DNA of 64,000 bases from Amphritea japonica ATCC BAA-1530. GTDB taxonomy: Bacteria; Pseudomonadota; Gammaproteobacteria; Pseudomonadales; Balneatricaceae. This document shows, piece after piece, positions 1 to 64,000 of the stretch. Location of the stretch: positions 1,364,001 to 1,428,000 of the forward strand of contig NZ_AP014545.1 of the NCBI RefSeq assembly GCF_016592435.1, in the 5' to 3' direction. Made by a program: the position numbers and the translations under genes. A model generated the notes under the pieces. That model worked only from the letters and a program-made list of their open reading frames with translations, did not search any database and was not told the origin of the DNA. Positions within the stretch are counted from its first letter, which is position 1; each line of letters begins with the position of its first letter.

Positions 1-742
1 GAACTGCCCATCTCGACAGTATGCTTACACCAAATCCAGCTGCTATTAGTTCGATAATAGCGTCGGTCACTTCTACTACGGTTACCAGATGGGGTGCTGT
101 TCCAGAAGGGCGAATAAAACGCTCATATTCAAAGCCGGGCTGTGCTGATTTACTGTAAGTCAGATATTCTTCACTTTCTAAATCGGTGGCCTCAATAAAG
201 GGCTTTGTTGCAAGAGTATGCTCTGGGTGTGTGACTAACACGAGTTCATCCTGAAATACCGGTATTGAATCGATACCTGGAATCGCCAGGTGTCCAGGTG
301 CTAGCACAGCATCGACGCTTCCTTCCTGAAGGTTTTGTAGTGGGTTTTGCGTTGCCGAGGCAACTAGTTCTAGTTGAATGCCGGGCTCTTTTGCAGACAT
401 CTCTTTCAGAAAAGACGGCAGCCAGTGATAGCAGCTATAGGCTGCAACACCAAAACGAACCACCGTTATATCGTTATCTGCCATTTGTTGGAAATCAAAT
501 TCGGCGCGCTGTAGCGTAGGAATGATCTGATTGGCGGTCTGTATCATTGCCCGGCCAGCAGATGTTTGTCGCAGCTTGCGACCCTCTCTTTCAAATAACA
601 ACCCTCCCAAACGCCTTTCCGCTTCGGCGAGTCGATGGCTCAAGGCTGACTGGGTGATACCCAGCACATAAGCTGCCTGTCTCAATGTGCCTGTTTCGTT
701 AATTGCTTTAAGCATTTCCCAATGCCTGATATCTAATCTCAT
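1..742 (-). CDS. LysR-family regulator, MetR-like (3' end cut by window edge)
   Basis: The minus-strand frame is open from the ATG at 742 to the window edge (about 247 codons), so the C-terminus is missing. The protein starts MRLDIRHWEMLKAINETGTL and carries a LysR winged helix-turn-helix (about residues 17-37, with ITQSALSHRL). The effector domain then has a stretch resembling the MetR pattern (AAYSCYHWLPSFL; MetR has a similar S-C-x-x-W-L segment). MetR proteins control methionine biosynthesis using homocysteine, but this assignment is by recognition only. The gene diverges from the DMT transporter at 891, which is the usual arrangement for a LysR regulator and its target. Confidence 0.85.
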   Translation of the reverse strand, partial: MRLDIRHWEMLKAINETGTLRQAAYVLGITQSALSHRLAEAERRLGGLLFEREGRKLRQTSAGRAMIQTANQIIPTLQRAEFDFQQMADNDITVVRFGVAAYSCYHWLPSFLKEMSAKEPGIQLELVASATQNPLQNLQEGSVDAVLAPGHLAIPGIDSIPVFQDELVLVTHPEHTLATKPFIEATDLESEEYLTYSKSAQPGFEYERFIRPSGTAPHLVTVVEVTDAIIELIAAGFGVSILSRWAV

Positions 743-890
743 GCTGTTACCTCGTAGCACTGATCCAGATATGGTGTCATAAATCTCTCATAATAGATGC
801 ATTACTTTAATCAGTAACTAGAATTATTCACTGTTTTTTTAATCAGAAGCGAACTATCGTTCCAGCCATATCCAATGGAATGAGATCCAG

Positions 891-1778
891 ATGAACAGTA
901 AACCAGCAATCAATGGCCAGTATTTAATACTAATGTCGGCTTTCTTTTATGGGTTAAATCCATTTTTCGCACAGCTGCTTTTTAAAGAAGGGCTTGGTGC
1001 AGAGATGGTGAGTCTCTATCGCTTTATTTTACCTGCACTATTTTTCACTTTTTTCCTGCGCACTCCACAAATAAACTGGCCCGAAGCTAGCCGAACCTTA
1101 CTACTGGGCATCGCCAGCGGTGTTTCCATATTTGGTTATTTCCATGCATTAGAAGTATTGCCGGCAGCCACTGCTATCCTGATCTACTATACGTACCCGG
1201 TTTTCAGTGTTTTGATTGGTTGGGCTTTCTTTAGCAGGGAGCCTTCACAAAACGCGCTGATCTCGGCCGCTTTAGTCGCTATAGCGGCATCATTGACCGT
1301 CAGGCCTGAATCTCTTCCTGCAGATGCACTGTTTTCAGTTTGTGCCTGCTTTTTAGCTCCTTTAGTGGTAGCCACTCAGGTTCAATATCTGTCTAATCCC
1401 AGAAAAAAAATCCCAACAACTAATAGGATGGCCTGGATAACGCTGGGCCATATTATTGTTCTTTTACCCATAGCAATATGGTCCTCACCAGCGCAAGTGT
1501 TACCCGTTTCAATTACCGGACTATTATCCGTATTAGGTATCGCGCTCGTGGCTGCAGCTTTGCCTCAAGTGTTATTTATGCTCGGTGCGCCAAGATCATG
1601 TGCAGACAAGAACGCCTTAACAGGGTCTCTCGAGCTAGTTGTCGCCTTACTCTCGGGGGCAGTTTTATTGGGAGAGCATTTAGATCAGCTAGAAGTGACA
1701 GCAATGGTATTAATTGTATTAGCATTGTTTATAAAGCAAGTAGAAAACAAGTCTAAAGAAGGAGCTTTAGCGGGTTGA
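891..1778 (+). CDS. DMT-superfamily (EamA) transporter
   Basis: A 295-residue, very hydrophobic protein with about ten predicted membrane segments arranged as two EamA repeats, the normal size and plan for drug/metabolite transporters. The first repeat has the typical start (ISLAFFYGLNPFFAQLL-like helix after residue 10) and the ILIYYTYPVF segment usual at the end of that repeat. The second repeat ends with a LGEHLDQLEVTAMVLI-type helix. It sits in the inner membrane and probably exports a small metabolite or amino acid. The divergent MetR-like regulator at 1-742 is the likely controller. Substrate cannot be read from the sequence. Confidence 0.85.
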   Translation: MNSKPAINGQYLILMSAFFYGLNPFFAQLLFKEGLGAEMVSLYRFILPALFFTFFLRTPQINWPEASRTLLLGIASGVSIFGYFHALEVLPAATAILIYYTYPVFSVLIGWAFFSREPSQNALISAALVAIAASLTVRPESLPADALFSVCACFLAPLVVATQVQYLSNPRKKIPTTNRMAWITLGHIIVLLPIAIWSSPAQVLPVSITGLLSVLGIALVAAALPQVLFMLGAPRSCADKNALTGSLELVVALLSGAVLLGEHLDQLEVTAMVLIVLALFIKQVENKSKEGALAG

Positions 1779-1882
1779 TATGCTGTTATCTTTGTTCGGC
1801 GGGGGAGTGGTAAGAGTGGTTTATTCGGCCGGGTCTGCGGTGAAATGAAGAGGTATTGTTAACTGCATCAGTACTTACGATA

Positions 1883-1918
1883 AAAGCAGGAAAGAGAGTC
1901 GCTGATTCTCTTTCCTGC
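1883..1918 (-). terminator. Rho-independent terminator of the zinc-ribbon gene
   Basis: A perfect 12-bp stem (1886-1897 with 1907-1918, arm GCAGGAAAGAGA) with a 9-nt loop lies just past the stop codon at 1927. On the minus strand it is followed by TTTTA, so it should end transcription of the minus-strand gene at 1927-2688. Confidence 0.7.
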
Positions 1919-1926
1919 GGAAGGTC

Positions 1927-2688
1927 TTACGCCTTTTGACCGCTTTCTATTGATTGAGTTAGTTCCTGGATAACTTGTTTTATATCGCTGGCTCGGGTGT
2001 ATAGCTCCATTTTAGCTCCACCTACACCGGTTATCTGAAGCGCTGCTTTACGGGATAAAAAGCCAAAGCAGATTAATACTGCGCCTACTATGTACAGCAA
2101 AGGTATGTAGTATTGGAATCCGGCAATAAAAGCGCCGATTCCCAGAGCATAAAACCAGATATGTCCATTCGATGATGCCTGACTGAATTCAGCGATTCTT
2201 TCGGGATTAATTGAAAAGTGCATATCCTGGAATGTATTACGGCCTTTATATATCACTAAGCTGCTGGCATCGATGGAATCATGATAACGCTGTGTAACTT
2301 TATCCATATCCTCATCAATATCAGTAATATTACCGGTACTGGCAACGGATCCTTGATCGACATGAATGAATCCCAGGATAACGAGGCCGACGAAGGTGAT
2401 TCCTGCCGCAAGTGGCCAGTCCAGACTCATCCAGGCAAAAATTACAGCTATCACTAACGGCAACCCTATAACGGCATAAACCCAGTTACGGGTTTTCACA
2501 CAGGCGATAGCGGCTATTTCCGCGAGTACCAGATTCGCTCCACCGGCTTTAAAAAGCTCGTTTTTAATGGGTTCAGGTTTTTCAACGGTAACAGGGGAGG
2601 CTTCTTTAAGCGGATGGCCACATGAGGGGCAAGCAACAGCTGCATCAGAAACCTGATTATTGCATTCGGGGCAGGATACTAAAGCCAT
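1927..2688 (-). CDS. Zinc-ribbon membrane protein of unknown function
   Basis: A 253-residue protein. The N-terminus is a zinc ribbon with two CxxC knuckles (C6-P-E-C9 and C20-P-S-C23-G-H). Two hydrophobic hairpins follow (about residues 69-107 and 174-210), separated by a soluble segment. The layout is a cytosolic zinc ribbon tethered to the inner membrane; the last 40 residues (KAALQITGVGGAKMELYTRA...) look like a PH-like or DUF-type fold facing the cytosol, but I do not recognise a named family. It is monocistronic and has its own terminator. Function unknown. Confidence 0.75.
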   Translation of the reverse strand: MALVSCPECNNQVSDAAVACPSCGHPLKEASPVTVEKPEPIKNELFKAGGANLVLAEIAAIACVKTRNWVYAVIGLPLVIAVIFAWMSLDWPLAAGITFVGLVILGFIHVDQGSVASTGNITDIDEDMDKVTQRYHDSIDASSLVIYKGRNTFQDMHFSINPERIAEFSQASSNGHIWFYALGIGAFIAGFQYYIPLLYIVGAVLICFGFLSRKAALQITGVGGAKMELYTRASDIKQVIQELTQSIESGQKA

Positions 2689-3088
2689 GATTCTTCCTTA
2701 AATAATTAATGGTCCAGCGAATTAGGTTAATAATGTGCAACAGAGTATCAATTTGTGCGCTGCGGAACAATATATTCAAGGTTCTTAATGTAAAGTTAGA
2801 CTATTGATATGCTACTTCATGATCTCTGACACTTGAGATAAAAAAATACGATATGAAATAATAAGTTGGCATAGTTTTATGACACGATTTTATTTATCTG
2901 GCAAACGTTGAAGGTAGGCAGAAGGCCGGTTAATTTTAATCATAATTCCTAGAATTATGATGCGGTTGCAGTATAGTGGTTTTGAAGATTTTCAGTGAGT
3001 CTGTGCGGCTAGGGCACCATAACGCTTGTTTTGTTATAACTTCCGTAGTGTCCGCCGTGAAGTGGATCGTTTAAAGCTTAGAGGGAAT
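2689..3088. other. Intergenic region with a palindrome
   Basis: About 400 bp without a supported gene. It holds divergent promoters for the zinc-ribbon gene and the metallo-hydrolase gene, and a 23-bp inverted repeat listed separately. The reading frame of the downstream gene is open from 3026, but the start at 3089 is favoured. Confidence 0.5.
2939..2961. promoter_or_regulatory. 23-bp inverted repeat, candidate operator
   Basis: Perfect 10-bp arms (ATCATAATTC and its complement GAATTATGAT) flank a 3-nt centre (CTA). It lies 128 bp upstream of the start codon at 3089. There is no T-run, so a protein-binding site is more likely than a terminator. The binding protein is unknown. Confidence 0.45.
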
Positions 3089-3835
3089 ATGTTGAAGCCT
3101 AATTATGAGCAAATCAGCCTTTTGGTTTTGGGCGTTTCTGGTGGTGCTGGTCACGTTTACGATGGAAGTTGTAGCAGCAGTTTTTTAATTCTGAAAAATG
3201 ATGAGCCAGTAGCCCTTATTGATCTTGGTTTGGGGGTTATCCGGTCACTGAATCACTACGGTTATTCGTTACCTGATACGGTTGTTATTACCCATAATCA
3301 CACAGATCATTCAGGAGAGTTGCCTGTCGTTCTGCGAGTGGAGGAAGCGAGAGGAAGGCTTTTAAATATCGTTGCTGCGGCACCTGTATCTGAAAGGTTA
3401 CGGGAGCATAGAATGGCTGAGCATGCGGAGCTGTATCAAGCTTCTGATTTAGCGAACTGGCTCTCCCCCGAATCTGAGGTGGAAACCCCTTTGATAGATA
3501 ACCTCTATATAACGTTTCACGCAACCCGGCACTCTGAATTGTGCTTTGGCTTCGTTATCAGTCGGTTAAGTGGGACCAAAAAGACGCCTTTGATCGGTTA
3601 TACCGGTGATAGTGGTTGTTTTCCTTCTTTATATAACAAAATATCTCGCTGTATGGTGTCAGTTTTTGACGCGCGGTTGAAGGGTAATAAATGGCATGCA
3701 GCCATAGAAGAAGCACAACCTTTTTTAACGGAGCATTCCTACATTATTGGGCACGGCATGGACGTTCAAAATATACCTGAACATAGTAGGATGATGCGGC
3801 CCGGCCAGTTGATTAGTATTCCGGAGGTAGACTGA
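3089..3835 (+). CDS. Metallo-beta-lactamase-fold hydrolase
   Basis: A 248-residue protein from the ATG at 3089, which follows a good ribosome-binding site (GAGGGA); an in-frame start at 3026 would add 21 residues with no family resemblance. It carries the zinc-binding motif HNHTDH of the MBL fold (VVITHNHTDHSGELP), a later TGDSG segment that supplies a bridging Asp, and a late GHG that could supply the last His. The start (LLVLGVSGGAG...) resembles RNase Z/phosphodiesterase-type MBL proteins. Its substrate is not evident. It is one base away from the following membrane-protein gene, so the two are probably co-translated. Confidence 0.8.
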   Translation: MLKPNYEQISLLVLGVSGGAGHVYDGSCSSSFLILKNDEPVALIDLGLGVIRSLNHYGYSLPDTVVITHNHTDHSGELPVVLRVEEARGRLLNIVAAAPVSERLREHRMAEHAELYQASDLANWLSPESEVETPLIDNLYITFHATRHSELCFGFVISRLSGTKKTPLIGYTGDSGCFPSLYNKISRCMVSVFDARLKGNKWHAAIEEAQPFLTEHSYIIGHGMDVQNIPEHSRMMRPGQLISIPEVD

Positions 3836-3836
3836 G

Positions 3837-4469
3837 ATGCAGTTCGCAGATACCGTTAAATCGACGATTCAAGGTGTTTACTCATTCTCACCCTATTTCT
3901 GGGTAGACAGTTACCTGAAGAAGCGGGAGTTTGGTTTTAATGAGGGGAGTGAAGATCAGCAAGCCTGGCGAAGTCGTCGCTTGCTGTTGTCTGAAAGGTA
4001 TATTGTCTATTGGTTCTTTACTGCGATGGCTCTTTTTGTGCTGACGCCTGTTTTACCTGTATGGGTGGCAATTCCCTTGTTACTACGAGTAATGGGTATC
4101 CTGAATAAAGAGCTGGGTGTGATACTGTTTGGTATCTGTAAGATTACCGAAGGTACCATGGTTGCCGCTTCGGGAAGAGTCATTGTGCTGGGGTTAGTTA
4201 ACTACCTTACAGCGATGTTTTTATTTGCATCTTCCTATGCCTTGATCTGTTCGTTTGGCAGTATTCCAGAATACACTCAGCTTACGCTTCCTGTGTGGCC
4301 GCTGATACAGGCTATGAATGTACAGTTTACGTTAACCAGTGCATTCCCACCGGCAAACCTTATGACCTGGTTTGTCTGTTTATTTCACAGTGGCTTCTGC
4401 TTCATGTTCGGTACTATTGTCATTTCGATGTTTGTGTCGTTACTCAATATTAAGCCTATCAATAAATGA
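3837..4469 (+). CDS. Hypothetical integral membrane protein
   Basis: A 210-residue protein with a soluble N-terminal 50 residues and about four to five hydrophobic segments (roughly residues 52-88, 95-145 and 183-205). I recognise no family. The start ATG lies one base after the stop of the MBL-fold gene (TGAGATG), indicating a two-gene operon; the pair may form a membrane-associated hydrolase unit, which is inference from position only. Confidence 0.7.
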   Translation: MQFADTVKSTIQGVYSFSPYFWVDSYLKKREFGFNEGSEDQQAWRSRRLLLSERYIVYWFFTAMALFVLTPVLPVWVAIPLLLRVMGILNKELGVILFGICKITEGTMVAASGRVIVLGLVNYLTAMFLFASSYALICSFGSIPEYTQLTLPVWPLIQAMNVQFTLTSAFPPANLMTWFVCLFHSGFCFMFGTIVISMFVSLLNIKPINK

Positions 4470-4498
4470 CCTTGTTGAATTTTCATAAATAACACTTG

Positions 4499-4556
4499 AG
4501 CCCGCCTGTTATGAATGAAGCATTTATTTGTCAATAAGCAGACATAAAGGGCGGGC
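4499..4556. terminator. Possible bidirectional terminator between convergent genes
   Basis: AGCCCGCC (about 4499) pairs with GGGCGGGCT (about 4548-4556) between two convergent genes. The loop is long (near 40 nt) and no clear T-run follows, so this is weak. Confidence 0.3.
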
Positions 4557-4586
4557 TGGTAAGACCTGGTAAGTTTAGCTGAAGTG

Positions 4587-5441
4587 CTAAGGCTTTAGCT
4601 TTAGCACATTATCAATATCAGATGCTTGATGCCGTTCTGGCAGCTGCTGCCATGGCTCTCCCCAGGTTTTGTTAATAATATTTCCTCGCTGTACCGCAGG
4701 GCGTTGCCATACTTCTTCTGTCCAGCGTTGCAGGTTCTTGTAACTTTTCACATCCAGGAAGTCTCCAGCATCGTACTGAACACCACGTGCTAAGTTGCCA
4801 TACCAGGGCCAGATTGCCATATCAGCGATGCTGTAGTGATCATTTGCAATAAACTGACTTGTGGCCAATTGCTGGTCTAGCAGATCGAGTTGGCGTTTAG
4901 TTTCCATCGTAAAGCGATTGATGGGGTACTCCATTTTTTCCGGAGCATAGGCGTAAAAATGGCCAAAGCCGCCACCTAAATAAGGTGCGGAGCCCTGTAA
5001 CCAAAAGAGCCAATTGAGGACTTCGGTACGCTCTGATAGCTCTGCTGGCAGAAACTGGCCAAATTTTTCAGCCAGATAGAGTAGTATTGCGCCGGACTCG
5101 AAGACTCGGGTTGGTTGCTTGGTAGTACGGTCGACTAGCGCAGGGATTTTGGAATTTGGATTGATGCCGACAAAGCCACTGGCGAATTGGTCTCCTTCGC
5201 TGATTCTGATCAGGTGAGCATCATATTCAGCGCCAGTTTCACCCGCGGCCAACAATTCTTCAAGCATGATGGTGACTTTCTGACCATTGGGAGTACCCAT
5301 TGAGTAAAGCTGAAGAGGATGCTTGCCTTCGGGCAACACTTTTTCATGAGTTGCTCCAGCGGTTGGCCTGTTTAATTTTGACCAGGCGCCGCCATTCTCA
5401 GTATCAAACGTCCAGACTTTAGGGGGGAGGTATTCGCTCAT
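4587..5441 (-). CDS. yghU: Glutathione S-transferase family protein YghU
   Basis: A 284-residue protein that I recognise as YghU of E. coli along its whole length: N-terminal segment around PPKVWTFDTENGGAW, then GKHPLQLYSMGTPNGQKVT, then the thioredoxin-like GST domain (about residues 40-125, with NPNSKIPAL and ESGAILLYLAEKFG), then the all-helical GST domain (about 130-260, with NWLFWLQGSAPYLGGGFGHF). YghU is a Nu-class GST with disulfide-bond reductase/peroxidase activity that binds two glutathiones. Monocistronic on the minus strand and convergent with the membrane-protein gene. Confidence 0.93.
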   Translation of the reverse strand: MSEYLPPKVWTFDTENGGAWSKLNRPTAGATHEKVLPEGKHPLQLYSMGTPNGQKVTIMLEELLAAGETGAEYDAHLIRISEGDQFASGFVGINPNSKIPALVDRTTKQPTRVFESGAILLYLAEKFGQFLPAELSERTEVLNWLFWLQGSAPYLGGGFGHFYAYAPEKMEYPINRFTMETKRQLDLLDQQLATSQFIANDHYSIADMAIWPWYGNLARGVQYDAGDFLDVKSYKNLQRWTEEVWQRPAVQRGNIINKTWGEPWQQLPERHQASDIDNVLKLKP

Positions 5442-5602
5442 TACGGCCTCTATATCATCTAATGTGTCGCTATCTCTGTTGATTGTAGCCTGATTCTACA
5501 GATGAAAGCATAGGTTTAGTCATTCTTTCATAGCGTTAACAGGCAGCTCTTTTGCCTGTGGCTTTTATTGCTTTTACTGGCTTGATACTACTGGATTCTA
5601 TT

Positions 5603-5629
5603 TGGTATTTATCGATACCAGAGTGGTAT
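5603..5629. promoter_or_regulatory. Three alternating TGGTAT/ATACCA half-sites
   Basis: TGGTAT at 5603-5608, ATACCA at 5615-5620 and TGGTAT at 5624-5629 form two inverted repeats sharing the middle arm, with spacers of 6 and 3 nt. They lie about 160 bp upstream of the yghU start. A transcription-factor site is possible; nothing identifies the factor. Confidence 0.35.
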
Positions 5630-5766
5630 CTGTAAATTAATATGTCGGAAGATATTACAGCGGTTGCCTGAAATATTGCTGAATAAATGCTTAGATTTAT
5701 GCAGATAAAGAGTTAAGGGTGCTGAAAAGGTAACGCTCAGAGGGAAAAAATCCGGTATCAAATAAT

Positions 5767-5801
5767 GGATGCCGGATGCCGGATGCCGGATGCCGGATGA
5801 C
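5767..5801. repeat. 7-bp tandem repeat (GGATGCC, four exact copies plus one variant)
   Basis: GGATGCC is repeated at 5767, 5774, 5781 and 5788, followed by GGATGAC at 5795. It is noncoding and the copies are identical, so the copy number probably varies by slippage. Confidence 0.9.
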
Positions 5802-5975
5802 AGGAAACTTATCTTATATCAGTACGCTTCATTCGGGTCAGGCTGATATCTGATAGCCTGAAATAGTTTGTTTATCCATCTTGGTGAGTCGCTGTAATAG
5901 TGCTGCAATTATTGTATTTCGCTCTATAACTTCCTGCTACTCTGCTTTACTGGCTATACCAGAGTAATCTACACC

Positions 5976-6860
5976 TCAGCTCTCGCTATAAGCCCAGGAA
6001 GCGGTACTGGCAAAGTCGACAAATTGGGTGATCTCGTTCATGTTTTCGTTTTCACCCCACTCAAAACCAATCGATCTTTGGTATCTGTCTTCAGCCATAG
6101 GTGTCGTGATAATGCGGGAAGAAGCATAGTGGGCTGGCACTATTGTCAGGCCAATGTTGGCTTCGACCAGAGCAAGTGCCCGATCATCCTGATTGGTTAC
6201 GTAAGCCATATTCAATTTTACATTATGTTGCTTCATCAGATTCTGAATAAGTACCCGGTGCTCACAGTGACTGCGCCCGATAAACAATTCATCGTTCAGA
6301 TCTTTAATGTTGATCACTTTCGATTTGCTAAAGTGATGACTCCGGGACATCGCAACCAGATAGGGTTCTGAAAATAGTGGTTTTGCACATTGAAATCTGC
6401 GATTCAACGGTGGACCTTCCTGAACGGTTGTCAGCGCCAGATCGATACGGTTGTCCCGTTCCAGTTTGAGCATATCCGCTGCACTTGAATCAAACACGTC
6501 AAGCTTAAGGTCGGGATTTTCCCGGCGATATTGCTCAATTAACCGGGCTACTGCAGTAATAGATAAGGTGTTTATCACACCGAGTCTGAGTCTGCGCTGC
6601 ACCTCATGTTGTTTGAGTTCATCCTTAGCTCTGGCGCACTCACCGACAATGAGCTTTGCTCGTTGTAATAGTTTTCGCCCAGCGGGTGTGAGCACCACAT
6701 TGCGCTTATTCCGGGTGAAGAGTTTTACCCCTACCTCGGTTTCCAGCTTTGATATTGAGGCGGACAGTGCCGGTTGAGACACAAATGATCGTTCGGCACC
6801 CCGGGTAAAACTTTCTGACTCTGCGGCAGCCAGGAATAGGCGTAATTGTTGTAATTCCAT
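5976..6860 (-). CDS. LysR-family transcriptional regulator
   Basis: About 294 residues from the ATG at 6860 (MELQQLRLFLAAAESESF), the canonical LysR start, which has an AGG-containing site upstream; the in-frame ATG at 6881 adds seven residues and lacks one. The N-terminal winged helix (residues 1-60, with FVSQPALSASISKLE) is followed by a LysR substrate-binding domain (about 90-290). It diverges from the SDR/isomerase pair at 6976-8326 across about 115 bp, so it most likely controls that operon in response to its substrate, possibly an aromatic or alicyclic compound. Confidence 0.9.
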   Translation of the reverse strand: MELQQLRLFLAAAESESFTRGAERSFVSQPALSASISKLETEVGVKLFTRNKRNVVLTPAGRKLLQRAKLIVGECARAKDELKQHEVQRRLRLGVINTLSITAVARLIEQYRRENPDLKLDVFDSSAADMLKLERDNRIDLALTTVQEGPPLNRRFQCAKPLFSEPYLVAMSRSHHFSKSKVINIKDLNDELFIGRSHCEHRVLIQNLMKQHNVKLNMAYVTNQDDRALALVEANIGLTIVPAHYASSRIITTPMAEDRYQRSIGFEWGENENMNEITQFVDFASTASWAYSES

Positions 6861-6975
6861 ATCATAACCTGTGTTTATCATTATGATTTAAATAATCGAT
6901 TGTATTTATTGTAGTTTAAGCTCTACACTTTTTTCAATCATTAGTACGTAAGAGAGCACAAATCAGGAGAGTGGA

Positions 6976-7707
6976 ATGACAGTAATCGAAAAACCTATCG
7001 CATTGATTGTGGGTGCTGGTGATCATCTGGGCGCGGCGATTGCCAGACGGTTTGCGACCGAGGGTTATCATATTGTTGCCACCCGACGGCGGGGTGACCT
7101 GGCTGCTCTGGTGAGTGATGTGCGGTCATTAGGCTCTGATGCTACAGCGTTATTTTCAGATGCACGGGACGAAGAGGAGGTGCTTGCATTGGTTGAAAAG
7201 GTAGAGTCTGAGCTGGGGCCTATCAGTGTTGCGGTCTTCAATGTCGGGGGGAATGTGCGCTTTGGCATTACTGAAACGACAACGCAGGTATACCGAAAAG
7301 TCTGGGAAATGTGTGCCCTGGCTGGCTTTTTGGTAGGGCGTGAGGTGGCTAAAAAGATGTTGCCTCGAGAGCAGGGTACCATTATTTTTACCGGTGCTTC
7401 AGCCAGTGTGCGCGGTAGCAGTGGTTTTGCTGCCTTCGCCGGGGGCAAGCACGCCTTAAGAGCGTTGGCGCAAAGTATGTCTCGTGAGTTGGGCCCCAAG
7501 GGGATACATGTGGCGCATGTAATCGTGGATGGCCTGATTGAAAATGAAGCAACAAAAGCGTTTCTTCCCGATCTTTTCGCCAGCAAAGGTGAGAACGGTA
7601 TTATCCAGCCGGATGACCTGGCTGAGGTTTATTGGCAGCTTCATAAGCAACCTAAAACGGCCTGGACCTTTGAACAGGATGTTCGTCCATGCGCAGAACA
7701 ATGGTAA
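6976..7707 (+). CDS. Atypical short-chain dehydrogenase/reductase lacking the catalytic Tyr
   Basis: A 243-residue Rossmann-fold SDR: nucleotide-binding VGAGDHLG (residues 12-19), NVGGN (89-93) in place of NNAG, and GASAS (140-144). The catalytic YxxxK is replaced by F154-A-G-G-K158, so the Lys is kept but the Tyr is Phe. I recall a subfamily with AFA-x-x-K at this place, so it may be a conserved variant rather than a broken enzyme. It is followed 34 bp later by an HCCA isomerase-like gene and faces a LysR regulator; the pair is probably a small catabolic operon. Whether it is a redox enzyme is uncertain. Confidence 0.85.
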   Translation: MTVIEKPIALIVGAGDHLGAAIARRFATEGYHIVATRRRGDLAALVSDVRSLGSDATALFSDARDEEEVLALVEKVESELGPISVAVFNVGGNVRFGITETTTQVYRKVWEMCALAGFLVGREVAKKMLPREQGTIIFTGASASVRGSSGFAAFAGGKHALRALAQSMSRELGPKGIHVAHVIVDGLIENEATKAFLPDLFASKGENGIIQPDDLAEVYWQLHKQPKTAWTFEQDVRPCAEQW

Positions 7708-7741
7708 TTAAACCGATTCTAATCTGACTGAGGTATCGTAA

Positions 7742-8326
7742 ATGAGTAAAACAGTAGATTTCTATTATGACTATATCAGCCTGGCATCCTATTTTGGCTT
7801 TATGCGGCTGACAGAGCTTTGCCGAAAAACCGGAGCGACCATTAATTACAAACCTATGCTGTTGGGTGGCGTGTTTAAAGCTAACGGTAATACTTCACCA
7901 CTCACGGTACCGGCGAAATGGGAGTGGATGAAAAAAGATTTTGCGCGTCATGCTGAGTACTACGGTATTCCTTATCAGCTCAATCCGCATTTTGTGTTCA
8001 GTACTGTCAGCGTGATGCGGGGGGCTTTCTGGGCGCTGTCTGAGGGGCGCATTGAAGATTACAACCGTGCCATGTTTACAGCGGCTTGGGCGGACGGTAA
8101 AGATCTTTCCTCTGCCGATGTGATATCAGAGGTACTGAGTGACGCCGGCTTTGATGCAACTGTAGTTATGGAAGCTATGACGCACCCTGAAAATAAACAA
8201 GCGCTGATTCAAGCCACTGAAGCGGCAGTAGAGCGGGGTGTTTTTGGTGCACCTACGCTATTTGTCGATGATGAGATTTACTTTGGTCAAGACCGCCTGG
8301 GCTGGGTTGAAAGGGCACTTCTCTGA
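7742..8326 (+). CDS. 2-hydroxychromene-2-carboxylate isomerase-like protein (DsbA/GST-kappa fold)
   Basis: A 194-residue protein with the family start (MSKTVDFYYDYISLASYFG), a long helical insert, and the C-terminal GAPTLFVDDEIYFGQDRL that marks HCCA isomerases/GST kappa. The known member NahD isomerises 2-hydroxychromene-2-carboxylate to trans-o-hydroxybenzylidenepyruvate in naphthalene breakdown using glutathione. Here there are no ring-cleavage genes nearby, so the actual substrate is open. A strong terminator follows at once, so the operon is the SDR plus this gene. Confidence 0.88.
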   Translation: MSKTVDFYYDYISLASYFGFMRLTELCRKTGATINYKPMLLGGVFKANGNTSPLTVPAKWEWMKKDFARHAEYYGIPYQLNPHFVFSTVSVMRGAFWALSEGRIEDYNRAMFTAAWADGKDLSSADVISEVLSDAGFDATVVMEAMTHPENKQALIQATEAAVERGVFGAPTLFVDDEIYFGQDRLGWVERALL

Positions 8327-8334
8327 TTGAAAAA

Positions 8335-8372
8335 AAGGGCCTGCATAGTCAGTAGATGCAGGCCCTTCTTTT
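8335..8372 (+). terminator. Rho-independent terminator after the SDR/isomerase operon
   Basis: A 12-bp stem (8335-8346 with 8356-8367, core GGGCCTGCAT) with a 9-nt loop, followed by a T-rich tail (TTCTTTT), 9 bp after the stop at 8326. Confidence 0.9.
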
Positions 8373-8458
8373 AGCTGTGTATGGGATATCAGGCGGTACT
8401 CATATGAAAGCGTCTACCCGGGAAAAGATACACTGCTTAACCACCAGTGAGAGCTTAC

Positions 8459-8815
8459 CTATGGAGACATGCGCTCTTTGGCACGTTGTGACAGAGCCTT
8501 GTTTGAGGTTTTGTCGAGTATATCTAGTTCGTGGTGCATGGCCGTTTTTGCCAGCATATGAGCAGTGACAGGCGCAGTAATGAGCAAAAACAGTGTAATA
8601 AGCAGTTCATGTACGCTTAGATAGCCTTGCTGATAGGTGACAAATATCATCGATGCTATGAGCAGGCAGCCCATTCCCAATGTAGTCGCTTTGGTAGGGC
8701 CGTGAAGGCGGGTGTAAAAGTCGGGCAGCTTTGCAAGACCCAGGGAGCCAATGAACACAAAAAGGCCTCCCAGGATGAGCAATACTGATACCACTAATTC
8801 AATCCAAAATTCCAT
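8459..8815 (-). CDS. mrpG: Na+/H+ antiporter subunit MrpG
   Basis: 118 residues with three membrane segments and the MnhG signature (GLAKLPDFYTRLHGPTKATT). Last gene of the six-gene Mrp operon; about 44 bp after mrpF. Small subunit of the inner-membrane Mrp complex that exchanges cytosolic Na+ for H+ in salt and alkali tolerance. The length is normal for the family. Confidence 0.93.
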   Translation of the reverse strand: MEFWIELVVSVLLILGGLFVFIGSLGLAKLPDFYTRLHGPTKATTLGMGCLLIASMIFVTYQQGYLSVHELLITLFLLITAPVTAHMLAKTAMHHELDILDKTSNKALSQRAKERMSP

Positions 8816-8859
8816 TATCTTGTCCTAACTAAACTTGTTGTCGTATTTTATGTGGCCGC

Positions 8860-9129
8860 TTACTCTATAAGGTCGCCACGTAAAATGTATTTACACATCG
8901 CTGCCGTACTAACAAACCCCAGCATGGCAATGAGCAAGGCGGCCTCAAAATATAGGGTTGTACTTGAAGCGATTCCAAACAATATGATCAGCGCAATGCT
9001 GTTAATGTACATGGTGTCCAGTGCAAGAATACGATCAGGCCTGCCCGGCCCTTTAAATAACCGCCATAAATTAAGAATCAACGATAAGCAAACCAGAATG
9101 GTGGCAATCACTATTGCGGTACTTAGCAT
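8860..9129 (-). CDS. mrpF: Na+/H+ antiporter subunit MrpF
   Basis: 89 residues, three hydrophobic segments, with the MrpF pattern GPGRPDRILALDTMYINSIAL. Its ATG at 9129 overlaps the mrpE stop by a few bases, implying coupled translation. Small membrane subunit needed for assembly of the antiporter complex. Confidence 0.93.
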   Translation of the reverse strand: MLSTAIVIATILVCLSLILNLWRLFKGPGRPDRILALDTMYINSIALIILFGIASSTTLYFEAALLIAMLGFVSTAAMCKYILRGDLIE

Positions 9130-9626
9130 TCGAAAATCTCCATAAGGGGGCGTTCATAACGGTGTTTGATTGAAGCGATTAGCTCATCTTCATCCGTCAG
9201 ATTGAGCACATGTACATAGAGCCATTGCTTATCTTCGGAAACTTCCGCACTTACGGTACCGGGGGTTAAAGATACCGTACTGGCAAGAATGGTGATCGGA
9301 AGCTCATGTTCAATATTCAGAGGGACAGCAATAAATGCAGGGCTCAACTTTTTAGATGAGCGGACTACCAGTAATGCAACTTCAAAATTAGCTACGATAA
9401 TGTCTCCGACTACCATTAATACATAGCGAAGGGTTGCTAGTGGTTTACGAAAGCCGGGTTGATCGTCCTGCATACCAGATGTGAGAAGAGGAATACCTAT
9501 AGCTAAAAACGCACCTAATAATAAGTGTCCAGGCGCAACTGTATTGTTGAGTAACAGCCAGACGACAAATAGTATAAGCGAGTGCAGAGGCATCGGTAAT
9601 AAACGAAAACGCGGTCTAGTTTTCAT
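9123..9626 (-). CDS. mrpE: Na+/H+ antiporter subunit MrpE
   Basis: 167 residues: N-terminal membrane segments followed by a soluble C-terminal domain with the MrpE signature (ITILASTVSLTPGTVS, then LYVHVLNL). Start ATG overlaps the mrpD stop by one base (TAATG). It is needed for full assembly of Mrp antiporters in studied species. Confidence 0.93.
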   Translation of the reverse strand: MKTRPRFRLLPMPLHSLILFVVWLLLNNTVAPGHLLLGAFLAIGIPLLTSGMQDDQPGFRKPLATLRYVLMVVGDIIVANFEVALLVVRSSKKLSPAFIAVPLNIEHELPITILASTVSLTPGTVSAEVSEDKQWLYVHVLNLTDEDELIASIKHRYERPLMEIFEC

Positions 9627-11137
9627 TATTTGTCCCCTTTTGGAAGTATGGTATAAGCTGACTGAGCCTTATTATCATGCAGTTGAGCTGCTGCAAGACT
9701 CGTATAAGTGGTGACGGGGCCGCCAAACATAACCAGAAGCGGTGATGCACTGAGCAACAGTGCAATAGCAGCAAGCTTGAGCCGGGAAATCGGTATATAG
9801 TTAGTACTTTCTCCCGCGGATCGCCAGAAAAGGGTGGTTCCCGCACGGGATATTGCTACCAGACATGCAAGCCCTGCCAATAAAATAACCGGCCATACCC
9901 AAACTATTTCAGCCATCCCCTGAGCTGCTTGCAGTATCAGTATCTTGCCCACGAAACCTGATAACGGTGGCATGCCCACTACCGTGAGTGCGGCTATGAA
10001 AAATGCTATACCAATGACTTTTCCCTGATTCATCTTACGTGCAGTAACATAGCGATCTTCTGCTTTACCCCGTTGTTTACTAATGAGGTCCGCGATCAGG
10101 AACAGGGCCCCTGTCGCCAGGGTGGAATGAATCATGTAGTAAAGTGCTGCTGAAGTAGCCGCTTCACGTTGCATTGCAATGGCCAGCATGAGTGTTCCTA
10201 CCGAAACGATCACTAAATTGGCTGCAGTTAATCTTAAGCTCGGGCTGGCAAGAACACCGATCGCTCCCATCGTTAACGTTATGAGCGCTAATGGCCATAG
10301 CCAGGGTATGATAATACTTGCAAGGGCTCCGGCATCTTCGCCGAATATGGTCGTGTGTACCCGTAAAATACTATAAACGCCTACTTTGGTCATAATGGCG
10401 AATAACGCTGCAACCGGGGCACTGGCGGCGGCATAGGTTTTGGGTAGCCAAAAATGTAGTGGTAACAAAGCAGCTTTTAATCCAAAGACCACCAACAATA
10501 ACAGGCCACCGGTTTTAGCCAATGCTTGTTCATGCTCTCCTAATAATCGTACTTTGTTTGCCATATCCTCCATATTCAGTGAGCCGATAGTGCCGTATAA
10601 AATACCTAGCGCAAACAGGAAAATACTCGAACCCACCAGGTTAAGAATGACATAGTGAACAGTGGCTTTAGTTTTCTGTTTACCGCCGCCATGTATTAAT
10701 AGGGCATAAGAGGCTATTAGCAGAACTTCAAAGAATACGAACAGATTAAAAATATCCCCTGTCAAAAATGCACCATTAACCCCCATGACCAGAAACATAA
10801 ATAACGGGTGAAAATACATACCGTCATGATCATCACCTGCGCAGGCATATAGCTGGGCACCCAATGCAAGTAGTGACGTTAGCAATACCATCATAGTTGA
10901 TAATCTATCGGCGACTAAAGCTATTCCGAAAGGCGGCTGCCAGCCACCCAAAACGTACATTTGGGTTCCTTGCTGATGACTGGTGAGTAACAGGGTAGCG
11001 GAGACTATGACTAGAATAATCATGACCGAAACGGCAAAAAAACGGTGCCGGGTGATCGAGTTGCTTAATGGCGGAAGTAACATAAAGACTGCCGCCAGCA
11101 TGGGTAATAAAATAGGAAGAATAGGCAGGTGTTGCAT
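9626..11137 (-). CDS. mrpD: Na+/H+ antiporter subunit MrpD
   Basis: 503 residues and about 14 membrane segments; homologous to the NuoL/M/N proton-pumping subunits of complex I. The proton-channel helix with a key Glu is visible in FFEVLLIASYALL, and the Lys-bearing segment GLKAALLPLHFWLPKTYAAA is the typical Proton_antipo_M core. Overlaps mrpC by one base (TAATG). Together with MrpA it forms the ion-translocating part of the complex. Confidence 0.95.
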   Translation of the reverse strand: MQHLPILPILLPMLAAVFMLLPPLSNSITRHRFFAVSVMIILVIVSATLLLTSHQQGTQMYVLGGWQPPFGIALVADRLSTMMVLLTSLLALGAQLYACAGDDHDGMYFHPLFMFLVMGVNGAFLTGDIFNLFVFFEVLLIASYALLIHGGGKQKTKATVHYVILNLVGSSIFLFALGILYGTIGSLNMEDMANKVRLLGEHEQALAKTGGLLLLVVFGLKAALLPLHFWLPKTYAAASAPVAALFAIMTKVGVYSILRVHTTIFGEDAGALASIIIPWLWPLALITLTMGAIGVLASPSLRLTAANLVIVSVGTLMLAIAMQREAATSAALYYMIHSTLATGALFLIADLISKQRGKAEDRYVTARKMNQGKVIGIAFFIAALTVVGMPPLSGFVGKILILQAAQGMAEIVWVWPVILLAGLACLVAISRAGTTLFWRSAGESTNYIPISRLKLAAIALLLSASPLLVMFGGPVTTYTSLAAAQLHDNKAQSAYTILPKGDK

Positions 11138-11502
11138 TAACTATGCCTCTTTTCTGAAATACGGGATTTTGTCGTCTTAACCGGGATGTGTCCATCGACA
11201 TGGTCATTTCCCTGATCTGCTCGCGAACGCATGGCTAATATCACTACAAATGCTGTCATGGCAAAGCCTATTACGATAGCGGTTAGCACTAATGCCTGGG
11301 GCAATGGATCGCTGTATTCAGCTGACTGCCCGAGTACGGCAGCCCCATCGAGCTTGAGGCGACCACTGGCAAAAAGAAATAGATTTACGGCATAAGATAG
11401 GAGGGTTAGCCCTATCACAACGGTGAATGTCCGGCCTCTTAGAACGAGAAAAAATCCACAGGTGGTGAGTATGCCGACGCAGAACGCATAAATAGCTTCC
11501 AT
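11137..11502 (-). CDS. mrpC: Na+/H+ antiporter subunit MrpC
   Basis: 121 residues with three membrane segments; NuoK-like. It has the MrpC features GLTLLSYAVNLFLFASG and DPLPQALVLTAIVIGFA. Linked by one-base TAATG overlaps to mrpA upstream and mrpD downstream. Confidence 0.95.
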   Translation of the reverse strand: MEAIYAFCVGILTTCGFFLVLRGRTFTVVIGLTLLSYAVNLFLFASGRLKLDGAAVLGQSAEYSDPLPQALVLTAIVIGFAMTAFVVILAMRSRADQGNDHVDGHIPVKTTKSRISEKRHS

Positions 11503-14315
11503 TAATCGTTCTCCTTAATATGTATGCGTTCGCTAGTGGTGAGCTTACCCAGATTGGCCAGTATGAGCATGACGGCACCTACTACGGTCAGGTATACGCC
11601 TAAATCAAATAGCATGGCACTGGCGAGTTCAAATTTACCAATCCAGGGCAGACTGAAATAGTCGAACCAGGTGCTCAAAAATGGTTTGTCAAAGAACCAG
11701 CTGCCTACACTGGTGGCGGTCGCAATTAATATGCCACCTGCAATGAGCCATTGATAATCGATACTGACTCGGGGCTTCATCCACAGAACACCATGTGCAA
11801 TATATTGCTGAATAATCGCTATGGAGGTAATCAGGCCGGCAATAAAGCCACCCCCAGGTACATTATGCCCCCGTAAGAAAATATAAACGGATACTAATAG
11901 TGCGAGGGGAAGAAGGCTTTGTGACACCATTTCAAGCATCATAGGGTGAGGATCATTACTCCAGGCGCGGCCTTTATCATCACGAGTCGGCATATAGATT
12001 CGCATCTTAGCAATCAGTTTATAGACGCCTAAAGCGGCAATACCTAAGACAGTGATTTCTCCAAGTGTATCAAAGCCTCTGAAATCCACGAGAATGACGT
12101 TTACCACATTAGTTCCACCGCCACCGGTTTTACTATTCGCTATGAAGAAGTCTGAAATCGTACTTAAGGGGGTTGTGAGCATGGCGAAACAGATAGTACC
12201 TATGACGCAGCCTATCAATCCAGAAACTAATAAATCTCCGCTTAAACGTCTGTTACTCGACTCTTTATATGTATTTTGGGGCAAAAAGAATAGCGCCAGC
12301 AGTAACAATATAATGGTGGCTATCTCGACAGATAGCTGTGTTAGTGCTAAATCGGGCGCTGAAAACTGAGCAAATGCCAGTGATACGATTAACCCAACGA
12401 CTGATAGAAATATGAGTGCAAGGAAACGCTTTCGATACCATATAACGGTCGCGATGGCACTCATGATCAGTAGTATAGCTCCTGTTATTGTTACACCATC
12501 AATTGGGATTTGAGGACGGGAACCTGTGTTTTGGGTCAGATCGAGCAGAGGTAGTGCCCCCATGGCCAATGTGAATAACAGCAGTAAGAAGATATACCGT
12601 TGCAGGGAGCCGTTTTCCAGAGTGGTTATAATCCGCTGAGAGGCTATGACTATCGATTGAATGATGCCTTCGAAGATATGCTTTGCATCGGTCTCATCGA
12701 AGTGCGATTGAAACTCAAACAGGTGGCGTCGATTATAGTAAATCGTTGCACCTCCAGCCATTGCTAGAAAACTCATGAACAACGGGATGTTAAATCCGTG
12801 CCATATAGCCAGACTGTGAATAGGGACTTCATGTGTGAGTACGGCAAAAGAGGCGACATTTAATAGGTCGCCAACAACATAAGCAGGGAATATTCCTACC
12901 ACTAAACAAAGTGTAACGAGGATCTCTACCGGTACCTTCATATAACGCGGAGGTTCTTTCGGGGTTTTAGGAAGATCTATTGGTTCACCGTTAAAGAAAA
13001 CGTCATGAATGAAGCGTAAAGAGTAGGCGACCGAGAACGCAGCACCGACAGTGGCTAAAAGTGGAATCATCCAGGATAAAGATCCCAGCGTGCTTTGGTT
13101 AAGGGTTTCGGAAAAAAACATCTCTTTCGAAAGAAAGCCGTTCAACAAGGGGACTCCTGCCATCGAAAGAGCCGCCACGATTGCCAGCGTAGCGGTATAA
13201 GGCATATATTTCCAAAGGCCATTAAGCTTACGCATATCCCGCGAGCCAGACTCATGATCAATAATTCCGGCAGCCATAAACAACGATGCTTTAAAGGTAG
13301 CGTGGTTGATAATATGGAATATGGCCGCCACAGCGGCAAGCTCTGAATTAAGGCCGAATAGAAGGGTTATGAGTCCTAGATGACTTATTGTTGAATAAGC
13401 GAGAAGACCTTTTAGATCATGTTTGAATAGGGCTATATAGGCGCCTAGCAGTAGGGTTGTCAAACCGGTCAGGCTGACAATCATAAACCATAGATCTGTA
13501 CCAGCTAATACAGGGTAAAAGCGGGCCATGAGGAAAATGCCAGCCTTGACCATTGTCGCGGAATGTAGATAGGCACTTACAGGTGTAGGTGCTGACATCG
13601 CATGGGGTAACCAAAAATGAAATGGAAATTGCGCTGATTTTGTGAATGCACCTAAAAGCACCAGGGTTAATGCTATAGGGTAGGTTGCATGTGATCGAAT
13701 CAGATCACCATTAGCTAAAACGGTGTCGAGGTCAAAGCTACCGACAATATTACCTATGAGTAATAATCCTGCGAGTAGAGCAAGCCCTCCTGCGCCGGTC
13801 ACTGTCAGAGCCATTCTTGCACCTTTTCGGGCCTCTGATTTATGCGACCAGAAACTGATCAATAGAAATGAGCTAATACTGGTAAGTTCCCAGAATATCC
13901 ATAACTGAATTAAGTTATTTGATGTGACGATGCCGACCATCGCGCTCATAAACAGGATCAGATAGGCATAGAACTGCCCCATAGAATCCTTTGCCGATAG
14001 ATAGTAGCGGGCATACAAAATTACCAGCAGTCCAATGCCGAGAATCAAAAACAAAAATAGTAGTGAAAGCCCGTCGAGTCGAAATGAAAGATCCAATCCC
14101 ATAGAAGGGATCCAGTCGATGGATTGCCGAATATCCTGACCATCAAATACGTCCCCAGCAAACATGAGCACAAGGATTAGTGACCAGGCGGGTAATATAG
14201 CAACGGAAAAAGTACAAATGTTGCGGCCAAAACGCTCTGTAAACAAAGGGACTAATGTGCCAATAAGCGGTAATAGAACGACCCATAGCAGGTTCATATG
14301 AGGGGATGACTCCAT
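11502..14315 (-). CDS. mrpA: Na+/H+ antiporter subunit MrpA fused to MrpB
   Basis: About 937 residues. The first ~500 are the NuoL-like antiporter core (FWELTSISSFLLI with its Glu, then TKSAQFPFHFWLPHAMSAPT with its Lys). Residues about 600-780 are the MrpA C-terminal helices, and the last ~150 are an MrpB (MnhB) domain (LRGHNVPGGGFIAGLI). This is the fused A/B form found in the Pha-type group 2 operons, which explains the absence of a separate mrpB. The frame opens with TTG at 14339; ATG codons at 14315 and 14297 are likelier starts, none with a strong ribosome-binding site. First gene of the operon. Confidence 0.95.
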   Translation of the reverse strand: MESSPHMNLLWVVLLPLIGTLVPLFTERFGRNICTFSVAILPAWSLILVLMFAGDVFDGQDIRQSIDWIPSMGLDLSFRLDGLSLLFLFLILGIGLLVILYARYYLSAKDSMGQFYAYLILFMSAMVGIVTSNNLIQLWIFWELTSISSFLLISFWSHKSEARKGARMALTVTGAGGLALLAGLLLIGNIVGSFDLDTVLANGDLIRSHATYPIALTLVLLGAFTKSAQFPFHFWLPHAMSAPTPVSAYLHSATMVKAGIFLMARFYPVLAGTDLWFMIVSLTGLTTLLLGAYIALFKHDLKGLLAYSTISHLGLITLLFGLNSELAAVAAIFHIINHATFKASLFMAAGIIDHESGSRDMRKLNGLWKYMPYTATLAIVAALSMAGVPLLNGFLSKEMFFSETLNQSTLGSLSWMIPLLATVGAAFSVAYSLRFIHDVFFNGEPIDLPKTPKEPPRYMKVPVEILVTLCLVVGIFPAYVVGDLLNVASFAVLTHEVPIHSLAIWHGFNIPLFMSFLAMAGGATIYYNRRHLFEFQSHFDETDAKHIFEGIIQSIVIASQRIITTLENGSLQRYIFLLLLFTLAMGALPLLDLTQNTGSRPQIPIDGVTITGAILLIMSAIATVIWYRKRFLALIFLSVVGLIVSLAFAQFSAPDLALTQLSVEIATIILLLLALFFLPQNTYKESSNRRLSGDLLVSGLIGCVIGTICFAMLTTPLSTISDFFIANSKTGGGGTNVVNVILVDFRGFDTLGEITVLGIAALGVYKLIAKMRIYMPTRDDKGRAWSNDPHPMMLEMVSQSLLPLALLVSVYIFLRGHNVPGGGFIAGLITSIAIIQQYIAHGVLWMKPRVSIDYQWLIAGGILIATATSVGSWFFDKPFLSTWFDYFSLPWIGKFELASAMLFDLGVYLTVVGAVMLILANLGKLTTSERIHIKEND

Positions 14316-14647
14316 ATTTAATGATGAGATCACAAACAATAAAAAGCTTATTAGCCCTACATTGGTGTTGCTTAATTATACGCATTGTACTGTTTTGGTA
14401 AAAAAACGAAAAACTTTAACTCTATAATATTTAATTGCTTTTTAGGTTGCTCTGATTCGCTATTGCTAATTGTGGATTTATCGATACATATAATAAAAAG
14501 GCTCGTTTTTAGTAAGGGAATAAAGGCTAAAGCTCTGCTTATATTCGAAGAGGCAAAGTTCGAGCTTTAGGATGAGTTTGTTTTGCAGAGCTTCTATGAG
14601 GAAATCTCAAAAATGAAGGCCTTCGCATAAAGAAAGCATATAAACAA
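14316..14647. other. Intergenic region between mrpA and the Rap1a-like gene
   Basis: About 330 bp, A+T rich, with the mrp promoter region. An open frame on the plus strand (14385-14570) has no ribosome-binding site and no recognisable content. I see no gene. Confidence 0.5.
14375..14380 (-). promoter_or_regulatory. Candidate -10 box for the mrp operon
   Basis: On the minus strand 14380-14375 reads TATAAT, about 60 bp upstream of the ATG at 14315. No good -35 hexamer is visible at the right spacing, so this is tentative. Confidence 0.3.
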
Positions 14648-15049
14648 TCAACAAGGGTAGCGTGTTTGTATCGCTTTATAGATGACAAGAGCGATATCGG
14701 TTTTGTTCGTTTGTTTTTGCAGGCCTATCTGTTCCTGTATATGCGTAACAATACTCTCTGATGATTCATCCTCTGGGATGCAAAAACCAGCATAGTATGT
14801 TGCAGGCACCGAATCTGCAGATTTACCTACACGGGTTTTGAATGCCCGCTTAAAGAAATCGGATCGCGGCTCGATATTACTCTCTACTTGCATTCTGCGG
14901 ATAATCTCGCTATCAGTCAGTTGTGCTCCAGCCAGAAAACCCAATATATATTGCTTGCTGTACACCTGGTTTTCATCAGCAGTATCTGCCATTGATACAG
15001 TAGTAAATATCAGACTAGCGATAACTAAAACCTGCTTGATTCCTTGCAT
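14648..15049 (-). CDS. Rap1a/Tai-like small exported protein
   Basis: 133 residues with a signal peptide (MQGIKQVLVIASLIFTTVSMA, cut near residue 21). The C-terminal half has the Rap1a/Tai pattern: a YYAGFCIPED segment, then a helix and a final RYPC ending in Cys, so two conserved cysteines can form a disulfide in the periplasm. Rap1a/Tai4 proteins are immunity proteins against type VI amidase effectors in Serratia and relatives, but many members are orphan periplasmic proteins. No amidase effector or T6SS gene is seen in the window, so an immunity role is not supported by context. Confidence 0.6.
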   Translation of the reverse strand: MQGIKQVLVIASLIFTTVSMADTADENQVYSKQYILGFLAGAQLTDSEIIRRMQVESNIEPRSDFFKRAFKTRVGKSADSVPATYYAGFCIPEDESSESIVTHIQEQIGLQKQTNKTDIALVIYKAIQTRYPC

Positions 15050-15538
15050 ATGAAACCTCGATAGTTGTTATTTTAGGGTAATTAGAGAATATATAATCCA
15101 CTTAATATAGTTGATTTTCAATCTCTTTCATCTGTTGATGCAGTCCTTCGCGTTCAGAGTTATGCAAATTAAGGTGCCCGACTTTTCAGAAGGCCGAAGT
15201 GATTTCTGATAGCAATTAAACAGAATGTTATCCTGATCGATAATCTCCTGACTGGCCCATTGGTGGAGAAGGTTCTGCATGCCCGTGTAACCTGTGTCTT
15301 ATGCATTCCCATGCCCAGGGTTTGTTGTCGCCTGTAGGTAGTTTTCCAACGGAGAGCTGGAATCAGAAGTCAGTATCCAATGGCCGCAGTTGTGAGCTCT
15401 GGGAGCGATCTCTTTAACCAAACTTTAGATTTCAACGGTCTTGTAAGAATAAACAATGAAAGAATACTGCGCTCTCTCTGCAATTTTGTCATATTCACGT
15501 ATAGTCATACTTATAACTGGCGGAAGAAGTAAACTCGC
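15050..15538. other. Intergenic region upstream of the giant-protein operon
   Basis: About 490 bp. It must hold the promoter of the seven-gene operon starting at 15539; TTGTCA at 15486-15491 is a possible -35 but no convincing -10 follows. A 50-codon minus-strand frame (15128-15280) has no recognisable content. No RNA gene was recognised. Confidence 0.45.
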
Positions 15539-16603
15539 ATGGTGAAAAACAAGCCTAATCCATACTTTGATGATAGTTATGATAAAGCTGCTGCAAACCT
15601 GAGACTGGCGCTTTCTGTCTTAGCTGAACATCGGCTACCTAGCTCTCCCGTCAACTTTCGCCTTGCTTATGATTTGATTGATGGAAGAAGCCGGTCTTTA
15701 AATGATGAGTTTAAAGAGGTTGTTTCTGCGCCAAATACTGACCTGAATGATGGCTTGTGGGCTTTATATCGAAAATTCTATATTCAGGATGAAGAGGCGC
15801 TTGAACTTATCCGTTCAGAGCTTGAAGGAATTGTTTCTGGTGTCGTTAATGAGTGCGGTACTGCGAATGGAGATCTTCAGGGATATTCAGAAAGATTAAG
15901 CTCTTTGGCAGATCTAATGAGTTCAGATGCAAAGTCAGAGCTGACTTTGGCTACTGTAAGAAAAACCATTGAAGACACCCGTGAGGTTGCTGAGTCTCAG
16001 CAACAACTGGGTACCCAGTTGACCGATGTACTTAAAGAAGTTCGTGAGATTCGCAAAGTCATAAATCAGGTTAGGGATGAATCTCATATAGACTCGTTAA
16101 CCGGAGTCTCCAATCGCCGTGCTTTTGATCTTGCTTTGGATAGCTCTATAGATAAGTCATTAGAACGTAAAGAACCACTCTGTTTACTACTCTGTGATAT
16201 CGATTCTTTTAAACAGTTTAATGATACCTATGGCCACCTTATTGGCGATAAAGTGTTGCAATATGTTGCGAAGCAATTAAAAAAATCGATTAAAGGCAGA
16301 GACTTTGTGAGCCGTTTTGGAGGCGAAGAGTTTGCTATCATCTTACCGCAAACGCCTTTACAAAATGCTGAAATTGTTGCTGAACAGCTTCGGGTTATCG
16401 TTTCGAAAAGCAAGCTGCGTAAAGCTAAATCCGGTGACGTATATGGACATGTAACACTTTCTTTTGGTGTGGCAGAGCTGGACCCTGATGAAACCAGAAA
16501 TGATTTAATTGAACGTGCTGACAGGGCCTTATATCGGGCTAAGAAGAATGGGCGAAACAGGGTGGAAGTAAGCTCTATTGGCGATAATGATCAGCGTGAG
16601 TGA
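15539..16603 (+). CDS. Diguanylate cyclase (GGDEF domain)
   Basis: 354 residues. The N-terminal ~170 residues are helical and soluble with no recognised sensor domain and end in a coiled-coil-like stretch (REVAESQQQLGTQLTDVLKE). The C-terminal GGDEF domain begins at DSLTGVSNRRAFD and has the active-site GGEEF near residues 261-265, so it should make c-di-GMP from two GTP. The inhibitory I-site is degenerate (KGRD for RxxD), so product inhibition may be weak. First gene of the operon; the next gene starts at the overlapping GTG (GTGA at 16600-16603). Confidence 0.92.
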   Translation: MVKNKPNPYFDDSYDKAAANLRLALSVLAEHRLPSSPVNFRLAYDLIDGRSRSLNDEFKEVVSAPNTDLNDGLWALYRKFYIQDEEALELIRSELEGIVSGVVNECGTANGDLQGYSERLSSLADLMSSDAKSELTLATVRKTIEDTREVAESQQQLGTQLTDVLKEVREIRKVINQVRDESHIDSLTGVSNRRAFDLALDSSIDKSLERKEPLCLLLCDIDSFKQFNDTYGHLIGDKVLQYVAKQLKKSIKGRDFVSRFGGEEFAIILPQTPLQNAEIVAEQLRVIVSKSKLRKAKSGDVYGHVTLSFGVAELDPDETRNDLIERADRALYRAKKNGRNRVEVSSIGDNDQRE

Positions 16604-17904
16604 GCGACGATATTATAAGTGAAGAGATGCAACAACTGAGTGACTGGCTGAATACTGTTTGTCGGATGCTATCGGGCGTGGATAGTGCGGCTTTGTTCAA
16701 AGCAGAGGGTTCAACCGGTGTTATTCAGTGTGAATGGCCTGAAACGGGCGCCTTGGATGATCCAGCGCGGATAAATGCTGAAGAGCAGGTTGATTTAGCC
16801 TTGGCAGGTAACAAAACCGTCGTCAGTTACACTGGGCCTGATAGTCAGTGCATTATTGCGCACCCCTTTGTTTTATCTGGCGGGCAACAGTTTGTTGTTG
16901 TGGCTATATTTGCGGATTCAAATATTAACCCACGAAACCAGATCTCTCTTTTGGAATGGGGTGTGGCTTGGTTAAGGTTACTTGATCGACAGCATAATCA
17001 GCCACAGCCACAGCTGAATGCTTCCGCTTCTGGTTTATCTTCATCTCCTCAATTTATATCTAAAGCAGCTGATATTTCTGTTATCGGGTTAGTGAAGTCG
17101 TATCGACTTTCTGTCTTGACGGTTCTGATATTACTTGCCTTGTTGTTTACGCTACCCGTGGATAAAACGGTCACTGCTCCCGTCGTCATGGAGGGGAAGG
17201 TTCAACGCTCTCTGACGGTTCCGGTGGATAGCTTTATAAAAAGGGTGGCGGTTAAAGCAGGAGACCGCGTAAAGAAAGGTCAGTTACTGGTTTCCCTGGA
17301 TGATACAGAGCTACGCTTAACGCTGGATCAGGCTGTCAGCGACCGAGCTGTGGCAGATAAAAAGCACCGCCAGGCACTGGCGAAACTCGATTTTTCCGAG
17401 GCTTCGCAATATGCACTGGACCGGGATATAGCGACTATTGATATACGTTTGATAGAGCAGCAGCTCAGTCGATTAGAGTTGAAAGCGCCTATCTCAGGCC
17501 AGGTGATCTCAGGTGATATTAACCGGGCTGTCGGTTCGGCCGTTGAGCGGGGACAAACGTTGTTTGAGCTTGCGCCAGTCGGGGATTATCGGATTATTCT
17601 GAATGTTGATGAAACCGATATTCGTTATGTCCAAACAGGCCAGCAGGGTGAAATTTTACTCCGGGGGCTGGGGAGTCAGACACACCCCATCCAGATAGAT
17701 ATTGTTTCTTCAATTTTTTCATCTGAGCCCGGCCAGCGTTACTATCATGCTGAAGCGCATCTGCTTTCAGAGCCTGAAAGTAGAGTTCGGCCTGGAATGG
17801 AAGGCTCTGCACATATTGTGACGGGTAAGCAGTTGTTGGGTGCGGCCCTGTTCGGCCCCTTTTATCAGTGGGGTAGGGAGCAGCTGTGGAAATGGTGGCC
17901 ATGA
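16600..17904 (+). CDS. HlyD-like adaptor with an N-terminal cytosolic domain
   Basis: 434 residues from a GTG overlapping the cyclase stop. There is no signal peptide: the first ~165 residues form a soluble domain with a GAF-like look, then one membrane helix (about 169-187), then a periplasmic barrel-sandwich/lipoyl domain (FIKRVAVKAGDRVKKGQLLV and LELKAPISGQVISGDI) and a beta-barrel part. This is the topology of a membrane-fusion adaptor, with an extra sensor-like cytosolic domain. No ABC or RND pump accompanies it; its partner is most likely the M50/HlyD protein encoded next, with which it overlaps (ATGA at 17901-17904). The GAF resemblance is my reading and unproven. Confidence 0.82.
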   Translation: MSDDIISEEMQQLSDWLNTVCRMLSGVDSAALFKAEGSTGVIQCEWPETGALDDPARINAEEQVDLALAGNKTVVSYTGPDSQCIIAHPFVLSGGQQFVVVAIFADSNINPRNQISLLEWGVAWLRLLDRQHNQPQPQLNASASGLSSSPQFISKAADISVIGLVKSYRLSVLTVLILLALLFTLPVDKTVTAPVVMEGKVQRSLTVPVDSFIKRVAVKAGDRVKKGQLLVSLDDTELRLTLDQAVSDRAVADKKHRQALAKLDFSEASQYALDRDIATIDIRLIEQQLSRLELKAPISGQVISGDINRAVGSAVERGQTLFELAPVGDYRIILNVDETDIRYVQTGQQGEILLRGLGSQTHPIQIDIVSSIFSSEPGQRYYHAEAHLLSEPESRVRPGMEGSAHIVTGKQLLGAALFGPFYQWGREQLWKWWP

Positions 17905-20048
17905 AACAGGCGGAAATCGAAGCCGGATCAGATGTGTGGAACCATCTGAAAGATGCTCGATTGGCCTGTGCTGCTGGGATTCGTTTTTCCGAGCGAAAAG
18001 ATAAAAGCGGCAGCTGGTGGTTAATTCAGCAATTACAGACTGAGCAACAATATCGTATTGACCCTTTTACATATGCTGTTCTTCAACGCCTGGATGGTGA
18101 CCTTGCTCTGGTGGAAATCTGGCGAATACTCGGTGGCAATATTCCGTGTGAAGACCTGGCTAAGCAAATAGCCCGTCTGATGGAGCTAGGGTTTGTCGTT
18201 ACAGGTGCCCGTTTTCAGCACCGACAGGGGGGTGATGGTGGTCCCCCCGGAATTCTGAGCCGGTTTGTAAATCCAGTAAGTTTTGTTTTGGTATCGTTTA
18301 ATCCGGCACAATTTTTAACGTTAATATCCCCTTTAGGCCCATTTTTATTTAACAAAGTATTTGCTGTTATATGGCTTTTGGTAATTGGTCTTGCCGGTCT
18401 GCTTTGCTATCAACATAGTACAGAGCTAACCGGTTACTTTAATGCCAGGGCGGCAGACCCCGTCTATTTAATGGGTGTTTGGTTTGTTTATCCCGTTTTG
18501 AAACTGGTGCATGAACTGGCCCATGGTCTGGCAGTTCTTGTATTAGGAGGGAGGGTTCGTAAAGCCGGTATTTTAATGCTGATTTTTATGCCAGTACCTT
18601 TTGTCGATGCCTCTGATAGTTCTCATTTCTCTAATAGATATCAGCGCATGCTTGTTTCTGCTGCGGGGGTTATGGCTGAGTTATTTCTGGCTGCTCTGGG
18701 ATTGTTTTTATGGCTATATTCTGAGCATGCGTGGTTGCAGGATATGGGCTTTGTTATTGCCCTGACAGGCTCTGTTTCTACTCTGGTATTTAATGCCAAT
18801 CCGCTACTTCGATTTGATGGTTATTACTTTTTATCAGACTGGTTGGATATACCGAATTTGGCGCTGCGCTCGCAGCGTCATGTTCAATCTTTTCTTCTGC
18901 ATAGATTGTTTGGTTTACCTGTCGGAGATGCTGGCCAGATGATACAGCCGGAGGAACGTAAGTGGTTATTGCTCTATGGCCCAGCTTCTCTTTGTTACCG
19001 GTTGTTTATCATTGCCTTCATTGTTGATCTGGTGAGTGGATATTTTTTCTGGCTGGGTTTAGTGATCGCTGTCTGGGCTTTGTGGCTTCAGTTAGTGAAG
19101 CCTCTGATTACTTTTTTTACTTACGGGAGTAAACAAGCGTCTGTATTGCAGCGAAAAAAGGGGTATTACGGCCGAATATCTATGCTATTGCTGATAGGCG
19201 CAACAGTAATCTTTATGCCCTGGCGGACTTCGGTCATTGCTGAAGCAGTGTTGATCCTGCCAGAGGAGGCAAACGTTCGTGCCACAACTGATGGCTTTGT
19301 CAGGCAGGTACTGTTTACGCCAGGAAAGCAGGTGCAAGCAGGCGAGACGCTGATTGTGTTAGAAAACCTTTCTCTGAAAGCTGACTACAGCAAACTTAGC
19401 GTTGAAATAGAGAAAGCCCGTGCAATGCATAGTACGCATTTTGCTGAAGGCTCTAATCAGGGAGCCGCTTTACTGGATAAAATAATAGCTCAGGAACAGA
19501 CTTTAGATCAGCTGGCTTTGCAAATTGATGGCCTAAAAATAATGGCTAATCAAAGCGGCACGGTTGCGATAGAGAACGGGCAGGATTTAGCAGGCCAGTA
19601 TCTGCATAAAGGTCAGCTGCTGGGATACACCTACCAGTCAGGTGAATATAGTATTCAAGCCGTGTTAGATATCGCTCGGGCCGAAGCGGTAAGATCAGGT
19701 ATAACCGAAGTTCAAGTTAGATTCGCCGATGGGGAGGTGGTCCGGCTAAGTCCGGAAAGAGTCCGGATTGTACCCCAGGCAGTCTACCGGTTACCTGACG
19801 CTGCATTAGGTAGCGCTCATGGGGGTAGTACTTTAGTTGATATACAGGATCAATCGGGTTTAAAAACAATGTATCCTGTTATTCAGTTTAATATGGAAAT
19901 GCCGATAATAGTTGAAGAAGGGATGACTACCAGCCTTATTCCTTCTAAGTCAGGTTTAGTCAGGTTTAGTCATCTACCCCGCAGTATTGGAGATGATTTG
20001 ATTGCTAACACTCGCGAGTATTGGTTTCGTAAAGTGTCAGGGTTGTGA
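17901..20048 (+). CDS. PqqD-like / M50 site-2-type protease / HlyD fusion
   Basis: About 715 residues from the ATG of the ATGA overlap (a GTG at 17886 is the alternative). Domains in order: a PqqD-like winged-helix domain (about residues 20-105, with YRIDPFTYAVLQRLDGD); a polytopic membrane domain with the zinc protease motif H204-E-L-A-H208 and the distal N300-P-L-L-R-F-D306-G-Y metal-ligand segment of M50 proteases; and, after another helix (about 430-450), a lipoyl/barrel-sandwich adaptor domain (DGFVRQVLFTPGKQVQAGE). This matches the 'peptide zinc metalloprotease' family seen in peptide and large-protein export loci. All catalytic residues are present. It probably cleaves or guides the product encoded at 21573. 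Confidence 0.88.
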   Translation: MKQAEIEAGSDVWNHLKDARLACAAGIRFSERKDKSGSWWLIQQLQTEQQYRIDPFTYAVLQRLDGDLALVEIWRILGGNIPCEDLAKQIARLMELGFVVTGARFQHRQGGDGGPPGILSRFVNPVSFVLVSFNPAQFLTLISPLGPFLFNKVFAVIWLLVIGLAGLLCYQHSTELTGYFNARAADPVYLMGVWFVYPVLKLVHELAHGLAVLVLGGRVRKAGILMLIFMPVPFVDASDSSHFSNRYQRMLVSAAGVMAELFLAALGLFLWLYSEHAWLQDMGFVIALTGSVSTLVFNANPLLRFDGYYFLSDWLDIPNLALRSQRHVQSFLLHRLFGLPVGDAGQMIQPEERKWLLLYGPASLCYRLFIIAFIVDLVSGYFFWLGLVIAVWALWLQLVKPLITFFTYGSKQASVLQRKKGYYGRISMLLLIGATVIFMPWRTSVIAEAVLILPEEANVRATTDGFVRQVLFTPGKQVQAGETLIVLENLSLKADYSKLSVEIEKARAMHSTHFAEGSNQGAALLDKIIAQEQTLDQLALQIDGLKIMANQSGTVAIENGQDLAGQYLHKGQLLGYTYQSGEYSIQAVLDIARAEAVRSGITEVQVRFADGEVVRLSPERVRIVPQAVYRLPDAALGSAHGGSTLVDIQDQSGLKTMYPVIQFNMEMPIIVEEGMTTSLIPSKSGLVRFSHLPRSIGDDLIANTREYWFRKVSGL

Positions 20049-20078
20049 ATTAACATAAAAGACAAAAAAGGATTGAAG

Positions 20079-21497
20079 TTGAGTCTACCTAAAATGTCAG
20101 TGTTACCGTTGCTTTGTATTGCGTTTACTGCAGTCGCTTCAGAGCCCGGTCCGAATGAATCCTTGCCAGCCCTGGATTGCATAATAAACCCTTCAGAAAA
20201 AATTGATCTGGGCAGTTATTCCCCCGGTATCATTGCTGAAGTGCTGGTGAAACGCGGTGACAGGGTCGTAAAAGAACAGGTGTTAGCGCGTCTGGATGAT
20301 CGTGTTGAACAGGCATCTGTTGCGCTAGCCAAGGCGCGGGCGGGAATTAAGTCGGAGTTGGAAGGCGGAAACGTTAATCTGACTTTTGATCGGTATGCGT
20401 ATCAGCGCATAACCGATTTGTATCGCACAAATGCGGTATCTCAACAGGATAAAGAGCAGGCGGAGAGATCCGTAAAACTCTCATCAACATCAGTTAAGCA
20501 GGCCAAAGAGCAGTCTCGTATACGTGAGTTGGAGTTATCCAGAGCCGAGGCGCTATTAGATCAACGGGTAATTCGGAGCCCGTTCGATGGTGTCGTGCAG
20601 CGAAATCTTAAATTTCGTGGTGAGTATGTAGACGAGCAACCGGTTGTGCAGTTGGTGTCTCTGAACCCTCTGTATGTTGAAACGATGGTGCCTATTCAGT
20701 TTTTTGGTCAACTACAGGTGAATAGCCTGGCTGAAATCTATCCGGAAGTGAACTCTGGGGAATCAATAGAAGCCCGGGTTATTGCGATTGATCCTGTGGG
20801 CGATGTTGGCAGCAGCGCGTTTGGTGTTCAACTGGAGATGGCGAATACGGACTATGCTATTCCTGCTGGTATTAAGTGCGATCTTAAGTTTACAGATCAA
20901 GTTGCAGAAACTGTGTCAGAAGAAAGTACCGTTGATGCTTCTGAAGCAGGCCAGGCGGAAGCGGTTGAAGTTCAGGCTAAGCCATCTGATGAGCGTGTCG
21001 CGGAACCTGTTACGACTATTCTTAATGGCCCTGACGTATCCAGGATGGATACCGCTAAGTCTGAAACAACAGATCTGCAGAGTGAAGTTGTAACCCCTCA
21101 GCTTGTTAAGCTTGGTCCTTATGCGGAAGAGGAGTTTAAGCAAGCAGCGGCACTGTTAGAGAATGAAGGTATTTCTTTTACCTCTGAGACAGAAGTAACG
21201 AAAGTTAAGATTGGTTATATTCTTTTGCTTAAAGGTCAAAAGGACGCGCTACATAACGCTGTCACCGATTTGAGACATCATGGCTTGAAAGATATCGAGT
21301 ATCTTAGCTATGGTGCTTATAAAGGCTCGGTTTCTCTGGGAGTGTTCTACGATGAATCCTCAGTTAATAGTAGAGAAACGTTTGTTTCAGGCTTTGGCTA
21401 TGTGCCAGAAAGGGTAACTCGCTACCGTAAACGCAGTCTGGTAACAGTTATCGCTGATGTCCGAGAGGAGGGGCGTCTTGCTTCTATAGGACTATAA
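20079..21497 (+). CDS. Periplasmic adaptor (membrane-fusion) protein with SPOR-like C-terminus
   Basis: About 472 residues from a TTG start (TTG at 20079 is 6 nt from an AGG site; TTG at 20073 is the in-frame alternative). Signal peptide near residues 1-22 (VLPLLCIAFTAVASE). Then an RND/HlyD-type adaptor with lipoyl halves (GIIAEVLVKRGDRVVKEQVL and RSPFDGVVQRNLKFRGEYV) separated by a coiled-coil hairpin (about 80-170). An acidic linker (about 270-340) leads to a C-terminal ~130-residue SPOR-like domain (KLGPYAEEEFKQAAALLENE, then VSLGVFYDE), which in other proteins binds denuded septal peptidoglycan. Probably the periplasmic part of the exporter in this operon. Confidence 0.82.
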   Translation: MSLPKMSVLPLLCIAFTAVASEPGPNESLPALDCIINPSEKIDLGSYSPGIIAEVLVKRGDRVVKEQVLARLDDRVEQASVALAKARAGIKSELEGGNVNLTFDRYAYQRITDLYRTNAVSQQDKEQAERSVKLSSTSVKQAKEQSRIRELELSRAEALLDQRVIRSPFDGVVQRNLKFRGEYVDEQPVVQLVSLNPLYVETMVPIQFFGQLQVNSLAEIYPEVNSGESIEARVIAIDPVGDVGSSAFGVQLEMANTDYAIPAGIKCDLKFTDQVAETVSEESTVDASEAGQAEAVEVQAKPSDERVAEPVTTILNGPDVSRMDTAKSETTDLQSEVVTPQLVKLGPYAEEEFKQAAALLENEGISFTSETEVTKVKIGYILLLKGQKDALHNAVTDLRHHGLKDIEYLSYGAYKGSVSLGVFYDESSVNSRETFVSGFGYVPERVTRYRKRSLVTVIADVREEGRLASIGL

Positions 21498-21572
21498 CTG
21501 CCTGTCAATCTAAGCGTTTGTATCGAATACTCAATTGCCCGGGAAGGGCGTGAGCATCATAAGGAGATGTAA

Positions 21573-24500
21573 GTGTCTCAAAAAATGCTAGTAGACAATT
21601 CACTCTCCAGCTTACTCCTTGAAAAGGCTGAGCCTCGTATATTGCTTTCTGCAGATCCGGTATCCGCCGCTTTGGCTATTGCTACCGACCTCTCTGATGA
21701 ATCAAGCACAGACACTCAGTATCACTTTGATGAGCTTTTACCCTATCTGTCTTCGACTGTTGATCCTCAGCTTCCATCATCGCCATCTTTCGACAACATG
21801 ATGACAGAGCCCTCTGATTCGGGGCTGAATTCAGTGTCTGTCGTTCGTGAAGTTATCTTTGTTGATACTCAGGTGCCTGATTACCTGAAGCTTATTAACC
21901 AGTTAGAGATCAAAGATGGTTCTAGCATCATTGTTTCTCTTAACTCTTCAGAGAATGGGCTCGATAATATCGGCCGTGTGCTTCAAAGCTATCAGAATAT
22001 CGATGCTATTCATTTGATTAGCCATGGATCTGATGGAACTCTTCAGCTCGGTGATACAACTCTAAACAATGAAAGCCTGGATACATATTCTGAAAAGTTA
22101 CTGAGTTGGCGAGACTTTCTTAATGAAGACGCGGATATTCTCATCTACGGCTGTAATCTTGCCGCCTCAGAAAACGGTGTTAGTTTTGTTAATCAACTGG
22201 CCAGTCTGACCGGGGCTGATATCGCTGCAAGTGACGATCTGACCGGAAGCAATCGTCTTGGCGGTGATTGGGAACTTGAATATAAAAGTGGGCAAGTTGA
22301 GGCTGCTCTGGTGATCTCTGAGTCGACTCAAAAGAGCTGGGAAAGTGTGTTAAATCTGATGCTGTCTACGGATGGAAACCCTAATTCCGGAGCCGCAGGG
22401 CTGGCGTCCTGGAATGCTGCTGCCGTTCTTGATTTTACGCCTACCCCCTCGGGATACGGTTCAGATACTAATGGTAGTTTGAGCTTCCTCTTTGGTTTTA
22501 CAGGGGGAGTGAATATTGATGCGCTGCATTATGTTACTGCGGATATAAGCGTGGGTACAGGGACACCGATTGATCTCTTAGCAGGAGACCTGTTGATGTC
22601 TTTGGATTCTGATGAAACCCTAAGTCTCAACAATACTCTAGACGTAAAGGCTGAAGATATATTTATTTTTCGGCCTGATACTCCAGGTGACTACTCGGCA
22701 GGTACTTTTAGTTTACTGTTTACTAATCCTACAGCTAAAGACATTACAGGCTTTACCTTAGTAGAGGACGCAACAGTGGTTGGTGATACCACTCTGCAAA
22801 AAGGTACATTCCTTTTTTCTGTTACAGGTGCCGGCGCCGATGATTTTGGGATTAACAGCTTTCAACCCGACGACCTTTCGCTATCACCATCGAATGGGAT
22901 TTCCGCTCAACTTATTGATGGCAGGGAAGAAATTGTTGCTGGAAAAGATCTCTTTCAAAATAAAATAATTGGTATTGAACTGGTAGAGAATGATTACTCT
23001 ACCGGAGGAGAAACTCTGTCAGCGGGTACCATTTTATTGACGTTTGACGGAGATAAAGGTGTTTATGCTGATAACACTCTGATTGCTGAACGTCAGGATA
23101 TTTACGCCCTGAATGTGTCTGAAACCACGCTGGTAAATGGTGCTACTGCAGCGACGGTTACTATGTTTTTTGATGGGGAAGATATTCTACTTGATGAAAA
23201 CAAAGAGAGTCTCAATGCTATTACGTTGACTGATCCGCAGAGCGCTGCAAACTCCCTTCCAACAGGGGGAGTAAGCATTGATGGTGTAGCTACAGAAGAT
23301 AACCTTCTGGCCGTCAATCTCTCAACTTTAGCGGATGCTGATGGGTTGGGAGCCTATAGCTATCAATGGCAACGAGATGGGCTAACCATCACAGGGGCTA
23401 CTACAGGAAATTATACCCTGGGGGATGCTGATGTAGGTGCTCTGATTAGTTTAGTGGTCAGTTATACCGATGGAGCAGGTAACCTCGAGGTTGTTAACAG
23501 TGGAAGTGTTGGTCCCGTAGCAAATATTAATGATGATCCGACCGTCGATAATGCCATCGCAGATCAAACAGCGACAGAAAATAGCTTATTTATTTTTACC
23601 TTTGCGGCTGACGCCTTTGGCGACGTCGATGCCGGAGACACGCTGAGTTACACTGCGCAGCTTGTCGGTGGTGGGGCTCTACCTAGTTGGCTCGTTTTTG
23701 TCCCAAGTGCGCGTACCTTTGGTGGCTTTCCGTTAAATGGGGATGTAGGTACGCTTAGCATCGAGGTCATCGCTGATGATGGTAATGGCGGCACACCCGC
23801 GGTGGACAGCTTTGACTTGGTGGTCGGTAATATCAATAACGACCCCACCGTTGACAATGCCATTACTAATCAAAGTGCAACAGAAGACAGTCTGTTCAGC
23901 TTTACCTTTGCGGCCAATACCTTCGGTGATGTCGATGTTGGCGATACCCTGACTTATAGGGCGCAGCTGGCAGGCGGTGGCACTTTACCGACCTGGCTCA
24001 GTTTTAACCCGTTGACCCGCACCTTTGAAGGCACGCCACTTAATGGGGATGTCGGCACGCTGAGTATCGAACTGATCGCCGATGACGGTAATGGCGGCAC
24101 AGCTGCGATAGAAAGCTTCGATATTGTGGTGGCGAATACCAATGATGACCCTACCGTCGATAATGCCATTACTAATCAAAGTGCAACAGAAGACAGTCTG
24201 TTCAGCTTTACCTTTGCGGCCAATACCTTCGGTGATGTCGATGTTGGCGATACCCTGAGCTACAGCGCACAACTGGCCGGTGGGGGAGCATTACCCAGCT
24301 GGCTGAGCTTTAACCCGGTGACCCGCACCTTTGAGGGCATACCCTTAAATGCCGATGTCGGCACCCTAAGCATCGAACTGATCGCGGATGACAGCAATGG
24401 TGGAACAGCTGCGATAGAAAGCTTCGATATTGTGGTGACGAATACCAATGATGATCCTACCGTCGATAATGCCATTACTAATCAGAGTGCAACGGAAGAC

Positions 24501-27215
24501 AGTCTGTTCAGCTTTACCTTTGCGGCCAATACCTTCGGTGATGTCGATGTTGGCGATACCCTGAGCTACAGCGCACAACTGGCCGGTGGGGGAGCATTAC
24601 CCACCTGGCTGAGTTTTAACCCGGTGACCCGCACCTTTGAGGGCACGCCCCTCAATGGGGATGTCGGCACGCTGAGTATTGAACTGATCGCCGATGACGG
24701 TAATGGCGGCACAGCTGCGATAGAAAGCTTCGATATTGTGGTGGCGAATACCAATGATGATCCTACTGTCGATAATGCCATTAATAATCAGAGTGCAACG
24801 GAAGACAGTTTGTTCAGCTTTACCTTTGCGGCCAACACGTTCGGTGATGTCGATGTTGGCGATACCCTGAGCTACAGCGCACAACTGGCCGGTGGGGGAG
24901 CATTACCGACCTGGCTGAGCTTTAATCCGGTTATTCGCACCTTTGAGGGCACGCCCTTGAATGCCGATGTAGGTACCCTAAGCATCGAACTGATCGCGGA
25001 TGACAGTAATGGTGGAACAGCTGCGATAGAAAACTTTGATATTGTGGTGACGAATACCAATGATGACCCTACCGTCGATAATGTCATTACTGACCAGAGT
25101 GCAACGGAAGACAGTTTGTTCAGCTTTACCTTTGCGGCCAATACCTTCGGTGATGTCGATGTTGGCGATACCCTGAGCTACAGCGCACAACTGGCCGGTG
25201 GGGGAGTATTACCGACCTGGCTGAGCTTTAATCCGGTGACCCGCACCTTTGAGGGCACGCCCTTGAATGCCGATGTAGGTACCCTAAGCATTGAATTGAT
25301 CGCGGATGACAGTAATGGTGGAACAGCTGCGATAGAAAGCTTCGATATTGTGGTGGCGAATACCAATGATGATCCCACCGTCGATAATGCCATTACTGAT
25401 CAGAGTGCAACGGAAGACAGTTTGTTTAGCTATACCTTTGCGGCCAATTCCTTCGGTGATGTCGATGTTGGCGACACCCTGAGCTACAGCGCACAACTGG
25501 CCGGTGGGGGAGTATTACCGACCTGGCTGAGCTTTAATCCGGTGACCCGCACCTTTGAGGGCATACCCTTAAATGCCGATGTCGGCACCCTAAGCATCGA
25601 ACTGATCGCGGATGACAGCAATGGTGGAACAGCTGCGATAGAAAGCTTCGATATTGTGGTGGCGAATACCAATGATGATCCTACCGTCGATAATGCCATT
25701 ACTGATCAGAGTGCAACGGAAGACAGTTTGTTCAGCTTTACCTTTGCGGCCAATACCTTCGGTGATGTCGATGTTGGCGATACCCTGAGCTACAGCGCAC
25801 AACTGGCCGGTGGGGGAGTATTACCGACCTGGCTGAGCTTTAATCCGGTGACCCGCACCTTTGAGGGCATACCCTTAAATGCCGATGTCGGCACCCTAAG
25901 CATCGAACTGATCGCGGATGACAGCAATGGTGGAACAGCTGCGATAGAAAGCTTCGATATTGTGGTGGCGAATACCAATGATGATCCTACCGTCGATAAT
26001 GCCATTACTGATCAGAGTGCAACGGAAGACAGTCTGTTCAGCTTTACCTTTGCGGCCAATACCTTCGGTGATGTCGATGTTGGCGATACCCTGAGCTACA
26101 GCGCACAACTGGCCGGTGGGGGAGCATTACCCAGCTGGCTGAGCTTTAACCCGGTGACCCGCACCTTTGAGGGCATACCCTTAAATGCTGATGTCGGCAC
26201 CCTAAGCATCGAACTGATCGCGGATGACAGCAATGGCGGCACGCCTGCGGTAGAAAGCTTTAATCTTGAGGTTGTGCCAAATGAAGCGCCCGTTGGGGAT
26301 GTCTCAATAACTGGTTCTCCAGTTATAGGTCAGGTATTGACGCTGGATAATACGATTACTGACGCGGATGGTCTGGGGCCTTTTAGTTATCAATGGTACA
26401 GAGATGGTTTGCCAATTCCGGGTGCTACAGCAGCAGAATATACCTCCACTGCTTTGGATAGTGGTGCAGATATTAATGTTATTGTCAGCTATACAGACGC
26501 ATTAGGTAATGATGAACAAGTCGTTAGTGCTTTAGTTAGTATAGCGGTACCCGTGGAAGATATTATTTTAGTAGAGCCTGTCGAAAATGAGCCAGACGAC
26601 CCTGATGATGAAGAGAGTTCTGTTTTAGCAGTTTCTGCTGATGCTGACGAACCCGCGATAGCGTCTGAAGTGGTTTCTGTAACACCGGAGGCCGTCACCG
26701 TTCAATTTCATTCGCCTAAGCTAATTTCAAGTCTTGTCGATCAAGCTTATGAACTACCTTCAACATTGAATGAAGCAATTAAGCACCAGGTCTCTGTGTC
26801 ACAACTTCAACCTATATTAAGTCTGCTTGCCGAGCCGATACAGTTACAAAGCTTAGGGGGCTTTATAGATGGGTTGGAAAATTTAGAAAAAGGAGCTGAT
26901 GAGCAAGTAGCTCTTGAAACAGCCCTGATAGGGGGATCAATTGCGATCTCTTCAGGGTTGTCTGTGGGCTATGTTATCTGGCTTGCCCGGAGTGGCGTTT
27001 TGTTGAGCTCTGTTTTAACCGCATTGCCAGCCTGGCGCTTCATTGATCCTTTGCCGATATTGGCAACACTCTCGTCTGATGATGATTCGAAGAAAAAGGA
27101 TATGGCGGATAACGAATCTCTGGATGACATTGTGGACCATGAAAAAGAACCAGCTGAGTCAGATGACGAAGATGATTTAGACGATTCGGATAACACAGGA
27201 AAAGATAAAACATGA
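21573..27215 (+). CDS. Giant LEPR-XLL/DUF4347 protein with nine cadherin-like repeats
   Basis: 1880 residues from GTG at 21573, which follows a strong AAGGAG site. Domains in order: an N-terminal LEPR-XLL-like motif (A19-E-P-R-I-L-L-S-A-D-P29) and no classical signal peptide; DUF4347 (about 88-255) with a conserved SH151G and YGC194N that recall the His/Cys dyad of caspase-like proteases; an unknown beta-rich region (256-560); an Ig-like domain (about 565-648); nine 102-residue dystroglycan-type cadherin-like repeats (651-1568) with Ca2+-type acidic motifs; a second Ig-like domain (about 1572-1645); a conserved C-terminal hydrophobic segment (about 1788-1822) and a highly acidic tail. Probably a cell-surface adhesin or matrix protein. 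Its stop overlaps the kinase start (ATGA). Confidence 0.88.
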   Translation: MSQKMLVDNSLSSLLLEKAEPRILLSADPVSAALAIATDLSDESSTDTQYHFDELLPYLSSTVDPQLPSSPSFDNMMTEPSDSGLNSVSVVREVIFVDTQVPDYLKLINQLEIKDGSSIIVSLNSSENGLDNIGRVLQSYQNIDAIHLISHGSDGTLQLGDTTLNNESLDTYSEKLLSWRDFLNEDADILIYGCNLAASENGVSFVNQLASLTGADIAASDDLTGSNRLGGDWELEYKSGQVEAALVISESTQKSWESVLNLMLSTDGNPNSGAAGLASWNAAAVLDFTPTPSGYGSDTNGSLSFLFGFTGGVNIDALHYVTADISVGTGTPIDLLAGDLLMSLDSDETLSLNNTLDVKAEDIFIFRPDTPGDYSAGTFSLLFTNPTAKDITGFTLVEDATVVGDTTLQKGTFLFSVTGAGADDFGINSFQPDDLSLSPSNGISAQLIDGREEIVAGKDLFQNKIIGIELVENDYSTGGETLSAGTILLTFDGDKGVYADNTLIAERQDIYALNVSETTLVNGATAATVTMFFDGEDILLDENKESLNAITLTDPQSAANSLPTGGVSIDGVATEDNLLAVNLSTLADADGLGAYSYQWQRDGLTITGATTGNYTLGDADVGALISLVVSYTDGAGNLEVVNSGSVGPVANINDDPTVDNAIADQTATENSLFIFTFAADAFGDVDAGDTLSYTAQLVGGGALPSWLVFVPSARTFGGFPLNGDVGTLSIEVIADDGNGGTPAVDSFDLVVGNINNDPTVDNAITNQSATEDSLFSFTFAANTFGDVDVGDTLTYRAQLAGGGTLPTWLSFNPLTRTFEGTPLNGDVGTLSIELIADDGNGGTAAIESFDIVVANTNDDPTVDNAITNQSATEDSLFSFTFAANTFGDVDVGDTLSYSAQLAGGGALPSWLSFNPVTRTFEGIPLNADVGTLSIELIADDSNGGTAAIESFDIVVTNTNDDPTVDNAITNQSATEDSLFSFTFAANTFGDVDVGDTLSYSAQLAGGGALPTWLSFNPVTRTFEGTPLNGDVGTLSIELIADDGNGGTAAIESFDIVVANTNDDPTVDNAINNQSATEDSLFSFTFAANTFGDVDVGDTLSYSAQLAGGGALPTWLSFNPVIRTFEGTPLNADVGTLSIELIADDSNGGTAAIENFDIVVTNTNDDPTVDNVITDQSATEDSLFSFTFAANTFGDVDVGDTLSYSAQLAGGGVLPTWLSFNPVTRTFEGTPLNADVGTLSIELIADDSNGGTAAIESFDIVVANTNDDPTVDNAITDQSATEDSLFSYTFAANSFGDVDVGDTLSYSAQLAGGGVLPTWLSFNPVTRTFEGIPLNADVGTLSIELIADDSNGGTAAIESFDIVVANTNDDPTVDNAITDQSATEDSLFSFTFAANTFGDVDVGDTLSYSAQLAGGGVLPTWLSFNPVTRTFEGIPLNADVGTLSIELIADDSNGGTAAIESFDIVVANTNDDPTVDNAITDQSATEDSLFSFTFAANTFGDVDVGDTLSYSAQLAGGGALPSWLSFNPVTRTFEGIPLNADVGTLSIELIADDSNGGTPAVESFNLEVVPNEAPVGDVSITGSPVIGQVLTLDNTITDADGLGPFSYQWYRDGLPIPGATAAEYTSTALDSGADINVIVSYTDALGNDEQVVSALVSIAVPVEDIILVEPVENEPDDPDDEESSVLAVSADADEPAIASEVVSVTPEAVTVQFHSPKLISSLVDQAYELPSTLNEAIKHQVSVSQLQPILSLLAEPIQLQSLGGFIDGLENLEKGADEQVALETALIGGSIAISSGLSVGYVIWLARSGVLLSSVLTALPAWRFIDPLPILATLSSDDDSKKKDMADNESLDDIVDHEKEPAESDDEDDLDDSDNTGKDKT
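23523..26276 (+). repeat. Nine tandem 306-bp repeats inside the giant gene
   Basis: Nine in-frame units of 306 bp, each encoding one 102-residue cadherin-like domain beginning at DDPTVDNAI and ending near ESFDIVV. The first unit is divergent, units 2-9 are almost identical in DNA as well as protein, which points to recent duplication or gene conversion. The last unit reads on into VVPNEAP of the following Ig-like domain. Confidence 0.93.
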
Positions 27216-30100
27216 GCTGGTTAAAACGCTTATTCTCAGTTCGTAGTACGACCAGCAGGATCGCTTTTGGTCAGGTTAGTATGCTGATTAGCGTGACTTT
27301 AGTTGCCATTATACTGGGAATACTGCCTGACTTTTTAGGTACTCGCTTAAAAGACCGGGTATCGCTGGCAGAAGCGATTGCTGCGAATAGCTCTGTTTTA
27401 ATTACACAAACGGATCTGATTCGACTGGAAAGTGTTTTGAATCTGGTTGTCGAGCGAAATGACGAGTTGTTATCTGCGGGAGTTCGTCGGGCTGATAATC
27501 GTCTGGTGGTGAATATCTCTAATCATCAAACAGATTGGAACAAAGGTCTCAATGAAGAGGCTATTGATCAACAGATGATTGTTCCAATTATTGCAGGCCG
27601 CCAACAGTGGGGAGCCTTAGAACTCAAGTTTAAACCGCTTTACGGTGAAGGAATTCTGGGCTTTTATCATCGTCCTACTGTTCAATTTATTCTTTTCTGT
27701 GGTGTGATCCTTTATCTGCTTTATTTTTTATACCTAACCAAAATGTTAAAACAACTCGATCCATCTCAGGCAGTACCTGATCGTGTACGTGCCGCATTGG
27801 ACACGATGGCGGAAGGCTTGATTGTACTGGATCGTAAAGCCCAGATAGTACTGGCGAATCAGGCTTTTTCGGATCTATTGAGCAGATCATCATCTTCTCT
27901 AATGGGATTTGAAGTTGATAAATTGCCCTGGCAACTCAAAGAAGACGCTTCAACCGATGATTTTCCATGGTTAGCTGCGATGAATACCGGTAAGGCTGAA
28001 ATGAATCAGACGGTTCGATTGGAACTTGAGGACGGGGTGCGAACTTTCATGGTGAATTGCTCCCCTGTCCTGGCTGATGAAGGTAAAGCGGGCGGTGTGT
28101 TGGTTAGCTTTGATGATATTACACAACTGGAAGAGCAGGAAGTGGAGCTGCGCCGTTCTAAAGCTGAAGCTGAACAAGCAAACCGGGCTAAGAGTGATTT
28201 CCTCGCGAATATGAGCCATGAAATTCGTACGCCTATGAATGCGATTCTTGGTTTTACGGAGGCACTTAAGCGAGGTTACGGTAAGAATGAACAGAATAAT
28301 GAGCACTATCTGAGTACTATTTTGGTTAACGGTGAACACCTTCTTAATCTTATTAACGATATTCTCGATCTGTCTAAAGTTGAGGCGGGTCATCTCGATG
28401 TAGAATCGGTTGCCCTCAAACCCTATCAGATTATCAGCGAAGTGATTCAGGTTATGAGTGTTAAAGCTCAGGAGAAGGGAATCGCGCTTGCTTATCGTCC
28501 GGAAGGGAGTATCCCGGAAACGCTGATGTCAGATCCAGCCCGTTTCAGGCAGATAATCACTAATCTGGTAGGTAATGCGATTAAGTTTACAGAGGCAGGG
28601 GGAGTGACTGTTGTAACCCGCATGGATACACAACAGAATAAATTGATAACTGAAGTCAGGGATACTGGCATTGGAATGACCGCAGAGCAGGCAATTTCTG
28701 TATTTGACCCTTTTGTTCAGGCGGATAGCTCAATTACTCGCCGTTTTGGCGGGACGGGTCTGGGCCTGGCTATTAGTAAAAAGTTTGCTGAGGCCATGGA
28801 GGGAGAGATTTACGCCAGAAGTGAGCCTGAAAAAGGTAGTCAGTTTTATTTAGAGCTTAATGTTAAGACAGATGGTCCCGTTGCGCTAATTAGTGCAGAA
28901 GAGATTAGTGAATTAAAGCAAAGCGAAGCAACACTGAATGTTGCGCGTTGGAAATTTCCTGATGCCAGTGTACTAGTGGTTGATGACGGAATAGAAAATC
29001 GAGAGTTAATAAGCCTGGTTTTGTCAGAACAGGGTATTAAAACAGACGGGGCCGCTGACGGTGTTGAGGCATTAGAAAAGCTGGCGGTTAACCAATATGA
29101 TCTGGTTCTGATGGATGTACAGATGCCGAGAATGGATGGCTATACTGCTGCTCGAGAAATCCGTAAGAAAGAGATGACTCTTCCGGTGATTGCACTAACT
29201 GCTCACGCAATGAAAGGGATAGAACAAAAATGTCTTGATTCAGGATACTCAGGCTATATGAGTAAGCCAATTAATATCGATAAACTGATTCAGTTACTAG
29301 TTCATGAGTTAGATGCTGAGCCGCTGAGCGAAGCCTGTAATGATGATCGGGCATTAGATAATGGAACAGTGGGAGTCTCTTATCATTCGTCTTCGCCCAA
29401 TCAATCAATATCAGCGTTGACATTAGACGATAGCTCTCAACTTTCCCCTCTTTATTCTGAGCTGGGGGCCTCAAATCCTAAATTTGAAAAAATTGTCGCA
29501 CGCTTTATTGTGCGGGTAAACGATGTTTATAAGCAGATACAGAGTTGTTCTACGCAACAGGATTTTACTGTTCTCAGGGCGCATGCGCACTGGTTGAAAG
29601 GCTCGGCAGGGTCCGTTGGATTTCCTGGGCTGACTGATTTAGCAGTAAAACTGGAGCAGACAGCCATAAAACAGGAGGTTGCTGGAACTGAGATGTTGGT
29701 CGCTGCTATCGGTGTAATGATAAAGCGCATCAATCTGGCGAAAGATAATCCAAATGGCATTAATAGTCTTTCGACGCAGACAGACAACCAATGGGTTATA
29801 CCTGAAACAGTCACCTCTGAGTTAGCAAGTCAGGGGGAGAAATTCAGGTTAATAGCAGTCAAGTTTGTAGCTAAACTTGAACATCAAATAACTCAGATGA
29901 AACAGGAATTAGACGGTAATGATTTTAGCGCGTTAGCTGATCTTGCGCATTGGCTGAAAGGCGCAGGAGGCTCTGTTGGTTTTCCGGTGTTCACAGAGAT
30001 AGCAAAAGCGCTTGAAAAAGCGGCACAAGCAGAAAACGGACCGGAATGTGAGACATTGATAGCCACTGTTGATGAAATACATAAAAGGATCAATCTATGA
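27212..30100 (+). CDS. Hybrid sensor histidine kinase with two HPt domains
   Basis: 962 residues, ATG overlapping the giant gene's stop (ATGA). Order: membrane helix (about 17-40), short periplasmic loop, second helix (about 155-172), PAS domain (about 190-305), HisKA with H336 in MSHEIRTPMN, HATPase with DTGIGM and FGGTGLGLAIS, receiver with phospho-acceptor D635 (LVLMDVQMP), then two HPt domains with AHWLKG motifs at H793 and H913. It is a self-contained phosphorelay kinase. The likely outlet is the receiver of the REC-GGDEF-EAL protein encoded 28 bp downstream. The two HPt domains are similar enough to suggest a duplication. Confidence 0.93.
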   Translation: MSWLKRLFSVRSTTSRIAFGQVSMLISVTLVAIILGILPDFLGTRLKDRVSLAEAIAANSSVLITQTDLIRLESVLNLVVERNDELLSAGVRRADNRLVVNISNHQTDWNKGLNEEAIDQQMIVPIIAGRQQWGALELKFKPLYGEGILGFYHRPTVQFILFCGVILYLLYFLYLTKMLKQLDPSQAVPDRVRAALDTMAEGLIVLDRKAQIVLANQAFSDLLSRSSSSLMGFEVDKLPWQLKEDASTDDFPWLAAMNTGKAEMNQTVRLELEDGVRTFMVNCSPVLADEGKAGGVLVSFDDITQLEEQEVELRRSKAEAEQANRAKSDFLANMSHEIRTPMNAILGFTEALKRGYGKNEQNNEHYLSTILVNGEHLLNLINDILDLSKVEAGHLDVESVALKPYQIISEVIQVMSVKAQEKGIALAYRPEGSIPETLMSDPARFRQIITNLVGNAIKFTEAGGVTVVTRMDTQQNKLITEVRDTGIGMTAEQAISVFDPFVQADSSITRRFGGTGLGLAISKKFAEAMEGEIYARSEPEKGSQFYLELNVKTDGPVALISAEEISELKQSEATLNVARWKFPDASVLVVDDGIENRELISLVLSEQGIKTDGAADGVEALEKLAVNQYDLVLMDVQMPRMDGYTAAREIRKKEMTLPVIALTAHAMKGIEQKCLDSGYSGYMSKPINIDKLIQLLVHELDAEPLSEACNDDRALDNGTVGVSYHSSSPNQSISALTLDDSSQLSPLYSELGASNPKFEKIVARFIVRVNDVYKQIQSCSTQQDFTVLRAHAHWLKGSAGSVGFPGLTDLAVKLEQTAIKQEVAGTEMLVAAIGVMIKRINLAKDNPNGINSLSTQTDNQWVIPETVTSELASQGEKFRLIAVKFVAKLEHQITQMKQELDGNDFSALADLAHWLKGAGGSVGFPVFTEIAKALEKAAQAENGPECETLIATVDEIHKRINL

Positions 30101-30128
30101 TCATGCTATCTGATTTGGAAAGCACGTT

Positions 30129-31907
30129 ATGAATGAATCAAATAAACTAATAGCTAATCCAAACGCACGAAGCGAGTTTCAAAATGCGCTAATTATGATG
30201 GTAGATGATGAACCTATCATGATGGAAATCGTACAGGCCCATCTTGAAGATGCCGGCTATAGTGAGTTTATCAGTGTAGAAGATTCCCGGGAGGCGTTCG
30301 ATGTACTGACGCATCGAAGACCGGATATTCTGTTTCTGGATCTTGTGATGCCTGAAGTGAGTGGTTTTGATGTACTGCGCCGTATTCGTGACTACGATGA
30401 ATTTGCTTATCTACCGGTAATTGTCCTGACTTCATCAACGGACTCCGCCTCTAAACTTAAAGCGCTTGAATTGGGTGCTACGGATTTTCTATCTAAACCG
30501 GTAGATGCCAGTGAGTTGAAGCTTCGATTACGCAATACTCTGACGGTGAAAGCCTATGTTGACCAGTTAGCGTCGTCAGACGCATTAACCGGCCTGCCAA
30601 ACCGAAAGTCAATACATGAGAAAATTATCTGGTCACTAAAATATGATCAGATGCATAGTTATAAAACGGCGTTATTGAATATTGGTCTCGATCGCTTTGG
30701 GGAAATTAACGAATCTTTAGGGGTCCATAATGGAGACCTGCTTTTAAAGCAGGTTGCACAACGAATCAGATCAGTCATCGATCAACGAAATAAGTTACTG
30801 GCGACAAATCACCGAGAAACGGAATTGACCATAGCGCGTTTATCAGGAGATGAATTTGGTGTACTTGTTCCTTCATTTTATCAGGATGAGCATGCGGCTT
30901 CGTTAGCGACACAGCTGAGAAGTGAATTAGGGAAAGTTTACCGAATAGATAATCATGACCTGTATGTATCAGCTTCAATCGGCATTGCAGTAGCGCCTGA
31001 AGATGGATTATTAAGTGATGACCTTATAAAAGCCGCAGGTACGGCAATGCGTCAGGCCAAGCAAGGAGGGGCAACCAACGGCTTCTGTTTTTACTCAGGC
31101 ACTTCAAGTTCAGACTTGCAGGAGAAACTTGAACTAGAAACTGACCTGCATACCGCTTTGGAAAATGATGAGTTAATGCTGTTTTATCAACCTAAAGTCG
31201 ATTTGATAACAAAGCAGGTTACCGCTGCTGAAGCATTAGTTCGATGGAATCACCCGACGAAAGGATTTATCTCCCCTGTACAGTTTATTCCGCTGGCTGA
31301 AGAGAACGGCTTGATTTTATCGATCGGTGACTGGGTATTGAATGAAGCATGTAAACAGGCGGAAATCTGGCGGCGCGCTTCAATGCCCGATATCAAAGTA
31401 TCGGTAAATGTATCTGGCCAACAGTTTAAAGAGGCTACCTATCAGGCCAGGGTTCAAGAAGCGTTGAAGAACTCAGAATTACCGCCATCATTACTGATGC
31501 TGGAAATGACAGAGAGTCTGGCAATGAGTGATGTTGAGTCAAGCATTGAGCTTTTTGAAGGATTGAAAACGTTAGGGGTTGGTTTATCTATTGATGATTT
31601 CGGTACCGGTTATTCTTCTTTGAGTTATCTGAAAAAATTTCCGTTGGATGAGCTAAAAGTGGATCGGTCTTTTATTACAGGGATTCCGGAAAATAAAGAT
31701 GAGATTCAGTTAGTACAAGCGATTATCGCGATGGCTAAAGCGTTAAGGTTATCTGTCGTTATTGAGGGGGTAGAAACTGCTGCTCAGCTTAACCTGTTAC
31801 AAGCGACTCAAAGTGACTTGATTCAGGGGTTCCTTTTCAGTAAACCTCTGCCTGCAGATGAGTTTTCTGAGTATGTGATGAGTAATGTTTCACAGGCTTC
31901 GTTCTAA
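30129..31907 (+). CDS. REC-GGDEF-EAL response regulator, probable c-di-GMP phosphodiesterase
   Basis: 592 residues: receiver domain (about 15-135, phospho-acceptor D71 in FLDLVMP, KPVD Lys), a GGDEF domain whose signature reads S239-G-D-E-F instead of GGDEF, and an EAL domain with E368-A-L and DDFGTGYSSL plus KVDRSFI, all the usual catalytic residues. The changed first Gly suggests a weak or lost cyclase activity, leaving an active phosphodiesterase that linearises c-di-GMP. It closes the seven-gene operon and is the likely phosphorylation target of the kinase before it. Confidence 0.93.
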   Translation: MNESNKLIANPNARSEFQNALIMMVDDEPIMMEIVQAHLEDAGYSEFISVEDSREAFDVLTHRRPDILFLDLVMPEVSGFDVLRRIRDYDEFAYLPVIVLTSSTDSASKLKALELGATDFLSKPVDASELKLRLRNTLTVKAYVDQLASSDALTGLPNRKSIHEKIIWSLKYDQMHSYKTALLNIGLDRFGEINESLGVHNGDLLLKQVAQRIRSVIDQRNKLLATNHRETELTIARLSGDEFGVLVPSFYQDEHAASLATQLRSELGKVYRIDNHDLYVSASIGIAVAPEDGLLSDDLIKAAGTAMRQAKQGGATNGFCFYSGTSSSDLQEKLELETDLHTALENDELMLFYQPKVDLITKQVTAAEALVRWNHPTKGFISPVQFIPLAEENGLILSIGDWVLNEACKQAEIWRRASMPDIKVSVNVSGQQFKEATYQARVQEALKNSELPPSLLMLEMTESLAMSDVESSIELFEGLKTLGVGLSIDDFGTGYSSLSYLKKFPLDELKVDRSFITGIPENKDEIQLVQAIIAMAKALRLSVVIEGVETAAQLNLLQATQSDLIQGFLFSKPLPADEFSEYVMSNVSQASF

Positions 31908-32152
31908 GTTTTCTCTATCTAAAGAGGGTCCGGTGAATTGACTACTGTTTGACCATAAGTACGCTTTATGTGGCACGCTATACCTGTTCAGCTGTTTTTA
32001 TAAGTTATATAGCTATTAATCATCCCCAAAACTGGTACAAATATTGTTTTTTTGTTTTAGTTCTTCATTATAGTGAGTAATAACAGTGGTTAGATTAAAG
32101 TCGGCTGTTAGCGAGTTAAGCTTCACAGACTGAATTATTAGGAGTATCTACA

Positions 32153-33454
32153 TTGCGTAAACTGTCAGGAGTACTACTCCTAACCGCTTTTTTCAGTACG
32201 AATAGTTACGCGGTGGCTAGCGGTGCAGATTTGATTAAAGAACTGTTAGATGCAGGCCGTTATAGTGAAGCGTATGCACTGGCTATGACCTATCTGAGTG
32301 GCAGTGAAGGTGATCCTGAATTTGATTTTCAGTATGGTGTGGCCGCGATTGATAGTGGTAATGCCAGTGAAGGAGTATTCGCACTTGAACGGGTGGCATT
32401 TACTGACCCTGACAATCCATTGGTCAGACTTGAGTTAGCGCGTGGCTATTACTTATTGAATCAGTTTGAAAAAGCTAAGCAGCTTTTTGAACAGGTTTTG
32501 CAACTATCCCCTCCCAAAAATGTACAGATACGTATAACAAAGTATCTACAATTAATTGAGAGAAATTCTTTTCCTATTACAAAGATTGCTGGTTTTGTTG
32601 AGATCTGGCGTGGGTTTGATAGCAATATTAATTCAGCACCAGAGTCTCAGACGGATTTAGTGACGTTGTCCGAAGATGCTCTTGGCCGGGGCGATCAGTT
32701 TAATCGAATACATCTTAAGGGAAGTATCGATCATCAGTATCAGACAGATAGAAAACTGGATTTTAGTTTAAGTGGCAATTTCCGCTATTACGATACCGAG
32801 AGTGAACAGGACTATAGCACCGTTTCAATTAACGGAGGCCATACATGGACGGATCAAAAAGAGAGGTATCGCCTGGGTGGGGTGATGCAGAAGTATATGC
32901 GTGATGGTCAAAGTTATCGTGACCTCCTGGGTATTAACGCAAGCTGGACATATTTACCGAATAATGACTCCCAGCTAAGGCTATCAACCGGGGTTAGTTC
33001 TCTTGATTATGTTGATTCCAGTTGGAAAGACGCCACGCAATATCATCTGCAGGGTAACTACTTTTTGGCTGTAGAGGGTAACTGGCAGCCTGTTTGGTTT
33101 GCTGGTCTTTTTGTTGGTGAAGAAACCCCTGATACGGCAGGAATATTGGCGGATTCTCAGGTAGATAGGTTTTTCTGGGGATCAAATGTCGGGGTGCAGC
33201 TTCGGCCGGGCTCTGGTCTGATACTAACTCCTGTGATCACTTATCAGTCCAGTCGCTATAAAGGAGAAGACTGGTTGTATGCTGTGAAACGTCAGGATGA
33301 TTTTGCGATGTTGAATATAAATCTTGAATGGGCATTGGATAATAATTGGGACTTGCTCGCCAATTTAAGCTCAAACCATGCAGATTCAAATATTGAGTTG
33401 TATGAATACGATCGTCAGCAGGCAATGCTCGGTCTGCGATACAGTTTTAAGTGA
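32153..33454 (+). CDS. Outer-membrane beta-barrel protein with N-terminal TPRs (Slam-like)
   Basis: 433 residues from TTG at 32153 behind an AGGAG site. Signal peptide (residues 1-21, ending SYA). Residues about 25-135 form TPR helices (ELARGYYLLNQFEKAKQLFEQ-type). The remaining ~290 residues are alternating beta strands and end in LGLRYSFK, with a near-terminal aromatic typical of outer-membrane barrels. This TPR-plus-barrel plan is that of DUF560/surface lipoprotein assembly modifiers, which move lipoproteins to the cell surface. It lies 8 bp before the FecR-domain gene, so the FecR protein is its likely partner; both are inferences from layout. Confidence 0.75.
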   Translation: MRKLSGVLLLTAFFSTNSYAVASGADLIKELLDAGRYSEAYALAMTYLSGSEGDPEFDFQYGVAAIDSGNASEGVFALERVAFTDPDNPLVRLELARGYYLLNQFEKAKQLFEQVLQLSPPKNVQIRITKYLQLIERNSFPITKIAGFVEIWRGFDSNINSAPESQTDLVTLSEDALGRGDQFNRIHLKGSIDHQYQTDRKLDFSLSGNFRYYDTESEQDYSTVSINGGHTWTDQKERYRLGGVMQKYMRDGQSYRDLLGINASWTYLPNNDSQLRLSTGVSSLDYVDSSWKDATQYHLQGNYFLAVEGNWQPVWFAGLFVGEETPDTAGILADSQVDRFFWGSNVGVQLRPGSGLILTPVITYQSSRYKGEDWLYAVKRQDDFAMLNINLEWALDNNWDLLANLSSNHADSNIELYEYDRQQAMLGLRYSFK

Positions 33455-33462
33455 GGTAAGGT

Positions 33463-35130
33463 ATGAGATCTCTGTTATTGACGTGCATATTATTGCTTAG
33501 CTCGGGTTGGCTGTCGGCGGCAGAAATGGTCGGCACTGTTATTTTAAGTATGGGGCAGAATTTAGCGGTTGCTACTGATGGTAGTGAGCGAATTTTGAAA
33601 CGTCAGTCGGAAGTGTATGCTAACGATCTGTTAATAACCGGAGAAAAAGGCCTGTTACAGTTACGTTTCAGTGATGGCTCCAGACTGGCTTTAAAATCTT
33701 CTACAGAGTTTCGTATTGCTGAATACAGCTTTGATCCGAAACAATCGGACGAAGGAAAGGCGATCTTTCAGTTGTTAAAGGGGGGAATGCGGACTATCTC
33801 AGGCCAGATAGGTAAATCCCACAAAGAAAATTATAGGCTGGAAACTACGGTAGCCACTATTGGTATCCGGGGTACTCATTACGGTGTCGAATACACGGAT
33901 GACGGTATCTATTGCGAAACTATTGAGGGAGCTATTGAAGTAACGACTAAGAAAAAAAGTATAGTGGTGGGTGCCGGAGAGGGAGCATGGTTGAGTAGTA
34001 CCGGCAATATTATAAAAGGGGACGCGACCGGACAGACCGGAGGCTATGTGTTAGGTAACCAGCATCAGACTATTCCTGAAGCATCAGCTGAAAAGCTGGA
34101 TTCGGTTTCAGATGATGCCGACGTTATTCCTGCTGTAGACCCCGAACTGGAAGGGGTTTTACCACCGCTGCCAGCAGTACCTCAGACACCGCAGGTAGTC
34201 GCTCCGGATCCAACTGGTAATGCCCGTGTTAGCCCCTTGGGGGCGCTTACTGCTGTTGCTTTTACGGAAAATGATCCAACCAGTGGCCGGCGCGGCGGGA
34301 GTGGTTCGGTACTTGTGAATTCCAGTTCGGCTATCAATGTAGATGGTTCAATAGGTACTGGAAGTCTGGTAACGGGTATTCGTTACATTGACCCTACCCC
34401 TAATACTACTACCAACGCTTGTTCTCCCTGTGAGTTCACGGGAGGAGGAAATACCGGACTAGTCACCGGGGTAGGAAACTTATCACTAGCAGGTGCTACT
34501 TTAAGTTGGGGTCGTTGGAATTATGGTGATTTTAGTCTTACTGAGAACGGTGTAGTACAGAATGTGGAGGGCTCTTTTGACTTTATGTACAGCGACAGCC
34601 TGACGACCCAAACTCAGTTAGATGCTTTGGAAACGGCGCGTAGCGGTTCTTATCTATATACCCATAGCGTTGGTTCAACCAATTTAACCTCTCCTCAAAT
34701 TGATACGGGTGCTACTGGAACTTTGGTAGGGCATAGTGCTGCTGGAGCTCCTGTTGGGAGGCTCTATAGCGGTACTTATGTTGTGATGAACTGGGATACG
34801 CTTGTCATTGAAGAAATAAGTATAACCGCTACTGTAAATGATGGCGGTTTACGTAGTTACCTGCTGACTGAAGAGTCTGGTGTTTCGACTGCTTTGAATG
34901 ATGTGCTTCAGGGAGGAGAATTGAAACTTTCAGGTAGTTGCAGCGGTAGCCAATGTACTGTTGGAGGAAACGATACTGTCATGAGTGGTCAGATGACTTT
35001 TGATTTTGTTGGCTCTCAGGCGGACGGGGCTATCACATCTTATAGTGCTTCGGGTGTTAGTCCTGTTCTTGGACAGGATATAACCATTTCGGGAACCGCG
35101 TTGCTTGATAGTGCGGGACCAGCCCCCTGA
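33463..35130 (+). CDS. FecR-domain exported protein with C-terminal beta domain
   Basis: 555 residues with a signal peptide (1-20, ending LSAAE). A FecR domain follows (about 45-165; typical ATIGIRGTHYGVE and the LLKGGMRTISG stretch). After a Pro/Asp-rich linker (about 205-250) the C-terminal ~300 residues are Gly/Ser/Thr rich and beta-stranded, with CSPC and CSGSQC cysteine pairs, resembling the barrel of transferrin-binding-protein-like surface proteins. It is not next to an ECF sigma factor or TonB receptor, so it is not a classical FecR anti-sigma regulator. Probably an exported or surface protein paired with the preceding barrel. Confidence 0.78.
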   Translation: MRSLLLTCILLLSSGWLSAAEMVGTVILSMGQNLAVATDGSERILKRQSEVYANDLLITGEKGLLQLRFSDGSRLALKSSTEFRIAEYSFDPKQSDEGKAIFQLLKGGMRTISGQIGKSHKENYRLETTVATIGIRGTHYGVEYTDDGIYCETIEGAIEVTTKKKSIVVGAGEGAWLSSTGNIIKGDATGQTGGYVLGNQHQTIPEASAEKLDSVSDDADVIPAVDPELEGVLPPLPAVPQTPQVVAPDPTGNARVSPLGALTAVAFTENDPTSGRRGGSGSVLVNSSSAINVDGSIGTGSLVTGIRYIDPTPNTTTNACSPCEFTGGGNTGLVTGVGNLSLAGATLSWGRWNYGDFSLTENGVVQNVEGSFDFMYSDSLTTQTQLDALETARSGSYLYTHSVGSTNLTSPQIDTGATGTLVGHSAAGAPVGRLYSGTYVVMNWDTLVIEEISITATVNDGGLRSYLLTEESGVSTALNDVLQGGELKLSGSCSGSQCTVGGNDTVMSGQMTFDFVGSQADGAITSYSASGVSPVLGQDITISGTALLDSAGPAP

Positions 35131-35158
35131 TTATTCATTGATTACTGATCAATGGCGT

Positions 35159-35920
35159 TCAGATCAGGCTGATCACTTCACCATGATTGAGCCTGTCTAT
35201 CTGATGTTGTGGAAGCAGTTGCTGGCATTGCTGCATAATAATGCCTTCAACACCCGGTTTCAGGTGTGTAATTGCTATGCGTGGATCAATTTGTAGTTGC
35301 AGGATTTGCTGTGAAAGCAACGACGGAGTGAGATGACCGCTGAGACGAGCCAGCTCTTCTGACTCGTTAGTAAATGACACATCAATGATCAATAAATCAG
35401 GATTACGATCATTCAGAATAGGCCAGAGGGAATCATTGATCCCACTATCTCCTGTAAAAGCAAAACTGTTTTGTCCGTCACTGACCAGATAACCGGTTGT
35501 AGGTGTTGGATGCTGGGCGGGTATCACTTCTATTTTTTTCTGTTGAATCAATAGCGTCTCAGAGACGTTCACACTGTGCATCTTAATAATAGGTCGCTCT
35601 TCTGGCAACACAGTGTAATCGGGCCAGATCACCCAGTTAAAAATATGCTGTTTGAGTGCGGATATCACTTCGGGTAGCGCGTATATATTGATCGGTGTCG
35701 GATTATGATCAAATATTGTCGCCAGCATCAGCGGTAGACCGATGATATGATCCAGGTGAGCATGGGTAATGACGATGTCACGGATATTTAGCATCTGCTC
35801 CATCGTCATCAACTCAACACCGGTTCCTGCATCCAGTAGTAGAGAGTCATCTATAAGAAAAGTGGTAGTCTTAAGTCCCTGACCGATACCACCACTACAT
35901 CCTAATATCTCTATTTTCAC
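35159..35920 (-). CDS. Class II 3',5'-cyclic-nucleotide phosphodiesterase-like enzyme
   Basis: 253 residues, MBL fold, with H53-A-H55-L-D57-H58 (THAHLDH) and the class II PDE hallmarks: ILGCSGGIGQGLKTTTFLID start, IFNWVIWPDYTVLP, PAQHPTPTTGY, GDSGINDSLWP and a SGHLTPSLL plus THLKPG end. Class II enzymes (yeast PDE1, Vibrio CpdP) hydrolyse cAMP/cGMP. It is divergent from a class III nucleotide cyclase gene at 36144, so the two probably set one cAMP pool. There is no signal peptide, so it acts in the cytosol. Convergent with the FecR gene. Confidence 0.87.
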   Translation of the reverse strand: MKIEILGCSGGIGQGLKTTTFLIDDSLLLDAGTGVELMTMEQMLNIRDIVITHAHLDHIIGLPLMLATIFDHNPTPINIYALPEVISALKQHIFNWVIWPDYTVLPEERPIIKMHSVNVSETLLIQQKKIEVIPAQHPTPTTGYLVSDGQNSFAFTGDSGINDSLWPILNDRNPDLLIIDVSFTNESEELARLSGHLTPSLLSQQILQLQIDPRIAITHLKPGVEGIIMQQCQQLLPQHQIDRLNHGEVISLI

Positions 35921-36143
35921 ATCTGTCTCCGACAGGCTTGAAATAACGTCTTGTTATAAGCCTCTTTAATCGTACTTTTATATCACAGAGGCTAGGCTGC
36001 TTATAGCGATTTAGGGGCTTTCGTACTAAAAATGAGAGGTTCGTTGCTCGCTGTTATCTACTGTAAGGATATGATTAGACGGAATAAGATGTTTTACTCT
36101 CTCTAGTTACTTTTCCTCAAGACCGCTGTTGCCGGAGCAACAT

Positions 36144-38339
36144 ATGAAACAACGAAGAATTCGTACATTACTGGGGTTACTACTGACGGTGATGATGTTG
36201 ATTCCTGTTATTCAGGATAGCCGGCCGGCCTTGCTGCAGCGTTTTGAGTATGACCTCTATGATATGCGCTTAATACGGTTTCTCAAGCAAGATCAGGACC
36301 CTCGAATTGTTATTGTTGATGTAGACGAGAAAAGCCTGGCTGAACAAGGGCGCTGGCCCTGGAACAGGGCAAAACTGGCACTTCTGTTAGATCAGTTGTT
36401 TGATCGTTATGGTATTGCAATCGCTGGCTTTGATATGGTGTTTTCAGAGGCCGATAGTAGTGTCGATCTGCTCCAGATAAAAGATTTACTCTTAAATTCA
36501 AATAAGTTTCCGGATTTGCTTTCTGTTTTGCAACAGCTCGATCCCGATCAACGCTTAGCTGATGCGATTCGTGACAGGCCCGTGGTATTGGGTTATCTGT
36601 TTGATCGAAGTGACTCTGAGTTACTGGTGGGTGATCCGGGTAAAGCCGTTATAACAGCAGCCCCGATACTTGATCTACAGCCCATTCCTGAAGCGAACGG
36701 GGTTATTGCCAGTGTCGATGCTTTGCAAAGTCAGCAGCTGCGCAGTGGTTTTTTTGACAATCCGATGGTAGATAGCGACGGTGTTTACCGAAGGGTTCCT
36801 TTGCTGCAACGATATCAAAGTGAATATTATCCCTCGTTGGCGTTAGCGATGTGGTTAGCTTTATTTGAAGAGCAGCAGGTGATACCTGAATTTGAGTCTG
36901 ATATGACGGGGGAACACCAGGCATTGGTGTCGCTCAGTGCTGCAGGTCAATCAATCCCTGTAGATCAGTCAGGGGCTGTGCTGGTACCTTACCGCGGTAG
37001 TCAGGGCAGCTTTCCATACGTTTCAGCGACCGATGTTATTACAGGCCGGGTAGATGCAGCGTTGTTAGAAGGAGCGATTGTGCTGATTGGAACCAGCGCG
37101 GCAGGGTTGCTGGATCTGAGGGTTACCCCAATGAGCAGTCGTTATCCAGGGGTGGAAGTACATGCCAATATTCTTTCAGGGATGTTGGATGAGAGAATAT
37201 TCAGTGAGCCGGATTACACCCGGGGAGTCGAACTTGTTCAATTGATCATCAGTGGCTTGCTGTTATCCATTTTAATTCCACGTAGCTCAGTCGCTTTTTC
37301 TACGCTGATTACATTGGGTTGGACTGCGTGTTTAATAGGTTTTAATTTATACGCGTGGCAGAGCTTGTTCTGGGTAATCCCGTTAGGTTATAGCTTGCTG
37401 TTAGTGCTACTGCTCTATCTGTTTCAGCAAACAACCGGATATTTCTTTGAAGCGCGGAATATTCAGCAGCTTGCGGGGCAGTTTGGTCAGTATATCCCCC
37501 CGGAAGTAGTACTGGAGTTGGGCCGTCAGGACGAGGGCGTTCAGCTGAGTGGTGAAAACAGAGATATGACGATTCTGTTTTCCGATGTCAGAGGGTTTAC
37601 TCAAATATCAGAACAGCTAACACCGCAGCAGCTTACACGCCTGATGAATGTCTATCTGACCGATATGACCCGTATCATTCACCAACAACGAGGAACGGTA
37701 GATAAATATATAGGTGATGCAGTGATGGCATTCTGGGGGGCTCCGTTAAGTGATGACAAGCATTCATTACATGGACTGGATTCTGCTCTGCAGATGTTGC
37801 AACAACTCCCTGGATTGAACAAACGTCTGGTAGAAGAAGGATTACCTGAGATTCAGATTGGTATAGGTGTTCATTCTGGCACGATGAGTGTCGGAAATAT
37901 GGGATCAGAGTTTCGAATGGCGTATACGGTGATGGGTGACGCGGTTAATCTGGCTTCCCGACTCGAAGGGCTAACAAAATACTATGGGTGTCCATTACTG
38001 GTGAGTGGCGATATGCATGCCCGGTTGCCGGGTTACCTGTATCGGCAGATTGATCGGGTAACCGTTAAAGGGCGTCATGAAGCTGTTGAGCTGTTCCAGC
38101 CGATGTTAGTGACTGAAACCGATGGTACCGAGCTGACCGAGCAGGTAGAACGTTTTAATGAGGCCGTGAACTTGTATCGCCAGCGTCAGTGGCAGGAAGC
38201 CCTGGTGATATTTAAATTGTGGTTAACGGGGTTTCCAAATGACAGAACAGCTGAGTTATATATTCAGCGGATTAAAGAATATCTGGCAGTAGACCCTGGT
38301 CCTGAGTGGATTCCGGTATATAGCCATCAGGATAAGTAA
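36144..38339 (+). CDS. CHASE2-domain class III adenylate/guanylate cyclase
   Basis: About 731 residues from the ATG at 36144, which has GGAG 6 nt upstream (a TTG at 36129 is the alternative). One N-terminal helix (about 7-24), a large extracytoplasmic CHASE2 sensor domain (about 30-345, with DEKSLAEQGRWPWNRAKLA and GTSAAGLLDLRVTP), three helices (about 360-435), then a class III cyclase domain with metal Asps D481 (FSDVRGF) and D525 (KYIGDAVMAFWGAP) and GDAVNLASRLE. Active-site residues look intact. Substrate choice between ATP and GTP is not certain; ATP is more likely in bacteria. It diverges from the cyclic-nucleotide phosphodiesterase. Confidence 0.93.
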   Translation: MKQRRIRTLLGLLLTVMMLIPVIQDSRPALLQRFEYDLYDMRLIRFLKQDQDPRIVIVDVDEKSLAEQGRWPWNRAKLALLLDQLFDRYGIAIAGFDMVFSEADSSVDLLQIKDLLLNSNKFPDLLSVLQQLDPDQRLADAIRDRPVVLGYLFDRSDSELLVGDPGKAVITAAPILDLQPIPEANGVIASVDALQSQQLRSGFFDNPMVDSDGVYRRVPLLQRYQSEYYPSLALAMWLALFEEQQVIPEFESDMTGEHQALVSLSAAGQSIPVDQSGAVLVPYRGSQGSFPYVSATDVITGRVDAALLEGAIVLIGTSAAGLLDLRVTPMSSRYPGVEVHANILSGMLDERIFSEPDYTRGVELVQLIISGLLLSILIPRSSVAFSTLITLGWTACLIGFNLYAWQSLFWVIPLGYSLLLVLLLYLFQQTTGYFFEARNIQQLAGQFGQYIPPEVVLELGRQDEGVQLSGENRDMTILFSDVRGFTQISEQLTPQQLTRLMNVYLTDMTRIIHQQRGTVDKYIGDAVMAFWGAPLSDDKHSLHGLDSALQMLQQLPGLNKRLVEEGLPEIQIGIGVHSGTMSVGNMGSEFRMAYTVMGDAVNLASRLEGLTKYYGCPLLVSGDMHARLPGYLYRQIDRVTVKGRHEAVELFQPMLVTETDGTELTEQVERFNEAVNLYRQRQWQEALVIFKLWLTGFPNDRTAELYIQRIKEYLAVDPGPEWIPVYSHQDK

Positions 38340-38376
38340 TACTGATCAATATTAATCAGGTAATACTGTCGGCTGG

Positions 38377-39993
38377 TTATTCAAGATAAGGAGGTTTGCG
38401 TTTCTTTAATCCAGGAAGCTTTGTCAGGTCTACTGTATCTATCTGGCGAGGGGCCATATGGCTGTGAGCATATTCCAGATAAGCACCGCTGTTTACAAAC
38501 ACGCTGAATAGGTCAGCATCCAGGTGCTGTTCTTGAACCATACGACCGATAATAGTCATCGCTTCCGATAACAGCATTCCTTTTTTATAGGGCCTGTCAG
38601 GTGAAGTGAGTGCTTCGAAAATATCAGCAATGCACATGATTCGGGCGCGCAATGAAATCTGATCGCCTTTTAAGCCTCTAGGGTAACCACTACCATTTAA
38701 ACTTTCATGATGGTTGCAGGCTATTTCAGGTACTTGAGACAGGTATTTAGGGTAGGGAAGTGACTCCAGCATATCGATAGTCACTTTGATATGGTCGCGC
38801 ATCACCTGGATCTCATTCTGTAACAGTGTTCCTTTGCGGATACAGAGATTTTCTGTCTCATCCTCTGTGAGCAGTTGGCGAAGGTTACCTTCATCATCGG
38901 TCCAGGCTGTTTCAGATATCTGCATTATCCTTTGAACATCGGCATCGGCCATAAATTCCGTTCCGCTATTGCACTGGCGAAGGAAAGCGATATCCATGTC
39001 GATTTGAAGGCAGGCTTCTTGTAGTCGTGTTTCCGCTTGGGCAAGATCATGGCCGGTTAGTGACTGAGCATGTCGCAGATGATTGAGTTGTCGTTGAAGT
39101 TTGTATTCGCGAAAGCGTGATACAACCAACTCGATACGATCAAACATCGTATGTAGTTTGGTTGCTTTGTCGATAATGTACTCAGGGGACGTTATTTTAC
39201 CACAGTCATGCAGCCAGGCTGATATACGTAACTCATACATCTCTTGTTCGTTGAACTGAGTATCCAGAAACCGAGTGTCCAGGCTACTGTTTACTGCATT
39301 GGCAAGGAGCATTGCGATTTCGGGCACCTGCTCACAATGCTTTCCTGTTACCGGTGATTTATGGTCAATAGCCCGGCCCATAAGCTTTATAAAAGATTCA
39401 AATAGCTCTTTCTGAGCATCGATCAGGCGTCGCTTAGTCAATACAGTGGCAGCGAGAGAGGCCAATGACTCAACCAGATGCTGTTGGTCTTTGGGGAATG
39501 CAATAACGTTATTATCTGTGTCCATCGCGTTGATTAACTGCAGGACACCAATAATTTCACCTTCATGGTCCTGTAAGGGCACACAAAGAAATGATTTTGA
39601 GCGATAGCTCAGTTGAATATCAAATTTACGGGTACCGGAAAAATCATATTTATCAGAACAATAAGCATCAGGAATGTTGATTGTTTCCTGTAGTGCGAAA
39701 GCTTGCGCAACCACTAAATTGGAAACCTGATTCTGAGCGTTAAATACTTCTACAGTAGGTAAATCTTTTGGTTTACGATGGATTCCAAGAGAGCGGTTAT
39801 GAAGAATTGTGAAATGTAATCTATTTGGGTCGCCCTCTTCGACAGTATACAAGGTCCCGCCATCGGCATTGGTGAGTTGCATACAGCCAAGGATAATTCT
39901 ATCCAGTAATAGAATATGGTTTTTTTCGGTCGTCAGTGCGCTGGTTAGTTCGGCGAGTTGATTAATAATTTCATGCGTATTCAGATGGTGCAT
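38377..39993 (-). CDS. GAF-HD-GYP c-di-GMP phosphodiesterase
   Basis: 538 residues: N-terminal GAF domain (about 20-180, with ADGGTLYTVEEGD and KSFLCVPLQDHEGEIIGVLQ), then an HD-GYP domain with H262-D263 in WLHDCGK and the GYP loop near residue 434 (NHHESLNGSGYPRGL), followed by DIFEALTSPDRPYKKGM. An insert of about 100 helical residues sits between the HD and GYP halves, longer than usual. HD-GYP enzymes break c-di-GMP to pGpG or GMP. Convergent with the cyclase gene; the GAF domain could sense a cyclic nucleotide, which would link the two, but that is speculation. Confidence 0.92.
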   Translation of the reverse strand: MHHLNTHEIINQLAELTSALTTEKNHILLLDRIILGCMQLTNADGGTLYTVEEGDPNRLHFTILHNRSLGIHRKPKDLPTVEVFNAQNQVSNLVVAQAFALQETINIPDAYCSDKYDFSGTRKFDIQLSYRSKSFLCVPLQDHEGEIIGVLQLINAMDTDNNVIAFPKDQQHLVESLASLAATVLTKRRLIDAQKELFESFIKLMGRAIDHKSPVTGKHCEQVPEIAMLLANAVNSSLDTRFLDTQFNEQEMYELRISAWLHDCGKITSPEYIIDKATKLHTMFDRIELVVSRFREYKLQRQLNHLRHAQSLTGHDLAQAETRLQEACLQIDMDIAFLRQCNSGTEFMADADVQRIMQISETAWTDDEGNLRQLLTEDETENLCIRKGTLLQNEIQVMRDHIKVTIDMLESLPYPKYLSQVPEIACNHHESLNGSGYPRGLKGDQISLRARIMCIADIFEALTSPDRPYKKGMLLSEAMTIIGRMVQEQHLDADLFSVFVNSGAYLEYAHSHMAPRQIDTVDLTKLPGLKKRKPPYLE

Positions 39994-40217
39994 TGTCTAC
40001 TAACCAGATAATTGTTCAGAATTGATATCCAATGTGACGCTGGAGGGGGGCATAGTCAAGTTCAACCGGATGCAGAAGTCACCAAATAGGGTAAATATAG
40101 TGCTTATGCTTGTTATTTTCCGTAGCGAGTCTCGCAGTGAGGATTTTGTGTGCTAGAAAGACAATAATCAGGCATGTGTTTAATACCGAACGTTGAAGAA
40201 AGCCTGCTGGAGTTTCT

Positions 40218-40886
40218 ATGCTGAATATGAATTTTACTCAATCGGTATCCATTGATACCCACAGCCTTAAGTGGGTTGCCAGTCCAATGCCTGGTGTCGT
40301 GCGTAAACCGTTGGCAAGAGAAGAGGCTGAGCAGGGTCATGCGACCAGTATTGTTTGTTATGAGCCAGGCGCCTCATTTTCATCACACGGCCACCCTAAA
40401 GGAGAGGAAATTCTGGTATTGGAAGGCGTTTTTTCTGATCAGACCGGAGATTATCAGGCAGGTACTTATTTTCGTAATCCTGAAGGCTTTAGTCATGCTC
40501 CTTTTAGTAAGGAAGGTTGTACGATTCTGGTGAAATTACATCAGTTTCAGGCCGATGATTCAGCTCATCTGGCCATTCAGACCAATAATGCAAAATGGCA
40601 CCGGGTGAACGACTCTCTGGAATATCTGGGTTTGCATCATCATAAGGATGAGCAGGTATTTATGATGCGTTCTGGCGCTGAGTTAAAAGTTGATCTCGAT
40701 GAGGCGCTAAAAGGCCTTGAAATTTATGTAATTAGTGGTGAATTACTAGAAAACGGGCATCGCTTTAGTGCAGGGAGCTGGTTGCGGCGTCCTGCTCTGA
40801 ACAAAAAACTCCACAACGACTCTCAGGAAGATTGTTATCAATTAGGTTCAGATACTGTTGTCTGGATCAAGATGAATCATCTGTAG
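40218..40886 (+). CDS. Cupin-domain protein (ChrR-like double cupin)
   Basis: 222 residues, ATG behind GGAG. Two cupin units: residues about 40-110 (FSSHGHPKGEEILVLEGVFSDQTGDYQAGTYFRNP, with His/Glu metal ligands) and a second, weaker unit at about 140-215 (EIYVISGELLENGHRFSAGSWLR). This resembles the ChrR cupin regulators/anti-sigma C-terminal domain, but the zinc-binding N-terminal anti-sigma part is absent and no ECF sigma gene adjoins. It is 7 bp before the Nmad3 gene, so co-transcribed. Function unknown, possibly metal-dependent oxygen or small-molecule sensing. Confidence 0.8.
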   Translation: MLNMNFTQSVSIDTHSLKWVASPMPGVVRKPLAREEAEQGHATSIVCYEPGASFSSHGHPKGEEILVLEGVFSDQTGDYQAGTYFRNPEGFSHAPFSKEGCTILVKLHQFQADDSAHLAIQTNNAKWHRVNDSLEYLGLHHHKDEQVFMMRSGAELKVDLDEALKGLEIYVISGELLENGHRFSAGSWLRRPALNKKLHNDSQEDCYQLGSDTVVWIKMNHL

Positions 40887-40893
40887 GTCTCCT

Positions 40894-41739
40894 ATGCGTA
40901 TTATCCTCAGTCGAAAAGGGTTTGATTCCTCTTCGGGCGGATGCCCAAGCCCTATCTTACCCGACGGACGTATGGTGTCTCTTCCCATACCTGATTCAAG
41001 ATCAAAGATCCGTTATCGGGATCTGAAACTAGTTGACGTGAATGCCGGCCGGCTGGTCTCACAACTTACCCGGAAGAAAATTATAGGGAGCAGCGGTGCA
41101 CACCTTGATCCTGATCTCAGTATTGGACACCTTCCGAGGCTGTTGGGCTGGCGGCCTTTATTGGGACAAACTGGCTCAGCTCAGGGGCATCTGCACAAGC
41201 AGGGAATAGAGCCTGATGATATCTTTCTGTTTTTTGGGTTGTTTCGAGATGCCGAAATACACAATCGTCGATGGCGCTTTGTGCCAGGCAGTAAACCCCG
41301 TCATATCATTTGGGGATGGCTGCAGATCGATGAGATTCTGCCGGTTGATAGTCTGGATAATGATGCCTATTCATGGCTGAATTATCACCCTCATCTGCAC
41401 GGCGAAGCTGATAAAGGTAATACATTGTATGTTGCGCGTGATTATCTTTCACTACCGGGCATAGACAAAGTGCCAGGCAGCGGAATTTTTGATCGGTTTG
41501 ATCCTCGGCTGCAATTGACTCAAACAGGTTCAGAGAAGCCTAGTCAGTGGCAACTTCCTAAATGGTTTTTCCCGGGCGATCGTCAACCACTGAGTTATCA
41601 CGCTAAAGCGGGGCGATGGCAGCAGAATAAGTCTCATTGCTTGCTGAGTGCGGTAGCCCGTGGGCAGGAGTTTGTACTGTTGGCGGATCAGTATCCGGAA
41701 AGCGGTGACTGGATTCGTGAGCTTATAACGATGGTATAG
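40894..41739 (+). CDS. Nmad3-domain protein (nucleotide-modification-associated domain 3)
   Basis: 281 residues. The start MRIILSRKGFDSSSGGCPSP, then LPDGRMVSLPIPD, AHLDPDL, and DDIFLFFGLFRDAE are the signature blocks of the Nmad3 family. Nmad domains were defined by comparative genomics in loci for DNA base modification in phages and defence islands; the activity is not established. Here the gene stands with a cupin gene and no modification, restriction or phage gene, so a chromosomal housekeeping role is as likely. Convergent with the AraC regulator. Confidence 0.78.
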   Translation: MRIILSRKGFDSSSGGCPSPILPDGRMVSLPIPDSRSKIRYRDLKLVDVNAGRLVSQLTRKKIIGSSGAHLDPDLSIGHLPRLLGWRPLLGQTGSAQGHLHKQGIEPDDIFLFFGLFRDAEIHNRRWRFVPGSKPRHIIWGWLQIDEILPVDSLDNDAYSWLNYHPHLHGEADKGNTLYVARDYLSLPGIDKVPGSGIFDRFDPRLQLTQTGSEKPSQWQLPKWFFPGDRQPLSYHAKAGRWQQNKSHCLLSAVARGQEFVLLADQYPESGDWIRELITMV

Positions 41740-41751
41740 CCGTCTAAAGGC

Positions 41752-42558
41752 TTACTCGCCTTTCATTTTTCGTGCGTGACCGGGGGTGATGTGAAAATAC
41801 CGCTTAAATGCCCGTGAGAAGCTTGAAACGTCTGAGAATCCGAGTTCATCTGCTAGCATGCTGGGAGAGATATCACTGTTTTGAAGTAGAAAACGCGCCC
41901 TGTTTAGTCGTCGCGACATGATGTACTGCTGGGGTGTCTGGTGCAGCTCTTTCTGACATAGAGAGTAAAAGTGGCTTTCACTGAGATTAAGTGCGTTAGC
42001 TAAGTCGTGGTTGTTAGGCGGGTTAGAAAGGTGCTGATCGATGTAGTGATTGAGTACGTTTCTGCTGAGCCTTAAATTTTTACCTTCTGTAATTGCAGTG
42101 GCTGAATACTGTTGGCATAGCTGGGTGATGAATAGCGTGATCAGTTGGCAGTTAATCTGGTATCGGCTTTGCTGATTGATCCGCTGATCACCTTTTGCAA
42201 GTTGATTGGCAGCAAAGTCCAGCATGGGTAATAGTTCAGGAGAGAGTGTAATGAATTCGGGGTTTTTTAATATTGAATCTTTAAATGAAAGGTTACAGCT
42301 GTGCTCCAGCGCCTGAATATAGGGGTCGAAGGGGGCGAGATCAATAACTAACAGTTCACTGTCATCACTTAAGCCGCAGAACAGATGCTTCTGACTGTCG
42401 GGAACGATAGCCAATGTCCCTGAAGAAATTTGACCGCTGTCCTTTTCGAACTCGCATTCCATTTTACCGTTCAGCCCAATCAGGATTTGCGCGAAATCGT
42501 GCAAGTGTTCGCCGCTCTGATGGGCGATAAGATTAAGGCGTGCCTGGCTTTCTTTCAT
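41752..42558 (-). CDS. AraC-family transcriptional regulator
   Basis: 268 residues: N-terminal cupin-type sensor domain (about 1-110; HQSGEHLHDFAQILIG) and a C-terminal double helix-turn-helix (about 165-265; NLSESHFYSLCQKELHQTPQ and ADELGFSDVSSFSRAFKRYF). It diverges from the ornithine cyclodeaminase-family gene, with tandem 21-bp-spaced direct repeats between them, so it probably controls that amino-acid operon. Confidence 0.92.
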   Translation of the reverse strand: MKESQARLNLIAHQSGEHLHDFAQILIGLNGKMECEFEKDSGQISSGTLAIVPDSQKHLFCGLSDDSELLVIDLAPFDPYIQALEHSCNLSFKDSILKNPEFITLSPELLPMLDFAANQLAKGDQRINQQSRYQINCQLITLFITQLCQQYSATAITEGKNLRLSRNVLNHYIDQHLSNPPNNHDLANALNLSESHFYSLCQKELHQTPQQYIMSRRLNRARFLLQNSDISPSMLADELGFSDVSSFSRAFKRYFHITPGHARKMKGE

Positions 42559-42618
42559 GGGTTATCGGTCTGTCATTAGTTTTTTCTTTTCTGGGCTGAC
42601 TGGCTTAAAACAGCAAAC

Positions 42619-42656
42619 TTAATAGTCTGAGTCAAAAATTTAATAGCTTCAGTCAA
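42619..42656. promoter_or_regulatory. Tandem direct repeats, candidate AraC-type operator
   Basis: Two copies of TTAATAG-yyTsAGTCAA (42619-42635 and 42640-42656) in the same orientation, exactly 21 bp apart (two helical turns), upstream of the gene at 42715. AraC-family activators commonly bind such tandem sites. Confidence 0.55.
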
Positions 42657-42714
42657 CCGTTAAGCGTCTTTGCCAGCTAACATTACTTAAAATCGGATTA
42701 TAAGAGAAACTGTT

Positions 42715-43674
42715 ATGCAACTGAATGCTATTCAGGTCCGTGAGGCGCTGCCCTGGGATCGACTGATCGAAGCGCTGAATGCTATTTTTACTAAAGAGGT
42801 TTGTGCGCCGGTTCGCCATCATCATAGCATCAACGTTCCTAACGATCCTGATGCGACTTTATTGTTGATGCCAGCTTGGCTGGAAGGAGAGTATCTGGGT
42901 GTTAAACTGGTCAACGTTTTCCCCGGCAATAACAGCCGTGGGCTTCCCGGGCTGAATAGTAACTATATATTGTCTTCCGGAAAGACAGGTCAGCCTCTGG
43001 CCCAGCTCGATGCTAATGAGTTAACCGCCTTGCGAACGGCTGCTGCTTCGGCCATGGCCTCCCGTTACCTTTCTAAAGCTGAGGCATCAGAGTTATTGAT
43101 GGTGGGTGCTGGGCGAATGAGTCGCTATCTGGTGCCTGCGCATATGAGCGTGCGGCCGATTAAGACAGTGCGGGTTTGGAACCGAAATGAGCTGGCTGCG
43201 GCTGAATTAGTGAAGGATCTTAAAATCGATGGAATAGATGCTGAGCTATGCCCGTTGAATCAGTTGGAAACAGCGGCTCGCAGTGCGGATATAGTCAGCT
43301 GTGCCACAATGTCGACTTCGCCTTTGATCAAAGGTGACTGGTTAAAGCCCGGTGCCCATCTTGATCTGGTTGGTAGCTTTACTCCAGGCATGCGTGAAAC
43401 AGATAACCGAGCTATGCAACGGTGTGATGTTTTTGTGGATGTACGAGCAGGAGCGTTAAGTGAAACCGGAGATCTGATTATTCCTATCAGTGAAGGGGCT
43501 ATCACTAAAGATATAATTATTGCCGAGTTTACTGAGCTGTGTCGTGGTGAACATAAAGGCAGAGCGGATCTGAGCGATCCGGAAAACGCGATCACTTTGT
43601 TTAAATCAGTAGGCGATTCCAGAGAGGATTTAGCTGCTGCAGTGTTGGCTTATCAGCAGTCGCTTCCTGCGTAA
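42715..43674 (+). CDS. Ornithine cyclodeaminase/mu-crystallin family enzyme
   Basis: 319 residues, normal length. It has the family N-terminal substrate domain (VCAPVRHHHSINVP, GVKLVNVFPGNNSRGLPGL) and a Rossmann NAD(P) domain (LMVGAGRMSRYLVPAHMSVRP, then VRVWNRN and a SCATMSTSPLIKGDWLKPGAH segment). Members include ornithine cyclodeaminase, alanine dehydrogenase and pyrroline-2-carboxylate reductase. With the following DadA-like FAD oxidase, an enzyme pair moving between D-amino acid or hydroxyproline-type imino acids and L-amino acids is plausible. The exact substrate is not readable. Confidence 0.9.
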   Translation: MQLNAIQVREALPWDRLIEALNAIFTKEVCAPVRHHHSINVPNDPDATLLLMPAWLEGEYLGVKLVNVFPGNNSRGLPGLNSNYILSSGKTGQPLAQLDANELTALRTAAASAMASRYLSKAEASELLMVGAGRMSRYLVPAHMSVRPIKTVRVWNRNELAAAELVKDLKIDGIDAELCPLNQLETAARSADIVSCATMSTSPLIKGDWLKPGAHLDLVGSFTPGMRETDNRAMQRCDVFVDVRAGALSETGDLIIPISEGAITKDIIIAEFTELCRGEHKGRADLSDPENAITLFKSVGDSREDLAAAVLAYQQSLPA

Positions 43675-43707
43675 GTTGTCTGAGACTCAAGAGCTTAGGA
43701 TATTTGA

Positions 43708-45009
43708 ATGCCGCATACTGAGTTAGGTCAAAAGCGTAACGAAACTCCAGTTTCATTGGCGGTCATTGGCTCGGGTATCATTGGGCTTTGTACCGCCCTT
43801 GAAGCACAGCGAAAGGGTTGCCGGGTAACTCTGTTTGATCGAGATGAACCGGGTCTGGGTGCTTCTTTCGGTAATGCCGGTTTTCTGGCGACGGAATTGA
43901 TAGAGCCTCTATCCAATCCGCAAACGTTACGCTCCGCACTAATGCTTTGGTTAAACCCAAATGGCCCTCTATCGCTGCCGTTACAGTATTTAATTAAGAT
44001 AGCCCCATGGCTGGTCAAATTTATAAAAGCAGCCAGACCAAAATCCCTTGCAAGTAGCCGTCACGGATTGATTCAATTAAACAAAAATTCTATAGATGCA
44101 TGGCAGCGCTGTCTGGATGATATTGATGCCAGTGAGCAGATTGTTAACTCGGGCTATTTGTTGGTTTGGGAGTCATCTTCAAAACTGGCTGACGCACTTA
44201 AACATCAAGACTGGTTAAGTGAAAATGGGATAGCAACTGAACTGGTTCAGGGAAGACGATTGGTTGAACTGGAACCCGCGCTGAAAGAAACAGTCAGTCA
44301 TGCGCTTTTTTTTCCTGAAGCCTGTCGGGTTAGAGAACCCTATGAATTATGTAGATTACTTTTTAATGTTTTTATGGCGCGTGGAGGTGCCTTTGTCCAA
44401 CAGGAAGTAAAACAAATTACACCTAGTGCCGATCAGGTTTCTCTTAAGACCGCTGCTGATGAGTTAGATGCTGAAATCGAACAACTTTACACATTTAAGA
44501 AGACGATTGTTTGTGCCGGTGCCTGGAGTAAAAAACTGTTAGAGGGTGTTGGAGTACATGTGCCCCTCGAGGCAGAGCGGGGCTATCATCTGACGCTTCC
44601 TGAGGCTGGTTCAATGTTACAACACTCAATCGGTTCGGCAGAGCGTAAGTTTGTTATGGGGCCACTGGATAGCGGGTTAAGAGTTGTGGGTATTACTCAG
44701 TTAGGGGGGCTGAAACTAGGGCCGTTCAAACACTGTTTTAATATTTTGCGTCACAATAGTTCTAAACTGTTACCTGAACTGGAAGACCCATCTTTGAGTG
44801 TGACAGAGTGGATGGGGCATCGACCAACCCTGCCGGATTCATTACCTGTTATCGATCAACACCCCTTACACCCGCAGTTGCTGTTTGCCTTTGGAAATCA
44901 ACACTTAGGTTTAACTCAGGCAGCCTTGACGGCTGAACTTATTATTCAATTGATGCAAGAAGATACCTCGAAAATTGACCTGTCACCTTATCGTGTCGAT
45001 CGATTTTAG
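43708..45009 (+). CDS. DadA-like FAD-dependent amino-acid oxidoreductase
   Basis: 433 residues. N-terminal dinucleotide fold (LAVIGSGIIGLCTALEAQRK, then DRDEPGLGASFGNAG), central DAO-type substrate domain (AERGYHLTLP, MGPLDSGLRVVG), and a C-terminal MGHRPTLPDSLPVIDQHP plus FAFGNQHLGLTQA that binds FAD. It matches D-amino-acid dehydrogenase DadA and its hydroxyproline-dehydrogenase relatives, which pass electrons to the respiratory chain. It lies 33 bp after the cyclodeaminase-family gene in the same operon. Confidence 0.92.
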   Translation: MPHTELGQKRNETPVSLAVIGSGIIGLCTALEAQRKGCRVTLFDRDEPGLGASFGNAGFLATELIEPLSNPQTLRSALMLWLNPNGPLSLPLQYLIKIAPWLVKFIKAARPKSLASSRHGLIQLNKNSIDAWQRCLDDIDASEQIVNSGYLLVWESSSKLADALKHQDWLSENGIATELVQGRRLVELEPALKETVSHALFFPEACRVREPYELCRLLFNVFMARGGAFVQQEVKQITPSADQVSLKTAADELDAEIEQLYTFKKTIVCAGAWSKKLLEGVGVHVPLEAERGYHLTLPEAGSMLQHSIGSAERKFVMGPLDSGLRVVGITQLGGLKLGPFKHCFNILRHNSSKLLPELEDPSLSVTEWMGHRPTLPDSLPVIDQHPLHPQLLFAFGNQHLGLTQAALTAELIIQLMQEDTSKIDLSPYRVDRF

Positions 45010-45527
45010 ATGGTCGCTCAGATAGTTTTACCCGATAGATTGTTGAGCAGTTCAGTTGGATGTGAGATCAGGCTTTAATCCAGCTTTTTTCATCAAAGTT
45101 GATGATGCAATATGCATAGTGAGATCTTTGGTATCTGTAAATCAAGGAGGGAGCTTTCATCAAATGTTGAGAGTTCAGTTACTAATTATCCAGTCTAGTG
45201 TAGTTAAAAAGAATATAAAAAATTCTATCTTGTTTCCCTTACATACAGTAGCGAGCATACTGAGCAGTATATTTACGAAAGAGGTTCAAAGAGTTTAATT
45301 CTAACGTTAGAGTTTCACTGCGGTCAGGAGGGAAAGGATCTTGATGTAGGGTATATCAGTAAAACTACTTTCTACGACCGACGCAGAATAACAGAAGAAT
45401 AGTCGGAAAATGCCGGTAAAGCCTGATCAGTTCAATTAATAACCAGTGATCATATATTAAAAGCCAGGCGAATCAGAGCTTAGGTGCAATGACATTTGTA
45501 ATGATTTACAAGTATATAGAGGAAAAT
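45010..45527. other. A+T-rich intergenic region without a supported gene
   Basis: About 520 bp, visibly richer in A+T than its neighbours by eye. An 80-codon plus frame (45056-45298) has no clear ribosome-binding site and no recognisable content. Together with the damaged CHAT gene after it, this may be the edge of an acquired segment, but no repeat, integrase or att site was found. Confidence 0.45.
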
Positions 45528-46830
45528 ATGAAGCTGGGTATACGTTTAGCCGTTTTTGTATTATTGGCACAATACTATTGCGGTATTTCAGCATTCGCAG
45601 ATGAATTTAATGATTCTGTTAAAGGCTTTAATGATGCAGCGTCTATGCATCGTGGCGAATACGAGGTTTTAATAAATTCTCGAGGTCTGGCGCTTGGTGC
45701 AGATGAACGTAATCTCATCCTGAACCTTGAAGTAGTGATAGATAGGTTGGCAGGATGGGATGGGACTCTATTATTTTATCATCATGCGGATAGTATTTTA
45801 AAAATCTGGGCTATTACGGGAGACGGTTCCTTCGCTTGGGAAAAAAGTTGAAATCTCAGAAGAGAACTTGAAGAAATTAATTGATGGATATAGAAATGGA
45901 ATAGGTAGTTTATGGGGCCAAATAGAAAGAGCGCCTAAGCCTAGAGGAATAAAGCGAATAAAAGATGGTAGTGACTATCAGAGCGTGAGTAGAGCAAAGA
46001 TTAGCCAGGTGCTTTTCCCTGGGGATATTGAAGTCTTATTGGAAACCTCAAGCAGTATAATGATTGTTCCTTCCTTAAGCATTGGAAGTGTCCCATTCAG
46101 CTCACTAGAGCTTCCTCATTCAAAAAGAATACTTTCAGACATTACTTCAGTGACAGTATTGCCAAGTTTGTATGATACAAACCTATCTGTACCCATGTAT
46201 GGTTCAGATGATATTGAAGCGCTTGTTATAGGTAACCCGAAATTTAGTGATGATCCTGATTGGGTATTACCACAGTTACCAGGGGCAGAAAAAGAAGCGA
46301 GATTGATTTCCGAGATGTTTAACTCAACCCTTCTCGTAGGCGCTGAGGCGACAAAAGATAATATTATTTCAAGAATTGAAACGGCAAAGATTATTTATTT
46401 TGCAACCCATGGCGTCGCCAGTGCAATTAATCCTCTCGATGAGAGCTTTTTAGCAGTATCTGGCACTAATAAGAGACAGGCTCGCTTAACGGCAAGAGAA
46501 ATTCAGAATATGAATTTAGACGCAGAACTGGTTGTGTTGAGTGCTTGTCAAACCGGTCTAGGTGGTACGGAGGATGCTGGAATAGTAGGCTTAGCCAGAG
46601 CGTTTAAAATAGCTGGCGCCAAGCAAGTTGTTGTTAGTTTGTGGAATGTAGATGATTCAGTCACTGCTGAATTGATGCTGGAGTTTATGAATAAGTTTAT
46701 TGGGAATGGTTTTGATGCTGCCCAATCTTTACGGTTATCAATGAATAAAATTAAGGAGCTTTACCCCTCCCCTGCATATTGGGCACCATTTGTTGTTATA
46801 AATGGTAAGGGTTTCATATCCTCTAATTGA
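45528..46830 (+). pseudogene. CHAT-domain protease gene split by a frameshift in an A6 run
   Basis: A first frame from 45528 (ATG behind GAGGAAA) has a signal peptide (MKLGIRLAVFVLLAQYYCGISAFA) and stops at 45851. The second frame, open from about 45868 to 46830, holds the CHAT domain: His in YFATHG (46408-46410) and Cys in LSACQTG (46546-46548), the catalytic dyad, followed by GLARAFKIAGAKQVVVSLW. Removing one A from the run of six at 45841-45846 joins the frames without a break (...SFAW-EKVEISEENLKKL...), giving one ~430-residue protein. So it is a recent loss-of-function, a phase-variable tract or a sequencing error. CHAT proteases are caspase-like; the exported form suggests a periplasmic target. 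Confidence 0.8.
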
Positions 46831-47270
46831 GAATATAGTCATTTATACGACTTAGGTTAGAAAGGATTCAGCGTTAAGTTGATAACCACGATTCTAAATG
46901 TGGGCGCTGAATCGACCAGCTTTTCGTATACATCTAGTACTTTGACGTGGACTGACCTTGCTAGCACTTGGTTTTATCTCGTTATTACGGTCAGTCAGTT
47001 AAGAGCAGTGGACTTACGCCATATAGTGAACATTATAATTTCTTACTAATAAGCCTAAATTAAACCAGCATGACTTACATGAGTTCAGCTCTGTATAGAC
47101 AGAAATGCAAGTGATCTCGATGTAAAATTGAAACTGCCAATTTATTTGTTTCACTACAACTGTCTACAGACCTTACGGCATATGGGATTTCAGGTTTCGC
47201 GTTAACATGAGATGAAATCTCAAACTCAATTTGAAACAATACAATCTTATGTAAATTACTTTGAACAGTA

Positions 47271-47298
47271 TTGCATTGTACAAAAACAGACCTATAAT
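47271..47298 (+). promoter_or_regulatory. sigma70-type promoter of the tetR gene
   Basis: TTGCAT at 47271-47276 and a perfect TATAAT at 47293-47298 with a 16-bp spacer, 33 bp before the ATG at 47331. The -10 box lies within the palindromic operator, so binding there would block RNA polymerase. Confidence 0.6.
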
Positions 47299-47317
47299 GA
47301 CGATTCGTCATTATAGG
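47291..47317. promoter_or_regulatory. Palindromic TetR operator, copy 1
   Basis: Perfect 12-bp arms (CCTATAATGACG and CGTCATTATAGG) around ATT. It overlaps the -10 box of the tetR promoter, implying autorepression. The same core recurs at 48141-48166 before the transporter operon. Confidence 0.8.
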
Positions 47318-47330
47318 TAGATAGCCCCGA

Positions 47331-48083
47331 ATGAGTCCACGTCAGATTGATCAAAGCACCCTGGTAGAGCGAGAGAACGTATTGCTTGATGCCGCTATGT
47401 TGCTGATTAAACAGCAAGGTGTAGAAGGGCTGACAATGGATAAGCTGGTAAAACAGGTGTCTTTTTCTAAAGGTACGATATACAACCACTTTACCTGTAA
47501 AGAAGATTTGATGCTGGGGTTGTGTAATAGGGGAATGGGTCTTCTTGGGGCGCTCTTTACGCGTGCTGGAAAATTTGAAGGTACAACGCGAGAGCGAATT
47601 ATCGCAATTCATTTTGCTTATCTGCTCTATTCCCGTTTATACCCAATGATGTTTATGCTGGTGATCTCGGCGAAATCACCCGGGGTAACAGAAAAGGCAT
47701 CAACGCGTAATCGTGAGATGCATCTGCAGCTTGAGGCGAGTCTGACTACCGGCATTATCAATATTATCTGTCAGGCGCTAACGGAAGGGGAGTGTAACAA
47801 TCCTAACAATCTGGCGCCTGAGCAAATTGCGTTTGCTAATTGGTCATCGGCATTTGGCACGATTGCATTACTGAGCAAGGATTTTGAGCAGTGTGGTATT
47901 CGTGCACAGATGCAGAGTGAGCAGGCGCTGCTAGCCAATGTGAATCTAATGTTGGATGGTCTGCAATGGCAACCTTTATTTTCTGAGTTTGATTACACGC
48001 AAACGCTGGAGCGACTTCGATGCGAAGTTTTTGCACCAGAGATAGCGTTATTAGCCGCTCAGGAACAGGCGCTCCAGTGTTGA
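47331..48083 (+). CDS. TetR-family transcriptional regulator
   Basis: 250 residues. N-terminal helix-turn-helix (about residues 20-65: LLIKQQGVEGLTMDKLVKQ and FSKGTIYNHFTCKEDLM) and a ligand-binding C-terminal domain longer than usual. It has its own palindromic operator over its promoter, and an imperfect copy stands before the MMPL transporter gene 90 bp downstream, so it most likely represses both itself and the export operon until an effector (a lipid or drug-like compound) binds. Confidence 0.92.
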   Translation: MSPRQIDQSTLVERENVLLDAAMLLIKQQGVEGLTMDKLVKQVSFSKGTIYNHFTCKEDLMLGLCNRGMGLLGALFTRAGKFEGTTRERIIAIHFAYLLYSRLYPMMFMLVISAKSPGVTEKASTRNREMHLQLEASLTTGIINIICQALTEGECNNPNNLAPEQIAFANWSSAFGTIALLSKDFEQCGIRAQMQSEQALLANVNLMLDGLQWQPLFSEFDYTQTLERLRCEVFAPEIALLAAQEQALQC

Positions 48084-48140
48084 TTTGAACGGTAGCAAAA
48101 GAGTAAAAGAACTGCGGCGCTTGCGTCGTTTTTTAAAACA

Positions 48141-48166
48141 CATTAATGACGATTCGTCAGTATAGG
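48141..48166. promoter_or_regulatory. Palindromic TetR operator, copy 2
   Basis: TTAATGACG-ATT-CGTCAGTATAGG: same centre and nearly the same arms as the copy at 47291-47317 (left arm CATTAATGACG, right arm CGTCAGTATAGG). It ends 8 bp before the ATG of the transporter gene at 48174, a good position for repression. Confidence 0.75.
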
Positions 48167-48173
48167 CAAGGAT

Positions 48174-50504
48174 ATGAAGGATAAATTATTTACTTTCGTC
48201 CTCAAACATCCAGTTTGGGTGTTGTTGACTGCGATAGTGCTAGTTATGGCTGCTGCAGCCGGTGCTAAAAATCTGGTATTTAAAAGTGACTACAGGGTGT
48301 TTTTCAGTGCGGATAATCCGCAATTGATCGCCTATGAGTCGATGCAGAATATCTATAACAAGAGTGATAATGTCGCTTTTATTATCGCGCCAGCTGACGG
48401 TAATGTCTTTACAGAAGAAACCTTGAGCGCGGTTAGCCAGATCACTACAGATGCCTGGCAAATCCCTTATTCAACCCGCGTCGACTCAGTCACTAACTTC
48501 CAGCACACCTGGGCTGAAGAAGACGATATGATCGTTGAAGATCTGGTGATGGAAGATGCCGAACTGACGCCGGAAAAGCTACAGAGTATTAAAACGATCG
48601 CTTTGAGTGAGCCTTTGATGCTCAGTAAACTGATTTCAGCACAGGGGCATGTCACGGTTGTAAATGTGACTGTACAGCTACCGGGGGTGAACCCGGTTGC
48701 TGAAGTACCCGAAGTGGTTGAAAAAGTACGTGAGATTCAGCAGAAATATATGGCTGAAAATCCTGGACTGGAGATCAAACTGTCAGGCATCGTAATGATG
48801 AATAACAGTTTCGCCGAAGCATCATTGAATGATAATGCAACCCTTGTTCCTGCCATGTTCGGCGTGGTCATCGTGTTAATGTTGATACTGTTACGCACAT
48901 TTACCGGTACTATTTCTACCGTTGTTATCATTGCTGCCAGTATTGCTGGTGCGATGGGGCTGGCGGGTTGGGGTGGATTGTATCTCACCGGGCCTTCTGC
49001 CGGTGCGCCGACTATGATTCTGACACTCGCAGTAGCTGACTGTATTCATATATTAAGCACCATGTTCTTCGAAATGCGTCAGGGTGTGGAGAAGAAAAAG
49101 GCACTGATGGATAGTCTGCGGATTAACTTTCAGCCGATTATGCTAACCAGCGTGACGACGGCGATCGGTTTCCTGAGTATGAATTTCTCGGATTCACCCC
49201 CCTTTCGTGACCTGGGAAATATCGTGGCCGTTGGTGTAATGCTGGCGTTCATATTGTCGGTAACGCTGTTCCCGGCGTTGCTGATGGTGCTGCCTATCAA
49301 GGTTAAGGTACGTACTGAAGAAGACAGTGACTATATGCGTTCGCTGGCGGGATTTGTCACCGGTAAGCGTAAGCTGCTGCTGCCGTTAATGAGCGTGATA
49401 ATGATCTGCCTGATCGCCTTCTTGCCGCAAAATAAGCTGAATGATGATTTCGTAAAGTATTTTGATACTTCAGTGCCATTCCGTCAGGCGACTGATTTTA
49501 TGCAGGATAATTTATCGGGTATGACGCAGTTGGAAATCTCGGTTAATAGCGGTGAATCCAGTGGAATAAATGATCCAGCTTATCTTGCTACGCTGGGAAA
49601 GTTTACCGAATGGCTACGGGTGCAACCTGAGACCGATCATGTCAATACAATCACTGACACCCTGATGCGGTTGAATAAGAACATGCATGCTGATGATGCC
49701 GAGTATTATCGCCTGCCGAAGGATCGTGAATTGTCCGCGCAGTATCTGCTGCTATATGAGATGTCGTTGCCTTACGGGTTGGACCTGAATAATCAGCTGA
49801 ATGTGGACAAATCATCGACCCGGCTCGTCGGTACCTTTAAAAACATGACCAGTAATGAACTGGTGTTACTTGAAACACGGATTCAGGATTGGTTTGTCGA
49901 CAATGCGCCAGGGCTGGAAGCTCAGGTGACCGGTCCTAATCTGATGTTTGCTCATATCAGTCAACGTAACATTATCAGTATGCTGTCCGGTATTGCGATG
50001 GCACTGGTGTTGATCTCAGTGTTACTGGGGTTTGCGTTACGCTCGGTACGCTTTGGTCTCATCAGTTTAATTCCTAACCTGGCACCAGCTGCCATGGGAT
50101 TTGGCATGTGGTATCTGATTGATGGTCAGGTAGGTTTGGGACTGTCTGTTGTAGCAGGTATGACATTGGGTATTGTCGTAGATGATACAGTGCACTTTCT
50201 AAGTAAATACCTGCATGCTCGTCGAGAAAGAAATGCCGACAGTGTTGCAGCCGTACAATATGCCTTTGGCAGTGTTGGGCGGGCGTTGTGGATCACTACA
50301 TTTGTGCTGGTAGCTGGCTTTATGGTGCTGGCGCAATCAAGTTTTAAAATCAATGCGGACATGGGCTTTCTCACCGCCGTGACAATTTTGATCGCATTGA
50401 TTGTTGATTTCCTGTTTCTGCCGCCATTGTTAATGAAGCTGGATGGCAGTAAAAAAGAGACAAAGATTGCCGTTGAGCAAGGAGAATCTAATGAAGTTAA
50501 GTAA
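48174..50504 (+). CDS. MMPL/RND-family transporter
   Basis: 776 residues, a two-repeat RND fold with about 12 helices: first helix at residues 12-32, a periplasmic domain (33-215), helices (about 220-400), second periplasmic domain (430-610), and final helices (about 615-765). Typical stretches are APTMILTLAVADCIHIL and GMTLGIVVDDTVHFLSKYL, with Asp in the proton path. The size fits MMPL-type 'predicted exporters' (HpnN/YerP-like), which move lipids or sterol-like compounds. The next gene encodes a LolA-like protein and starts inside its 3' end, so lipid traffic to the outer membrane is the likely job. Confidence 0.9.
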   Translation: MKDKLFTFVLKHPVWVLLTAIVLVMAAAAGAKNLVFKSDYRVFFSADNPQLIAYESMQNIYNKSDNVAFIIAPADGNVFTEETLSAVSQITTDAWQIPYSTRVDSVTNFQHTWAEEDDMIVEDLVMEDAELTPEKLQSIKTIALSEPLMLSKLISAQGHVTVVNVTVQLPGVNPVAEVPEVVEKVREIQQKYMAENPGLEIKLSGIVMMNNSFAEASLNDNATLVPAMFGVVIVLMLILLRTFTGTISTVVIIAASIAGAMGLAGWGGLYLTGPSAGAPTMILTLAVADCIHILSTMFFEMRQGVEKKKALMDSLRINFQPIMLTSVTTAIGFLSMNFSDSPPFRDLGNIVAVGVMLAFILSVTLFPALLMVLPIKVKVRTEEDSDYMRSLAGFVTGKRKLLLPLMSVIMICLIAFLPQNKLNDDFVKYFDTSVPFRQATDFMQDNLSGMTQLEISVNSGESSGINDPAYLATLGKFTEWLRVQPETDHVNTITDTLMRLNKNMHADDAEYYRLPKDRELSAQYLLLYEMSLPYGLDLNNQLNVDKSSTRLVGTFKNMTSNELVLLETRIQDWFVDNAPGLEAQVTGPNLMFAHISQRNIISMLSGIAMALVLISVLLGFALRSVRFGLISLIPNLAPAAMGFGMWYLIDGQVGLGLSVVAGMTLGIVVDDTVHFLSKYLHARRERNADSVAAVQYAFGSVGRALWITTFVLVAGFMVLAQSSFKINADMGFLTAVTILIALIVDFLFLPPLLMKLDGSKKETKIAVEQGESNEVK

Positions 50505-51282
50505 TTCTATTAATATATTTCTGGCGGCAATTATAGCGGTTAGTACGCCGCTGATGGCGCAAACACCGGAAGAGCGTGGGCTGGAGATATCTCAGGAAGC
50601 TAAACAGCGTGATCTTGGCTGGGGCGATATGCAGGCCGACATGCTAATGGTTCTGCGTAATAAACAGGGTGAAGAGAGCGTTCGTGAGATTCGACTCAAA
50701 TCACTGGAGCAAGAGAATGATGGTGATAAAAGCTTGTCTGTTTTTGATAAGCCAAGAGATGTTAAAGGCACCGCGTTTCTAAGTTTCTCGCACCCGGTTG
50801 GGGCTGATGATCAGTGGCTCTATCTGCCAGCATTAAAGCGGGTTAAACGGATAGCATCCCGGAATAAATCGGGTCCGTTTATGGGATCTGAGTTTGCTTT
50901 CGAAGATTTGTCATCTTTTGAAATTGAAAAATATAGCTATAAATATATACAGGATGAGGCTTGCGAAGCGGGAGAGTGCTACGTGGTAGAGCAGTATCCG
51001 GTTGATAAGAATTCTGGTTACACCCGTCGGGTTGTCTGGCTGGACCATGATGAGTACCGCATCTGGAAAGTAGAGTTCTATGATCGTAAGAATAGTTTGT
51101 TGAAGACGCTGACCTTTCAGGGATATCAGCAGTATCTTGGCAAATACTGGCGTGCAGACCTGCAACAGATGACTAACCATCAGAACGGGAAAAGTACCGA
51201 TCTTAAGTGGACGGGTTACCAGTTCCAGTCAGGTCTTAATGATGCTGATTTTAACAAGAATACCCTGAAACGGGCTCGATAA
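50491..51282 (+). CDS. LolA-like outer-membrane lipoprotein-sorting family protein
   Basis: 263 residues. The ATG at 50491 follows AAGGAG and is preferred to a frame opening at 50443; it overlaps the transporter's stop by 14 bp. Signal peptide (about 1-24, ending LMAQ). The periplasmic part has the LolA-like pattern of the 'outer membrane lipoprotein-sorting' family (VKGTAFLSFSHPVGADDQWLY-type, then LPALKRVKRIAS, GPFMGSEFAFEDL). These proteins travel with MMPL/RND transporters and probably ferry the lipid across the periplasm. The protein has a CEAGEC pair. Confidence 0.88.
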   Translation: MKLSNSINIFLAAIIAVSTPLMAQTPEERGLEISQEAKQRDLGWGDMQADMLMVLRNKQGEESVREIRLKSLEQENDGDKSLSVFDKPRDVKGTAFLSFSHPVGADDQWLYLPALKRVKRIASRNKSGPFMGSEFAFEDLSSFEIEKYSYKYIQDEACEAGECYVVEQYPVDKNSGYTRRVVWLDHDEYRIWKVEFYDRKNSLLKTLTFQGYQQYLGKYWRADLQQMTNHQNGKSTDLKWTGYQFQSGLNDADFNKNTLKRAR

Positions 51283-51283
51283 T

Positions 51284-52486
51284 ATGAATAAACAGCTATT
51301 GTCTGCAGGGCTCACTGCCTTGCTGTTAAGTGGCAGTGTTCAGGCTGAAGATGTCTTCTTTGAAATGACCGGCAAACTTTCCGGAGAGTTTCGAGGCTAC
51401 ATTGATGAGGGGAAATTTACTGGTCAGGATTATCAGACCAGTACTTCATTATCGATTGAACCTGAGCTGTTTTGGGAGCTGAATGGTGGCGATGATATCG
51501 TCACGTTTACGCCATTCTATCGTATAGATCAGCATGATGATGAGCGTACGCATGGCGATATTCGTGAGTTAAGCTGGATTCATGTGGCTGATGACTGGGA
51601 ACTACGGACCGGCTTGCGCAGCGTGTTCTGGGGAGTCACCGAGTTTAATCACCTGGTTGATGTGATCAATCAGACAGACGGTATTGAAGACAGTGATGGT
51701 GAAGATAAGTTAGGTCAGCCGATGATTAACCTGTCTCTGGTGAAAGACTGGGGTATTGTTGATCTGTTTGTCCTGCCGGGATTCAGGGAGCGAACCTTTG
51801 CAGGTACTGACGGTCGCCTTCGCAGCGGCTTAGTGGTTGATACTGATAATGCCCGTTATGAGTCGGGAGATGGAGATCAGCATATAGATACAGCGATACG
51901 CTGGAGTCAGAGCTTTGATCTTTTTGATGTCGGCCTGTATTGGTTTAATGGCACAAACCGTGATCCTCGTTTTGAGGTAGGTATGAAAAACGCGATGCCG
52001 GTTCTTATACCTGTTTATGAGCAGATGAATCAGGTCGGTTTTGATGGTCAGGCGACCATTGATAGCTGGTTGTGGAAGCTTGAGTTGTTATGGCGTGATA
52101 CATCCGCTGAACAATATACTGCGCTGCAAGCAGGGGTTGAATATACCTTCTACGGGATCGCTGAAAGTACAGTGGATTTGGGTGTTCTGGCCGAGTATGG
52201 CTGGGATGAGCGGGGCAAAAACGCTGATGCAAATTTTCAGAATGATCTGTTCATCGGTAGCCGTGTAACCTTGAATGATGAAGCCAGTACAGAATTTTTA
52301 GCCGGTGTCGGCTATGATGTTGATTATCAAAGCCATAGTTTTTTTGCTGAAGCCAGTAGCCGGTTTGGTGATAATTGGAAAGTCAGTTTAGATGCTCGTT
52401 TCTTTGATGCGGGAGACAGTCAGGATCCTATCGTCAATATTGAGCAGGACGACATGGTACAGCTGACAGCGGATTACTATTTCTGA
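51284..52486 (+). CDS. Outer-membrane beta-barrel protein of the MMPL operon
   Basis: 400 residues, starting one base after the previous stop. Signal peptide (1-21, ending VQA). The rest is amphipathic beta strands ending in LTADYYF, with a terminal Phe as in outer-membrane barrel proteins. I do not recognise a named family, though transporter-associated porin-like proteins of this size occur in other MMPL/LolA-like operons. It probably gives the transported molecule a route to or through the outer membrane. A terminator follows at 52505. Confidence 0.78.
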   Translation: MNKQLLSAGLTALLLSGSVQAEDVFFEMTGKLSGEFRGYIDEGKFTGQDYQTSTSLSIEPELFWELNGGDDIVTFTPFYRIDQHDDERTHGDIRELSWIHVADDWELRTGLRSVFWGVTEFNHLVDVINQTDGIEDSDGEDKLGQPMINLSLVKDWGIVDLFVLPGFRERTFAGTDGRLRSGLVVDTDNARYESGDGDQHIDTAIRWSQSFDLFDVGLYWFNGTNRDPRFEVGMKNAMPVLIPVYEQMNQVGFDGQATIDSWLWKLELLWRDTSAEQYTALQAGVEYTFYGIAESTVDLGVLAEYGWDERGKNADANFQNDLFIGSRVTLNDEASTEFLAGVGYDVDYQSHSFFAEASSRFGDNWKVSLDARFFDAGDSQDPIVNIEQDDMVQLTADYYF

Positions 52487-52504
52487 TAGATAATATTGAC
52501 TGCT

Positions 52505-52536
52505 AAACCGCCGATATGGCGGTTTTTCTTTTTTTG
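52505..52536 (+). terminator. Rho-independent terminator of the MMPL operon
   Basis: AAACCGCC (52505-52512) pairs with GGCGGTTT (52518-52525) around a 5-nt loop, followed by a T-rich tail (TTCTTTTTTT). Confidence 0.92.
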
Positions 52537-52602
52537 TATTAAGGCGTTGATTGGCTTAATACCAGACTATAGTGAACAGACCGAACGCTTCAGGAGTTAT
52601 TT

Positions 52603-53064
52603 ATGAAACAGCTATTGATCGTTGCCCATGCGCCTTCTGAAAATACCCGTTTAATGGCTGAAGCTGTCGTAAATGGTGTTAATCACCCTGATATTGAGGG
52701 GATTGCTTGCCGTTGGCTTCCGCCTCTTGAAGCGACTCCGGAAGACCTTCTCGGCTGTGACGGAATTATCCTGGGGACAACCGAAAACCTGGGGTATATG
52801 AGCGGCGCCTTAAAAGATTTCTTTGACCGCTGTTACTATCCTTGTCTGGAGTTAAAGCAGGGGTTGCCTTGTGCCCTTTATGTGCGGGCGGGGCATGATG
52901 GTACTGGTACTTGCCGGGCAGTAGAAACAATTTGTACCGGTCTGCGATGGAGCTGGATTCAACCTCCGTTGGTGTGTAAGGGGGAGTGGGATAGCGAGTT
53001 CCTGAAACAATGTGAAACTCTGGGAACAACAATGGCAGCGGGACTGGAAATGGGAGTTTATTGA
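52603..53064 (+). CDS. Flavodoxin-like NAD(P)H-dependent oxidoreductase
   Basis: 153 residues. The FMN-binding loop (HAPSENTRLMAEAVVNG, residues 9-26) and the IILGTTENLGYMSGALKDFF segment give a flavodoxin-like fold. The family covers WrbA-like and NADPH-dependent FMN reductases. It sits alone after the MMPL terminator. Substrate unknown; probably a cytosolic FMN protein. Confidence 0.8.
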   Translation: MKQLLIVAHAPSENTRLMAEAVVNGVNHPDIEGIACRWLPPLEATPEDLLGCDGIILGTTENLGYMSGALKDFFDRCYYPCLELKQGLPCALYVRAGHDGTGTCRAVETICTGLRWSWIQPPLVCKGEWDSEFLKQCETLGTTMAAGLEMGVY

Positions 53065-53169
53065 TCTGATCCCCTATTTAGGCTAGTAGAAAAGGGTTGA
53101 CTGCATTGTGTAGCGTATAACTTGTTATTATACTAACGTCTAAAATTTGATCCGCCAAAGGGCCTGCAA

Positions 53170-53406
53170 ATGAAGAATATGGTGTTTACTGGAGTTGAGT
53201 GCGATGACCGTCGTATAGCTGGCGAATTGCAGGCTATGGGTTATTGCGAGTCGCATACCGAAGAGTCAAAATCTACTTTTAGTAAGTTGCTAGAAGCTGT
53301 CGGAAACTTCGTAACCTGGATGCGCTGGAAAGGTGAAGTGGGCGTATATGGCTGTCGGGTTGCTGCAGATCATGCCCGATTCATGGAATCTCGTGTTGAG
53401 GCATAG
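53170..53406 (+). CDS. Small hypothetical protein
   Basis: 78 residues, no membrane segment or signal peptide, with a plausible start at 53170. Contains MRWKGEVGVYGCRVAADHARF near the C-terminus. I recognise no family. A strong terminator follows within 20 bp, which supports it as a real transcription unit. Confidence 0.55.
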   Translation: MKNMVFTGVECDDRRIAGELQAMGYCESHTEESKSTFSKLLEAVGNFVTWMRWKGEVGVYGCRVAADHARFMESRVEA

Positions 53407-53423
53407 TTTTTAATTTAATGCAC

Positions 53424-53453
53424 AAAAAAACCGCTCCTATGAGCGGTTTTTTT
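53424..53453. terminator. Bidirectional Rho-independent terminator
   Basis: AAAAAAACCGCTC (53424-53436), loop CTAT, GAGCGGTTTTTTT (53441-53453). A- and T-runs on both sides let it work in both directions, between the 78-residue gene and the convergent DMT transporter. Confidence 0.93.
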
Positions 53454-53474
53454 ATACGTTTTTTAAGGGCACTC

Positions 53475-54359
53475 TTAACTTAATTTGGGTCGTTGACGAA
53501 TTTGTTGAAACAGGACACCGCTGATAATCAGAACTAACCCTGCAATGGTTGAAAGCATTACTGGCTCATCTGCGATAGTTGCCAGTAATAGCAGTGATAT
53601 CGGGGGAGATAGATACACTAAATTACTTAGTTGAGCGGTATTGTCGCTCATTCGCATCGCTTGCATCCATAAGAGGAAGGCAAATCCCATTTCGAAGGTG
53701 CCGATATAAATACCCCCGGCGACTGCCTGCCAGGGGACCAGGATAAAAGCGTTCTGCCATAACATCAGTACACTGAGAATAGGTAAACTCAGGCCAAAGC
53801 AGAGCATCAAAGAGACGACAGCGTCTCTTGGTCTGCGGGTATTTAAGATCCAGTAAGCGGCAAAGAAAACCGAGCTGCTCAGGCCTAATATCACGCCCAG
53901 AGGGTTTTTGAAGTCAAGTGCGAGAAACTGACCCTGAGTGGCAATAACAACCACGCCGCTGTAAGCCAGTACTATGCTCACCAGGTTTTTTAGGGTGAAC
54001 TGCTGACCGAGGAAAGGCACTGCCATGATGCTGAGTACCACCGCCCAGGTGTAGTTCAACGCCTGAGCCTGTTGAGCTGGAAGCAGGTCGTAAGCGGCAA
54101 ATAAAATCAGGTAGTAAAGGGTGGGGTTAAGCAGTGCCAGCAGGAGAAAATAACCCGGTGAATCACGTAGATATTGACGGGCCAGTGATTGTTTTTTTTG
54201 TAACAGAGTGGCAATAAAAAGAATTACGAAACTGGTGGTAACTGCGATCCACAGCATCTGTAACGGGCTGATCAGAGAAAGCGTTAGCTTGAAAGCGGTG
54301 GCAACCGTCGACCACATCAGGACGACGGCGAAGGCCAGAAACAGAGGCTTACGGTTCAA
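53475..54359 (-). CDS. DMT-superfamily (EamA) transporter
   Basis: 294 residues, about ten membrane segments in two EamA repeats (MWSTVATAFKL in the first; YLSPPISLLLLATIADEPV at the end of the second). Encoded 15 bp after the Lrp/AsnC regulator on the same strand, so probably its target and an amino-acid or metabolite exporter. Unlike the DMT gene at 891-1778 in detail, so not a recent copy. Confidence 0.9.
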   Translation of the reverse strand: MNRKPLFLAFAVVLMWSTVATAFKLTLSLISPLQMLWIAVTTSFVILFIATLLQKKQSLARQYLRDSPGYFLLLALLNPTLYYLILFAAYDLLPAQQAQALNYTWAVVLSIMAVPFLGQQFTLKNLVSIVLAYSGVVVIATQGQFLALDFKNPLGVILGLSSSVFFAAYWILNTRRPRDAVVSLMLCFGLSLPILSVLMLWQNAFILVPWQAVAGGIYIGTFEMGFAFLLWMQAMRMSDNTAQLSNLVYLSPPISLLLLATIADEPVMLSTIAGLVLIISGVLFQQIRQRPKLS

Positions 54360-54374
54360 ATCTATTGTCCATCA

Positions 54375-54836
54375 TCAGAGTAGCTGAGACTCGATGTCCT
54401 TTACATCCTCCATAACCACAAAAGTACTGGTCTGAGTGACGTGGGGGAGTGATGAAATCTTTTCACCCAGGACTTCCCGATAGGATTCCATACCGGTAGT
54501 GCGTACCTTTAACAGGTAATCAAAGTTGGCGGCAATCATATGGCACTGTTCTATTTCAGGGATCTCTCGAACCGCATCATTAAATGCCTGTAATGCTCGG
54601 GTTTTGGTATCGTTCAGGGATACCTGAACAAAGGCAACATGTTTGGTACCGAGTTTCTTCTGATCGACCAGGGCGATATAGCCCAGAATATAACCCTGTT
54701 CTTCAAGCCGCTTCATACGAATCTGACAAGGTGTTTTTGACAGGCCTACCCGGGAAGCAAGTTCTGTCACTGTGATACGGGCATTTTTCTGCAACTCACG
54801 CAGAATGGCCATGTCGAGTTTGTCCAAATTATCCAT
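54375..54836 (-). CDS. Lrp/AsnC-family transcriptional regulator
   Basis: 153 residues: N-terminal helix-turn-helix (NARITVTELASRVGLSKTPC, about residues 18-37) and a C-terminal RAM ligand domain (MIAANFDYLLKVRTTGMESY, then VTQTSTFVVMEDVKD). Family members sense amino acids, and PutR-type ones control proline breakdown. It is divergent from the glutamate dehydrogenase gene and about 5.5 kb from putP and 7 kb from putA, which fits a regulator of this pathway, but nothing proves it. Confidence 0.93.
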   Translation of the reverse strand: MDNLDKLDMAILRELQKNARITVTELASRVGLSKTPCQIRMKRLEEQGYILGYIALVDQKKLGTKHVAFVQVSLNDTKTRALQAFNDAVREIPEIEQCHMIAANFDYLLKVRTTGMESYREVLGEKISSLPHVTQTSTFVVMEDVKDIESQLL

Positions 54837-55121
54837 ATGATTTCACTGTTCTGGTTGTTCGTTGCTTTTATTTGTTGTTATGGAAAGGATACGGCTATAA
54901 AAAGTAAAAATACAGTGAAAAAGACTTCTAGACTTTTCCTATACTTGGTTATTAACTTATCTTTCCCGGTTTTTAGGCCTATCCTGAGTACTATTGGATA
55001 GAAAATATGGGGATTAGTGCTAAATTTCAGTGTTCTGCTTCATTGAATGGGCATTGATAAGGGAATAATAACAAGCCGGTACCTGCCGGGAATAGCAAGT
55101 GCTATCTGGAGTCTATACAAC

Positions 55122-58100
55122 ATGCATGATTTAGTCGGTCTGTCCAAATTGCAGATTATCGATCTGCTCAGCGAAAAACTCTGTGCTCAGGTGAGTAAAA
55201 GCCTGCATTCGTCAATGCAGATTTTCACCCAGCAATTTTTGAGTGTTGCAGCACCTGAGGAGTTGCAGGGCCGCTCGCTGGAATATATTTATTCTACTGC
55301 GCTGTCCTACTGGCAATTAATGCAGGATTTCCAGGCACCTGCTCCGGATGTTCGGGTGTTTAACCCTGATTACGAACAGCACGGCTGGCATTCGAATCAT
55401 ACTGTCATTCAGATTCATAACGTCGATGTACCTTTTCTGGTTGATTCCATAAGAATGGAATTAAACCGTCGGGGACTGGCTATTCTCAGTGTTAATAACT
55501 GTGTACTGGCCTGTGAACGTACCAAAGCCCATAAGTTGAAAAAAATTAAACCTGCTAAAGAGCGGGATGAAAACTCTCAGATGGAGTCGATGATCTACCT
55601 GGAGATCGAGCGTCACTCCGACCCTCAGTTGTTGGAGGAGTTGAGAAACAGTTTGCTGAGTGTTTTGGCTGATGTGAAAGCAGTGGTTGATGATTTCGTC
55701 CCGATTAAAGAAAAAGCGCTGGAAGTGAAAGAGGAACTGCGAGAGCGGGATGCAAATAGCCCGGAGATTAAGGAAACTCGTAAATTACTCGACTGGTTGT
55801 TGGATGATAATTTTATTTTCCAGGGCTATGAAGAAGTTGTTGTCAGCCAGAATGAAGGCAAAGTCTTTACCGATGTAGTGGCCGGAACGCAGTTGGGTAC
55901 TCAGCGACAGATGTCGGCGCATGCGGAATTGAGTCAGTTGGAACAACAATTTGTGTTGGCTGAAAAACTGGCGATGTTCAGTAAAGACGTACAACGTTCA
56001 ACAGTGCATCGATCTGTATATCGGGATCTGATTATTATAAAGCGGTTTGACGAATCAGGGAGCGTGATTGGTGAATGTCGCTTCTTTGGACTTTATACTT
56101 CGTCGGTATTTCTGACGAATCCCTTACGGATTCCAGTGGTACGGCAAAAACTGATAGGGATACTGTCTGAGTGTGGCTTCGAGCCAGGCGGACACAGTCA
56201 TAAAGCACTGGTTCAGATTATCACTGATATGCCGCGAGAAGAGTTGATCCTGGCCGAAACTTCCGACCTGAAACGTACCAGTTTTGGTATTTTCAATATG
56301 CAGGAAAGGCGTCGTGCCTGCCTGTTTGTTCGTCAGGACTCCAGTAAGCGTTTTTATTCCTGTCTGTATTACATTCCACGTGATCTCTATACCACAAAGC
56401 TACGAAATACAGTGCTTCATTTGCTCTATAAAGGGCTTCACGGTCGGGATTATGAAGCGAACTCTCAAATTTCAGAATCGATCTTATCTCGGACACACTT
56501 TGTTATTTATAGCGATCCCGACCAGCAGGCTGAAGTTGATATTGCCACCATTGAAGCACGTATACTGGATGTTTCGCGTTCCTGGGATGATGACCTGAAT
56601 GTCAGCTTGATTGATGCTTATGGAGAAGAGAAGGGCAGTCGCTTTGTAAATCGTTTCAGCGGCGCCTTTACAGCTGCCTACAAAGAAAACTTTTCTACCG
56701 GTAATGCGGTCTATGATCTGCAGCATATCTCCTATCTGAAATCAGATGATTCGATAGCAATGAGTTTTTACCGCTCGTTTGAGGAATCAGCGGGTATTCT
56801 TAAATTTAAGTTATTCAGCGTTGAACGCCCGTTGGTGCTGTCTGAAGTTATTCCGCTACTAGAAAATCTCGGCCTGAAGGTAATGAGCGAACACCCTTAT
56901 GTGGTAACCGATCGGGATGAGAAACAGTATTGGATTAGTGATTTTCGCGTCAGCTATGGGCAGTTAGCGGTGGTTGAACTCGACCAGGTAAAAAGTATTC
57001 TGCAGGAAGCTTTTGCAAAGGTTTGGGATGGGCAGGCGGATAGTGATGAATTTAACCGACTAGTTATTGCCGGAGGGCTGAACTGGCGTAACGTTGCGAT
57101 GCTACGGGCTTATGCGCGTTATATTAAGCAGCTTAGATTCGGTTTCTCTCAACCCTTTATGGCTGATGTGTTAGTGCGTAATGTTGCAGTTACACAACAG
57201 CTGGTGGCGTTGTTCAGAAGCAGGTTTCAGCCAGATATGCTGGATTCAGAGCATGAGCAGAAAATCGAAGAGAGTATTCTTGCTGCGCTTGAAGGTGTTA
57301 GTAGTCTGGATGATGACAAGATTCTTCGGCGCTTTATGGTGGTAATAAAAGCCACCCTACGGACTAACTTCTATCAAAAAAATGAGGGTCAGGACAAAGC
57401 CTACTTCTCTTTCAAAATTGACTCGCAGTCGATACCTGAGATTCCTGAGCCTAAACCGAAATTTGAAGTCTTTGTTTATTCTCCCCGTATTGAAGGGGTC
57501 CATCTGCGTGTCGGTAAAGTTGCGCGGGGAGGCCTGCGCTGGTCAGATCGAATGGAGGATTACCGCACCGAGGTACTTGGCCTGGTTAAAGCACAGCAGG
57601 TTAAAAACTCGGTAATAGTACCGATGGGTGCTAAAGGTTGCTTTATCTGTAAGCGGATGCCCGAAACATCGGATAGAGAAGTGATTCAGGCGGAAGGCAT
57701 TGAATGTTATAAGACCTATATCCGTGGATTATTAGATATAACCGATAATCTGGTGGCGGGTGACGTGGTTCACCCAGAGTCTGTGGTTCGCCACGATGAG
57801 GATGATACCTATCTGGTAGTTGCTGCTGATAAGGGTACGGCGACGTTCTCTGATATCGCAAATTCTATCTCTGAAGAGTATGGTTTCTGGCTGGGCGATG
57901 CATTTGCTTCTGGGGGAAGTCAGGGTTATGACCACAAAGGAATGGGGATCACGGCCCGTGGGGCCTGGGAATCAGTTAAACTCCATTTTCGTGAAAGAGG
58001 TTTAAATACCCAGCAGGAGGCGTTCACGGTTATTGGTATTGGGGATATGGCCGGCGATGTATTCGGAAACGGTATGTTGTTATCTGAAACCATCAGTCTG

Positions 58101-59915
58101 GTGGCGGCCTTTAATCACATGCACATATTTATCGACCCTAATCCTGAGATTGCCAGTTCCTTTATAGAGCGTAAACGCTTGTTTGAGTTACCCCGTTCAA
58201 GCTGGACTGATTACAATGCTAAATTAATCAGTAAAGGGGGAGGGCTCTTTGCGCGTTCAGCCAAGTGGATCGATATCTCGCCTGAGATGAAAGATCGGTT
58301 TGCTATTACCGCGGACCGTCTTGCCCCGACTGATCTGATCAATGCGTTACTAAAAGCGCCTGTCGACATGCTCTGGAATGGCGGTATCGGTACCTACGTG
58401 AAAGCGACTCAGGAAACCCATGCGGAGGTAGGCGACAAAGCCAATGACAACTTGCGAGTCAATGGCCACGAGCTGAATTGTAAGGTGTTAGGTGAAGGCG
58501 GTAACCTTGGTTTTACCCAGTTAGGTCGTATTGAATTTGCGTTGAAAGGCGGAGCATCGAATACGGACTTTATTGATAATGCTGGTGGTGTGGACTGTTC
58601 CGACCACGAGGTCAACATTAAAATACTGCTAAATGAACTGGTCAATCAGGGCGATATGACCATGAAACAGCGTAATCAGCTGTTACGTGAGATGACCGAT
58701 GATGTAGCAGAGTTAGTGTTGAAAAACAACTACCGTCAGGCTCAGGCGCTCAATATAGCTGAAAGCCATGCTCAGACGTCGCTGGATGATTACCTGCGGT
58801 TGATTCATAGTTTGGAGCGAGAGGGTAAACTGAATCCCGAACTGGAATTTCTTCCGACTCTGAAAGAGCTTGATCGTCGTAAGGAACAGGGGCAGGGGCT
58901 AACCCGGCCGGAACTCTCAGTATTGATCTGCTATGCCCGAATTGAGCTTAAACAGGCGTTGATTAATTCGTGGCTGACTGAAGATAAAGGCTTTTCCAAA
59001 GAGATGGAAACCGCTTTTCCTGCTCGTTTGCTTGAACAGTTTCCTGAAGCGTTACATAACCACCGGCTACGTCGCGAGATTACAGCGACTCAGATCGCTA
59101 ATGATCTTGTTAATCGCATGGGAATCACGTTTGTGCACAGCCTTAGTGCTGCTATTGGTGTGAGTTATGCCCAGATTGCTGCTGCTTATATGGTCGCTCG
59201 TGAAGTTTTCGATATTGAAAATCAATGGCAACAAATCGAATCTTTAGATAATCAGGTGTCGGCTGAATTGCAGGTCGCGATGATGAAAGACTTGGTGCAA
59301 CTTCTGGCGCGCGGTACTCAATGGCTCTTGCGTCACCACCGTGAGGGGCTGGATATTCAGCATTGTCTGGAGATTTATAAACCGGCGATTGATCAGGTTG
59401 TGGCATCAGATGCATCTATTCACAAGGTTATTCCAGCAGATCGACTAATAGAAAAATATGAACGGTATACCGATGCCGGGGTGCCTGGTCAGTTGTCAGC
59501 CTTCTGTGCCGCCAGTGAAAATATTTATTGGTTGTTGGATGTAATTGATGTTGCACGTGATACCGATGAAGATGTTGAGCAGGTTGCTAAAACCTACTTT
59601 GGTGTTGGCACTAGTCTTAATTTAATCTGGCTGGACTTTCAAATCCGACAATTCAGTAGTGTTAATCATTGGCAGGCACTGGCTAAAAATAGTTATCGGA
59701 TCGAACTGGATAACCAGCATCGGGCGCTGACGCTTAAGGTATTACAATCCGGAGAACCGGAAAGTAGTGTCGAGCAGCGCTTAGAGCATTGGCAACAGAA
59801 TAAATCTGTTCAACTGGAACGCTGGCACGATACTCTCAGAGAGATACAAAATACCAAACTGATCGATTGCGCTATTTTTTCTGTCGCTCTCAGTGTTCTG
59901 CTGGAACTGAGCTAA
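55122..59915 (+). CDS. gdhB: NAD-dependent glutamate dehydrogenase (large, GDH-180 type)
   Basis: About 1597 residues (from the ATG at 55122, MHDLVGLSKLQ, with GGAG upstream; the frame opens at ATG 55047). The size and sequence match the ~180-kDa bacterial GDH family: long N-terminal ACT-type regulatory region, then the catalytic core with KVARGGLRWSDRMEDYRTEV and VIVPMGAKGCFICK, the coenzyme domain (TVIGIGDMAGDVFGNGMLL), and GEGGNLGFTQLGRIEFALKG. It oxidises glutamate to 2-oxoglutarate and ammonia with NAD+ and is usually allosterically controlled. Next to putP and putA it supplies the final step of proline breakdown. Confidence 0.95.
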   Translation: MHDLVGLSKLQIIDLLSEKLCAQVSKSLHSSMQIFTQQFLSVAAPEELQGRSLEYIYSTALSYWQLMQDFQAPAPDVRVFNPDYEQHGWHSNHTVIQIHNVDVPFLVDSIRMELNRRGLAILSVNNCVLACERTKAHKLKKIKPAKERDENSQMESMIYLEIERHSDPQLLEELRNSLLSVLADVKAVVDDFVPIKEKALEVKEELRERDANSPEIKETRKLLDWLLDDNFIFQGYEEVVVSQNEGKVFTDVVAGTQLGTQRQMSAHAELSQLEQQFVLAEKLAMFSKDVQRSTVHRSVYRDLIIIKRFDESGSVIGECRFFGLYTSSVFLTNPLRIPVVRQKLIGILSECGFEPGGHSHKALVQIITDMPREELILAETSDLKRTSFGIFNMQERRRACLFVRQDSSKRFYSCLYYIPRDLYTTKLRNTVLHLLYKGLHGRDYEANSQISESILSRTHFVIYSDPDQQAEVDIATIEARILDVSRSWDDDLNVSLIDAYGEEKGSRFVNRFSGAFTAAYKENFSTGNAVYDLQHISYLKSDDSIAMSFYRSFEESAGILKFKLFSVERPLVLSEVIPLLENLGLKVMSEHPYVVTDRDEKQYWISDFRVSYGQLAVVELDQVKSILQEAFAKVWDGQADSDEFNRLVIAGGLNWRNVAMLRAYARYIKQLRFGFSQPFMADVLVRNVAVTQQLVALFRSRFQPDMLDSEHEQKIEESILAALEGVSSLDDDKILRRFMVVIKATLRTNFYQKNEGQDKAYFSFKIDSQSIPEIPEPKPKFEVFVYSPRIEGVHLRVGKVARGGLRWSDRMEDYRTEVLGLVKAQQVKNSVIVPMGAKGCFICKRMPETSDREVIQAEGIECYKTYIRGLLDITDNLVAGDVVHPESVVRHDEDDTYLVVAADKGTATFSDIANSISEEYGFWLGDAFASGGSQGYDHKGMGITARGAWESVKLHFRERGLNTQQEAFTVIGIGDMAGDVFGNGMLLSETISLVAAFNHMHIFIDPNPEIASSFIERKRLFELPRSSWTDYNAKLISKGGGLFARSAKWIDISPEMKDRFAITADRLAPTDLINALLKAPVDMLWNGGIGTYVKATQETHAEVGDKANDNLRVNGHELNCKVLGEGGNLGFTQLGRIEFALKGGASNTDFIDNAGGVDCSDHEVNIKILLNELVNQGDMTMKQRNQLLREMTDDVAELVLKNNYRQAQALNIAESHAQTSLDDYLRLIHSLEREGKLNPELEFLPTLKELDRRKEQGQGLTRPELSVLICYARIELKQALINSWLTEDKGFSKEMETAFPARLLEQFPEALHNHRLRREITATQIANDLVNRMGITFVHSLSAAIGVSYAQIAAAYMVAREVFDIENQWQQIESLDNQVSAELQVAMMKDLVQLLARGTQWLLRHHREGLDIQHCLEIYKPAIDQVVASDASIHKVIPADRLIEKYERYTDAGVPGQLSAFCAASENIYWLLDVIDVARDTDEDVEQVAKTYFGVGTSLNLIWLDFQIRQFSSVNHWQALAKNSYRIELDNQHRALTLKVLQSGEPESSVEQRLEHWQQNKSVQLERWHDTLREIQNTKLIDCAIFSVALSVLLELS

Positions 59916-60323
59916 GGGAATTGCTTCCTAGTGGCTAATGTAGCTGTGTTTAACCTGCTTTAGCTAAGGGTATGAAAAACGATTCAGAGTAACCCTCTGA
60001 ATCGTTTTTTTTAATGTATTGGCATTCGTCTCGTTATTAGAAGAAATTATTTTAAATTCTCCATGTTCTTGGCTCAAAAACGATTAAATAGTCTTTTTAT
60101 TTTACGTAAACAGGAAAAAGGCCTTTTGGTTGTTCTGTAAGCTAATGGCTTCATCTGGCCCTGAATATGCTTTGGTTGTTGTGAATGAAATGTCTGACTG
60201 TTCCTAATGGCTGGAACAGGTGCATAGCATTAACTTGAGTCGCTTTGGGGCAAATGGTTGAGGAATAGATCGGCAGGAAGCCGGATCATAAAAAATAAAA
60301 CAAATTTTCGATGAGGTTCAAAA
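59916..60323. other. Intergenic region upstream of putP
   Basis: 408 bp with the glutamate dehydrogenase terminator (59977-60012) and the putP promoter region. No gene or RNA was recognised. Confidence 0.5.
59977..60012 (+). terminator. Rho-independent terminator after the glutamate dehydrogenase gene
   Basis: AACGATTCAGAG pairs with CTCTGAATCGTT around a 5-nt loop (TAACC), followed by a run of Ts. It lies about 60 bp past the stop at 59915. Confidence 0.92.
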
Positions 60324-61790
60324 ATGATAACGCTTACTTTTATCATCTATCTGGCACTTATGCTGGCGATCGGTGTTGTTGCATACCGCCGTACTCAGGA
60401 TCTGTCCGATTATGTTTTGGGTGGTCGTAATCTGGGGCCGCTTCCCAGTGCGTTAAGTGCTGGTGCTTCCGATATGAGTGGTTGGTTGTTGATGGGACTG
60501 CCTGGCTATGCAATGTCAGCGGGTTATGGCTCTTTCTGGCTGGCGGGTGGTTTGCTAGTCGGCACCTGGTTGAACTGGCTGGTGGTTGCGCAGCGTCTGC
60601 GGGTATATTCTCAGGTGGCTGACAACGCATTAACTCTGCCCGCTTTTTTCGAAAAGCGCTTCAATGACACCAGTCATAGCTTGCGTGTAGTCTCCGCATT
60701 CTTTGTCTTAGTTTTCTTCTTGTTCTATACCAGTTCAGGTTTGGTTGCAGGCGGTAAGCTTTTTGAAACCGTTTTTGGTTTTGATTACACCATTGCGGTT
60801 ATCGTCGGTGCTATAGCTGTTATTTCTTATACGATGTTCGGTGGTTTTCTGGCGGTATCCTGGACTGATGTTGTACAAGGCTTACTGATGGTTGGTGCTC
60901 TGGTACTCGTCCCGGTTATTGCGATTGGTGAACTGGGTGGGATGGATGGAACGCTGGCGGCCGTGCATGCGAAAAATCCTGAATTGTTGAATATGTTTAC
61001 CGATGCAGATGGTGCGCCGATCACTTTAATCGGTACTTTATCTCTGTTGGGTTGGGGGTTAGGTTACTTTGGTCAACCTCATATTCTTGCTCGCTTTAAG
61101 GGAATAAAGAGTAAAGATTCAGTGCCAGCCGCTCGTCGTATTGCCGTCATATGGAGTGCTATCTCTATGGCGGGTGCTTGTATGATTGGCCTGGCAGCAA
61201 TCGGATATTTCCCTGAAGGTCTGGGGGATAGTGAAACTGTCTTTATGGTGTTAGTTGATGCGCTTTTCCATCCGGCAGTTGCCGGTATTTTACTGGCGGC
61301 GATTCTGGCGGCGGTGATGAGTACAGCGGATTCCCAATTGCTGGTATCTTCTTCTGCATTAGCGGAAGACTTCTACAAAGCATTGTTTAATAAAGAAGCT
61401 TCACAGGAAAAGTTGGTTCAGGTTGGTCGTATCGCTGTGGTTGTTATTGCGGTTATCGCCACTTTCTTTGCATTGGACAAAGACTCTAAAGTACTGAGCC
61501 TTGTATCGTATGCATGGGCGGGCTTTGGTGCCGCGTTTGGCCCGGCTTTGATTCTGTCTTTATACTGGAAACGGATGAATAAAGCAGGAGCTCTGGCGGG
61601 GATCATCGTTGGGGGCGTGACGGTTGTGGTATGGAAACAGCTAAGCGGTGGCTGGTTTGATCTGTACGAGATCATCCCAGGCATGCTCTTTGCCTTTGTC
61701 GCCATTATCGGTGTTACGCTGGCAACACCGGCGCCAGCGCGTGAAACAGAAGAGTGTTTTGAAGAGTTCGAAACGGAATTAAAACGTTAA
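60324..61790 (+). CDS. putP: Sodium/proline symporter PutP
   Basis: 488 residues, about 13 helices, solute:sodium symporter family. The start behind GAGG fits; LSDYVLGGRNLGPLPSALSAGASDMSGWLLMG-type blocks (GASDMSGWLL at residues ~48-57) carry the Na+ and proline-binding residues of PutP, and the GYFGQPHILARF and STADSQLLVSSSALAEDF segments are typical. Imports proline with Na+, which fits a marine habitat and the Mrp sodium antiporter in the same window. Followed by a terminator and putA. Confidence 0.96.
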   Translation: MITLTFIIYLALMLAIGVVAYRRTQDLSDYVLGGRNLGPLPSALSAGASDMSGWLLMGLPGYAMSAGYGSFWLAGGLLVGTWLNWLVVAQRLRVYSQVADNALTLPAFFEKRFNDTSHSLRVVSAFFVLVFFLFYTSSGLVAGGKLFETVFGFDYTIAVIVGAIAVISYTMFGGFLAVSWTDVVQGLLMVGALVLVPVIAIGELGGMDGTLAAVHAKNPELLNMFTDADGAPITLIGTLSLLGWGLGYFGQPHILARFKGIKSKDSVPAARRIAVIWSAISMAGACMIGLAAIGYFPEGLGDSETVFMVLVDALFHPAVAGILLAAILAAVMSTADSQLLVSSSALAEDFYKALFNKEASQEKLVQVGRIAVVVIAVIATFFALDKDSKVLSLVSYAWAGFGAAFGPALILSLYWKRMNKAGALAGIIVGGVTVVVWKQLSGGWFDLYEIIPGMLFAFVAIIGVTLATPAPARETEECFEEFETELKR

Positions 61791-61810
61791 ATAGTTAACG
61801 TTTAAGATAA

Positions 61811-61840
61811 AAAGCCCCGCGTAGCGGGGCTTTTTTTTTG
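61811..61840 (+). terminator. Rho-independent terminator of putP
   Basis: AAAGCCCCGC (61811-61820) pairs with GCGGGGCTTT (61824-61833) around GTA, followed by a T-run. 20 bp after the putP stop. Confidence 0.95.
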
Positions 61841-62060
61841 CTTTTAATATTCTGTGCTATTTGTTGGTTTGTGTTTTTTATTACCTTATTTTTTGTTGTT
61901 TAGTGATTATATGTATTCAGAATAATCAAAAATAAAGGATCTTATCCTATTATATTGAAGATAATAGGGAATATGATTTATTAAGCGTGGCTACAATAGA
62001 GTGAAACAAAGATGGTGTCTCTGACGTTTTGAGTCGCTGATAATGATTGAAGGTGAAGCT

Positions 62061-64000
62061 ATGACAAATACAACTGACCAGTTCCGGATAAAAATTCGTG
62101 ATCATTACCTTGCTGAAGAGCGTCAGGTTATCCGTGATTTGGTTGCCAATGCGCGTATGACCGCAGAAGATCGGGATCAGATCTCTGCTAATGCGGCACA
62201 ACTGGTGACCACAGTTCGTAACGAAAGCTCGCCTTCGATGATGGAAAAGTTTCTCGCAGAGTACGGCCTGACGACCAAAGAAGGTGTTGCTTTGATGTGC
62301 CTGGCTGAAGCGCTGTTACGGGTGCCTGATGCGGTTACTATCGATGCGCTGATTGAAGATAAAGTGGCTTCTGGCAACTGGGGCGAGCATCTGGGCAAGT
62401 CTCGTTCTTCTCTGGTTAACTCATCAACCTGGGCCTTATTACTGACTGGCAAGCTGATTGCTCCAACCGAAGATAAAGGTGTGACTCAGGCGCTACGGGG
62501 GATGATTAAGCGTTTGGGAGAGCCTGTTGTACGTACTGCAGTTGGTCAGTCTATGAAAGAACTGGGCCGACAGTTTGTTCTGGGCCGCACTATAGATGAG
62601 GCCACTAAGCGCGCGAGGAAATTAGAAAAACAGGGCTATTCATATTCCTACGATATGCTGGGTGAGGCCGCCCGTACGGATGCGGATGCCTTGCGTTATC
62701 ACCAGTCGTACAGCGATGCTATTAGTAAGCTGACTCCAGCGTGTATTCATACTGATATTCGGATGAATCCGGGTATCTCGGTCAAGTTGTCTGCACTGCA
62801 TGCCCGGTATGAGTTCGCACAGAAAGATCGGGTAATGGTCGAGTTGGTTGAGCGTACGAAAGCGCTGGCTCTGCAGGCGAAAGAAGCAAATATGGGTTTC
62901 AATATTGATGCAGAGGAACAGGATCGTCTGGATATCTCGCTCGATGTTATTGAAGCTGTATTGTCTGATGAGGCCTTAGCAGGCTGGGACGGTTTTGGCA
63001 TAGTGGTTCAGGCGTTTGGTCCGAGAGCTTCATTTGTGCTGGATTGGCTCTACGATCTGGCAATTCGCCTGGATCGTAAAATCATGGTGCGCCTGGTTAA
63101 GGGTGCCTATTGGGATGCTGAAATTAAGCGAGCGCAGGAGATGGGTTTGGATGGTTTTCCTGTTTATACCCGCAAGGTTAATTCCGACGTATCTTATCTC
63201 TGTTGTGCTGAAAAATTGCTGGCGATGACCGATCGGATCTACCCACAATTTGCGACTCATAATGCTCATTCCGTTTCAGGCATTCTGCATTTGGCGCGTC
63301 ATTTGAATCATGAAGATTTTGAATTCCAGCGTCTTCATGGCATGGGAGAGTCTCTGCATGACGCTGTACTGAAATCTGAAAATACTCGCTGTCGGATCTA
63401 TGCACCGGTCGGGGCCCATCGGGATCTGTTGGCGTATCTGGTACGCCGTTTGTTGGAAAATGGGGCTAATAGTTCTTTTGTAAACCAGATTGTTGATACG
63501 CGTATTAAACCGGAGGAAATCGCCCGTGATCCTTTCTCCGCTGTTAGTGCTCTGGGTGAAAACATCAGCAGCAGTGCGATTTCACGCCCGGTTAACCTGT
63601 TTGGTGATAAGCGTGTTAATGCCCGTGGCTGGGATATCACAGATTCGGTTCAGGTTGAGGTGTTAGAAGCGCAACGACAGGAATTTAAAACGTTTAAGTG
63701 GACGGCTGCCCCTATAATCGCGGGCGAAGTGATGAGTACAGAATCCGTTGCCATTTATAACCCGGCGCTGCCTGATGACTGTGTCGGTCAGGTGACAAAT
63801 ACCTGTGCAGAAGATATTGAACTGGCTATTGAGGCCGCTCAGCAAGGTTATAACAGATGGTCACAAAAGAGTGCCGCAGAGCGGGCATCATGTCTGCAAA
63901 AATTTGCAGATCTGCTTGAAGAGAATGCGCCAGAGCTCTTTACACTGACGACCCGTGAAGCGGGTAAAACGCTGCTGGATGCGATTGGCGAACTACGTGA
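62061..64000 (+). CDS. putA: Bifunctional proline dehydrogenase/P5C dehydrogenase PutA (3' end cut by window edge)
   Basis: Open from ATG at 62061 to the window edge, 646 codons. The protein begins MTNTTDQFRIKIRDHYLAEE, so the ribbon-helix-helix DNA-binding domain of E. coli PutA is absent. The proline dehydrogenase barrel is visible (about residues 200-470: IRMNPGISVKLSALHARYE, VRLVKGAYWDAEIKRAQ, ATHNAHSV, RLHGMGESLHDAVL, APVGAHRDLLAYLVRRLLEN) with FAD- and proline-binding motifs, and the aldehyde dehydrogenase half starts near residue 560 (with TREAGKTLLDAIGE at the edge). It oxidises proline to glutamate. It should act as enzyme only, with transcription set by another protein. Confidence 0.95.
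   Translation, partial: MTNTTDQFRIKIRDHYLAEERQVIRDLVANARMTAEDRDQISANAAQLVTTVRNESSPSMMEKFLAEYGLTTKEGVALMCLAEALLRVPDAVTIDALIEDKVASGNWGEHLGKSRSSLVNSSTWALLLTGKLIAPTEDKGVTQALRGMIKRLGEPVVRTAVGQSMKELGRQFVLGRTIDEATKRARKLEKQGYSYSYDMLGEAARTDADALRYHQSYSDAISKLTPACIHTDIRMNPGISVKLSALHARYEFAQKDRVMVELVERTKALALQAKEANMGFNIDAEEQDRLDISLDVIEAVLSDEALAGWDGFGIVVQAFGPRASFVLDWLYDLAIRLDRKIMVRLVKGAYWDAEIKRAQEMGLDGFPVYTRKVNSDVSYLCCAEKLLAMTDRIYPQFATHNAHSVSGILHLARHLNHEDFEFQRLHGMGESLHDAVLKSENTRCRIYAPVGAHRDLLAYLVRRLLENGANSSFVNQIVDTRIKPEEIARDPFSAVSALGENISSSAISRPVNLFGDKRVNARGWDITDSVQVEVLEAQRQEFKTFKWTAAPIIAGEVMSTESVAIYNPALPDDCVGQVTNTCAEDIELAIEAAQQGYNRWSQKSAAERASCLQKFADLLEENAPELFTLTTREAGKTLLDAIGELR

Follow-up and report, generated by a model that had tools for sequence, protein, structure and literature searches.

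The window, by which we mean the whole stretch of 64,000 nucleotides of Amphritea japonica ATCC BAA-1530 analysed here, contains a gene whose CHAT protease domain is not encoded in the frame of its start codon. Is this gene truly broken in the organism and, if so, does the break reflect a simple loss or a means of controlling the protease?

Direct reading of the window gives the letters GGG at 45838-45840 and AAAAAA at 45841-45846, followed by GTTGA. The start frame opens at ATG 45528, with a Shine-Dalgarno-like GAGG shortly 5′ of it, and is closed right past the G3A6 tract by the TGA at 45849-45851. A second frame, +1 relative to the start frame, is free of stops from 45802 to its stop codon at 46828-46830. 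Since the start frame ends at 45851 and the second opens at 45802, the lesion must lie inside a box of 50 nucleotides. Shuffling the same bases 2000 times never gave an open run as long as the second frame, which is thus not due to chance. Beyond the box, the CHAT frame carries no further lesion up to 46830. As had been proposed, deletion of one A at 45841-45846 does restore a single frame. Other single-base changes would do so too, and the sequence alone therefore does not designate the tract as the mutation site. When the protein is aligned with four intact relatives, the lesion can be placed more closely, at the AWEK/V junction, which falls at the A tract. The features are collected in Table 1.

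Table 1. Features of the interrupted CHAT gene and of the stretch that carries it (positions in the window)
Feature	Coordinates	Strand	Evidence
Gene part 1: start, signal peptide (by eye), ~80 residues, first CHAT-module strands	45528..45851	+	Residues match four intact relatives
Box holding the frame change	45802..45851	+	Stops of both frames
G3A6 tract at the frame break	45838..45846	+	Sequence
Gene part 2, +1 frame: CHAT domain, His (FATHG) and Cys (SACQTG)	45847..46830	+	Pfam, alignment
A+T-rich stretch flanked by the DadA-like and the TetR-like gene; no counterpart in G008, the nearest congener covering the site	45010..47209	.	G+C, congener comparison

Reading through the break gives a joined product of 433 residues, composed of a signal peptide (by eye), ~80 residues and the CHAT domain. 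The second frame matches Pfam CHAT (PF12770) over the full length of the domain (183.5 bits for a cut-off of 24, E 8.1e-54), and the sequence, the two frames and this match together bear out the original prediction, a CHAT protease gene interrupted at G3A6. The first 107 residues alone have zero Pfam matches, and no TPR region is seen in the joined product. The catalytic residues His294 and Cys340, numbered on the joined product, are the same in each of the five aligned rows. The complete single-frame product expected of a CHAT protease is absent here, the frame being broken within the box. A profile search of solved structures matched one sequence, that of entries 8rot and 8rw5. The signal peptide, also part of the original prediction, is recognised by eye, and the product is apparently exported. 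An intact copy would most probably work as an exported cysteine protease. The defence or cell-suicide role suggested for the gene is unsupported: PADLOC gave no match in seven proteins (the CHAT frame, the relative L071 and five neighbouring proteins), and the neighbours of the relatives differ.

To see whether the two frames belong to one gene, we turned to other genomes (390 sampled in the order, 369 in the class and 398 in the phylum; the samples may overlap, and for the class and phylum a match had to reach E 1e-25 to be listed). Relatives covering most of the product were found in four genomes (G140, G623, G825 and G919). Their open frames count 440-444 codons in three cases and 551 in G140, where the last ~438 codons align. 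All four have about the length and layout of the joined product and, by eye, a hydrophobic start. Identity to the window product is 45% for L071, 38% for L072, 33% for L082 and 34% for L015, in an alignment continuous across the break. As for a recent pseudogene, the gene is intact in its relatives, the frame running unbroken through the break site in four of four of this type. In a tree of 52 CHAT domains (54 rows, two of which were dropped for being under 180 residues; L025, L032 and some weaker or duplicate loci are omitted), the five rows that we had labelled 'short', the window gene included, form a clade with support 100/99. L097, of 519 codons and labelled 'mid', falls outside it. Single-frame relatives of the same layout, grouped in a supported clade, therefore indicate that the window locus is one gene with one small lesion.

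A conserved operon was also considered for the short clade and rejected, the ORFs around the four relatives being dissimilar (names by eye). A caspase-like gene adjoins the short CHAT gene in G140, a TPR-CHAT-like gene lies ~2 kb from it in G825 and a glutamate-cysteine-ligase-like gene is found in the neighbourhood in G919 (all by eye), with nothing comparable in G623.

How old is the break? A random substitution in the second part creates a stop in 4.8% of cases, and under a simple model the chance of finding no stop at 5% divergence is ~0.10, and smaller when indels are counted. The second part is stop-free and its dyad is intact, so the break is either recent or not real. Of the earlier suggestion that it is 'recent or reversible', the first half stands, no other lesion being present, unless the break is an error; the second, a reversible switch, is unsupported.

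The distribution of the gene was examined with the second part as query. It is absent from all 16 other congeners; the sole match in the genus (G008) sits in a frame of 1742 codons. At the family level, 7 of 116 genomes match, the source genome included, and the six others do so in frames of 1742-3052 codons or, for G029, by one weak match in a frame of 544 codons. The gene is carried by one of 54 genomes in the family of G623 and by one of four in that of G825, and no close relative was found in these two families. Two scans of viral contigs gave no relative, and a scan of genome contigs with a single protein gave one distant relative. In plasmid searches all matches were under 60% identity and, among the matches listed, many are annotated as TPR proteins. 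Absence in the congeners and patchiness elsewhere point to a dispensable gene, so that a null mutation would be cheap.

The genomic setting is A+T-rich, as had been noted: G+C is 0.401 in the gene and 0.365 and 0.364 in its flanks, against 0.455 in the window. We compared the neighbouring transporter locus in 11 congeners, of which G008 is the closest by this transporter (96%) and the nearest one covering the site. The DadA-like and TetR-like genes both lie beside the transporter in five of them (G008, G001, G003, G010 and G014). The site is not covered in G009, whose contig starts within the TetR gene, and in the five other congeners the stretch compared gave no DadA match. By tblastn coordinates, the DadA-TetR spacer measures 163-366 bp in four congeners, 2.7 kb in G003 and 2321 bp here. 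In G003 the spacer (L066:7111-9300) is occupied by a 729-codon gene that resembles a GGDEF/EAL regulator by eye; what is inserted there thus varies from species to species. Mobile-element ends were not seen, the repeats being short two-copy matches only, and no second copy of the 5′ flank of the CHAT gene exists in the genome. Rfam gave nothing within 44500-47700 up to E 0.1, the window has no tRNA, and promoter-like sites are no commoner than in shuffles.

Two further observations concern the window. A perfect palindrome of 14+1+14 bp (47290-47318) lies directly upstream of the TetR-like gene and is probably its operator; a GACGAATCGTC-like palindrome core recurs in the DadA-TetR spacers of G008, G001, G010 and G014. 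At 15539-31907, a cluster encodes two HlyD-like proteins, an M50 peptidase-like protein, c-di-GMP regulators and a protein of 1880 residues that combines DUF4347 with nine Ig-like repeats; the cluster may specify an exported adhesin and a dedicated exporter.

The reading that we consider most likely is that an accessory CHAT gene was recently inactivated by a real mutation. A short exported CHAT protease gene devoid of TPR, found within the genus only in this lineage as far as searched, would have been inactivated very recently by one small frame-changing insertion at or beside the A run, and in its present state would yield an exported fragment of 107 residues without the protease core. We infer here that the extra base is truly in the organism, that the product is exported and that the intact copy is an active protease.

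Its main competitor, possible and clearly less likely, is a sequencing or assembly error, for which the original prediction had also left room, the gene being intact in the organism and coding for an ordinary short exported CHAT protein. The lone homopolymer indel in an otherwise perfect frame speaks for an error, and isolated BLAST-validated frameshifts are expected to be mostly sequencing errors according to a passage of Antonov et al. 2013 (PMC3711429). We surveyed frame breaks by comparing the proteins of G008 with two samples of the source genome (244 kb and 200 kb, ~0.44 Mb), a comparable gene being one with at least 60% identity and at least 70% coverage (141 + 141 genes). In the two samples, 139 and 140 genes matched in one piece; one gene was split over two frames and two gave partial matches, which sets the frame-break rate in conserved genes at ~0.4% (1/282). 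The split gene (G000:C1 ~1513655; L114 ~5655), which we take to be rlmJ-like, carries a surplus base within a G7 run, and its G008 copy is in frame. This second homopolymer frame break among 282 comparable genes again favours an error. Against it, the assembly is otherwise clean, being a single contig of completeness 100 in which 279 of the 282 genes match in one piece, and real mutation is supported by the 278 homopolymers of 6-8 that are correct inside these 279 intact conserved genes, 227 of them A/T. Real mutation is preferred because genuine frame loss is generally more frequent in accessory genes than the rate found for conserved genes. As a side observation, the single-contig congener G016 has its orthologues of the neighbouring genes fragmented over several frames (L069, G016:C1:2702000-2721900), a sign of an error-rich assembly, unlike that of the window's genome.

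The original prediction also saw in the homopolymer an on/off switch of the protease. That the tract is a contingency (phase-variation) switch, operated by slipped-strand mispairing, appears improbable and this claim found no support. The lesion does lie at the A run, and runs are present in frame at the same place in two relatives (A8 in L071, A6 in L072). However, these follow from Lys, Glu and Ile codons: of 2000 trials in which synonymous codons were shuffled, 1715 and 1215 produced such a run again for the two relatives, which gives no sign of selection for the tract, and L082 and L015 (genomes G919 and G140) have no run at the site. An A6 is moreover short and common, with 64 A/T runs of at least six in 64 kb, ~1 per kb; a phase-variable gene would be expected to break at a tandem repeat or an extended homopolymer, and only A6 is found. 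We give equally little credence to a broader version, in which the short exported CHAT proteases would be a sparse mobile clade in which A-rich Lys codons ahead of the protease core serve as a mutational switch; strains would drift on and off, and this genome would have been caught off.

Programmed +1 ribosomal frameshifting or transcriptional slippage, by which the full protein would be made from the broken frame, is more doubtful still. The site is A-rich with a UGA directly after it, but the CHAT frame is +1 (or -2) and the -1 frame closes at 45871, so the protein is out of reach of standard -1 slippage at A6G. None of the four relatives needs a shift, all being single-frame, and a shift site is thus not conserved. 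As regards transcriptional slippage, six A stand here against the approximately nine A or T needed in many genomes: parts of Baranov et al. 2005 (PMC1088944) describe, for many genomes, selection against A/T runs at a length of ~nine nucleotides and regard eight A as non-slippery, and a passage of Antonov et al. 2013 (PMC3711429) gives slippage sites as eight or longer. The earlier suggestion of +1 recoding therefore found no support. Least likely of all is a split into two products, the first short and exported, the second a cytoplasmic CHAT protein with an internal start such as the in-frame TTG 45868, which has a purine-rich stretch upstream, as both parts are fused in one protein in the relatives and the internal product would miss the export signal and the first strands of the module.

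With recent inactivation as the preferred reading, the frame break itself is ordinary. More useful is a by-product of the analysis, a small clade of caspase-like proteases that lack TPR, are apparently exported and occur widely scattered, and for which we found no description, under this or another name, in the literature searched. Should the intact members work beyond the cytoplasm, it would be worthwhile to test what they cleave and what triggers them.

Compared with the CHAT family (PF12770, caspase-like clan), the window gene keeps the profile score and the His and Cys; it differs in being frame-broken, short, apparently exported and without a visible TPR region. Its dyad is of the same type as that of the TPR-CHAT protein Csx29 of type III-E CRISPR (Craspase), a His-Cys pair being described for TPR-CHAT in a passage of PMC9729208. 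The Csx29 NCBIfam profile matches weakly over the catalytic part (25.5 bits, far under the family cut-off of 300) and, unlike Csx29, the window product has no TPR part and is apparently exported; no Cas7-11 or other CRISPR component was noticed in its vicinity. The short exported CHAT proteins of G623, G825, G919 and G140 share its layout and length, but all four are intact, and their gene neighbours differ among themselves and from those of the window gene. The nearest larger group in the tree, weakly supported (92/81), is that of the giant CHAT proteins found in this genome and in related ones, with frames of 1742-3052 codons; a copy in the source genome (C1:2373533-2374321) shares 37% identity with the joined product along residues 167-424 of the latter, these giants being far larger than the product of the short clade.
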